From the IMG/VR virus record IMGVR_UViG_3300033150_002113, positions 1 through 36,998 of that record: a stretch of DNA of 36,998 nt; one strand, written 5' to 3'. The DNA is from a virus. The position numbers and the translations under genes were made by a program. Within the stretch, counting starts at the first letter, position 1. Each line of letters opens with the position of its first letter. Of this stretch, positions 1 to 36,998 are shown in pieces. The notes under the pieces were generated by a model. It had not been told where the DNA came from, made no database searches, and worked only from the letters and a program-made list of their open reading frames with translations.

Positions 1-17
1 ATGGATGGAGTATAAAT

Positions 18-179
18 ATGGGTTTTGAATCTAAATTTAATGAAACATTACAATTTGACTCAAGTAAAGATGAGTTACTAGAATTCTCATCTAATCCATT
101 TGCTACAAGTGTTCAAATTACATCGGCATTTGATAGAATAATGTCTTTTGATTCTGAGTGGGTGACAGAAGAGGTATAA
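18..179 (+). CDS. Small phage protein of unknown function (53 aa)
   Basis: A 53-residue ORF that opens MGFESKFNETLQFDSS and ends SEWVTEEV. It starts at ATG 18 with GGAG at 7-10 as ribosome site. Its TAA (177-179) directly abuts the ATG of the next gene at 181, as in a translationally coupled structural operon. The protein is acidic and rich in Ser and Phe, with no membrane segment or signal peptide. I recognise no family. Bases 1-15 (ATG GAT GGA GTA TAA) are probably the last codons of an upstream gene that lies outside the window. Confidence 0.6.
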   Translation: MGFESKFNETLQFDSSKDELLEFSSNPFATSVQITSAFDRIMSFDSEWVTEEV

Positions 180-180
180 G

Positions 181-507
181 ATGGCTACAACAACTTATTA
201 CCCATATGTTGGTGATATTGGTACTAAGATAGAAATCAATATGGGTGAAGATATTACTGGATGGCAGACTGATAAATTTACATATAAAGTTAAGAAAGGT
301 GATAATTCAACAGATACTTGGACAGCTACAGTTAAAGGTGGTGGTGGAGCAGGAGACAATACTTTAACTTACACAGTTGTTTCTGGTGATTTTGACGTTG
401 AGGGAATTTATTATATTACTCCTTATGGTGAGAATGGCAGTGGTTGGAAAGGTCATGGTAGAACAATTAAATTTAGAGTTTATCCACTATATGAAGGAGA
501 AGCATAG
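181..507 (+). CDS. Small phage structural protein with a beta-sandwich look (108 aa)
   Basis: A 108-residue protein with alternating hydrophobic and polar residues, a glycine stretch (GGGGAG, about residues 53-58) and a C-terminal half of short strands (GIYYITPYGENG, IKFRVYPLY). It has no Cys, transmembrane segment or signal peptide. This composition fits a compact immunoglobulin-like or BppU-N-terminal-like sandwich, as found in small proteins near phage head genes; that is inference from pattern alone. AGAGG lies upstream of ATG 181. The TAG overlaps the GTG start of the next gene by one base, so the two are probably coupled. A decoration or accessory virion role is possible but not shown. 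Confidence 0.65.
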   Translation: MATTTYYPYVGDIGTKIEINMGEDITGWQTDKFTYKVKKGDNSTDTWTATVKGGGGAGDNTLTYTVVSGDFDVEGIYYITPYGENGSGWKGHGRTIKFRVYPLYEGEA

Positions 508-740
508 TGCCTATTCCAAAACCTAAACCTAATGAAGATGAAGAGAAATTTATTTCACGTTGTATGTCAAATAATACAATGAAAAGTGAGTTTCCTAAAC
601 ATAAACAAAGATTGGCAATATGTTATAGTCAATTTAGGCGAAAAAAAGAGAAGGTTGAAATAACTCCTTCTTTATTAGAGAAAATAGTAATGAGAATAAG
701 AAATGATTTCAAAAGAAAAGAAAATTCTAAACCTGAATAA
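507..740 (+). CDS. Small basic protein of a type found beside phage head genes (77 aa)
   Basis: GTG start at 507, overlapping the preceding stop. The protein opens MPIPKPKPNEDEEKFISRCMSN and continues with a KSEFPKHKQRLAICYSQF segment. This N-terminal pattern (a Pro/Lys stretch, an ISRCM motif, then a Q-R-x-A-x-C-Y-S motif) is familiar from small proteins, and from N-termini of larger proteins, around phage portal and protease genes. Two conserved-looking Cys residues (19 and 39) may pair or bind metal. The C-terminal half is a charged helix. It overlaps the next gene by 38 bases. The exact function is unknown; a role in head assembly is inferred from position. Confidence 0.6.
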   Translation: MPIPKPKPNEDEEKFISRCMSNNTMKSEFPKHKQRLAICYSQFRRKKEKVEITPSLLEKIVMRIRNDFKRKENSKPE

Positions 741-1410
741 ATTAGAATCAATTTTAGAGCAAGCAGTTAGTACTCGTAGTTGGGCAAAAGTTAATAAGTC
801 CAAACTTCCTGCCTCTTGTTTCTTATGGGTTCCAGATCCTAAAAAGAAAAGTACTTGGAAACTTCCTTATAGAGAGGGTGCAGGTGGGATAGATTCAAAA
901 ACAGGAATGTATAAAAAGGCAGGTCCTATAAATTTGAATGCTATAAGAGCTATCTTAGCTGCAATTGGTGGTGCTAGAACTGGAAAACCTATGTCTGTTC
1001 CAACATCAGTTAGAAAGCGTGTTGAAGCTCTTGCTAAAAAATACAAGATTGGAAAGTACAAAGAAAAGTTCTTTTTTGGTGGTCTTGTTATTTTTGATGC
1101 CTTTAAATCACTTAGAGCCTCTTTAAATCAAGCTGTTGCTAAAGTTTTTGGTAAGAACTCATATATTCAAGACTTTTCAAATACTGAAGTTGTTGTTGGA
1201 TTCTATGGTGATGGTGATGTAGCTGATCTTGCACCAGAAGCTAGAAAATTTAAGAAAGTAAAATTTAAAGTAACTAAAGGAAATGTAGAATTTATTGGAT
1301 CACCAGAAGATGTTAAAATGATTACTACTTATGAGAGTGCTGAATTGACATCTAAAGATTTTCATGAACTTCTTAAAATAGATGCTAAATTAAGGAGGAA
1401 AGATGGATAA
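703..1410 (+). CDS. Putative head-region protein, function unknown (235 aa)
   Basis: A 235-residue basic protein. Residues about 35-115 form a recognisable block: LPASCFLWVPDPKKKSTWKLPYRE, read here as two short motifs (LPASCFLWV and WKLPYRE), followed by INLNAIRAILAAIGG and a lysine-rich helix (VRKRVEALAKKYKIGKYK). Such a 'LPxxxF...KLP...L..I..AL..L' block is common in phage proteins next to or fused with prohead proteases. The C-terminal half (VVVGFYGDGDV, VKFKVTKGNVEFIGS) looks like beta strands. It ends with AGGAGG inside its last codons, which serves as the ribosome site for the protease gene (8-base overlap). The start at 703 overlaps the previous gene by 38 bases and has only a weak ribosome site. 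Confidence 0.6.
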   Translation: MISKEKKILNLNKLESILEQAVSTRSWAKVNKSKLPASCFLWVPDPKKKSTWKLPYREGAGGIDSKTGMYKKAGPINLNAIRAILAAIGGARTGKPMSVPTSVRKRVEALAKKYKIGKYKEKFFFGGLVIFDAFKSLRASLNQAVAKVFGKNSYIQDFSNTEVVVGFYGDGDVADLAPEARKFKKVKFKVTKGNVEFIGSPEDVKMITTYESAELTSKDFHELLKIDAKLRRKDG

Positions 1411-2818
1411 AAAAAGACTTGGTGAGGCACTTCTTCCGACAGAATACCAAATTTTAGAAGAAGTTCCTATTGGTGAAAAGACAGATAAGAAAGGATTAAG
1501 AGTGCGTGTTAAATGGCAACAGGAAGCAACAGATAATGATCCAAAAATTAATCGAAATGGAAGAAGCTATCCTAAAGGACTTTTGGCTAGGGAAGTAGCA
1601 AGACTTGCTCCAAAGTTAGAAAATGGTGAAATTCTTGGTGCTGCCTATCATCCTACTGATGGAGTTGGTGAAACAACAGATGTTTCTCATAAATGGGATA
1701 AAGTTTGGGTTGAATCAGATGGTTCTTGTATGGGTGAAATTACTGTTTTACCAACATCAAAAGGAAATGATATTATTACACAACTTCAAGCAGGTGTTAA
1801 ATTAGGTATGAGTTCCAGAGGGTTTGGTACAGTTACTGAAAAAGAAAAAGAGATTAATGGAAAAAAAATAAAATATAATGAAGTAAATAATGACTATAAA
1901 TTAGAGTCATTTGGTGATTGGGTGCTTAAACCTAGTGTTGATGATGCTGGATTTAAAGCATTAATTGAATCTATTGAGTCTCAGACAACAGAATCTGAAG
2001 ACTTAAATATAAAAAATATTGGAGATGAAGATTTGAAAGACAAAATTACTGTTGAGTTTATTGAAAATGAACATTCTGATGTTGCTGAAGCTATTGCTAA
2101 TAAAGCAAAAGAAGGATTGTTCACAGAGGATCAAGTTAAAGAGAAAGAAAAAGAAGTTGAGGAGAGGTTGAATAAAGAATTTGAAGAGACATTAAAAGAG
2201 GCAGTTGAAAAGGCTACTGAAACTGCAAAAGAAGAAGGAAGAAGAGAAGCCTATTTGATTGTTATCGATGAGATAGCAAGCAAAGAAGGTGTTTTGCCTA
2301 CAGAAGACCAAACTACTAATTCAGAACCTAAAGATAAGAAAAATGAGAAAGATGATAAAGAACTTGAAGATTTGAAAAAGAAGTTAAAAGAGATAGAAGA
2401 AGAAAAAAATGCTCTTCAGAAAGAAAAAGAAGAGAGAGAAGAAGCTGAAAAGAAAGAAAAACTTCAGGAAGATCTAAAAACTAAACTCAATGAAACTCTT
2501 AATAAGGATGAGTATAAAATATACAAATCTCTTATTGAGAAACGTCTGGTTAGAGATGGTGAAGTTGAAATAGAATCAGTTGATAAAGTTGAAAGTGCTG
2601 TAAAAGCACTTTTTGATGATATTTCAGCTATTGCGATTGAAGCTAGTAAATCAGAAATTACTGGTAATCTAGATGAAAAGGGTCACATTTCTAATCCAGA
2701 AGGTGGTTCCGAAGCACTCCTTGTTGAGAAGAATAGAAAACTTTACAGGGAAGCCGTTCTAGCTGGAGAAAACCGTCCTTTTGACGAGTGGTTAAAAGCG
2801 AATGGTAAAAAGGAATAA
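1403..2818 (+). CDS. Prohead protease fused to scaffold-like domain (T4 gp21 / S77-like)
   Basis: A 471-residue protein. Residues about 30-200 match the prohead core protease pattern (S77, T4 gp21-like): NRNGRSYPKGLL (50-61), AAYHP with His83, and GMSSRGFG with Ser137/Ser138. By analogy to the family these are the likely catalytic His and Ser. The protease would cut capsid and scaffold proteins during maturation of the head. Residues about 215-420 are extremely rich in Lys and Glu and predict long coiled coil, like an internal scaffold or core protein. The C-terminus (FDEWLKANGKK) is compact. A strong AGGAGG precedes ATG 1403, and the major capsid gene follows after 15 bases. Fusing protease and scaffold in one polypeptide would make self-cleavage the trigger for core removal. 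The protease assignment is good; the scaffold role is inferred from composition and position. Confidence 0.82.
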   Translation: MDKKRLGEALLPTEYQILEEVPIGEKTDKKGLRVRVKWQQEATDNDPKINRNGRSYPKGLLAREVARLAPKLENGEILGAAYHPTDGVGETTDVSHKWDKVWVESDGSCMGEITVLPTSKGNDIITQLQAGVKLGMSSRGFGTVTEKEKEINGKKIKYNEVNNDYKLESFGDWVLKPSVDDAGFKALIESIESQTTESEDLNIKNIGDEDLKDKITVEFIENEHSDVAEAIANKAKEGLFTEDQVKEKEKEVEERLNKEFEETLKEAVEKATETAKEEGRREAYLIVIDEIASKEGVLPTEDQTTNSEPKDKKNEKDDKELEDLKKKLKEIEEEKNALQKEKEEREEAEKKEKLQEDLKTKLNETLNKDEYKIYKSLIEKRLVRDGEVEIESVDKVESAVKALFDDISAIAIEASKSEITGNLDEKGHISNPEGGSEALLVEKNRKLYREAVLAGENRPFDEWLKANGKKE

Positions 2819-2833
2819 AGAGGGAAACCTATA

Positions 2834-4117
2834 ATGGTGGATCATAAAAAAATTAATGCGTTTCTTCATAATCAAAAGAAACGCTTACTTGAAATGGATG
2901 GTGCAAGTGAACATACAGATTGGCTGACTGAACGTGAACAGAAAGGTGTTGATTTTGTAGCTGCAATTAATGAAGTAAATGCTGATGATGAACGACTTGC
3001 TGGTGGTAAAGAGAGAATAGGATTGATGGAAATCCTATATGATAATGCTATCAAATGGCTAATGCATCCTGCGTATGGTGGAAAATTACTTTGGCTTGAG
3101 CATTTTAAATTGTCTCAGCCAGGTGTTATCTCAGAAGATACCACTACAAGTAATATTGCTACCTTTACTACGGCATTGCTTCCAGCAGTTCGTAGAATTT
3201 ATGCTCAGTTGATAGCAATGGATCTAGTGAGTGTTCAGCCTTTGTCTGGTCCTAGTGGTTATATCTACTGGATTGACCATGAGTTTGTATCGGCTTACTC
3301 AGCTGATGGAATCTCTGCTGATGATCGACTTGATTCAGTGCAGGATTCAGATGGATATACAGATAGCACTGAACAAGGTACTATCCGAGAAATTCAGTTT
3401 AGGTTGAAAAGTAAAAGCATTTCAACTGAAAGCAAGAAAGTAGCTGGTACATGGACTATTGAAGCGGAACAAGATCTACGAAGCCAGTGGAGGCTTGACC
3501 TTGAAGGTGAGTTGATACCTGAGCTTGGTAATCTGATTGTTCGTGAAATTAACCGCAAATTGGTTAATGCTCTAGTATCTGGTGCTGGTGCTGGTGATAC
3601 GGAATGGAATAAGAATACTCCTGCTGCTGATACTACAACTGAAGCTAAAAATGCTTATTATCAGACTCTTTGGCACGCTATTGCTGCAAGCAATACGCTG
3701 ATTGCTAATAAAAAGTTCAAAGATGCTGATTGGCTGTTGATGAACTTCAATACTTATTACTATATGCAGAGGCTGAATAACTTTCGTGGTGAGCCACGTG
3801 TGATTAATCAAGGTACTTCAATATCTACACGTTATGTTGGTACTCTTAATGATTTTTATCGAGTCTATATTGATCCATTTATGGCTGACAATAAGATTTT
3901 GATGGGAATCAAAGGGGCTACATGGAAAGATGCGGTTGCGTACTATGCACCTTATATTCCTCTGTTCCTGAGTGAGAAATATATCTATAATGATGATTTT
4001 ACTCAGTTTAAACAGGGTGCAATGACTAGATATGCTTATGGAGTACTTCCAGAGACTTCTACACAGAGTCCAGTTAAGAATAATGGACTTGCTACTGTTA
4101 CATTGACTTCTAGTTAA
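2834..4117 (+). CDS. Major capsid protein (T4 gp23-like, HK97 fold)
   Basis: A 427-residue protein just after the protease-scaffold gene, the usual place for the major capsid protein. The central part carries family-like segments: TTALLPAVRRIYAQLIAMDL (about 112-131), WTIEAEQDLRSQWRLDLEGE, LIVREINRKLVNAL, and a C-terminal TRYAYGVLPET. The 'EAxQDL...LDxExEL...I..EINR' pattern is typical of gp23-type capsid proteins of T4-like heads. The first 60-70 residues are charged and could be the part removed by the prohead protease, which is inference. GAGGG lies upstream of ATG 2834. Base use is slightly less AT-rich than in the flanking genes, as expected for a highly expressed gene. A strong hairpin follows at 4149-4179. 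Confidence 0.85.
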   Translation: MVDHKKINAFLHNQKKRLLEMDGASEHTDWLTEREQKGVDFVAAINEVNADDERLAGGKERIGLMEILYDNAIKWLMHPAYGGKLLWLEHFKLSQPGVISEDTTTSNIATFTTALLPAVRRIYAQLIAMDLVSVQPLSGPSGYIYWIDHEFVSAYSADGISADDRLDSVQDSDGYTDSTEQGTIREIQFRLKSKSISTESKKVAGTWTIEAEQDLRSQWRLDLEGELIPELGNLIVREINRKLVNALVSGAGAGDTEWNKNTPAADTTTEAKNAYYQTLWHAIAASNTLIANKKFKDADWLLMNFNTYYYMQRLNNFRGEPRVINQGTSISTRYVGTLNDFYRVYIDPFMADNKILMGIKGATWKDAVAYYAPYIPLFLSEKYIYNDDFTQFKQGAMTRYAYGVLPETSTQSPVKNNGLATVTLTSS

Positions 4118-4148
4118 GTAGAATAGAAAAGTGGTAATTTGAAATAAA

Positions 4149-4179
4149 GTAAGAGGGGAGAGCAAGCCTCTCCTCTTAC
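4149..4179 (+). terminator. Strong hairpin after the major capsid gene
   Basis: A 12-bp stem (GTAAGAGGGGAG with CTCTCCTCTTAC, one G-T wobble) closes a 7-base loop. It starts 31 bases after the capsid stop codon. No run of T follows (GACCAACGTG), so it may act as an mRNA-stabilising 3' end or a weak terminator rather than a classic intrinsic terminator. Confidence 0.6.
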
Positions 4180-4217
4180 GACCAACGTGAATAATAATTT
4201 ATTTAGAAAATAACAAA

Positions 4218-5246
4218 GTGAATCTTTTTAATTTGGTGCTTAATACAGATTCTATAGAACATGTCTTTTTTGACCGTAATGGTAATCCATATAATGTTCC
4301 TTCTCATGCTGTATTTGACCACCAAATTATTAATAATGCTAATCGTAAGTATCTTCAACCAATTAAAAATTTTCTTAATGAGATTGGTATTTCTAATAGA
4401 TTTGCTATTCAAAGAACTTTCGCTCTTGGTGATGTTTTACAAATCTTGCCAATAATGCGATTTCTACAAAAAAATGGGTATGATTGTTATTTTAAAACTG
4501 GTGATGCATATATTTCGTTAATGAATAAACTAGGTATTGAAACGCAAAGAATACATTATATGGATAATAATTACACACTTCTTTTGGATGGAACTGTTGA
4601 ACGTGATCATGAAGAATTGAGGCTTCAGAAATATCATCGAATAGACCAATATCTTTCAGCTATAGGTTTAACTGGACAATTTGAATTTGATTGGTCTTGT
4701 AACTTACAAAGTTTTAATGGGATTGCTGATGATTTTGTTGAGAAACCATTTATTGTTTTTCAAGGTTCTGGAAGTTCACCTAGGAAATCATTACCTGAAA
4801 ATAGTATTAATAAACTTATAAAATTAATGAATGTAGATGGAATAAGAGTAGCAGTTGTAGGTGGATCTGAAGGATTAATTTCTCAAAAAAATTATGATTC
4901 AAAAATGACTCATGTTTTTTTTAAGCAACTACGTTTGGAACAATTATTTTGGTTGATTGCTAAATCATGTTGTCTTCTTTGTCTTGATAGTGCTCCATTG
5001 TGGATATCTCATTTTACATCAACTCCAGTTATTTCTCTTCTTGGTACTACTCGTATTGAACAACGTATGATTTACCATCCGTTATATCCTGATGGTGCTA
5101 TTGGTATTGAACTATCAAAGTATGTTGGTTGTAAGCCATGTTTTGAATCTTCCAAGAAATGTGAAGGAAAACGTCCATGTTTACACATGCCTTCAGAGAG
5201 GATTTATGAATTGATTAAATCATATATAAATGGATTTTATAGATGA
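4218..5246 (+). CDS. GT9-like glycosyltransferase (heptosyltransferase family)
   Basis: A 342-residue protein with features of glycosyltransferase family 9: a GDVLQILPIMRFL motif (71-83) as in the N-terminal lobe of ADP-heptose-type transferases, a nucleotide-sugar lobe with FQGSGSSPRKSLP and AVVGGSEG, and the CLDSAPLWISHFTSTPVISLLG block that matches the 'DSGxxHlAaalgtPvvaLFG' signature with changes. A Cys-rich end (CKPCFESSKKC...CLHMP) is also typical of this group. Residues about 17-27 (FFDRNGNPYNV) recur in the next gene. GTG start at 4218, without a clear ribosome site. It overlaps the next gene by 4 bases. It is the first gene of the glycan island; donor and acceptor cannot be read from sequence. 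Confidence 0.78.
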   Translation: MNLFNLVLNTDSIEHVFFDRNGNPYNVPSHAVFDHQIINNANRKYLQPIKNFLNEIGISNRFAIQRTFALGDVLQILPIMRFLQKNGYDCYFKTGDAYISLMNKLGIETQRIHYMDNNYTLLLDGTVERDHEELRLQKYHRIDQYLSAIGLTGQFEFDWSCNLQSFNGIADDFVEKPFIVFQGSGSSPRKSLPENSINKLIKLMNVDGIRVAVVGGSEGLISQKNYDSKMTHVFFKQLRLEQLFWLIAKSCCLLCLDSAPLWISHFTSTPVISLLGTTRIEQRMIYHPLYPDGAIGIELSKYVGCKPCFESSKKCEGKRPCLHMPSERIYELIKSYINGFYR

Positions 5247-7975
5247 GTAAAATAAAAGTATATAACTTACCACATGGGAAACTTTATGTAAATAAAGATA
5301 ATGAAACTAAAGTTATTTTTGATAAAAGTGGTAATCCTATTTATTTGAAAAAAAATCAATCACATTTTGAGGGAAGTATTGAAGGTATTGGATTTGATAC
5401 ATATTTTCTTAATCCAGATTTTTGGGATATTAAACTTCAGGCTAAAGAGGTTATTGATAAAAAGAATAAATTTGATGTTTTGATTAAAATGGATGAAATT
5501 GATCGTTATGGTGACCATATAATGTTAACACTTTATCCTCTAGCTATTAAATATACATATGGGAATAAAGCTAATGTTGACATTTTAATACAAAAAAAGT
5601 ATGAAGAAGTATGGTATTACAATCAATTAATCAGAAATGTCTATTATAAAAATCCAGAATTAGATTATGACTTAAATTTAGATGCAAATGGTATAGAATT
5701 GAAATTTAAACCAGCAGATGGTATTTCTCGTTGTTCAGACCAACTATTGGCACAAAGTCAGTTGTACTTAGCAAATAAGACTCCTATTTATATTGTGTCT
5801 GAAGATGAGAGAAAGTGGGCAACAGAATACTTAGAAAATAAACCTAGACCTATCATTGGTATAGCAACTACATCAGCTTCAAAAGTTCGTGCATACCCAA
5901 ATATGAAAAAAATTATAGATAGGCTTAGGAAGGAAAATGGATATTCTGTTTTGCATCTTGATGCTGTTTTACCGAGTGGAAAATTTAAGTATAATTTTCG
6001 TCAGATGGGAGCATTAGTAAATGAATGTAACATTATAGTTACTTCTGATTCTGCTATTTTGCATTTAGCTGGAGCACTTAGAAAAAGAATAGTTGGTGTA
6101 TTTGGGAGCACAGATGGGAAAATTACAACTGAGGATTATGAAAAAGCATTGGTTGTTCAAGGAAAGTGTAATATTGCATCTGAGCCTTGTTGGTGGGAAG
6201 TGCCTTGTATCAAAGGATCTACCTATCAAGAAAAAGAAAAAAAGGCAAATACTCCTTGTCTTATTAATCTTAATACTCAGTTTGTTATTGACTCTATTGA
6301 TGTTCATTTAACTGCACCAAAAAAATTATTTATTTGTATGTTAACATACAATCTTTTAGATATGACTAAACGAGCTATAGATTCAATTCGATCTTTTCAT
6401 GATTATGATATTTTTGTTGTTGACAATGAAAGTGGTGATGGTACACAAGAATGGCTGAAAGAAAAAGGAATTGATCATATTGTTAAACGTACTAGTGTTG
6501 CAGGTGCTCAAAATTTAGGTTTGCAGAAATTTTTAGAAGGTAATTATGATTATTTTGTGCTTCTAAATAATGATATTATCTTACGTTATGATACATTAGA
6601 TAAATTGGTAGATTGTGCTGAGGCTTCAAGAGCTTATGGTGTTATGTCATCAGAAATTCCAAATACACCACATTGGGCTGTAGATTCGGTAAAGGCAAAA
6701 GATGGGAAATGGGAAGAAATTGTTAATATCCCACCAGGATCATACTCTTGTACACTTTTAACTAAGGAATGTATAGAAAAAATTGGTTTTTTTAATGAGC
6801 GATTTACTCCACGCTATATTGAAGACAACGATTATACATTGCGTATGCGATTATCTGGTGGTAAGTTTGTAAAATCAAACAATGCTATTTATTGGCATTA
6901 TCTTGGTGGTGTTGTTAAGAATAATGCAGAGGCTAAAAAGACACATGGTAAAAATTGGGAAAAAAATATAAACATTTTTCAGGAAATTTATGGTATTCAT
7001 CCACATGATAATCAGGATTTAGAAAAGCTTGGATTAGAGTGGAAAAGAAATGTATCTGTTGATTCCATAGCAAAATACATAAAGAAAAACAAATATGCAA
7101 TAGTTAATATTATTCGTGCAATGGGAGGATGGGGAGATATACTTTTTACTTCTGTTTTAGCTAGGGAGTTAAAAAAAGAATTTGGAAAAAAGATTGATAT
7201 TATTTACAGTATTCCTCATAAGTTCTTTTGTATATTAGAAAATAATCCATATGTTAAAGAATTTTGTGATTTAAACAAACGAGTTTTAAGTGATTTTAGA
7301 ATTGATCTTACGGATTTAGAGTTCAGGGTAGAGCTTCAAGAGATGCAAAAATATGGTGGAATTCGTAGTGCCAGAACAGAGATATATTTGAATGCACTTG
7401 GGTGGGTTAACAATATGAATTTTACTCCAGATTATTTTGTTACTGATGAAGAGGCAGATTGGGCTAAAGAGGTTTGGAATAAATATCCTTCTAGTCTTAA
7501 ACGTGTTGTACTCTCTTCGAAAGGCAGTAATAAATTGAAAATTTGGCCTCAAATGAAGGAGTTAAAAGATAAACTTGCTGGTGTTGCACTCATTGATATT
7601 GAGACAAATAGTGGTTATAAATACTCGTTTCGTGAGGTTGCTGCACTTATTAGTCAAGCAGATTTAGTTATATCTCCTGACTCTGGAATTTCTAATCTAG
7701 CTGGCTCACTAAATATTCCTGTTGTTGCTATTTTTAGTAATCGTAATAAGGAGAATTTTGAGAAGATGTTTACCTCTATGATAGGAATTCAAGGAGAGTG
7801 TCCTTTTCAGGATGATAAAAATTATTGTGATTTTTTTGTACCATGTTTTGGTTCTGGTCCACACAGATCAAAAGAAAATATAGATGTACCAAAGTGTTTG
7901 AAAAATTTGTCTTTAGATAAGGTTATGGATAGAATTAATGAAATTTTAATGGAAAAGGAAAAGAATAATGTGTGA
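5243..7975 (+). CDS. Three-domain glycosyltransferase, GT9-GT2-GT9
   Basis: A 910-residue protein. Residues about 60-345 form a GT9-like unit (GIATTSASKVRAYPNMKK; TSDSAILHLAGALRKRIVGVFG). Residues about 360-600 form a GT2 unit (LFICMLTYNLLDMTKRAIDS, FVVDNESGDGTQEWL, LLNNDIIL with its metal-binding Asp, and the IEDNDYTLRMRLSG acceptor motif). Residues about 618-900 form a second GT9 unit (AMGGWGDILFTSVLA; SPDSGISNLAGSLNIPVVAIF). The N-terminus shares an FDKSGNPIYL motif with the preceding gene. It overlaps the upstream gene by ATGA (5243-5246) and the downstream methyltransferase by 8 bases, so the three are translationally coupled. It probably adds successive sugars of one glycan. Substrates are unknown. 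Confidence 0.82.
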   Translation: MSKIKVYNLPHGKLYVNKDNETKVIFDKSGNPIYLKKNQSHFEGSIEGIGFDTYFLNPDFWDIKLQAKEVIDKKNKFDVLIKMDEIDRYGDHIMLTLYPLAIKYTYGNKANVDILIQKKYEEVWYYNQLIRNVYYKNPELDYDLNLDANGIELKFKPADGISRCSDQLLAQSQLYLANKTPIYIVSEDERKWATEYLENKPRPIIGIATTSASKVRAYPNMKKIIDRLRKENGYSVLHLDAVLPSGKFKYNFRQMGALVNECNIIVTSDSAILHLAGALRKRIVGVFGSTDGKITTEDYEKALVVQGKCNIASEPCWWEVPCIKGSTYQEKEKKANTPCLINLNTQFVIDSIDVHLTAPKKLFICMLTYNLLDMTKRAIDSIRSFHDYDIFVVDNESGDGTQEWLKEKGIDHIVKRTSVAGAQNLGLQKFLEGNYDYFVLLNNDIILRYDTLDKLVDCAEASRAYGVMSSEIPNTPHWAVDSVKAKDGKWEEIVNIPPGSYSCTLLTKECIEKIGFFNERFTPRYIEDNDYTLRMRLSGGKFVKSNNAIYWHYLGGVVKNNAEAKKTHGKNWEKNINIFQEIYGIHPHDNQDLEKLGLEWKRNVSVDSIAKYIKKNKYAIVNIIRAMGGWGDILFTSVLARELKKEFGKKIDIIYSIPHKFFCILENNPYVKEFCDLNKRVLSDFRIDLTDLEFRVELQEMQKYGGIRSARTEIYLNALGWVNNMNFTPDYFVTDEEADWAKEVWNKYPSSLKRVVLSSKGSNKLKIWPQMKELKDKLAGVALIDIETNSGYKYSFREVAALISQADLVISPDSGISNLAGSLNIPVVAIFSNRNKENFEKMFTSMIGIQGECPFQDDKNYCDFFVPCFGSGPHRSKENIDVPKCLKNLSLDKVMDRINEILMEKEKNNV

Positions 7976-8696
7976 AGACAAAGACGCTTGGATGAAAGAG
8001 AAGGTAAGAAAATCCAGAGAAGCTAGAACAACTTCAGTTTTCTATGATGATGTGTATTGGAATCAATATTGGCAGAAGAGATTTAATGTTGAATTCAATG
8101 AGGATGATAAAGCGGTAATAACAGAGAATGAAAAAAAATATTCTATGTATATTCGTTATTTTGGGAAGGCTAGTGAAAAATGGTCTGTGTTAGAGGCAGG
8201 CTGCTCTTTCGGATTTTTTGTTTCTTTTCTAAGAAAAAAGGAAATTGAAGCATTTGGGATTGATATTTCTGATTTTGCTGTGTCAAAAACTCCGGATTCT
8301 GTGAAGGAGTATGTTAAAATAGGTTCAGTTACAAATATTCCGATGAATGATAAATCTGTAGATTTGGTGGTTTGTTTTGATATTCTTGAACATCTTTTTA
8401 TTGAAGAGATTTTTATGGCTGTGAAAGAGTTACAACGAGTTGCGAAAAGAGGAATATTCATAAAATTACCAACTTCTGGATTTGATGATCCGTTTAAATT
8501 TGTTCCAGATCGTTCATTTAATTCCAAAGACAAATCACACATAGGAGTTTACCCATTTGAGTTTTGGGCAAAAGTTTTTTCAGAATCAGGAGAATTCAAA
8601 TTTAATTCTGCATCTCTTTGGCGTGGAGATGTTGATAATGGACGAACTGGGCGTTTGTGTTTGGAGGCTTGGATTGGATTTGTTAGAAGCGAATAG
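7968..8696 (+). CDS. SAM-dependent methyltransferase (class I)
   Basis: A 242-residue protein with the Rossmann-type motif I VLEAGCSFGFFVSFL (about 65-79), an acidic end of strand 2 (AFGIDISDFAV), and motif IV/post-motif VVCFDILEHLF (about 128-138), as in Methyltransf_11/23-type enzymes. It would transfer a methyl group from S-adenosylmethionine, plausibly to a sugar since both sides are glycan genes. It starts inside the end of the glycosyltransferase gene (8-base overlap). Its end overlaps the start of the next gene, most likely by 23 bases if that gene uses TTG 8674. Confidence 0.78.
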   Translation: MCEDKDAWMKEKVRKSREARTTSVFYDDVYWNQYWQKRFNVEFNEDDKAVITENEKKYSMYIRYFGKASEKWSVLEAGCSFGFFVSFLRKKEIEAFGIDISDFAVSKTPDSVKEYVKIGSVTNIPMNDKSVDLVVCFDILEHLFIEEIFMAVKELQRVAKRGIFIKLPTSGFDDPFKFVPDRSFNSKDKSHIGVYPFEFWAKVFSESGEFKFNSASLWRGDVDNGRTGRLCLEAWIGFVRSE

Positions 8697-9387
8697 TGAT
8701 TTGTCTTTTTGGGAAAATTGTATTCCTGAGAAAATGAAATATGAATATATAGAATTTTCAGAGATAAATAATATAATTGCTGACTGTGTTTGTATTGAAA
8801 ATATTGTTGGAAAGATTTTGTTCTCCTGTAAAGAAATTGTAAAATTCATAGGCTTTTTTCATCCAGAGAAAGATAATGTTGCTAAGAGAGGCAATCATGG
8901 TGCTCTTCCATGCTCTGGTGATGATTATACAATAATTAGTCCTCTTTGGTTCCAGAGAATGATAGAGAGTTTTGGGTTTGAGATTGATGTAATCAACAAA
9001 AGTGGAGATAAAACTGAATTTTTTGTAAAAAGAATGCCAATGTTAAAATTCGAGGATGGAAAGAATTTTTCTGACTATTCTGAGAATACAATAATTAATG
9101 TTCCATTCTCTCATCAACATTTTGAACGTCATTATAATCTTCATAAGAGAAGATTGATTGCAGGTCGTACTCCAGAAGGATGGTGGGATAGAACTATGTA
9201 TCTTGTCTTCAATTTCAAACCTTGGCTTTTTCAGCCTATTCAATGGTGCTTGGACTGTGGTATTCAAAGTCAGGGCAGTCATAGAATAGAAGCTGCAAGG
9301 ATTCTGTGTCTGGAATCAATTGATGTAAGGATTATGCGACATTGGTGGCCAGGCAACTGCCAAAGGGAGGACTGGCGTGAAGCATAA
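8674..9387 (+). CDS. Chimeric protein: methyltransferase-like C-lobe plus ParB/sulfiredoxin-like motif
   Basis: The open frame begins at ATG 8557, but a GGAGG at 8663-8667 with a 6-base spacer points to TTG 8674 as start, giving 237 residues and a small overlap. The middle (ISPLWFQRMIESFGFEIDVI, then KSGDKTEFFVKR) resembles the last strands of a class I methyltransferase, but the SAM-binding motif I is absent. The C-terminal third carries GSHRIEAARILCLESIDVRI, close to the 'DGxHRxxAAxxLGxxxVPVxI' nucleotide-binding motif of ParB/sulfiredoxin-like domains. I cannot name a reaction. It could be a degenerate methyltransferase half that pairs with a neighbour, joined to a ParB-like NTP-binding domain. 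It overlaps the GTG of the next gene by 11 bases. Confidence 0.6.
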   Translation: MDLLEANSDLSFWENCIPEKMKYEYIEFSEINNIIADCVCIENIVGKILFSCKEIVKFIGFFHPEKDNVAKRGNHGALPCSGDDYTIISPLWFQRMIESFGFEIDVINKSGDKTEFFVKRMPMLKFEDGKNFSDYSENTIINVPFSHQHFERHYNLHKRRLIAGRTPEGWWDRTMYLVFNFKPWLFQPIQWCLDCGIQSQGSHRIEAARILCLESIDVRIMRHWWPGNCQREDWREA

Positions 9388-10024
9388 TAATTTATTTGAA
9401 GAAACAAGAAAAGAGTTGGGAATAAATTTGATTAATCAATATCTTCTTGTTCAATGTGAAAGGAAATGGAAATTATTTGGTGATATGGTGAATTTTGAAA
9501 ACAAGAGAGTGATGGATATTGGTTGTACTGAAGGTCATTCTTGCATAGAGGCTTGGCATAGAGGAGCTTCTTACTGTTTCGGAATTGAAAAGGAGCCTGA
9601 ATATAAACAGATTGGTGAGGCAGTAAAAAAGAAACTTGGAATAACAAATGAAATTGAATTTATATCACATGATTGGGTTGATTTTAATAGAACACCTAAG
9701 GCATTTGGTGAATTCGATGTGATATTAGCTCTTGGACTTCTTCATCATATAGATGTTAAGTATTATGAAGAGTCTCTTAGAAAAATGTGCCGTTTCTGCA
9801 AAAGGACATTAGTTCTTGAAAACAGAGTTGATGCTTATGAGAGTGATAAATCATATCTTAGATTTGAATATCGAATAGCAAGTGATGGACATAAAGTACC
9901 AGTTTCTGTTCCTTCATCTAGATGGATGTTAGATATACTTATTGAAGAAAAGTTTTTATGTGATACGACATTTGTCATTAATGCTGGAGAAAGAGAACTT
10001 TGGATTGCTAGAAAAGAAAAATGA
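9377..10024 (+). CDS. SAM-dependent methyltransferase (class I)
   Basis: A 215-residue protein with motif I VMDIGCTEGHSCIEA (about 40-54), motif II FGIEKEPEY, a DWVDF post-II segment and motif IV FDVILALGLLHHID. This is a complete class I methyltransferase fold, most like small-molecule or sugar methyltransferases (Methyltransf_11/25 type). GTG 9377 is preceded by GGGAGG at about 9364. The stop overlaps the next ATG (10021) by 4 bases. It is the second complete methyltransferase of the island. The substrate is unknown; a sugar hydroxyl is inferred from neighbours. Confidence 0.77.
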   Translation: MKHNNLFEETRKELGINLINQYLLVQCERKWKLFGDMVNFENKRVMDIGCTEGHSCIEAWHRGASYCFGIEKEPEYKQIGEAVKKKLGITNEIEFISHDWVDFNRTPKAFGEFDVILALGLLHHIDVKYYEESLRKMCRFCKRTLVLENRVDAYESDKSYLRFEYRIASDGHKVPVSVPSSRWMLDILIEEKFLCDTTFVINAGERELWIARKEK

Positions 10025-10734
10025 ATAAGATTGTATGGTTAGTTTCATATCCAAGGTCTGGTAATACTTGGTTACGTTTGTTGATGGCAAATATTCAATA
10101 TCCAGAAGAGGTTCGTTCGTATCAATTTATAGATGCTAAGAGGAAAATTCCAGACATACATCAACATTATTCAATTGCTGAGTTGAAACAAAGAAATTTT
10201 GACAGAAGTCCAATTTTTGTTAAATCTCATTATAAGTTTCTATCAGAATATTTTGAATTCCCATCTATTTATCTCTATCGAGATGTTAGAGATGTTTCAA
10301 TCTCCTATTATCATTTTCATTACACAAAATATGAACGATTGTCATTTGATAATTATCTTGATTTTGTGTTTATTCCAGGAAGAGAAATATTTGGTGGATG
10401 GGATAGTCATGTTAATTTATGGTTGAATGAGAGTCCTTCTTTCAATTTTTTTGCTATTAGATATGAGGATTTTTTTTATAATACTAAAGATATTTTGATT
10501 GATGCATTTAGGTTTCTTAATTTGAATTATGATGGTGATGTTATCGATGAAGCCATTCGAAGAACACAATTCGAAAATCTAAAGAAATTGGCTCAAAAAG
10601 ATGGTGTCCACAAAAAATTACTGGGACTTCGTGGTAAGCCTAGAGGATGGAAAGAGATATTGACTTCTCGACAGATTAATGTTCTTAATGAGAAATATGG
10701 TTCTTTGTTGAAATGTTTGGGTTACGAGGTGTGA
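10021..10734 (+). CDS. PAPS-dependent sulfotransferase
   Basis: A 237-residue protein with all hallmarks of Sulfotransferase_1: the 5'-phosphosulfate loop SYPRSGNTWLR (9-19), the 3'-phosphate motif YRDVRDVSISYY (86-97), an IRYEDF strand, and the C-terminal RGKPRGWKEIL motif matching RGxxGxWK. It would move a sulfuryl group from PAPS to a hydroxyl. Next to glycosyltransferases the acceptor is probably a glycan. It overlaps the preceding methyltransferase by 4 bases and is one base from the next sulfotransferase. The family is certain; the acceptor is inferred. Confidence 0.88.
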   Translation: MNKIVWLVSYPRSGNTWLRLLMANIQYPEEVRSYQFIDAKRKIPDIHQHYSIAELKQRNFDRSPIFVKSHYKFLSEYFEFPSIYLYRDVRDVSISYYHFHYTKYERLSFDNYLDFVFIPGREIFGGWDSHVNLWLNESPSFNFFAIRYEDFFYNTKDILIDAFRFLNLNYDGDVIDEAIRRTQFENLKKLAQKDGVHKKLLGLRGKPRGWKEILTSRQINVLNEKYGSLLKCLGYEV

Positions 10735-10735
10735 T

Positions 10736-11440
10736 GTGACTAAGCATATTTTATTCAACGGTCAACCAAAAGCAGGTAATCATTTGCTATTTAGAATACC
10801 AGAAATATTTGATTATGGCTATCCTTATGAATTCAAATCTTGGGATAAGACATTAAAAGGTGGAGATTATATGTTTTGGCATCAACATTTACCTTGGTCT
10901 AAAAGCTCAGAAAGAGTGATTAAGGAGCGTGATGTTAAGATGGTTATAATTTATCGTGATCCTAGGGATGTTTTGGCATCTTTTGTTCGAGCAATTATAG
11001 ATCATCAGGAAAATGTAGCAGAGTATTGGACTCTTTTTCAGGATTTGGGTATGGAGCAATTTATTAATGAGGTAATGTTTGGTAAAAATGGAAAAATATC
11101 AAAAGATGCTGTTTCTATGGTTGATTACAGAATGAAATGGTTAACATGGAAGACCATTGATTGTGTACTTCCAGTTCGTTTTGAGAATTTAGTTGGAAGT
11201 AAAGGTAATGGGAATGATGCTGCTCAGTTAAAATCATTCATACGTATCTGTCAATTTATTGGATTTAAAAAAGAGGATAGTGTTTATAAAGAGGCTGTGA
11301 AAAAAATCTATTCTCCAGAATCAAATACATTTGTTAAAGGTGGAAAGATAGGTGCATGGAAGAACATTTTGACTGAAAGTAATTTAATCCAATTGAAAAA
11401 AATAGTTGGTAATTTAATTGAAGAATTGGGCTATGGTTAA
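10736..11440 (+). CDS. Second, divergent sulfotransferase
   Basis: A 234-residue protein starting at GTG 10736. The N-terminal loop FNGQPKAGNHLLFR (7-20) is a variant of the phosphosulfate loop; the 3'-phosphate motif IIYRDPRDVLASFV (71-84) and the terminal GGKIGAWKNIL are intact. Compared with the upstream sulfotransferase it has PKAGNH instead of PRSGNTW, so the two are not recent duplicates. It likely sulfates a different position or a different acceptor. The tight packing with its neighbour suggests one transcript. Confidence 0.82.
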   Translation: MTKHILFNGQPKAGNHLLFRIPEIFDYGYPYEFKSWDKTLKGGDYMFWHQHLPWSKSSERVIKERDVKMVIIYRDPRDVLASFVRAIIDHQENVAEYWTLFQDLGMEQFINEVMFGKNGKISKDAVSMVDYRMKWLTWKTIDCVLPVRFENLVGSKGNGNDAAQLKSFIRICQFIGFKKEDSVYKEAVKKIYSPESNTFVKGGKIGAWKNILTESNLIQLKKIVGNLIEELGYG

Positions 11441-11468
11441 AAATAAAATTTATAAAAGGAATAATTGA

Positions 11469-12401
11469 ATGAAAATATTAATAACTGGAGGAGCAGGATT
11501 TGTTGGATCTGTGCTAACTCCCATGCTTCTTAACAATGGTTATAGTGTTCGAGTTTATGATAATTTAATGTATGGAATAGGTGGAATTATAAATTGTTTT
11601 AATGATTCAAAATTTGATTTTGTTGAGGGTGATATTGTGGATAAAGATAAGCTGGCAAGGGCTGTGGATGGATGTGATTCTGTTATACATTTAGCTGCTC
11701 TTGTTGGATTTCCTGCGTGTAAACGAGATTCGGAATTAGCATGGAAAGTAAATGTATTAGGAAGTAGAATTTTGTGTGAAGTATTATCAAATGAAATTCC
11801 TCTGATATTTGCTTCTACAGGAAGTGTTTATGGGAAACTTTCTGAAATATGCACAGAAAAATCAGAAACAAATCCTTTGACTATCTATGGCGAATCAAAA
11901 TTAAAAGCTGAACATTGGATTCGTAGAAGAGAAAATTCAGTTGTTCTTAGATTTGCAACTGCATTTGGAATTTCTCCACGTATGCGACTTGATCTTTTGA
12001 TTAATGATTTTGTATTTACAGCTTTGAAGGAAAGAAATCTGATTGTTTATGAGAAAAACTATCGTCGAACATTTCTTTACATAACCGATATGGTAAGGTC
12101 ATTTATATTTGCACTTGAAAATTTTGATAAGATGAGAGGTGATATTTTTAATGTTGGTGATGAAAGAATGAATTGTTCAAAAGAGGATATAGCAGAGGCA
12201 ATAAAAGAGAGGATTAATTTTTATTTACATTATGTTGAATCTGATGATTTTCATGATGAAGATGAGAGAAATTATGAGGTTGATTATTCAAAGATAAACA
12301 ATTTAGGATTCTCAACTGAAATTTCAATTGAAAAAGGAATTAGTAGACTTTTGAGATTTTTTGAAAGTTTTGATATAAAAAAAGAATATTCAAATGCCTA
12401 G
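11469..12401 (+). CDS. NAD-dependent epimerase/dehydratase (extended SDR)
   Basis: A 310-residue extended short-chain dehydrogenase. It has the NAD-binding ITGGAGFVGS (4-13), the VYDN strand, GDIVDKDKL, VIHLAALVG, a STGSVYG Ser motif and the catalytic YGESK (YxxxK). Its late region contains RRTFLYITDMV and a FNVGDE sugar-binding turn. It is of the UDP-glucose-4-epimerase/dehydratase type and would convert a nucleotide sugar for the adjacent glycosyltransferases. An AAGGA precedes ATG 11469 at suitable distance. Its end overlaps the next small ORF by 8 bases. The exact substrate cannot be determined. Confidence 0.85.
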   Translation: MKILITGGAGFVGSVLTPMLLNNGYSVRVYDNLMYGIGGIINCFNDSKFDFVEGDIVDKDKLARAVDGCDSVIHLAALVGFPACKRDSELAWKVNVLGSRILCEVLSNEIPLIFASTGSVYGKLSEICTEKSETNPLTIYGESKLKAEHWIRRRENSVVLRFATAFGISPRMRLDLLINDFVFTALKERNLIVYEKNYRRTFLYITDMVRSFIFALENFDKMRGDIFNVGDERMNCSKEDIAEAIKERINFYLHYVESDDFHDEDERNYEVDYSKINNLGFSTEISIEKGISRLLRFFESFDIKKEYSNA

Positions 12402-12573
12402 AAAAACAGTAGTTGCTACAATAACTTTGGATGTATCATGTCATCCTGATATTACAGCAAAGCCTGAAACTGTTGAAGATTTTCAATGGCTTCAAAGTTT
12501 AATTGATATGATAAGAATTGAAATGAGAAAAAATCCAGAAGGAATAAAAATTTGGATTGAGGAGATTAAATGA
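12394..12573 (+). CDS. Small protein between two SDR genes (59 aa)
   Basis: A 59-residue ORF, MPRKTVVATITLDVSC at its start and IKIWIEEIK at its end. It fills the gap between the two epimerase genes with an 8-base overlap upstream and an ATGA overlap downstream (12570-12573), which strongly supports translation. The predicted shape is strand-turn-helix-strand. No family recognised. It might help a neighbouring enzyme, but nothing in the sequence shows that. Confidence 0.6.
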   Translation: MPRKTVVATITLDVSCHPDITAKPETVEDFQWLQSLIDMIRIEMRKNPEGIKIWIEEIK

Positions 12574-13520
12574 TTAATCTGAGGAATAGAAGAATATTGG
12601 TTACAGGAGGAAATGGTTTTCTTGGAAGAGTGATAGTTGATAAATTGAGAGAGAAGGAGGCTATTGTTTTATCACCACGTTCGTCTGAAATGAATTTGAT
12701 GGATATTGTTGATACATTTATTTATTTTTACAGGAATAAACCAGACATTGTGATTCATTCAGCTGCATATTACGGAGGTCTTGGTATTAATTCTACTTAT
12801 CCTGCTGATATATTTTTTAAAAATACAATTATGTATGCAAATTTGTTCGAAGCTTGTAAAAATTATTGGGTAGATAGAGTCTTGTGTGTTGGAACTGCAT
12901 GTTCATATCCAGATGGATTAAAGACTCTGAGAGAGGAAGACTTATGGAAAGGTCCTGTACATAAATCTGTTCAAAATTATGGTTGTGTAAAGAAGATGAT
13001 GCAAATAGGATTGGAGGCATATAAAAAGCAGTATGGTCTTGATGGTTTTATGGTGTTGTTAGCAAATCTTTATGGTCCTGGAGATTCTTACAATCCAGAA
13101 CGATCACATGTTGTTGCAGCACTTATAAGAAAATTTGTTGAGGCGAAGAGGGAAAACAAGAAATCAGTTGAAGTATGGGGAAGTGGTCGTCCAATTCGTG
13201 AATTTCTCTATGTTGATGATGCAGCAGAGGGCGTTATTAGAGCTTTAGAAACATATAGCGATATTGAACCATTGAACATAGGAACTGGACAAGGATGTTG
13301 TATTTCAACGCTGGTTGATTTCATAGTTGAGATGACCAAATATAGAGGAGAAGTCAAGTGGGATTCATCAAAACCTGATGGTCAGTATGAGAAGATATTT
13401 GATGTGAAAAAATTAAGTGAAAAATTAAATTGGTTGCCTGAAACATCATTAGAGATTGGTTTGAAGAAAACAATAAAATGGTTTGAGGAGAATTATGATG
13501 TCGCAATTAAAAAATGGTAA
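12570..13520 (+). CDS. GDP-L-fucose synthase-like epimerase/reductase
   Basis: A 316-residue extended SDR with VTGGNGFLGRVIV at its N-terminus, VIHSAAYYGGLGINSTYPAD, a GTACSYP Ser motif and YGCVKKM (YxxxK). NLYGPGDSYNPERSHVVAAL followed by IRKF and VEVWGSGRPIREFLYVDDAA match GDP-4-keto-6-deoxy-D-mannose epimerase/reductase (WcaG/Fcl) closely. It would make GDP-L-fucose or a related GDP-sugar. No GDP-mannose dehydratase is seen in the window, so the precursor must come from the host or from elsewhere in the genome. It overlaps the small upstream ORF by ATGA and contains the ribosome site of the following 49-residue protein. It closes the glycan island. Confidence 0.83.
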   Translation: MINLRNRRILVTGGNGFLGRVIVDKLREKEAIVLSPRSSEMNLMDIVDTFIYFYRNKPDIVIHSAAYYGGLGINSTYPADIFFKNTIMYANLFEACKNYWVDRVLCVGTACSYPDGLKTLREEDLWKGPVHKSVQNYGCVKKMMQIGLEAYKKQYGLDGFMVLLANLYGPGDSYNPERSHVVAALIRKFVEAKRENKKSVEVWGSGRPIREFLYVDDAAEGVIRALETYSDIEPLNIGTGQGCCISTLVDFIVEMTKYRGEVKWDSSKPDGQYEKIFDVKKLSEKLNWLPETSLEIGLKKTIKWFEENYDVAIKKW

Positions 13521-13647
13521 CAAATTTTCAAGTGTTTTTATTTTAATGGTTTTTATTGTTGTTGGTTTTATGATTCCTAAATCTGCTGAATGGATTCTGG
13601 CTTTTTTATGTTTGTTGGCAATACAAAGAATATTATTTGGAGAATAA
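13498..13647 (+). CDS. Small two-helix membrane protein (49 aa)
   Basis: A 49-residue ORF with GAGGAG (13485-13490) seven bases before ATG 13498, overlapping the end of the SDR gene by 23 bases. Two hydrophobic stretches (SVFILMVFIVVGFMI, about 12-26; WILAFLCLLAIQRILF, about 32-47) joined by a short PKSAE turn predict a membrane hairpin. It resembles small holin-like or accessory membrane proteins in size, but no lysin gene is near, so I do not call it a holin. Confidence 0.6.
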   Translation: MSQLKNGNKFSSVFILMVFIVVGFMIPKSAEWILAFLCLLAIQRILFGE

Positions 13648-13650
13648 TTA

Positions 13651-13884
13651 ATGGGTTCTATTCTGGTAACTCCAGCTAAACTGATTGATTCTCTCATAAC
13701 AACGAATATTAAATTATTTTTTGTTATGAGGGAATTAGACAAAAACCCTGTTTCAGCTGGAAAGAAAGTCATTGAACTTAATAAACGTAGAAATCAATTG
13801 ATAAATGAGATAGATAGAAATTTTGATAAGTGGTTACGAGGTGAAGAAATGTACCCACTAATAGATGAGATTAAAGACTACTAA
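13651..13884 (+). CDS. Small helical phage protein (77 aa)
   Basis: A 77-residue protein starting MGSILVTPAKLIDSLITTNI and continuing with a helix-rich NKRRNQLINEIDRNFDKWL. A 'P-x-x-L-I-D-x-L...N-x-x-L-F' start with a 'LNxRRxxLixEID' helix is seen in small proteins of head/neck gene clusters of tailed phages; they lack a known role. It lies 3 bases after the membrane protein. No Cys or membrane segment. The assignment rests on pattern and position only. Confidence 0.62.
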   Translation: MGSILVTPAKLIDSLITTNIKLFFVMRELDKNPVSAGKKVIELNKRRNQLINEIDRNFDKWLRGEEMYPLIDEIKDY

Positions 13885-13885
13885 T

Positions 13886-14044
13886 TTGAAATTTGTAAAG
13901 AAAAAAATAAAGAATGAAAAAGATTATGATATATATGTGAAGGATTGTTTTAATCAGGAGCACATTGTATTTCCAGGACAGCAAATTGAAATAGTAGTCT
14001 TAGTCGGACGGAGAAGGGATGACACAATCGGAATTAGTAGATAG
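13886..14044 (+). CDS. Possible small protein with TTG start (52 aa)
   Basis: An open frame from TTG 13886 fills the gap between the 77-residue protein and the connector gene, which it overlaps by 26 bases. It would encode a basic N-terminus (KFVKKKIKNEKDYDIYV), a HIVFPGQQIEIVVLVGRR beta-hairpin and a short tail. Gapless packing elsewhere in this operon supports it, but no good ribosome site precedes the TTG. An internal in-frame GTG could be the real start. Confidence 0.38.
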   Translation: MKFVKKKIKNEKDYDIYVKDCFNQEHIVFPGQQIEIVVLVGRRRDDTIGISR

Positions 14045-14714
14045 TGTTCGTCTAATGTGTGGTCATATCACAGAAAAATCTGATGAATTACCAGCAGAAA
14101 ATATAATTACTATATCTGATTGGATTTTAAATAAGATTGGGGAATATATTACTGTTAAGCGTACACGATATATAACATTAGAGGCTATTCAACCTGAAGG
14201 TGGATATGATGTTCATGAAGATTGTACGAGAGTGAAGGATGTTTTAACTTCTGGTGAAGTTGATGATGATCTTCTGGATTTGGGTAGTTATAAAGTAGTA
14301 AATGAGACAAGTATGGCAGATTATTATAACTGGCCTTCATTATGGAAAATAAAAATGATGAGACAATGGAGAGGAAGAAAACGATTTAAGTGGACTTTTG
14401 ACCCAGTAAATAAGAAGTTGAAGATTGATCCTAATTCATCGTCTGATGCTGGTAAGAAATATTATTATCTTTCTATTGAGAGATCACATTGGACTTTAAG
14501 TAAATTACCACCAGAATTTAATGATTTATTAATTGTTGGTGTATCTTGGAAAGCGTTGGAAGTTGTTGCTTTACATAGATCGGAATTAGGTGGTATGCAT
14601 AGAGATGGAGGAAAAGTTACTTATCCATCAACTGAGTTAAAACTTTTTGTAGATTCGAAGAAGGACGAATTTTACCGAGAGCTTAGGATTCGTAGTAAAA
14701 TCTATTCTAGGTAA
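14019..14714 (+). CDS. Putative head-tail connector / adaptor protein
   Basis: A 231-residue protein in the slot between the head genes and the neck/tail-completion genes. It opens with an all-helical region (MTQSELVDSVRLMCG; IITISDWILNKIGEYI), followed by a beta region with YDVHEDCTRVKDVL and KWTFDPVNKKLKIDP. It ends with helices (LPPEFNDLLIVGVSWKALEV; LFVDSKKDEFYRELRIR). This order fits adaptor proteins that sit under the portal, though no signature motif is present. GAGAAGGG lies directly upstream of ATG 14019. Function is inferred mainly from gene order. Confidence 0.55.
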   Translation: MTQSELVDSVRLMCGHITEKSDELPAENIITISDWILNKIGEYITVKRTRYITLEAIQPEGGYDVHEDCTRVKDVLTSGEVDDDLLDLGSYKVVNETSMADYYNWPSLWKIKMMRQWRGRKRFKWTFDPVNKKLKIDPNSSSDAGKKYYYLSIERSHWTLSKLPPEFNDLLIVGVSWKALEVVALHRSELGGMHRDGGKVTYPSTELKLFVDSKKDEFYRELRIRSKIYSR

Positions 14715-14756
14715 ATTTTGATTAGCCTTCCATTTGGCTTTTTGCCGTTAAGATAA

Positions 14757-15239
14757 ATGTTAAAAGTTGAGATAAAGCGGTCTGTTTTAAAGAGAAGACT
14801 TGGAAGATTGTATACTGGGTTTTTTCCTTATGTTGAAATGACTTTTAAGAAATTTGCTGATGTTGCATATAGAGAAGTAAGAGATTTGACAATGGACACT
14901 GCTCCTGGAAGAACTGATTTAAAAAATACATGGAAGATTAAACACCAATATCTTAAAACAAAACAGAAGTATAAAATTTATAGTGATTATAGAAATTGGA
15001 AAGTGATGTGGTGGAGAGAGGTTGGGACAAAAAGACATGATATTATAGGTCATCCTTATTTACATTTTTATTGGGCAAAAAAAGGAAGATGGGTTAAAAT
15101 TCATAAAGTAAATCATCCAGGAACAAGAGCCTATCTTATGTTGCGCATAGCAAAACTTCATTTTGAAGACAATATTGATGATTATATAGGTGGAATAGAA
15201 AAAACTATAAGACGAATGATGAATTATGGAATTAGATAA
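14757..15239 (+). CDS. HK97 gp10-like neck / head-tail joining protein
   Basis: A 160-residue basic protein. It has an N-terminal helix (KRRLGRLYTGFFPYVEMTFK), an APGRTDLKNTWKIKHQY segment of the gp10 type ('dTGxLrxSw'), and near the C-terminus the characteristic VNHPGTRAYLMLRIA, matching the 'HPGtkaxpFl' motif of HK97 gp10-family proteins. These link the head connector to the tail. Its stop at 15239 abuts the ATG of the next gene. The intergenic 14715-14756 has only a weak hairpin. Confidence 0.72.
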   Translation: MLKVEIKRSVLKRRLGRLYTGFFPYVEMTFKKFADVAYREVRDLTMDTAPGRTDLKNTWKIKHQYLKTKQKYKIYSDYRNWKVMWWREVGTKRHDIIGHPYLHFYWAKKGRWVKIHKVNHPGTRAYLMLRIAKLHFEDNIDDYIGGIEKTIRRMMNYGIR

Positions 15240-15668
15240 ATGAGTACATATTATGGAAAAGGTAGTAAAGAGGAAATTTTTTCAGATTTATACTCTGTAA
15301 TTAACAATGTGACAGGAATTCAATATGTTGATTATCAGAGAGATGATCCAGGAGTAAAAAAAGATAATTATCCTGGTGTTTTTATAAATGATATAGAAAC
15401 TTCTAAGACATATCTTTTGCAAGATATAGTAAAAAATGAACTTATAATTGCTGTAGTTTGTTTTGTTTGGGCAGAAGAGGATGAAGATCTTATCACTGTT
15501 TTAAATACTTTTGCTGAGAGCGTTAAGGATGCTATCATGGCTGATCCAACTAGAGGTAACAAAGCCTACAATACTAGACTTGATGATGTTATAACTGATG
15601 CTGGATCAAATTGGCCTCAAGCTGTATTGGCTATGAGAGTTATTGTAACATATTTTTCATCGGAGTAA
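15240..15668 (+). CDS. Putative tail terminator / tail completion protein, copy 1
   Basis: A 142-residue alpha/beta protein with helix-strand order: EEIFSDLYSVINNV, YPGVFINDIETSKTYLLQDI, ELIIAVVCFVW, then LNTFAESVKDAIM and AVLAMRVIVTYFSSE as the last strand. This arrangement is that of tail terminator proteins (gpU / gp17-like), which cap the tail tube and join it to the neck. It sits between the gp10-like gene and the tail tube gene, the expected place. The next gene has the same length and design, so the two are probably paralogs. No catalytic motif is expected in this family. Confidence 0.6.
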   Translation: MSTYYGKGSKEEIFSDLYSVINNVTGIQYVDYQRDDPGVKKDNYPGVFINDIETSKTYLLQDIVKNELIIAVVCFVWAEEDEDLITVLNTFAESVKDAIMADPTRGNKAYNTRLDDVITDAGSNWPQAVLAMRVIVTYFSSE

Positions 15669-15672
15669 TTAA

Positions 15673-16101
15673 ATGTCTGAAAATAGAAGAGACATATTAT
15701 CAAATTTAGCTACTATAGTTGACAATATTTCTGAAGTTAAGACAGTGGTTAGGTCTTATTTGGATATCGATGTCGTTAATTATAAAGAATCAGAACTTCC
15801 ATTGGTTAATATCAGGGAACCTTCTGAAGAATCTTATGAGAGCATGACCTCACAACGTTCAATCATGGATTTGAAAATAGTATTAAGAGTTTATTTTGTA
15901 TCTTGGAATGAGACTCCAACTACAACATATGAAACTCTTGTTAAAAAAATTCGTGATGCTATTGGTGAGAATTTTACTTTAAATGGAAAAGCATCAGGTA
16001 CTTGGGTTGATACTATCTCAGCGTTAGATGGTAATTTGCCTGTATATTTTTTCGACATTGAATTAACTTGCCGATATTACCTGAATGAAAAAAATTGTTA
16101 G
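15673..16101 (+). CDS. Putative tail terminator / tail completion protein, copy 2
   Basis: A 142-residue protein with the same layout as the upstream gene: an N-terminal helix (RRDILSNLATIVDNI), an ELPLVNIREPSEESYESMTS strand-loop, MDLKIVLRVYFVSW, a second helix (YETLVKKIRDAIGENF) and a last strand (YFFDIELTCRYYLN). Sequence identity to copy 1 is low, so the duplication is old or the fold is convergent. One copy could be the tail terminator and the other a head-side stopper. It ends in TTAGGAG, which serves the next gene. Confidence 0.58.
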   Translation: MSENRRDILSNLATIVDNISEVKTVVRSYLDIDVVNYKESELPLVNIREPSEESYESMTSQRSIMDLKIVLRVYFVSWNETPTTTYETLVKKIRDAIGENFTLNGKASGTWVDTISALDGNLPVYFFDIELTCRYYLNEKNC

Positions 16102-16109
16102 GAGAATAA

Positions 16110-16295
16110 ATGTATAGGAGAAAAAGAATATATAAATATTTTGGAACATGGATTGGTCCAAAAGGATATATGAGACTTCCTGGTGTGGGACGAATCATTC
16201 CAGGAAAGGAAGTAGAACTTTCAAAAAGACAAGCTCAGGCTTTTGAATCTTCACCAAATTGGAAGATCAGAAAAAGTTATGAGTATGAGAAATAA
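16110..16295 (+). CDS. Small basic protein before the tail tube gene (61 aa)
   Basis: A 61-residue basic protein (MYRRKRIYKYFGTWIGPKGY at the start; FESSPNWKIRKSYEYEK at the end). The middle (RIIPGKEVELSKRQAQAFES) resembles small SH3-like or 'PGxxvelsxxqAxxl' proteins found in the same place in many tailed phages. AGGAG at about 16100 precedes ATG 16110. The role is unknown; an accessory tail or neck function is inferred from position. Confidence 0.6.
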   Translation: MYRRKRIYKYFGTWIGPKGYMRLPGVGRIIPGKEVELSKRQAQAFESSPNWKIRKSYEYEK

Positions 16296-16313
16296 AAATA
16301 AGAGGAAAAATAA

Positions 16314-17459
16314 ATGGGAGCACAAGATATAAGCTTTGCTAATGAAGAGGAATGTTTTGTTATCAAGGAAACAACTGCTGGTACATTAAAAAAGCCAGGA
16401 ACAGACGATAGAGTATATACTATTGGTCCATTTGATTTTGGGCAGGATCAGGAGTTTAAAGAGGATGAACAAATTCGGGCTAGTGCATCAATGCTTTCCC
16501 CAATTAAGGGGAGAAAATTGGCAGGTGAATTTACTGCAAATACTTATGTGAAACCAAGTGGTGCGAAAGGAACAGCTCCTGAGCATGATGTATTTCTTGA
16601 GTGTTTGATGGGTACCAAAACCGTTAATGCTGGTGTGAGTGTTGTCTATACATTAGCCAATACATTACCATCGTTCTCGTTTTGGTCAAAGAAGGGTGAT
16701 ACAGTCTATGCTGGGAGAGGTGCTACGGTTAATACAGGTGCATTTACTATTCCTGGTGATGATATATCTACGATAACATTTGGTGGAAATTTCATGGAAC
16801 TTCTTTGGGCAGGTACTGCTAAAACTCAATCTATTTCTAGTTCTGTGTTGACAATGGATTCTGGTGGAGCACAACTATATGTTGAAGGAATGTATGTGAA
16901 TGTTGGTTCTGATGATAATAGTGGTGCAGGTTTTGAGATTACAGATGTAAATTACTCAACTGATAAGATAACCCTAGAATCAGCACCATCAGTAAGTGGT
17001 GTTCAAACTGTTACACCTTGGTGGCCATCATCTGGAGTTGAGACTGGAGAGCCAGTTTTTGGAAAGATGGGTATAGTTAAAGTTGGTGGAAATAATTTTG
17101 TTACACTCAATGTATCTGTTTCTATGACAAACAACATTAAATATTATGACTATGAAAAAAATAATGTGTGGACAGCTGAGAAATATGGTCGTCCTGGAAA
17201 AAGAGAGATTAATGGAGAAATTGAGGCTCATTTGTTGCCACGAGGTCCATCCTATCGGTATAGGGCTGAATATCAGGTTTCTAATGCTTTGATTCTTCCT
17301 GCTGGAAAGACCAGTGGATATATTATGGAACTTTCTGTTCCTTATGCAGAATATGCTTCTCCTTCTCTTGAAGGAACTGAGGAGTTTCTTCAGAGAATTG
17401 GATTTAAGGCAATTGCTAGTTCATCTCTAAATGATGAATTTAGCATTACTTTTAAGTAA
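16314..17459 (+). CDS. Major tail (tube) protein
   Basis: A 381-residue protein that is rich in beta structure and short of Cys and Lys, as expected for a tube subunit. It lies just before the tail assembly chaperones and tape measure. Segments such as AGEFTANTYVKPSGAKGTAP, VFLECLMGTKTV, and TLNVSVSMTNNIKYYDYEKN fit long-tailed phage tube proteins that have an added domain. A middle insertion (about 125-240) contains an Ig-like or extra beta domain. No sheath gene precedes it, which supports a siphovirus tail. AGAGGA precedes ATG 16314. A strong hairpin terminator follows the gene, in keeping with high expression. Confidence 0.75.
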   Translation: MGAQDISFANEEECFVIKETTAGTLKKPGTDDRVYTIGPFDFGQDQEFKEDEQIRASASMLSPIKGRKLAGEFTANTYVKPSGAKGTAPEHDVFLECLMGTKTVNAGVSVVYTLANTLPSFSFWSKKGDTVYAGRGATVNTGAFTIPGDDISTITFGGNFMELLWAGTAKTQSISSSVLTMDSGGAQLYVEGMYVNVGSDDNSGAGFEITDVNYSTDKITLESAPSVSGVQTVTPWWPSSGVETGEPVFGKMGIVKVGGNNFVTLNVSVSMTNNIKYYDYEKNNVWTAEKYGRPGKREINGEIEAHLLPRGPSYRYRAEYQVSNALILPAGKTSGYIMELSVPYAEYASPSLEGTEEFLQRIGFKAIASSSLNDEFSITFK

Positions 17460-17470
17460 GTTTAACTATA

Positions 17471-17537
17471 TGAGGGAGATAGTCTGTGAAATTAGTTTTT
17501 AACTATACAAACAGGCTTCTCCCTCAAATCTTTTTTT
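17471..17537 (+). terminator. Rho-independent terminator after the tail tube gene
   Basis: TGAGGGAGA (17471-17479) pairs perfectly with TCTCCCTCA (17518-17526), and inside it GTCTGT (17482-17487) pairs with ACAGGC (17511-17516). A run of seven or more T (from 17531) follows. It probably ends part of the transcripts so that tube protein exceeds the downstream tail proteins. Confidence 0.75.
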
Positions 17538-17561
17538 ATTTATGGAGGTAAAAAAATAAAA

Positions 17562-18068
17562 ATGGAAAAATTAAATTTTTCAGAGTATATTAAAAAAGCT
17601 GGAAAAGTTGAAAGAACTAAGGAATTTTTGTATCCAAATATTGAAGGATTTTATGTTAAATTAACATATGCTTCAAAATTTATTTGGAACCAAATTAGAG
17701 AATCAAGTAAAACTACAAGAATTCAGGCAGGTCGAAGATCACAGGATGATTTTAATGAAGAAGCTGCTAGACGTGAATATGCTCTTAGAGTTATTCAGGG
17801 TTGGAGAGGTCTTACTGTTGGTAAGATGGAATATTTGATTCCTGGTTTTTTTGAATTTATGAAAGAAAAATTAAGTAATGAAACTCAAAATGAAATGACA
17901 GATGAACAGATTAATGAACTTCCAATTGAATACGATGTAGATACAGCAAATTCAATAATGGACAGTTCAATTGATTTTGAACTTTGGGTATCTGATACAG
18001 CTCAGGAAACTAGCAATTTTCGTGATGTAGCTGAGAGAAAGAAAAAGCAATATGAAAATTTGAAGTAA
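17562..18068 (+). CDS. Tail assembly chaperone (lambda gpG analogue)
   Basis: A 168-residue, mostly helical acidic protein directly between the tail tube and tape measure genes. Its N-terminal part (FLYPNIEGFYVKLTYASKF) and VIQGWRGLTVGKMEYLIPGF resemble tail assembly chaperones, which bind the tape measure protein before tube assembly. GGAGG precedes ATG 17562. The last codons GAA AAT TTG AAG TAA contain the slippery heptamer A AAT TTG (18056-18062) in the right frame for a -1 shift into the next ORF. Both a short (168 residues) and a long (304 residues) product are expected. Confidence 0.72.
   Translation: MEKLNFSEYIKKAGKVERTKEFLYPNIEGFYVKLTYASKFIWNQIRESSKTTRIQAGRRSQDDFNEEAARREYALRVIQGWRGLTVGKMEYLIPGFFEFMKEKLSNETQNEMTDEQINELPIEYDVDTANSIMDSSIDFELWVSDTAQETSNFRDVAERKKKQYENLK
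18056..18062 (+). promoter_or_regulatory. Probable -1 ribosomal frameshift site (A AAT TTG)
   Basis: The heptamer fits X XXY YYZ with A, T, G in the zero frame of the upstream chaperone gene, four bases before its stop codon TAA (18066-18068). A -1 slip continues GAA GTA ATG into the 135-residue ORF with no stop between. This is the usual expression mode of tail assembly chaperone pairs. Confidence 0.65.
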
Positions 18069-18475
18069 TGGCGGTAGGGTGGGCAAAATCTGAAGGCAAA
18101 TCCTGTGAGAAATGCCATAAGATAAGGAGTGGTTTACCTAAATCAAAAAGAGATTTATTTTTTCCTTTAGATTGTGAAAATTGTTATGTGAATCTTTCTC
18201 AACCAATTGCTGATAATGAGATAATTGTTGATCTTTATAATCTTCTTCCATTAAATTTTAGTGATTGGTCTGGTTTAAGATTTATCACTACTTCTGATAT
18301 TAGATTTGTTTTTGAGATTTTTGATATTCCAAAAAAATTTTGGGATGATTATTATCAACGATTAACATTTCTTAATAATAAATTAATTGAAATCCAGATT
18401 GATGAGGAGAAAAAGAAAACAAAGAAAAATAATTTGAAGCAAAAGATTGGTTCTTCACAGCAGGTCACCAAATAA
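18068..18475 (+). CDS. Tail assembly chaperone extension (gpT analogue) with Cys4 motif
   Basis: A 135-residue ORF in the -1 frame of the preceding gene, whose stop TAA overlaps its ATG (TAATG). The first part has two CxxC pairs (C13/C16 and C36/C39), a likely zinc-binding knuckle. The C-terminus is a highly charged helix (IQIDEEKKKTKKNN). In lambda-like phages the T part is made only as a fusion to G through -1 frameshifting; the same arrangement is visible here. It could also be made alone from ATG 18068, but no clear ribosome site precedes that ATG. Function: recruits tube protein to the chaperone-coated tape measure (family knowledge). Confidence 0.62.
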   Translation: MAVGWAKSEGKSCEKCHKIRSGLPKSKRDLFFPLDCENCYVNLSQPIADNEIIVDLYNLLPLNFSDWSGLRFITTSDIRFVFEIFDIPKKFWDDYYQRLTFLNNKLIEIQIDEEKKKTKKNNLKQKIGSSQQVTK

Positions 18476-18498
18476 ATGTTTTGTAAGAAGGTTATTTA

Positions 18499-21400
18499 AT
18501 GGCTAAGAAGGCAGATGTTACTCTAGTATTTTCTTTGGATTCAAAAGGTGCAGTTACTGGAGTTAAAAAATTTGTTGGACAGGCATCTAAGGATCTTGAA
18601 AAATTAGCCGGAATTACCAGAAAAACAACAGATGCACAAAAGGGATTGGGAAAGCAGATTGATGAGGGTACAGTAACTTATGAAAAAGCACGTTCTGGTC
18701 TAAGCAAATTTAGAAATATGCTAAAGGGCAATTTTGCTGCCATAGCTGCTGGTATGGGAACTGCTATGTTGTTTTCCTCTGTAATTTCTGGAATTAAAAA
18801 TGCTATTTCCAACTTAATCAATACTGGAAGAGAGTTTGAGAGAGAATGGGCTAATGTTACAACTATGATGACAGTTTCCCAACAGGAGAGTGATAAACTT
18901 AGACAGGGGCTTCTTAATTTACCACCTATATTGGGAAAAGCTACAGATTTAGCTAAAGGAATGTATCAGGTTCTATCTGCATCAATTGAACCAGCAAAGG
19001 CATTAGATTTTTTAGCTGTTTCAGCAAAAGCTGCCAAAGCTGGTGTTACTGATACACGTACTGCAGTTGATGCTTTAACTACTGTAATAAATGCCTATGG
19101 TCTTCAAGCCAAAGATGCTACTAAAATTTCTGATATTATGTTTCAAACTGTTAAAAGAGGAAAGTTGACATATGAAGGAATGGCAGGAGCAATTGGAACA
19201 GTTGTTCCAATAGCATCACAAGTTGGTGTTGGATTTGAGGAAATAGCTGCTGCTATGGCAACACTTACTCGTCAAGGAATTAATGTTAATACTACGACAG
19301 TTTCACTTCGTCAAATTTTAGTTTCTATTTTAAAACCAACAAAACAGGCTTCTGAAGAGGCAAAACGTCTAGGTTTGGAATTTACTGCATCATCTTTGAG
19401 GGCAAAAGGTCTTGTTAAATTTCTTCAAGATGTTATTGAAAAAACTGGTGGAAATGTTGAATCAATGACAACTTTATTTGGGAATGTTAGAGCATTGACA
19501 GGTATTATGGGATTGGCAGGGAATTCTGCTGTTGAGTTTGCCCATGATTTGGAACTAATGCGTAATGCTTCAGGTTCGACTGAGGATGCATTTAGGAAAC
19601 AAATTGAGACCTCAGATGCTCAGATTAAAATGTTTAACAATACTATTGAAAGATTTGCCATTAATTTTTATGCTGGTTTTGTTGAAGGATTTATTAAAAG
19701 TTCTAGTGAAATTGATAAATGGAATGAAAAAGTTGCTATTGCTAACAAACGTGCAGAAATAACAGGTAGTTGGCTTTCAAAAATAATAACGGGATTTAAA
19801 GATTATCATCCATTGGCTGTTGCTATTAAGGCTATTACACAAAAACAGGCTGAAGCTGAAGTTGCTTTAGAAACAGCCATGAGAAAAAGGACAGAACAAC
19901 AAAATTTATTTGTTTCTGGTTTAGGACCATTAGGAAGTGCTTTTGGAACTACTTTAAATGTTTATAATAAACTTGTTTCAATGATTGTTTCTGGTAATAA
20001 ACCAATAGAGGAACAATTGGATCTTCTCAAAAAAGTTAGAACAGAATATTTTATGTTTACAAAATCAATCAAAGTTCTTACTGATGAAGAAATAAAATTT
20101 ATAGAAAAAGTTAAAAAGGCTACAGAACAGCTTCGTGATCATCTTGCATCTTCTGAAAAATTTAAGGTTGATATGCAAGCAATGGCAAAAGTTTTAAGTG
20201 AGGTCTCTTCAAAGGGAGGAAATTTACGTAGTACTTATGCTGCTCTTGAGAATGAGATAAAAACTCTTTATACAAGAGCAAAGGTAATGAAAGAAATATT
20301 TGGTAAAGAAATTCCAAAAGCTCTCCAGAATTGGTATGACAGAATGCGTGAGGCAACTTCTGTTTTTAAGTTGTATAGAAATGGGGTAAAAACTACTTTA
20401 TTACAAGAGAAAGCATGGAGTCAGTTTAGAATTGAGCAAGGTGGGAGAATAACACAATTTAATAAAACAATATTAAATCAAATTAAATACTTGTCAGAGT
20501 TAGGAAGGGTATCTGATGAATTAGGAGCAAAATCTTTCTTACAGCTTAATTCTGAATTACAAAAACTTGAACAAAATTTCAAAAAGTGGAAAGATAGTTT
20601 TCCAGCAAAGCAACAGATTACTATTATTGAAGGGATACTTCGGTTATATAAAGAGTTAGGATTTGTTGCACCAGATGCCTACGATAAATTATTAAAAAAA
20701 CTTCGAGAAATAGTTAAGGAACAGGATAAAGCAGCACAGGCTTCAAATAGGACTTGGGTTAAGTCTTTTACGTCACTTGCTGTGGCATTTTCAGTCTATG
20801 CAGATACTCTTAGTGGAAAATGGACACGATTAATGAGAGATTTAGCTACTGCATTTGAAAAAATGGCTGAGACACTCAAAGACAAATCAAAAAATTTAGG
20901 TGATGCTTTGGTTGAAATTGGCTCTGTTTTAGCTGGACAAATAGGTGGGGTATTTGGTGAATTAATCTCTGGTACGGAAAGTGCTATTGCTGGTTTTACT
21001 TCTGCTATAGGTAGTGCAATTGGTGGAATGGTTGGAGGTAAAGTTGGTGAAGTAGTAGGAGGATTTTTAGGTGGTTTGATAGGTGGGCTTTTTGGTAAGA
21101 AAAAGGAAGAGACAGCAGAAGAAAAACGTGCTCGAATTATGGGTTATTGGGTAGATGCTTTGATAAAAAAATTTGAGAAATGGGGAGAGGTCTCTGAGAG
21201 CACAGCAAAGATTATAGCAGAAGAAGTTGTAGATAAAGGAATGAAAGGATATATAGCAGTATCAAAACATTTTGCTAGAATTATATCAGATGTAGGTGTA
21301 TCACTTTACAACATGTCAGAACTTTGGACTAGAGCAGGACATATAGTTGATCATTTTACTACTGGTGAGTTGAGTGCTAAAGATGCTACAGAATCTCTTA

Positions 21401-22611
21401 ATGACTCATTTAAACTTCTTTTGGATGGGACACAAAAGCTGAATCGAGAAGGTTCACGTGAAATGATTGAATTCATACGAAAGGTTAGAGCTTCTGGTTT
21501 GGAAGTGGCATCTGTTACTGATTATGTTTTAGGACAACTTGATAGGATTCCAAAGTCGTTAACAACATTGATTGGAAATGTTGGTGTGGCTTTTGAGAAA
21601 ATTGGGGATGTGACAGGAATTAATGTTGACTATGTCACAAAAAGATTGAAAAATCTTGGTCGTGTATCATTCGATGTATTTAATGCAATGATTTCAGAGG
21701 GTCGGTCATATATGGAATCTTTAAAAGCACTTCAAGAACCACTAACATTATTATTTGAGAAATATGAAAAATTAGGTTTGGAAGTGCCTAAATTTTTGCG
21801 TCCTTTCAAAGATATGTTGGAATTAATGGAGAAAAAACCACGTATATTTGAAAATTTAGATGCCTCTATTAATATTCTCCAAGCTCTCAGGAATTCAGCT
21901 TATCTTACTCAGAGGACATTTAATACATTGTCAGGTAGTGTGGCAGGTTTTGCAAGGTCAATTCTTGGTGTTGATGGAAATCTGAATAAAGTTATGCATA
22001 CAATGAAACTTACAAAGCAACAGATACAAATGCTACTTCCTTCAATAGCTCAATTCGTTGGTGCTGCTGCATTGTTTGGGTTGCAAGTTCCTGGATGGAT
22101 GAAAACGTTTGTCACAGGTCAATTAGGTGTTAATTGGAATAAATTTCAGGAAATTGCTGCTGCTCAAGCAAATGCTGGAATTGAGACAATAAAACGATTG
22201 GATACATTGATAAAGCAAAGCGAGAGGAACAGACTAGGAATTCGTGATGCTATTGCAGACCAAAGAAAACGGTTGGCTGACCTACTTGGTGCAATAAATA
22301 GATCAATAAGAGATATGAGCAGAAAGTTGATCCCAGTAACTGGTGCTCAACATGGATTTGGTCCTACGATGGTTAAGGGCCCTCATACGTTTCATGTTGA
22401 ATCTGGACAGGAGGAGTTAGTAAGTATTGTTCCAAAAAAATATCTCAATAAATCAACAGGTACTGGACAAACTGTAATAGTTGAGCGTTCTGTAAACATC
22501 AAACCAGTTGTTGTTCCGGCACCTGATGGTTCTTGGCTTATTAATTTTATTCAAGAAGCAGCAGAGTCTGAATTACTTACTTTGAATCCAACTGCAATTA
22601 GGAGTCAATAA
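18499..22611 (+). CDS. Tail tape measure protein
   Basis: A 1370-residue protein, the second longest in the window, directly after the chaperone pair. Its N-terminal third (about 110-390) matches the tape measure core: ANVTTMMTVSQQESDKLRQG, ATDLAKGMYQVLSAS, FQTVKRGKLTYEGMAGAIGT, ATLTRQGINVNTTTVSLRQI. Hydrophobic stretches lie at about 78-100 and, rich in Gly, at about 804-863 (IGGMVGGKVGEVVGGFLGG). The remainder is long helix and coiled coil. The C-terminus (HGFGPTMVKGPHTFHVESGQ) has the typical closing motif. It sets tail length and is thought to reach the host membrane on ejection; the Gly-rich segment is a candidate membrane-inserting part. The stop overlaps the next ATG (TAATG). Confidence 0.88.
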   Translation: MAKKADVTLVFSLDSKGAVTGVKKFVGQASKDLEKLAGITRKTTDAQKGLGKQIDEGTVTYEKARSGLSKFRNMLKGNFAAIAAGMGTAMLFSSVISGIKNAISNLINTGREFEREWANVTTMMTVSQQESDKLRQGLLNLPPILGKATDLAKGMYQVLSASIEPAKALDFLAVSAKAAKAGVTDTRTAVDALTTVINAYGLQAKDATKISDIMFQTVKRGKLTYEGMAGAIGTVVPIASQVGVGFEEIAAAMATLTRQGINVNTTTVSLRQILVSILKPTKQASEEAKRLGLEFTASSLRAKGLVKFLQDVIEKTGGNVESMTTLFGNVRALTGIMGLAGNSAVEFAHDLELMRNASGSTEDAFRKQIETSDAQIKMFNNTIERFAINFYAGFVEGFIKSSSEIDKWNEKVAIANKRAEITGSWLSKIITGFKDYHPLAVAIKAITQKQAEAEVALETAMRKRTEQQNLFVSGLGPLGSAFGTTLNVYNKLVSMIVSGNKPIEEQLDLLKKVRTEYFMFTKSIKVLTDEEIKFIEKVKKATEQLRDHLASSEKFKVDMQAMAKVLSEVSSKGGNLRSTYAALENEIKTLYTRAKVMKEIFGKEIPKALQNWYDRMREATSVFKLYRNGVKTTLLQEKAWSQFRIEQGGRITQFNKTILNQIKYLSELGRVSDELGAKSFLQLNSELQKLEQNFKKWKDSFPAKQQITIIEGILRLYKELGFVAPDAYDKLLKKLREIVKEQDKAAQASNRTWVKSFTSLAVAFSVYADTLSGKWTRLMRDLATAFEKMAETLKDKSKNLGDALVEIGSVLAGQIGGVFGELISGTESAIAGFTSAIGSAIGGMVGGKVGEVVGGFLGGLIGGLFGKKKEETAEEKRARIMGYWVDALIKKFEKWGEVSESTAKIIAEEVVDKGMKGYIAVSKHFARIISDVGVSLYNMSELWTRAGHIVDHFTTGELSAKDATESLNDSFKLLLDGTQKLNREGSREMIEFIRKVRASGLEVASVTDYVLGQLDRIPKSLTTLIGNVGVAFEKIGDVTGINVDYVTKRLKNLGRVSFDVFNAMISEGRSYMESLKALQEPLTLLFEKYEKLGLEVPKFLRPFKDMLELMEKKPRIFENLDASINILQALRNSAYLTQRTFNTLSGSVAGFARSILGVDGNLNKVMHTMKLTKQQIQMLLPSIAQFVGAAALFGLQVPGWMKTFVTGQLGVNWNKFQEIAAAQANAGIETIKRLDTLIKQSERNRLGIRDAIADQRKRLADLLGAINRSIRDMSRKLIPVTGAQHGFGPTMVKGPHTFHVESGQEELVSIVPKKYLNKSTGTGQTVIVERSVNIKPVVVPAPDGSWLINFIQEAAESELLTLNPTAIRSQ

Positions 22612-23714
22612 TGACAAATGCTACATGGTGTTGGTATAATTTGTGGGATGTTGGTACACTTACTTATTCAAGTCAACATTCTAATTTTCCTGCTTTAAAC
22701 ACTCAACGTCGATGGGCTAGTGAGACATGGAGAAGTCGATATGGTAACAATTCAGGATGGGGATATTTCTTAATTGAAAGCTCTGTAAATGATCGTATTG
22801 ACTTTGAAGACAATGGTTCTACCACCAGAGTGGCAAGTCTAACTCCTGGTGCATACACAGCTACAACATTAGCATCTCATATAGAAACACAGATGGAGTC
22901 TGTCACAACAGACACATTTACAGTCTCTTATAGCGACAGCACAAATAAATTTACTATAGTTGATGACACAGGCACATTTAAGTTGCTTTGGAGTACAGGA
23001 ACTAATAAATCTCGTTCTGCTGCTGGAACTCTTGGTTATAGTGATTCCGCCGATGATACTGGAACTTTCTCCTACACATCTGATAACATTCGTATTCACA
23101 CAGAGGAGTGGCTTAAAAATGATTTAGGTTCAGCCCAAAATATTCAGGCTTTTATATTCAAAAAACATAATTTAAGTAGTGGCGCAACGGCAAAAATTCA
23201 GGGTCATACTTCAGATTCTTGGTCTTCACCAGACGTTGATGTGACACTATCTTTAACTTCTGATATTACTATCTATTACTGGTCATCTGCTAAAAGTAAA
23301 CAATGGTGGAGATATTATATAAATGATGTAGCAAATTCATCTCATTATGTTGAAACAGGAAGAGTATTTCTAGGTGGATATTTCAGTTCCTCTATGAATT
23401 TGCGTCGTGATTATCGGAAACAATATAATGATCCTTCAGATTTAATGTTTTCTGATGGTGGGCAATTATCAGTAAATAAGAAGACGAAATTTAAAACTAT
23501 GAATTTAGTTTTTGAATATGTTTCAGACACTGACCTTTCTACATTTGATTCAATATGGGATCATTTAGGTAAAACAAAAGAATTTTTCTTTACAAGAGAT
23601 AGAGATTTAGCTAGTACATCAACAAGTTATATGCGTATTGTTGATATGAGTGTTGACCATGTATCAATGGATAAACTTTATACAATTTCTCTTGTGTTGG
23701 AAGATCTGCGATAA
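22611..23714 (+). CDS. Distal tail-like protein
   Basis: A 367-residue, beta-rich protein right after the tape measure gene, the place of the distal tail (Dit) protein. Residues about 55-165 form a module (SVNDRIDFEDNGSTTRVASL, TPGAYTATTLASHIETQM, TDTFTVSYSDSTNKFTIV) common in phage tail proteins. The C-terminal part (LMFSDGGQLSVNKKTKFKTM, FDSIWDHLGKTKEFFFTRDR, LVLEDLR) looks like a galectin- or tube-like Dit portion. It would form the ring that joins the tube to the tail-tip hub. It ends at 23714, and the ATG of the hub gene follows at once (23715). Confidence 0.62.
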   Translation: MTNATWCWYNLWDVGTLTYSSQHSNFPALNTQRRWASETWRSRYGNNSGWGYFLIESSVNDRIDFEDNGSTTRVASLTPGAYTATTLASHIETQMESVTTDTFTVSYSDSTNKFTIVDDTGTFKLLWSTGTNKSRSAAGTLGYSDSADDTGTFSYTSDNIRIHTEEWLKNDLGSAQNIQAFIFKKHNLSSGATAKIQGHTSDSWSSPDVDVTLSLTSDITIYYWSSAKSKQWWRYYINDVANSSHYVETGRVFLGGYFSSSMNLRRDYRKQYNDPSDLMFSDGGQLSVNKKTKFKTMNLVFEYVSDTDLSTFDSIWDHLGKTKEFFFTRDRDLASTSTSYMRIVDMSVDHVSMDKLYTISLVLEDLR

Positions 23715-26700
23715 ATGGCTACAACTTATTACGTTAGAGCTGATGGAGATGATTCCAAAGATGGGCTATCTGATGCCAATGCTTGGAAAACTATATCCAA
23801 AGTAAACTCCTCAATGGGGAGTTTCAGTGGTGGTGATTTTATTGGTTTCAAACGTGGCGATGTTTGGGATGGTACATTAAGTGATTGTCTCAAGATAACT
23901 GCTAGCGGCTCCTCTGGCTCTATAATAACATTTGGTGCCTATGGATCTGGTGCAGATCCTATATTAAATGGTGCAAATGTACTTACAACTTGGGTAGTTG
24001 CAGATGATGTAAGTGATGATAATTGTTTGTCTAATGGTGGCTTTTCGTCTGATACTTCAAGTTGGACGGCTGAGAGAAGTGCTACTCTAACGAGCGTTTC
24101 TGGTGGTCAAAGTGGAAATTGTTTAGAAATCAAAGAAAATGGTAATAGCAACCCAAGAGCTAAACAATCAATAACAAAAGGTGTAACACCTGGTGATAGT
24201 CTAACACTTACTTTCTATGTTAAGGCTGGAACTGAGGCAACATGGAGAGTGTGGGTTCATGATGTCACTCATGCTACTGAACTCTATGATAGTACCAATA
24301 ATGAAGCTACAGGCTCATGGGTACAGCAAAATTCAGGTTCATTTACAATTCCTAGTGGATGTGAAGAAATATCTGTAACACTCCAACAAACCTGTGATTT
24401 GGATGCTAAAACTACCATTTATTTTGACGAAGTTGTAGTATATAACAATGCTATTTTCAAAAAGGATGTTACAAATACGCCATACGTCTGTGTGGAGGAT
24501 GATACATTTCTAGATTATTTGGGATGGGATACAGATACACAAACAACTTTTGATGGTGAAAGCAGTGGATGCTGGGCTAATGATGGAACAGTTTGTTATG
24601 TTAGATGTACAGACGATGCTGATCCTGATACTCATACAATGGAAGTTGGAAACAAAACTGGGGATGATCAGCATTGTATCTATGGGCTGAATGTTAGTTA
24701 TGTCACAGTTGAAGATATTAAATGCCAATATAGTACTCAGGAGGCAATATATTTCTATACGTCTAGTGGTACGGATAGTGATATCACAGTACAGAATTGT
24801 ACGGTATTCATTAGTGGTGACTCATGTATTGAAGTAAAGTCTGTTAATACTGGAACATATCAAAACATTACTAATGCGAGAATATATAATTGTGATGTGA
24901 GTTACAGTCGAAGACATGGATTGATATTTGTTAATGGCACATCAGATTCCAAGATGGACTACAATACTGCTCATCATTGTGGATGGGGAGGAACAGGAGT
25001 TGGTGGAACTGGTGGGCATAACATCAGTCATTGGTCGGCAAATACAACAGCAAACACCAGAAATAATGTTCTTGAATATAATGAAAGTTACTCATGTTAT
25101 ATAGCAACAGATGGTACTGAAGGGACTGGGATTCAGTTGGATGATAATTCTCAGGCTTGTACTGTTCGGTACAATCTGTCATACAACAATGAGGGTCCTG
25201 CCTACAACGACAATGGATATAAGGACAACAAATGGTATTATAATATAGGCTACGGTTCTGGTTCAGCGTCTGCAACTCAATTTGTTGGTGGATTTATGGC
25301 TTCACAGCCAAATGGACTGAAAGTTTGGAACAACGTTTTCTATGATAATGAACCTTGTGGAATAGGTATATTTGGAACCTCGGTGAGCTATGAATTGAAG
25401 AACAATATTCTTTCAGAGAATGACACATATGAAATTAAAATTGCTGTTGCTGCAAAGACAGGAATTGATAGTGATTATAATTGCGTGTATCACTCAGCTG
25501 GTGGTTCATTCATGTATTGGGGTGCTGACAAGACATGGGTGACATGGAAGTCAGACTCTAGTCAAGATTCTAATTCGAAAAATGAAGATCCAAAATTCGT
25601 TGATGTGTCTTCTCATGACTTTCATATAAAGTCTACTTCGCCTTGTCGTAATGCTGGGACAAGTGTTAGTCTAACACAAGATTATGATGGAGTTACAGTT
25701 CCTGTAGAGACATATCCATGTATAGGTGCGTATGAATTCTATACGGAAGAAGGAGAAATATCTGTCTCAGCTACTCTGACTGGTGACCTGACTATATTTA
25801 CTGGAATTCAAGATTTACAAGGAACTATTTCATCTTCAGCACTGCTAGAAGCTGATTTAACGGCAATTATTTCTTTAATTAGTGAGATAACTGCATCTAG
25901 TACTATTACAGCAGATACTTTAAAAGTTATACGAGGTTTGGATGCTTCTATTAGTTCATCTGCTACATTAACTGGAGCACTTAAAAAATTAAAATATTTA
26001 GTTGGTTTGATACAATCAACTAGTGGTATCTCTGGTGATTTTAAGGCTTTAAAAGAAATTGCTGGCTCAATAAGTGCTGCTGCATTATTTACAGCAATTC
26101 TTACAATTCCAGATCAATCTGCTACTGTTGCTCCTACAACAACTCCATTTGATGAATTTATCAAGTTAACAGATTCTTTTAAAACATTTTTGGTAGAAAT
26201 AAATAAAGCTGAAGAGATTGAAGATTATACATGGACACAGGATTCAACCTATACAAATTGTTATTATACAACATATACAACTGGATTTCCAAATAAAATA
26301 ACCGAAGATGATACAACATATGTAGAACGTTTTACTCTTAGTGAATGTAACACGAATGCTGAAAGTTTTTATTATGACTTGGTAAATCAAAAACTATATC
26401 TTCATACTGTGGGTTCTGATGATCCTGGTTCTATGACTGGGAATGACTATGATTATAAAATAATTGCATATAGTTGGACCTATTTATGTAATGATAATTC
26501 AGAAGATTTTCCAACTATATTTACTCGTGAACAGGAATTGATAGATAATTATAGTTTTGATATCTGGGATGACTCTACAACGTTAAATGGATGGACAAAT
26601 TTTACAGCTGGGTCCTCTACTGTTAATAGAGAATCTAGTAATGTTTATCATGAAGGATATTCAGTTAAATTGGATATTGATGCATCAAATAACGATGCAG

Positions 26701-28829
26701 TAATATATAAGAGTTTTATCATAGAACCAGGAGCTAAGTGTAAATTATCATTTTGGTATTCAAATTCTGATACAGGAAAGACAGCAAAAATTAGGTTTCG
26801 TGATTCAGGAACGAATGTATATCTTGATTCAAATGGAGATTGGGCTACATCAAGTACAGACATACAATTGACAAATAGCTCAGGTGAGTGGACAAAATAT
26901 GAAATAGAGTTTTATGCCCATACTGATTATACAAATTATGTTCTTCAATTTAGAAATGATAGTGCAGCTGATTCAAAGATTTATTTCGATAAACCATCAT
27001 TATTAATGTATAGAGAAGATAATTATTATTACCCATATCTTCAATCAGCAAGTATGCCAATTCTTCGTCAATCTGTATCTGACTATCATATAGGTTCAAT
27101 TGAACTCAATTTTGGTACATTAAGATTTATAAATGATGGATGGTGGTATTCTGCTGTCCAAGATTATTTATGGAATAATAAAAAACTTATTGTCAGATAT
27201 GGTAGGCGTGATTCTTTATATTCTGATTTTGGTGTTGTTTTTGAGGGTAGAACAAGAAAGCCAAAAGTTAGTGATACATTTTCTTCATTGCAAGTTACAG
27301 ATATGCGAACATTGGCTTATAAGGAAATTCCTGCTACAAAATATTGGACATCTAATTATCCTAACTTGAAGGACGGTTTTGAAGGATTTCCTATTCCTAT
27401 TATTTATGGGCAAGTATCTGGTTGTCTTCCTACTTGTATTGACACCAGCACATACAAATTTAAAATATCTGTGCATGCATTGGAATCAATTGATGCTGTC
27501 TACAAAGATGGAACACTTTTGACTGTAACTACAGATTATACAGTTGATTTGGCTAATGGTGAATTTACTCTTACTGCAGATCCAGAAGAAGCTGTGATAA
27601 CGTGTGATGTCAAGGGAAAAAAATGTGACATGGAGGATGGTACTTATTCTCAAAATGTTGCAGATATACTTTATGATTTGCTTGTTAACTATGTTGAAAT
27701 TGATAAAGAAAAAATTGATTATGGGTCTTTTTTGGATTTACGAAATGCTCGTACTCAATCACATATGTTATACATTGATGTTGCTGCAACTGCAATGGAG
27801 ACCATTAGAAAACTTCAGGCATCTGCATTATTTCATTTAATTCCATTAGCTGATGGGAGGATTGGAGCATTCCGTTATTCAACAGGAATAGATTCAGATA
27901 CTTTACGTGTGATAGATGAAGAATGGATAAATTTTGCAATTGAAAAGACAACGTCAAGTGTTTATTCAAAAGTAAAGGTTCATTATAATAGAAATCCTGA
28001 AGATTTTAGTTATGACATCATTGAAAGAACTAATGATAATGTAGAAAGAAAGTATGGGGTAAATCGAACTTTTAACCTTTATTCATCATTAAGAGTAAAA
28101 TCAGAAGCGGAGAATATTGGTGATTTTTATATTGATTTATTTAAAGATCCAATGAGAAAAGTTTCTGGGAATTTACCAACAAAGCTTTTCAAATTACGAC
28201 CAGCAGAAAAACTTGTTGTTAATAAAACTAGGGAAGATAGGGATGGAAATACGATTGCAGTTTTAGATGAGGAACCATATCGTGTGCTTGTTCTTGCAAA
28301 AAGTTTTCAAACTGGAAGGGTTGATATAGAGGCGTGGGAGGACCTCCAAAGTGCTGGAGAAACTTATTGTGAAGTTTGCTATGATTGCCAAACTTGTTTT
28401 TCTACACAAACTGGATCATGCAGTACATGTTATACATGTGAGAAGTGTGACTACGGTGAATGTGATACTTGTCAATCCTGCTATTATTGTGAAAAATGTA
28501 ACACAGGAGAATGTTCATCATGTGAGTCATGTGATAGTTGTCAGACATGTAACACATGTGAAGCAACTCAATGTTCTTCATGCAACACATGTCAATTGTG
28601 TAATGTTTGTCAAAATTCAGAATGTAATAGTTGCCAGACATGTGACACATGCCAAAAATGCTACACCTGTATGAATGGTGAATGTAGTAGTTGTCAGAAT
28701 TGTATCACATGTGAAAAATGTAACACAGGAGAATGTTCATCATGTGAGTCATGTGATAGTTGTCAGACATGTAACACATGTGAAAATTGTGTAAATTGTC
28801 AATCATGTTTTGGAATATATGTTCCATAA
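23715..28829 (+). CDS. Giant tail-tip protein: beta-helix, jelly rolls, hub and Cys-repeat tail
   Basis: A 1704-residue multidomain virion protein. Residues 1-675 open with YYVRADGDDSKDGLSDANAW and end CIGAYEF, the frame of a right-handed beta-helix of the pectate-lyase-like group, with a jelly-roll carbohydrate-binding-like insert at about 105-245. Residues about 680-800 are Ser/Ala/Leu repeats (ISSSALLEADLTAI, ISSSATLTGALKKL). A second jelly-roll-like module spans about 940-1100. Residues about 1110-1545 look like a tail hub (VRYGRRDSLYSDFGVVFEGR; GFPIPIIYGQVSGC). Residues 1552-1704 hold 44 Cys, mostly in C-x-x triplets broken by CxxGE-type 5-residue units. The beta-helix may bind or cut a glycan; no catalytic residues can be assigned. 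The Cys tail is a likely substrate of the radical SAM enzyme two genes on. Confidence 0.75.
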   Translation: MATTYYVRADGDDSKDGLSDANAWKTISKVNSSMGSFSGGDFIGFKRGDVWDGTLSDCLKITASGSSGSIITFGAYGSGADPILNGANVLTTWVVADDVSDDNCLSNGGFSSDTSSWTAERSATLTSVSGGQSGNCLEIKENGNSNPRAKQSITKGVTPGDSLTLTFYVKAGTEATWRVWVHDVTHATELYDSTNNEATGSWVQQNSGSFTIPSGCEEISVTLQQTCDLDAKTTIYFDEVVVYNNAIFKKDVTNTPYVCVEDDTFLDYLGWDTDTQTTFDGESSGCWANDGTVCYVRCTDDADPDTHTMEVGNKTGDDQHCIYGLNVSYVTVEDIKCQYSTQEAIYFYTSSGTDSDITVQNCTVFISGDSCIEVKSVNTGTYQNITNARIYNCDVSYSRRHGLIFVNGTSDSKMDYNTAHHCGWGGTGVGGTGGHNISHWSANTTANTRNNVLEYNESYSCYIATDGTEGTGIQLDDNSQACTVRYNLSYNNEGPAYNDNGYKDNKWYYNIGYGSGSASATQFVGGFMASQPNGLKVWNNVFYDNEPCGIGIFGTSVSYELKNNILSENDTYEIKIAVAAKTGIDSDYNCVYHSAGGSFMYWGADKTWVTWKSDSSQDSNSKNEDPKFVDVSSHDFHIKSTSPCRNAGTSVSLTQDYDGVTVPVETYPCIGAYEFYTEEGEISVSATLTGDLTIFTGIQDLQGTISSSALLEADLTAIISLISEITASSTITADTLKVIRGLDASISSSATLTGALKKLKYLVGLIQSTSGISGDFKALKEIAGSISAAALFTAILTIPDQSATVAPTTTPFDEFIKLTDSFKTFLVEINKAEEIEDYTWTQDSTYTNCYYTTYTTGFPNKITEDDTTYVERFTLSECNTNAESFYYDLVNQKLYLHTVGSDDPGSMTGNDYDYKIIAYSWTYLCNDNSEDFPTIFTREQELIDNYSFDIWDDSTTLNGWTNFTAGSSTVNRESSNVYHEGYSVKLDIDASNNDAVIYKSFIIEPGAKCKLSFWYSNSDTGKTAKIRFRDSGTNVYLDSNGDWATSSTDIQLTNSSGEWTKYEIEFYAHTDYTNYVLQFRNDSAADSKIYFDKPSLLMYREDNYYYPYLQSASMPILRQSVSDYHIGSIELNFGTLRFINDGWWYSAVQDYLWNNKKLIVRYGRRDSLYSDFGVVFEGRTRKPKVSDTFSSLQVTDMRTLAYKEIPATKYWTSNYPNLKDGFEGFPIPIIYGQVSGCLPTCIDTSTYKFKISVHALESIDAVYKDGTLLTVTTDYTVDLANGEFTLTADPEEAVITCDVKGKKCDMEDGTYSQNVADILYDLLVNYVEIDKEKIDYGSFLDLRNARTQSHMLYIDVAATAMETIRKLQASALFHLIPLADGRIGAFRYSTGIDSDTLRVIDEEWINFAIEKTTSSVYSKVKVHYNRNPEDFSYDIIERTNDNVERKYGVNRTFNLYSSLRVKSEAENIGDFYIDLFKDPMRKVSGNLPTKLFKLRPAEKLVVNKTREDRDGNTIAVLDEEPYRVLVLAKSFQTGRVDIEAWEDLQSAGETYCEVCYDCQTCFSTQTGSCSTCYTCEKCDYGECDTCQSCYYCEKCNTGECSSCESCDSCQTCNTCEATQCSSCNTCQLCNVCQNSECNSCQTCDTCQKCYTCMNGECSSCQNCITCEKCNTGECSSCESCDSCQTCNTCENCVNCQSCFGIYVP
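28368..28826 (+). repeat. Cysteine-triplet repeat coding region of the tail-tip protein
   Basis: Encodes residues 1552-1704 with 44 Cys in 153 residues. Thirty-six units are C-x-x; six are 5-residue units such as CNTGE, CMNGE and CDYGE that end blocks of 14, 17 or 20 residues. An exact 75-base in-frame direct repeat occurs at 28488-28562 and 28710-28784 (offset 222 bases), showing recent duplication or conversion. T and S are the most common residues before each Cys. Confidence 0.9.
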
Positions 28830-28838
28830 GGAATAAAA

Positions 28839-29291
28839 ATGGCTTGTTCAGTATGTGAAAGTTGTAATACATGTGAATTATGTAATGCAGTAAATTGTGC
28901 ATCTTGTCAAATATGTGATGTTTGCCAAACGTCATGCTATACAGGTCAATGCCCTACTTGCCAAGCTTGCGATAGTTGTCAGGGTTCATGCTATACAGGT
29001 CAATGCCCTACTTGCCAGATTTGTGTAAATTGTCAATCATGTGTGACAAATCAATGTACATCATGTCAGACATGCGTGAGTTGTGAATCAGCATGTTATA
29101 CGGATCAATGCCCTACTTGCCAATATTGTAATTCATGTCAGTCATCATGCTATACAAGCCAATGTTATACATGCCAGACATGTGATTCTTGTGAGTCAGC
29201 ATGTTATACAGGTCAATGTGGTACATGTCAGATATGCGTTTCATGTGAGATTTGTAATACATGCTTGCTTTGTTTTTCAAATCAATCTTAG
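28839..29291 (+). CDS. Cysteine-repeat protein, probable substrate of the radical SAM enzyme
   Basis: A 150-residue protein with 42 Cys (28 %). From about residue 20 it consists of 17-18-residue repeats of the form CPTCQACDSCQGSCYTGQ: three C-x-x units, one C-x-x-x unit, then CYTGQ or a close variant. About six copies follow each other, and the ends are irregular (MACSVCESCNTCEL; CLLCFSNQS). It has no signal peptide, membrane segment or positively charged region, and almost no Lys or Arg, so it is not metallothionein-like in charge. It starts 9 bases after the tail-tip gene (AAGGA before ATG 28839), and AGGAG at its end serves the maturase gene. Likely a virion component that is crosslinked after translation; metal binding is the main alternative. 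I know of no named family. Confidence 0.8.
   Translation: MACSVCESCNTCELCNAVNCASCQICDVCQTSCYTGQCPTCQACDSCQGSCYTGQCPTCQICVNCQSCVTNQCTSCQTCVSCESACYTDQCPTCQYCNSCQSSCYTSQCYTCQTCDSCESACYTGQCGTCQICVSCEICNTCLLCFSNQS
28896..29270 (+). repeat. Tandem 17-18-codon Cys repeats
   Basis: About six in-frame copies of a 51-54-base unit encoding C-x-x-C-x-x-C-x-x-C-x-x-x-C-Y-T-x-Q. The words TGCTATACAGGTCAATGCCC and CCTACTTGCCA recur, showing expansion by tandem duplication. Confidence 0.82.
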
Positions 29292-29304
29292 GAGAAATTA
29301 ATTA

Positions 29305-31629
29305 ATGAATAAATGTGAAAATTGTTATACATGTGAAACTAATATTGTTCCTTGGGCAACTAAGGAGATACTAGAAAATGCAAAAATAAAAAATAATGGA
29401 GAAATTCCACAAGAACTACTTTTCAAACAGGGGAACTGTGAAAAATGCGTCACATGTGAAAAATGTGATGTTGCCCAAGGAAATTGTGAAAAATGTGTCA
29501 CATGTGAAAAATGTGTCACTGCTCAAGGTGGTGGTAATGGAAAGTCAATATCATATTTTGTTTTTACTAGTAATGAATGTAATTTAAGATGCCATGTTGC
29601 AGGTACTAGAGTTTTGATGTCTGATTTATCATGGAGAAATATTGAAAATATTAAAATTGGTGATGAGGTTATTGGTTTTGATATAAATAAACCTGGTGGT
29701 TCTTATTTGAAGATTTCCAAGGTTATAAATACAGGAAATCGTTTATCATCAGTTATTCAGCTTATTACAGATAAAGGAAAAGTTAGAACTTCTGAGGATC
29801 ATAAGTGGTTTTATTTTTCTGGTAATAGATATTATTATAGAGAAACCAAAAAACTTTATTTAGGAAGCAAAATAAAATTTTTAATCAAACCAACTATTTT
29901 CAAAGAAACTGATTTATATAAACTTGGGTATTTAAATGGTTATTTAAGAGGTGATGGGTGGGTTCATAAAAAAGAAAAAATAAAAGATACAAAAGGTATT
30001 GGGTTTGATTCTATTGATAAAGAAGCAATAGACAATATAGTTGAATACATTAAATATTTTGGTTGGGATAAATATACTATAAGAGAAGAGGTTTTAGAAT
30101 CAGGAAAAACTTTATATCGATTGAGAATTTGGTCTCAATTTTTTGATGTTGCAAAGAAAAAAGTATTAAGATGGAATAATAATAAAGAGTTTCAGCGTGG
30201 ATTTGTTGCTGGTATTTTTGATAGTGAGGGAAGTACACATCATGGACAAATTAAGATATATAACACTGATAAAAATATTTTAAATGATATTTATTTATCA
30301 TTAAAAACGTGGGGATTCCAAGTAAAAATTTGTCAACATAAAAATCAATGTCCTTATATTTATGTTTTGGCTAAAAATAATGCTAAAATAAAATTCATTC
30401 ACACATTCTTACCTAAGATAAGAAGAAAAGTTTTTAACCTTATTAATGGATCAGTTAGTTATAAGAATTATGCAACAGTTCAAGGTATGGTACAAGATGG
30501 TGTTGAAAAAACATATAATATTCAGACTGAAACAGGAAATTATATTTGTGAGGGTCTTTTTTCAGCAAATTGTGACTATTGTTACGCTACAAAAAAACCA
30601 CTTAATATGACAAAAGAAACAGCAGATAAGATGATGGCTTGGATATTATTTGATGAATCTAAACGACTTCCAGATTATAATTTTCAATTGCAATTTTTTG
30701 GTGGTGAGCCAACAATGAAATTTGAAGTAATTCAATATATTGTTGATACAATGAATAGAGAAATGGAAACACATTTCAATGGAAAGAAAATTAGATATGG
30801 TATGACTACAAATGGTACTCTGTTGGATGAAAAAAAGCTACAGTGGTTGAAAAGTAAAAATTTCACTATGCTTTTTAGTATTGATGGAAGAAGAGAAACC
30901 CACGATAAACATCGTAAAAAGAGAGATGGATCTGGTTCGTGGGATGATATAGACTTTGACCTCATTCTAAAATATTTTCCGAATCCAGAAATTCGACCAA
31001 CAATTCTTCCTGATACAGTAGAGAATTGGATAGAAGATTTGAAATGGTTTCACAGTAAAGGTTGTTATACTATCGCAACTGAGGTTGCATATGAAGTTGA
31101 TTGGACAGATGAGGCAATGGCACATGCATGGGTAACTTATAACAGATTGGCAGACATGTATATTGATATGAAAAAAAGAGGGCAAAAATGTTGGATGAAA
31201 TTTATTGAAGATGGGAAAAATTTTTTAGGATCTCGTTTGCAAACAGGAAATGTTTGTGGTGTTGCAAGGAATTCAGTGGCAATTGATGCTGAAGGTAACT
31301 TATTTGCTTGTCAACGTTATGCATCATTTTCAAATTCAGACTTAAAACTAGGAAATGTTTCTGATGGATGGAATATAAATATGCTGAAAATGGCAAATGG
31401 TTTGGTTAGAGAAAATATGTTTCCAGATCCAACTAGTGGTTATAACTGTGATACTTGCCATGCTAGATATCGATGCAGAGGTGGTTGTAATGCAATGAAT
31501 TTTCAATGTAATGGTGATAGAAGGATAATACTTAAAAATCACTGTAGATTTATGCGAATGTGGACGACAATAGCGTTTAGGGCATTAGCAGCGACAGGAG
31601 AGCTTTGGGACAGACTTGGAGTTAAGTAA
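29305..31629 (+). CDS. Radical SAM/SPASM peptide maturase, with N-terminal substrate-like repeats and an intein
   Basis: A 774-residue precursor. Residues 1-74 carry Cys repeats like those of the two upstream proteins, including a tandem 16-residue unit, GNCEKCVTCEKC plus four residues (43-58 and 59-74). The radical SAM domain begins at SYFVFTSNECNLR (83-95), is interrupted by an intein (96-422), and resumes at CDYCYATKKP. Joined, these give CNLRCDYC, the CxxxCxxC site of the 4Fe-4S cluster that cleaves S-adenosylmethionine. FFGGEPTM (about 464-471), MTTNGTLL and LFSIDG follow. The SPASM end has VCGVARNSVAIDAEGNLFAC (from about 649), GNVSDGW and CDTCHARYRCRGGC (715-728), for auxiliary clusters. 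Family enzymes make thioether or C-C crosslinks in peptides. The spliced enzyme is 447 residues. AGGAG precedes ATG 29305. Confidence 0.88.
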   Translation: MNKCENCYTCETNIVPWATKEILENAKIKNNGEIPQELLFKQGNCEKCVTCEKCDVAQGNCEKCVTCEKCVTAQGGGNGKSISYFVFTSNECNLRCHVAGTRVLMSDLSWRNIENIKIGDEVIGFDINKPGGSYLKISKVINTGNRLSSVIQLITDKGKVRTSEDHKWFYFSGNRYYYRETKKLYLGSKIKFLIKPTIFKETDLYKLGYLNGYLRGDGWVHKKEKIKDTKGIGFDSIDKEAIDNIVEYIKYFGWDKYTIREEVLESGKTLYRLRIWSQFFDVAKKKVLRWNNNKEFQRGFVAGIFDSEGSTHHGQIKIYNTDKNILNDIYLSLKTWGFQVKICQHKNQCPYIYVLAKNNAKIKFIHTFLPKIRRKVFNLINGSVSYKNYATVQGMVQDGVEKTYNIQTETGNYICEGLFSANCDYCYATKKPLNMTKETADKMMAWILFDESKRLPDYNFQLQFFGGEPTMKFEVIQYIVDTMNREMETHFNGKKIRYGMTTNGTLLDEKKLQWLKSKNFTMLFSIDGRRETHDKHRKKRDGSGSWDDIDFDLILKYFPNPEIRPTILPDTVENWIEDLKWFHSKGCYTIATEVAYEVDWTDEAMAHAWVTYNRLADMYIDMKKRGQKCWMKFIEDGKNFLGSRLQTGNVCGVARNSVAIDAEGNLFACQRYASFSNSDLKLGNVSDGWNINMLKMANGLVRENMFPDPTSGYNCDTCHARYRCRGGCNAMNFQCNGDRRIILKNHCRFMRMWTTIAFRALAATGELWDRLGVK
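29431..29526 (+). repeat. Two tandem 48-base repeats in the maturase N-terminus
   Basis: Copies 29431-29478 and 29479-29526 each encode GNCEKCVTCEKC followed by four residues ending AQ. They share the words TGTGAAAAATG and CACATGTGAAAAATGTG with the Cys tail of the tail-tip gene, so the repeat has moved among the three genes or been conserved between them. Confidence 0.85.
29590..30570 (+). mobile_element. Intein with LAGLIDADG homing endonuclease, in the radical SAM motif
   Basis: A 327-residue in-frame insert (precursor residues 96-422). It begins with Cys1 (CHVAGTRVLMSD...IKIGDEVIGFD, block A) and has block B RTSEDHKWF. Two LAGLIDADG motifs, LGYLNGYLRGDG (about 206-217) and FVAGIFDSEG (about 299-308), mark the homing endonuclease. 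Block F/G is TYNIQTETGNYICEGLFSAN, followed by Cys as +1 extein residue. Asn is the last residue as required, but the usual penultimate His is Ala. Removal restores CNLRCDYC exactly, which fixes both borders. The element is a selfish gene placed in an invariant motif. Confidence 0.92.
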
Positions 31630-32075
31630 TGCCAGGAAATTTTGTTACGATAGAAGAGTTTACAAGAACAATAAATAGTTTGAAACAAATGATTACATCT
31701 AAATCTAGTACGTCTGATCTGTCAAATGTAATGAAAATTACTCAAAAATCTCGAACAGTATTAACTCTTACATGGGATGCCACAGTGAGGACTTTAGATT
31801 TGACATCAACCACATCAACAACAGCTCGATGGGCATTGATACATGTGGCATATGATAAGACAGGTGGATATGCAGAGCCATTTTATTGGTATTACTACAA
31901 CGAGACAACAAATTGGATTGTGCAGATAAAAAGTGACCAAATAGGAACAAGTAACTATGATGCTTCAGGATGTTGTTGGCTACCATTGGACTCTGAACAG
32001 CGTATAAATTATAAAGCACCTTCCGGTACGAATGGTAGGGAAGTTATTTTATTTGGTTATATGGAGCCAATTTAA
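31629..32075 (+). CDS. Putative tail-tip accessory protein (148 aa)
   Basis: A 148-residue protein whose ATG overlaps the maturase stop (TAATG). The N-terminus is helical (FVTIEEFTRTINSLKQMI), as in proteins that trimerise on a tail; the rest is beta-rich and aromatic (TLTWDATVRTLDL, EPFYWYYYNETTNWIVQIKS, ASGCCWLPLDSEQRINY, EVILFGYMEPI). This suits a small virion or receptor-contact protein. It contains a CC pair but not the C-x-x repeat. No family recognised. Coupling to the maturase suggests it belongs to the same late operon. Confidence 0.6.
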   Translation: MPGNFVTIEEFTRTINSLKQMITSKSSTSDLSNVMKITQKSRTVLTLTWDATVRTLDLTSTTSTTARWALIHVAYDKTGGYAEPFYWYYYNETTNWIVQIKSDQIGTSNYDASGCCWLPLDSEQRINYKAPSGTNGREVILFGYMEPI

Positions 32076-32086
32076 GGAGATATTTA

Positions 32087-32380
32087 ATGGAGAAATATTT
32101 TGAAAGTCATTTAGCTGATCGAAAATATAAAGAACTTGTTGATCAGATTAAAACAGAGAAAGATACTAAAGAAAAATTGGATGGAATAGCAACACTTTTA
32201 TTTATGATTATCAATAATGATTTAGTTTGTTCAGAAAAACAACGAAAGGAAATTAAGTTGAGTGTCGAAAAATTGGAAAAGAAAGTTCTTATAATTGGAT
32301 GTATTCTGCTTGGAGCTTTTATTGCTTTGAATCCAGAGAGTTTAAAACTTGTTATTGAAATTATAAGGTTAGTATTTTAA
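32087..32380 (+). CDS. Small protein with coiled coil and C-terminal membrane helix (holin/XhlA-like?)
   Basis: A 97-residue protein. Residues 1-65 are charged and helical (YKELVDQIKTEKDTKEKLDG; CSEKQRKEIKLSVEKLEKK). Residues about 70-97 are hydrophobic (VLIIGCILLGAFIALNP, then LKLVIEIIRLVF). This layout, a soluble helix followed by one membrane anchor at the end, is that of XhlA-type haemolysin/holin accessory proteins and of small phage membrane proteins near the late lysis genes. AAGGAG precedes ATG 32087. No endolysin gene is in view, so a lysis role remains a guess. Confidence 0.55.
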   Translation: MEKYFESHLADRKYKELVDQIKTEKDTKEKLDGIATLLFMIINNDLVCSEKQRKEIKLSVEKLEKKVLIIGCILLGAFIALNPESLKLVIEIIRLVF

Positions 32381-32390
32381 GGAGTATGTG

Positions 32391-32675
32391 TTGGAAAAAA
32401 TATCCATTGATGTAATAGAAAAGGAATTAAATGATCAATTGCAGTTTTTGAATATTGTCATTCAACAAGTTAGAAAAAGGAATGAATTTCTAAGACAAAT
32501 TCTTGGACCTACATATGCGAAACTAATAGGTCTTGGTACTCCATATGAAGAATGTATTCATTCTCTTCGTCAGGTTTACAATGAATTTAAAAAATATCTA
32601 GAGATAGTGAGGAATAGAATGATAGAGGAGTCAAGGAGGAATTCACAGAAAAGAGGAAGAAGGAAATCCTTTTAA
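32391..32675 (+). CDS. Small helical basic protein at the end of the late operon
   Basis: A 94-95-residue helical protein (VIEKELNDQLQFLNIVIQQV, YEECIHSLRQVYNEFKKYLE) with a basic tail (RRNSQKRGRRKSF). The frame opens at GTG 32388, but GGAG at 32381-32384 is too near it; TTG 32391 has a 6-base spacer and is the better start. It is the last plus-strand gene; a minus-strand gene ends 4 bases further on, so the two operons converge. Function unknown. Confidence 0.58.
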   Translation: MEKISIDVIEKELNDQLQFLNIVIQQVRKRNEFLRQILGPTYAKLIGLGTPYEECIHSLRQVYNEFKKYLEIVRNRMIEESRRNSQKRGRRKSF

Positions 32676-32679
32676 CTTG

Positions 32680-32838
32680 TTATATTTGATTTTTACTCTT
32701 TGCTATGAATCTTGTCCATTTATTCCCAATGTTTTTCCTATCATGTTTTTTCTTCCATTTCTTTTTTTCTTTTCGTTGATTTTCTGAATTGTCTATAATT
32801 TTCAAGCTTTCTCCACATTTACATTTGTAAATAATCAT
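32680..32838 (-). CDS. Small very basic protein with CxC motif (52 aa)
   Basis: A 52-residue ORF, MIIYKCKCGESLKIIDNSEN followed by a Lys-rich helix. An AGGAG lies 7 bases before its ATG (minus strand, 32838), and the ORF exactly fills the space to the convergent plus-strand gene. The CKCG at residues 6-9 resembles half of a zinc ribbon. It is only 3 bases downstream of the metallopeptidase gene and is probably cotranscribed with it. Function unknown. Confidence 0.6.
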   Translation of the reverse strand: MIIYKCKCGESLKIIDNSENQRKEKKKWKKKHDRKNIGNKWTRFIAKSKNQI

Positions 32839-32841
32839 TTT

Positions 32842-33333
32842 TTAACTCCTTTTTACATAATCATAGATATATCTCCACTGATCTGGAATAGGATTTAGTG
32901 GAATTATTTTTAATTTATTGAAGTCAATTTTGATATGCCTGATAGAATTATCAACATAGCCTTTAATACAGCTTTTTGCAAATTTTTCATTCCAATATTC
33001 TTCCTTACAGAATGACTTTGCAATTCTCCAGGCTATAACTTCTTCTCTAATATTGTGTAGATCCATTAGAGAGTCAATAATGCAATATCTTCCAATGACA
33101 AAGTGTCCACTTAGAATATGCCCTATCTCATGAAGTAGTGCCATTCTCCAGTTTTTTTCTTTTTTTCCACATTTAATATGTTTAACAACTTCTCCTGTTG
33201 ATAGTTGAAAATGCTTTCTGTCTTGAATGTTCTGTCTTATTGAGATAGCTGTACAAGTCTTAGTTTTCAGATATCCAACAGATGGAAAAAGCCAAACACC
33301 AGCTTTGTTGCTTTTGTCATAAATTATTTCCAT
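32842..33333 (-). CDS. HExxH metallopeptidase-like protein (ImmA/IrrE-like)
   Basis: A 163-residue protein with a zinc-binding HEIGHILSGH at 68-77 (His68, Glu69, His72) after an amphipathic helix (KNWRMALL). A nearby REEVIAWRIAKSF (with the Glu expected as third ligand) is typical of ImmA/IrrE-type (Peptidase_M78) domains, where an 'E-x-E-A/x-x-x-F/A' helix follows. Such phage or mobile-element proteases often cleave a repressor to switch gene expression. AGGAG precedes the ATG at 33333. It lies in one minus-strand operon with another HExxH protein just upstream (12-base gap). The substrate is unknown. Confidence 0.7.
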   Translation of the reverse strand: MEIIYDKSNKAGVWLFPSVGYLKTKTCTAISIRQNIQDRKHFQLSTGEVVKHIKCGKKEKNWRMALLHEIGHILSGHFVIGRYCIIDSLMDLHNIREEVIAWRIAKSFCKEEYWNEKFAKSCIKGYVDNSIRHIKIDFNKLKIIPLNPIPDQWRYIYDYVKRS

Positions 33334-33345
33334 TTAAAGACTCCT

Positions 33346-34020
33346 TTAAAATTTTGGTTGTAGGATTTCTTCATTTCCTACTCCCAATAAATCTTTAAAT
33401 TTTTTCAATCTTATCTCCCATGCCTTATCATGTTCACTATAACGAAATGATTCATCTCTATGACTTTTTGACTCTGCATCAATATGATGTAATAATTCAT
33501 GGAGTAAAGTCTCTTTCATTTGAGTTATATCTATTGGTCGATGCTGATAAATAGTAATAGCATATTTTCTGACTAGAAGTCCTGATTCATAAGTTCCAAA
33601 TTCGAACTTATTTTTTATCTTGACTATCTCGAGTTCTGGTGGGAGTGTATATCCATTGATTCCACGTGTATGAATTACATTAAAATGAACTTCATCAATA
33701 AGACGCTTTCCCCAAAGTTCAAATGATTTAAGATATGGAGTTCTTTCAATTCTTTTCCAGATTTTTTTAGCTTTAGGGGTAACATGTATTACATATCCAT
33801 GGGAGTCTAGAACTTTACAAGCACGTTTGAATTCTATTTGTCTGTTTTTTGATCTTCTGTTTACTTTTTTTCTTTGTTGTTCCCAAAATTTCTCATCTGG
33901 CCACTTACGTGCTTTAGTCATTGGTGAGTGGCAATATCTACATTTTCTTGGTATATCTTTTTTCTTACGAGTGTAAACAACTTTACATTTATAGCAGATC
34001 CATAGTCTTGTTTTTCTCAT
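33346..34020 (-). CDS. Zinc-ribbon SprT-like metallopeptidase
   Basis: A 224-residue protein. The N-terminus holds a zinc ribbon (CYKC at 9-12, CRYC at 27-30). A basic helical stretch (about 38-70) follows. The C-terminal half has the zinc protease motif HELLHHID (174-181) and EHDKAWEIRLKKF (from 196), the second His-containing helix typical of SprT-like domains, which work on DNA-bound proteins. A phage SprT-like protein could act in replication or counter host proteins on DNA. AGGAG lies in the 33-34-base minus-strand leader before the ATG at 34020. It is cotranscribed with the ImmA/IrrE-like gene. Confidence 0.68.
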   Translation of the reverse strand: MRKTRLWICYKCKVVYTRKKKDIPRKCRYCHSPMTKARKWPDEKFWEQQRKKVNRRSKNRQIEFKRACKVLDSHGYVIHVTPKAKKIWKRIERTPYLKSFELWGKRLIDEVHFNVIHTRGINGYTLPPELEIVKIKNKFEFGTYESGLLVRKYAITIYQHRPIDITQMKETLLHELLHHIDAESKSHRDESFRYSEHDKAWEIRLKKFKDLLGVGNEEILQPKF

Positions 34021-34055
34021 TGTTTTTTAACTCCTTTTTAAAATTAAATTAGTAG

Positions 34056-34077
34056 AGGACAGGCTTATGCCTGTCCT
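34056..34077 (-). terminator. Hairpin covering the stop codon of the DUF932-like gene
   Basis: A perfect 9-bp stem (AGGACAGGC / GCCTGTCCT) with a 4-base loop. The TAA stop of the minus-strand gene lies in the loop region (34065-34067). A weak AT-rich tract follows on the minus strand. It may be a terminator or a translation-linked structure at the transcript end. Confidence 0.5.
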
Positions 34078-34814
34078 TTGGCTAATTCAATCTTCACTTG
34101 GTTAATGAATTTTGTAATGTTTGCATTCATGTCAATGATATTTCTGAGGTGCCCATCACGAATTACTTGAGTTAGAGCACCATGAAATCCATAAAGAGTT
34201 AGTGGATAAGAAGGAGAAGGAGAAAAAAGAAGTGAGTCAAAATCCTTAAAATTTGAAGGAAGAAGAGCACCATCTCTTAGAGCTTGAGTTGTTAGACTTT
34301 CTGCAATGTGAGGAGAAAGAGAGAAATTTTTGAGATCTTCATGCCAGTTGTGAAGAGAATCAAATTGATTGACAGTTCTAGAAACAGCATTGAAAGCCAT
34401 TTCACCCAATTCCTCTGTAGTCAAACCACCAGTATGTTTTCTAAGAACAAAAAAATCACCATTAGAGATTTGATTAGTACAGAAAATCACTGTAAAAATT
34501 GAGCAGTAACCGATTGACCATCTCATGCTTAATGAATTTCTCCACCCAAGAGCAGCAATCTTACTGTCTTTTTTGATATTGAGTTGCCACAGTGCCATAA
34601 CATTAGCACCATCAAGAGAAACTGAGTAGGTTTTTTTCTCAACTTCTATTCCAAGTTTTGTAAGAGCTATGAGAGTTGCTTTTCTTACATCATCATGTGA
34701 GTATGGTCTCCAGCTCTTTGTGAATTCAGGAGATGGAATCCGCATAATTTTTTCCTCATCAATATTTTTTGCCTCAGACCGAGTGAAAAGATTTTCCTCA
34801 TTATTTTTCATCAT
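34065..34814 (-). CDS. DUF932-like phage protein
   Basis: A 249-residue protein. Residues about 85-135 (AALGWRNSLSMRWSIGYCSI, FCTNQISNGDFFVLRKHTGG) match the core of DUF932-type proteins found in phages and plasmids: an 'R-N-S-x-S-x-R' segment, a 'G-x-x-x-x-v-x-x-x-N' segment and a 'K-H-T-x-x' motif. The N-terminus is charged (MKNNEENLFTRSEAKNIDEE) and the rest is helical. The molecular role of the family is not established. A near-consensus promoter lies 20-47 bases upstream, so this gene is the first of its transcript. It is separated from the SprT-like gene by a hairpin, which may give lower expression of the downstream genes. Confidence 0.62.
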   Translation of the reverse strand: MMKNNEENLFTRSEAKNIDEEKIMRIPSPEFTKSWRPYSHDDVRKATLIALTKLGIEVEKKTYSVSLDGANVMALWQLNIKKDSKIAALGWRNSLSMRWSIGYCSIFTVIFCTNQISNGDFFVLRKHTGGLTTEELGEMAFNAVSRTVNQFDSLHNWHEDLKNFSLSPHIAESLTTQALRDGALLPSNFKDFDSLLFSPSPSYPLTLYGFHGALTQVIRDGHLRNIIDMNANITKFINQVKIELAKGQA

Positions 34815-34833
34815 TGATATTACCTCTATTTTT

Positions 34834-34861
34834 ATTGTACTAAAATTTTTTGTAATGTCAA
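34834..34861 (-). promoter_or_regulatory. Sigma70-type promoter for the DUF932-like gene
   Basis: On the minus strand TTGACA (34861-34856, 6 of 6) and TACAAT (34839-34834, 5 of 6) are 16 bases apart. The -10 box ends about 20 bases before the ATG at 34814. Flanks are AT-rich. It is the best promoter seen in the window. Confidence 0.75.
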
Positions 34862-34879
34862 GTAAAATTTTTTATTAAA

Positions 34880-34967
34880 AATCGCCCAAAAATCACCAAG
34901 AATAAATTGCCCAATAAATCGCCCGAAAATTTGCTAGTAACAAAGGTCAAAAATCGCCCACGATTTT
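34880..34967 (+). repeat. Cluster of AATCGCCC direct repeats (iteron or operator-like)
   Basis: Exact AATCGCCC occurs at 34880, 34917 and 34952, with variants AATCACC at 34891 and AATTGCCC at 34905. Spacings are 11, 14, 12 and 35 bases. The last copy also forms an inverted repeat, AAAATCG / CGATTTT (34950-34956, 34961-34967). The cluster lies directly upstream of the -35 box at 34856-34861, so a protein bound there could control that promoter; a replication origin is the alternative. Bases 34968-35056 show no gene or clear motif. Confidence 0.6.
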
Positions 34968-35056
34968 GTTAGAATGGTAGATCTGAGGTGAACAAAAAAA
35001 TTTTGGGATTTCGGAAAGGTGGGAGGATTGCAGAAAAGGAAGAAATTTTGAGGTGA

Positions 35057-35105
35057 GACTAATACAGGATAGAGGATAAAAAAATCCTCTATCCTTTTGT
35101 TAGTC
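35057..35105 (-). terminator. Long hairpin after the 158-residue minus-strand gene
   Basis: AGGATAGAGGAT (35066-35077) pairs perfectly with ATCCTCTATCCT (35084-35095) around a 6-base loop, and an outer stem GACTAA / TTAGTC (35057-35062, 35100-35105) extends it. It starts 11 bases after the stop of the minus-strand gene at 35116. A TTTT follows on the plus strand, so it could work in that direction, but no plus-strand gene ends there. Confidence 0.6.
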
Positions 35106-35115
35106 CTATGGGATT

Positions 35116-35592
35116 TTAATAATGAACATCTGCGGAGACTACATAGATATTTAAATTTCTGTAGGGATTTTCTTTTCCATTGCTTTCGTAAATACATTTC
35201 CATTTTTCTAAAACATCTTTTAGATGTTCTCTTGTAGATATGGCTTCACCATCGCCGTCATAAAGCCAGTTGTATGAACTTTGATATGGGGAAATACATT
35301 CACAGGTCTGTCTCCATAGTCGATCATTCATTAGCCTTTTCCTAGGAAGAAAGATTTTTTTTCTGATTTTCTTGAGATTGTTTTTGAACTCTTTGCATTG
35401 CTGTTTCCAAGTATTCGCAATAAGTTTCATTCCTTTTACAGAAAAAGCCGGAACTGTTTCGTCTGGAATGATGGTAAAATAATCAAATGGATGGAAATTC
35501 TCTCCACAAAGAAAATTAAAGACGGAATTTGCAGAAGTTTCAGCTTCATTTTTGTCTTTCCCATAGACAATGACTTGAATAATCATATGCAT
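35116..35592 (-). CDS. Phage protein of unknown function (158 aa)
   Basis: A 158-residue protein. It begins MHMIIQVIVYGKDKNEAETS, continues FDYFTIIPDETVPAF, has a very basic middle (KNNLKKIRKKIFLPRKRL) and a Trp/Tyr-rich part (QSSYNWLYDGDGEAIS), and ends with a strand (YRNLNIYVVSADVHY). The first and last strands suggest a small ferredoxin-like or alpha/beta fold. Similar 'YGxxxxEAxxxA...PFDY' proteins occur in phage early regions, with no role assigned. GGAGG precedes the ATG at 35592 within a two-hairpin cassette. A strong hairpin lies 3' of it. Confidence 0.62.
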   Translation of the reverse strand: MHMIIQVIVYGKDKNEAETSANSVFNFLCGENFHPFDYFTIIPDETVPAFSVKGMKLIANTWKQQCKEFKNNLKKIRKKIFLPRKRLMNDRLWRQTCECISPYQSSYNWLYDGDGEAISTREHLKDVLEKWKCIYESNGKENPYRNLNIYVVSADVHY

Positions 35593-35599
35593 TCTAAAA

Positions 35600-35674
35600 T
35601 ACCTCCATTAAATTTTTTAGTCTTAATAGACTAGTAGGGTAAGTCTCTAAACTTACCCTGTAGTCAATTACTCC
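35600..35674 (-). repeat. Two-hairpin intergenic cassette, copy 1
   Basis: A 75-base sequence identical to 36300-36374. On either strand it folds into TAGTCT/AGACTA (35618-35633) and GGGTAAGT/ACTTACCC (35637-35658). Read on the minus strand, these are followed by AAAAAATTTAATGGAGGT, which supplies the ribosome site of the 158-residue gene. Confidence 0.85.
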
Positions 35675-35677
35675 TTT

Positions 35678-35752
35678 TTAGTTCCCCATTGCACTTATAC
35701 CATAGGAACACAGCCCTTTACTTAAACTCTTCCATAGATACTTGTTTTTCAT
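35678..35752 (-). CDS. Very small ORF with strong ribosome site (24 aa)
   Basis: A 24-residue ORF beginning MKNKYLWKSLSKGLCSYG and ending MGN. AAGGAGG lies 7 bases before its ATG (35752), as strong as any in the window, and its stop is followed at once by intergenic cassette 1. It may be a true microprotein or a leader peptide. No similarity can be judged at this length. Confidence 0.45.
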   Translation of the reverse strand: MKNKYLWKSLSKGLCSYGISAMGN

Positions 35753-35798
35753 CTTAAAACCTCCTTTTATTTAATTAAAACTAATAATACCTATGACC

Positions 35799-35814
35799 TC
35801 TGGCATACGCCAGA
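35799..35814 (-). terminator. Short hairpin after the 81-residue gene
   Basis: TCTGGC / GCCAGA, a 6-bp stem with a 4-base loop, in the 92-base gap between two minus-strand ORFs. No T run follows. It could be a weak terminator or a processing site. Confidence 0.35.
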
Positions 35815-35844
35815 AGTTTCGTCCCTTCAGACTCATCAGATAGG

Positions 35845-36090
35845 TTAAATTTTCTTTCCATCCAGATATACTTCTACTCTGGTTCCACCACAGCCCGTCC
35901 TTGATTTCCCACAGACTCGATCAAACTGCTGTCGATTTGCCAGCGTATACCTACGACTCGCATATTCACTTGATATTCCGTAGTCCAAATTGTCATTAGT
36001 ATACCAGTCCACGACAATTTTACCATGATCTCGGGTCCATCCTCGATATACGGTGTATGCCTTAGTCTCGGTCATGTTTTGTTTTCTCAT
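35845..36090 (-). CDS. Small phage protein of unknown function (81 aa)
   Basis: An 81-residue protein, MRKQNMTETKAYTVYRGWTR at the start, then VVDWYTNDNLDYGISSEYAS and a Cys pair region (FDRVCGKSRTGCGG), ending VEVYLDGKKI. Predicted short beta strands with aromatic residues. AGGAGG precedes ATG 36090. Its GC content is visibly higher than that of its neighbours, which may mark a separate origin. No family recognised. Confidence 0.55.
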   Translation of the reverse strand: MRKQNMTETKAYTVYRGWTRDHGKIVVDWYTNDNLDYGISSEYASRRYTLANRQQFDRVCGKSRTGCGGTRVEVYLDGKKI

Positions 36091-36096
36091 CGTTTT

Positions 36097-36294
36097 TTAC
36101 CTCCTTATTAATGGTTCTTCGAAAGGCAAATGGTAGGGAAGATCACCTACTTCGGTAATACTATAGAGATTAAAACCTGGGTAACAATGATCTTCTGGAA
36201 TAACATCTGGATCATCTGACAGTACAATATATTTCATCACTCCAGACATAAATCCCCGATCCTCACCACGAAAATATAACATTTTTGTCTTCAT
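36097..36294 (-). CDS. Small acidic phage protein (65 aa)
   Basis: A 65-residue protein with a KYIVLSDDPDVIPEDHCYPG core and a FEEPLIRR end. It is preceded by the GGAGG of intergenic cassette 2 (spacer AAAAAA) and followed after 6 bases by the 81-residue gene, so the two are probably one unit. Its higher GC resembles that neighbour. No family recognised. Confidence 0.55.
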   Translation of the reverse strand: MKTKMLYFRGEDRGFMSGVMKYIVLSDDPDVIPEDHCYPGFNLYSITEVGDLPYHLPFEEPLIRR

Positions 36295-36299
36295 TTTTT

Positions 36300-36374
36300 T
36301 ACCTCCATTAAATTTTTTAGTCTTAATAGACTAGTAGGGTAAGTCTCTAAACTTACCCTGTAGTCAATTACTCC
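36300..36374 (-). repeat. Two-hairpin intergenic cassette, copy 2
   Basis: Identical over 75 bases to 35600-35674 (offset 700). Hairpins lie at 36318-36333 and 36337-36358. One end overlaps the stop codon of the 90-residue gene (36368-36370); the other supplies the ribosome site of the 65-residue gene. Confidence 0.85.
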
Positions 36375-36640
36375 ATTTTGTTTTGATTTAAAATTACTTC
36401 GGCTAATTCTGGATTTATACCAGTTAGAAAGAATTGACCGTTCAATTCTGAAACATGAGTCTCAATGGTAGTAAAAAGTTTAAAAGCTGAATTGGCATTT
36501 TTGACAGTTAAATCAAAATATGCCGATGGTTCTTCTGTACTACCCAAAAATATTTGAACACCGAAAATTCTTTCATTTTCTGATTTTTCCATATATAGCC
36601 TTGTAATTCTTCCCTGTTCAATGATTGTTCTTTCCATCAT
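36368..36640 (-). CDS. Small phage protein of unknown function (90 aa)
   Basis: A 90-residue alpha/beta protein: TIIEQGRITRLYMEKSENER, FGVQIFLGSTEEPSAYFDLT, then a helix (NANSAFKLFTTIETHVSEL) and GINPELAEVILNQNKME. The strand pattern with a late helix suits a small PH- or DNA-sliding-like fold, but this is too vague to name. Its ATG overlaps the stop of the upstream 69-residue gene by 4 bases, which shows coupling. It ends within intergenic cassette 2. Confidence 0.58.
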   Translation of the reverse strand: MMERTIIEQGRITRLYMEKSENERIFGVQIFLGSTEEPSAYFDLTVKNANSAFKLFTTIETHVSELNGQFFLTGINPELAEVILNQNKME

Positions 36641-36846
36641 TTAGTTTCTAAATTATTCATGACTTGGATTTGTTCAAAAATATTTTGCTTCTTTTGTTCT
36701 TCATGGCAGATTAAAATAGCCACACCGCCATAAGCCATTGCGATAAAACCATTCTCTTGAGCCAACCTCATAACTTCATCCCATTTGTCTTGATTGTTAA
36801 TCATTGTTCTTTCTTGTTTCTTTTTTTTCTCATTTTTGTCTTTCAT
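36637..36846 (-). CDS. Small phage protein of unknown function (69 aa)
   Basis: A 69-residue protein. The first 14 residues are Lys/Glu-rich (MKDKNEKKKKQERT) and an internal ATG (MINNQDKWDEVMRL) is a possible later start, but only the first ATG has the GGAGG of cassette 3 at good distance. The core WDEVMRLAQENGFIAMAYGG followed by VAILICHEEQKK predicts helix-strand-strand, and the ending (IFEQIQVMNNLETK) is helical. It overlaps the 90-residue gene by 4 bases. Function unknown. Confidence 0.55.
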   Translation of the reverse strand: MKDKNEKKKKQERTMINNQDKWDEVMRLAQENGFIAMAYGGVAILICHEEQKKQNIFEQIQVMNNLETK

Positions 36847-36855
36847 TCTAAAACA

Positions 36856-36920
36856 CCTCCATTAAATTTTTTTGAGAAAATTACTTTCTCAGTTATACCC
36901 TAGAAAAATCTAGAGTATAA
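36856..36920 (-). promoter_or_regulatory. Diverged copy 3 of the two-hairpin cassette
   Basis: Same layout as copies 1 and 2: CCTCCATTAAATTTTTT (36856-36872), then TGAGAAA/TTTCTCA (36873-36891), then TTATAC-CTAGA / TCTAG-GTATAA with one mismatch (36893-36920). Only the ribosome-site block is conserved in sequence; the hairpins are conserved in shape. Confidence 0.65.
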
Positions 36921-36955
36921 GGAAAAAATAAAAAATGAATTAGTGGTTGATTAAA

Positions 36956-36998
36956 TTAAAAATCCTCATCTTCTTGCCATCGAAATAAATTTTCTACA
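36956..36998 (-). CDS. C-terminal end of a minus-strand gene (partial)
   Basis: On the minus strand the window begins inside an open frame that reads VENLFRWQEDEDF and stops at TAA (36956-36958). It is followed by the hairpins of cassette 3, as other genes here are. Only 14 codons are visible, so the product is unknown, and the frame choice rests on the acidic, natural-looking tail. Confidence 0.45.
   Translation of the reverse strand, partial: VENLFRWQEDEDF

Follow-up and report, generated by a model that had tools for sequence, protein, structure and literature searches.

An uncultured phage carries, in its tail operon, a cassette of three genes encoding a putative tail-tip hub that ends in a cysteine polymer, a stand-alone Cys protein closely matched to that polymer in length and largely in register with it, and a radical SAM (rSAM)/SPASM enzyme that probably acts on the Cys repeats. 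The cassette lies in the window, that is, the entire IMG/VR virus record IMGVR_UViG_3300033150_002113 of 36,998 nucleotides, and all phages compared with it are likewise uncultured metagenome contigs. Thirteen distinct complete cassettes were found in IMG/VR phages, the window included, and their order and strand are constant: a protein with a C-terminal Cys domain, the stand-alone Cys protein, and then the rSAM, with short gaps and some overlaps. The original prediction, made from the window's letters, had proposed looking for rSAM genes beside repeat genes in other phages, and this linkage proved to be conserved; the pattern it named as its refutation, repeat proteins that never have an rSAM nearby, is not what the paired CxxC type displays. 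It did not include an intein within the enzyme, the length- and register-matched Cys pair, or a His/Asp variant of the hub with its own rSAM, all described below.

Within the window (Table 1), 9 bases separate the hub gene from the stand-alone Cys gene, and 13 bases separate the latter from the rSAM ORF. A Cys-repeat pattern has 8 matches in the window versus 0 in 100 shuffles, and the ORF coordinates and Cys counts originally given for the two repeats (44 in 153 residues and 42 in 150) were exact on recount. A promoter and terminator scan gave signal no higher than in shuffles. The protein encoded between tape measure and hub has counterparts at the equivalent position in L004, L005, L006, L007, L009, L154, and L062. 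Elsewhere in the window, an island between the capsid and tail genes (4218-13520) encodes GT9, GT2, and possible GT61 glycosyltransferases together with methyltransferases, two sulfotransferases, and two nucleotide-sugar epimerases, and might serve to decorate the virion or the host surface with a sulfated glycan. On the minus strand, two ORFs at 32842-34020 bear HExxH motifs (HEIGH and HELLH) and lack a Pfam match; they are possible metallopeptidases.

Table 1. Features of the cassette and of the genes upstream of it, in window positions
Feature	Position	Strand	Remarks
Tail tape-measure protein	18499..22611	+	PF10145 E 4e-35; phrog_991 E 1e-51
367-aa protein between tape measure and hub, distal-tail position	22611..23714	+	phrog_8610
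Putative tail-tip hub ORF, 1704 aa	23715..28829	+	Three parts, the C-terminal one being the Cys domain
Hub C-terminal Cys-repeat domain, 153 aa, 44 Cys	28368..28826	+	Predicted target of the rSAM and, in the putative rod, the first strand
Stand-alone Cys-repeat protein, 150 aa, 42 Cys	28839..29291	+	Putative co-linear partner of the hub Cys domain
Radical SAM/SPASM maturase gene, intein-split	29305..31629	+	PF04055 36.5 bits
Maturase N-terminal CxxCxxC[EQ] modules	29305..29526	+	Situated at the RRE position of other maturases
LAGLIDADG homing-endonuclease intein, 327 aa	29590..30570	+	LAGLIDADG_3 59.8 bits
SPASM domain, all seven Cys (CX12GX4C, CX2CX5CX3C, C)	31255..31545	+	TIGR04085 41.8 bits

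In a protein search of viral contigs, the enzymes of L004, L005, L006, L007, and L009 shared 50-63% identity with the spliced window enzyme, those of L181/L186, L182, L183/L184, L062, and L185 shared 36-40%, and that of L187 shared 29%. Distances between rSAMs and between hub cores are tightly correlated (Mantel r=0.95, P=0.0001). Cys-repeat DNA patterns blind to the rSAM found L062, L154, and L276, in each of which an rSAM comes next (in L154 it is cut by the contig end), as well as L274 and L281, both cut by a contig end; L207 and L211 likewise run out at or close to a contig edge. The more specific patterns are the informative ones, as a Cys-spacing pattern devoid of residue context yielded, among the matches listed, mostly antisense low-complexity sequence and at least one true locus (L062). 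In L187 and L276 the Cys domain is joined to other N-terminal parts, yet still lies within structural-gene regions; because these N-terminal parts differ, the Cys module appears to be mobile between fibre proteins. A profile search of genome contigs for the rSAM returned a single weak locus, and therefore no close prophage or host copy was found.

Cys-rich phage proteins of other types were also encountered. Those of L269, L270, and L273 are in records with no Radical_SAM match, and that of L271 has an rSAM nearby. L278:6104-7234 and L282:1775-2914 encode Cys-rich proteins of 376 and 379 aa (64 Cys); the neighbour in L282 is weakly rSAM-like (TIGR03906, E 1.5e-6), and that in L278 is weakly similar, with no NCBIfam match. 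L010, L034, and L041 hold 4 to 7 rSAM genes and, nearby, small proteins with Cys-rich C-termini of other kinds (CxxC and CxC), possibly looser relatives of the same Cys-repeat/rSAM idea. Phages frequently carry rSAM genes at other places.

The two Cys proteins of a cassette closely track each other in length. Measured from the first Cys in 13 phages (L154 in, and L006 out as near-identical to L005), the hub and stand-alone lengths are 153/148, 283/274, 251/274, 107/105, 105/113, 107/109, 300/308, 248/245, 237/235, 292/290, 246/251, 103/101, and 49/50. The last pair belongs to L276, whose cassette, with an enzyme of 410 aa, is the smallest. Over this range of 49-308 aa, Pearson r is 0.996, the gap between partners has a median of 2% and a maximum of 8%, and among 100,000 random re-pairings no set matched as well. 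Independent contrasts on the enzyme tree give a similar correlation (r=0.99, P=2e-9). The breaks that interrupt the CxxC pattern agree as well (7/7, 13/14, 11/11, 5/5, 5/6, 5/5, 16/15, 12/12, 12/12, 14/14, 11/11, and 1/0 in hub and stand-alone, respectively) and are largely in register between the chains. When Cys patterns are aligned, a chain's own partner is top or tied top in 10/12, a count that comprises few independent register tests, length patterns being common to close relatives. Since both lengths and breaks match, the simplest reading is that the two chains lie side by side over their full length. Hub domain and stand-alone protein are 46-60% identical within one phage, and their likeness outside the Cys is 35% when both come from one phage and 34.5% when they come from different phages, which rules out a recent duplication. 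Among the closest phages, the best match of each protein is the same type in another phage, and type-specific start patterns are kept.

At the residue level, Cys accounts for ~28% of the polymer, and the codons argue that it is strictly conserved under purifying selection. The hub Cys domains of L005 and L009 are separated by 41 amino-acid differences and 18 synonymous Cys-codon changes with zero Cys lost; likewise, comparing L005 with L009 or L154, both domains keep every Cys even though 32-41 amino acids differ and as many as 18 Cys codons per domain have changed synonymously. Such codon-level selection rules out an assembly or frame artefact. The residue that follows successive Cys is by turns Gln/Glu and Asp/Asn (P about 1e-30), which makes the repeat unit a hexad, C[QE]xC[DN]x; for 73% of Cys, position C+4 is Gln, Asp, Glu, or Asn. 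A single repeat had originally been ascribed to all three genes. This holds for the hub end and the stand-alone protein, but the repeat at the enzyme N-terminus is not quite identical. L005 and L006 have hub Cys domains identical at all 107 codons and hub cores differing at 316/741 codons, so that recombination has split the Cys module from the core.

The third gene product scores above the cut-offs for both the radical SAM superfamily (PF04055, 36.5 bits vs. 29.5) and the SPASM domain (TIGR04085, 41.8 vs. 27), and the seven-Cys SPASM pattern, a motif of the kind that binds two auxiliary clusters, is present in 11/11 aligned enzymes. Its best NCBIfam model is NF047865, the PapB ranthipeptide maturase, followed by nif11-type, SCIFF, and QhpD-type maturases. 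The PapB model is the best match of all cassette enzymes tested, at 187-281 bits (spliced window enzyme 223, L004 230, L062 187, L187 281, L276 230), all beneath the equivalog cut-off of 340; the SCIFF maturase model TIGR03974 gives 144.6 bits against a cut-off of 425, and QhpD-type TIGR03906 gives 140 bits. The nearest solved structure by sequence is CteB (PDB 5wgg/5why, E 2e-50), which is also the top fold match (E 9e-23) when the L004 enzyme is modelled, mostly with good confidence in the barrel and SPASM regions; anSME-type rSAMs, which oxidize Cys, are also among the structural neighbours. In L062:9120-10676 and L185:9965-11479, the cluster motif reads CxxxCxxxC (CNLSCKYPC and CNFRCAYPC), not CxxxCxxC. 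The original assignment to the radical SAM/SPASM enzymes is thereby sustained and narrowed, the thioether-forming PapB and CteB being closest, but the ORF is not a continuous enzyme gene, as an intein interrupts it.

The maturase precursor spans 774 aa, or 447 aa once spliced. The intein (aa 96-422) lies in frame between CNLR and CDYC, its insertion point coinciding with the second Cys of the CxxxCxxC motif, which only splicing rejoins (CNLRCDYC). The insertion has the features of a LAGLIDADG intein: an N-terminal Cys (CHVAGTRV), Hint blocks including SEDH at block B, an endonuclease that matches I-DmoI (E 3e-5), a terminal SAN followed by C, thus Asn and then Cys +1, and the rejoined host motif. 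It deviates in having Ala in place of the penultimate His and in a Hint model score under the Pfam cut-off, and for these two reasons splicing is rated as likely and not higher. Splicing in silico raises the PapB-family score from 203 to 223 bits. Because the unspliced ORF is devoid of CxxxCxxC, the window enzyme would need splicing and could be active only once the intein has been removed. The intein is missing from every relative enzyme aligned. An intein within an rSAM is likewise represented by NF038136 (Rv2578c-family radical SAM intein), whose alignment spans the intein and C-terminal junction at 36.8 bits, far under its 700-bit cut-off, and whose rSAM family differs from that of the window enzyme. 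Ahead of the intein, the first 74 residues contain 11 Cys, arranged as CENCYTCE, CEKCVTCEKC, and CEKCVTCEKC, the first set apart from the other two by a 34-aa linker lacking Cys. Such CxxCxxC modules number 2-5 per enzyme in the 11 aligned enzymes, are also visible in L276, and are disordered in the L004 enzyme model; no RRE domain match was obtained in the window enzyme.

The hub consists of a beta-helix-like N-terminal domain (~aa 1-800), a core (~aa 812-1548), and the Cys domain. That a tail-tip protein is the likely substrate, as originally proposed, agrees with the gene order after the tape measure and with a pb3/gpJ-like core, the latter in a low-confidence model: the top Foldseek matches are T5 pb3 and lambda gpJ (E 1e-9), at pLDDT 55 and low TM-scores. 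Against PDB sequences the hub matches no solved hub, the core has no match among cultured phages, and the capsid matches are too distant for naming a host. In T5 and lambda the hub is a trimer with its C-termini directed to the central fibre, so by analogy the Cys domain would sit at the tip. The extra N-terminal domain looks similar in the window hub (23715-26147) and the distant L181 hub, gives a weak beta-helix match for the window hub alone, and is missing in the closer relatives L004, L005, and L007.

A hub search turned up a variant of this architecture in L204:1066-4442, a hub homologue with 34% identity over the hub core and a C-terminus of roughly 110 aa made of a His/Asp repeat. The next gene overlaps the hub gene and encodes a different rSAM/SPASM enzyme, nearest to the cyclophane-forming AmcB (a weak match of 60 bits). 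Because repeat type and rSAM change together at this single locus, the enzyme would be expected to act on the hub C-terminus, and the joint swap, albeit at one locus, is the best single argument for such an action. A more distant hub homologue, L212, has neither a repeat nor an rSAM match.

From the cassette, its conservation, the selection on its Cys, the matching in length and register, the enzyme family, and the intein, all evident at the sequence level, we infer a modification of the repeats, its chemistry, a rod, and a docking step. The hub C-terminus would supply a Cys polymer of regularly broken C-[Q/E]-x-C-[D/N]-x hexads, and the free polymer from the next gene, of equal length and break pattern, would pack strand by strand along it; a co-linear two-chain rod of this sort is probable. 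The SPASM radical SAM maturase would modify the Cys repeats either ahead of tail assembly or while it proceeds. Docking on the repeats would probably fall to the enzyme's N-terminal CxxCxxC modules, which would stand in for the RRE and leader on which RiPP maturases rely. The likeliest link would be a thioether from the Cys sulfur to a side-chain carbon of Asp, Glu, Asn, or Gln four residues downstream (CX3[D/E/N/Q]). PapB links Cys to Asp/Glu within CX3D/E and copes with spacings from 0 to 6 (PMC9413430), QhpD installs several Cys-Asp/Glu thioether links within a protein subunit (PMC7876137), and Asn is an acceptor in NxxcA according to a review (PMC8326336). In the phage polymers, Gln/Asn is commoner than Asp/Glu at the presumed acceptor position. 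To our knowledge Gln has no precedent as a thioether acceptor, and this is the weakest step of the thioether account. Taken as a whole, the account of a thioether-stapled virion tail-tip rod built by the cassette is favoured with moderate confidence. Conceivably, it exemplifies a general class of virion fibres in which low-complexity polymers are paired, matched in length, and stapled through their side chains by radical SAM enzymes dedicated to them, and in which repeat (Cys or His/Asp) and enzyme swap together as a hub C-terminus module, a generalization for which the chances appear evenly balanced.

The chemistry admits a different reading, in which the Cys fibre binds metal or Fe-S clusters or is held by disulfides, and the rSAM makes some other modification, of inter-Cys residues or by a formylglycine-type oxidation, with no thioether staples formed. 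CxxC is the classic motif for metal and disulfide alike and Cys is abundant here, the Cys-oxidizing anSME-type enzymes are structural neighbours, and next to Cys the frequency of Gln/Asn equals that of Asp/Glu. Nevertheless, this reading is unlikely: the nearest families are PapB, CteB/SCIFF, nif11-type, and QhpD, several of them proven thioether formers, and a fibre of disulfides or metal only would have no need of an rSAM in every phage. The matched lengths, for their part, could stem from recurrent gene conversion or re-duplication of hub domain and stand-alone gene, and not from structural pairing. Both are DNA repeats with appreciable identity within a phage, and Cys domain and stand-alone gene can move as a block, as the identical Cys domains on differing cores in L005/L006 indicate. 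Such homogenization is improbable, as it is at odds with a non-Cys likeness no higher within (0.35) than between phages (0.345), with the same-type matches across the closest phages, and with the persistence of type-specific starts.

Two further readings concern the stand-alone protein and the enzyme. A PapB-like maturase beside a small Cys-rich ORF is the usual RiPP layout, and the stand-alone protein might accordingly be a secreted RiPP-like peptide (a ranthipeptide bacteriocin) to which the hub repeat is unrelated. A RiPP/ranthipeptide system has a short leader-bearing precursor, an RRE, export or protease functions, and a product whose thioether is attached to a non-alpha carbon, but the putative substrates here are the hub C-terminus and a 150-aa protein within a tail operon; neither a leader peptide nor an RRE match was seen, and a length that tracks the hub domain is unexpected for a free peptide, rendering a secreted product very improbable. 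The frequency of rSAM genes elsewhere in phages would fit an enzyme that is unrelated cargo, a moron gene present by chance. A constant position and strand in 13/13 phages, including the rSAM-blind finds, and the exchange of the rSAM along with the repeat type in L204 leave this scarcely credible.

In the literature searched (without subscription journals and preprints), nothing was found on rSAM-modified virion proteins, nor any described counterpart of a paired virion polymer with its own maturase. Known radical SAM peptide maturases make small products or modify single enzyme subunits; here, the apparent substrate is a long polymer of two proteins carried by the virus particle. If true, the thioether-stapled rod would constitute a new principle of virion assembly, the enzymatic covalent stapling of a tail rod, and would provide cross-linked protein fibres that are genetically encoded and programmable in length. 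It would also offer natural enzyme/substrate pairs of ~50 to 300 residues with which to study maturase action along a polymer, and the length matching yields a testable rule, full-length pairing of the two chains.

Compared with tail-tip proteins of known structure, the hub shares with T5 pb3 and lambda gpJ its position after a tape measure and a distal-tail-like gene, but here its C-terminus is a polymer of Cys (or His/Asp) repeats and a maturase gene adjoins; as far as we know, pb3 and gpJ have no such polymer or maturase. Among the enzymes, PapB, which acts on repeated CX3D/E motifs of PapA (freyrasin), resembles the cassette enzymes by profile, and both it and QhpD provide analogous thioether links, with Asp/Glu as acceptors. 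Unlike PapB, the cassette enzymes bear N-terminal CxxCxxC modules, and whereas PapA is a short leader-bearing peptide, the putative substrate is a polymer of 50-300 residues encoded in a phage tail operon. Every SPASM Cys of CteB aligns with the phage enzymes, but the alignment begins only at CteB residue 100, past its N-terminal RRE, and the phage N-termini differ. QhpD and its substrate QhpC, the quinohemoprotein amine dehydrogenase gamma subunit, offer a precedent in that a protein subunit, not a peptide product, is modified; there, three links are made in a small leader-bearing enzyme subunit, whereas in the phage cassettes dozens of Cys are available in a putative two-protein virion polymer.
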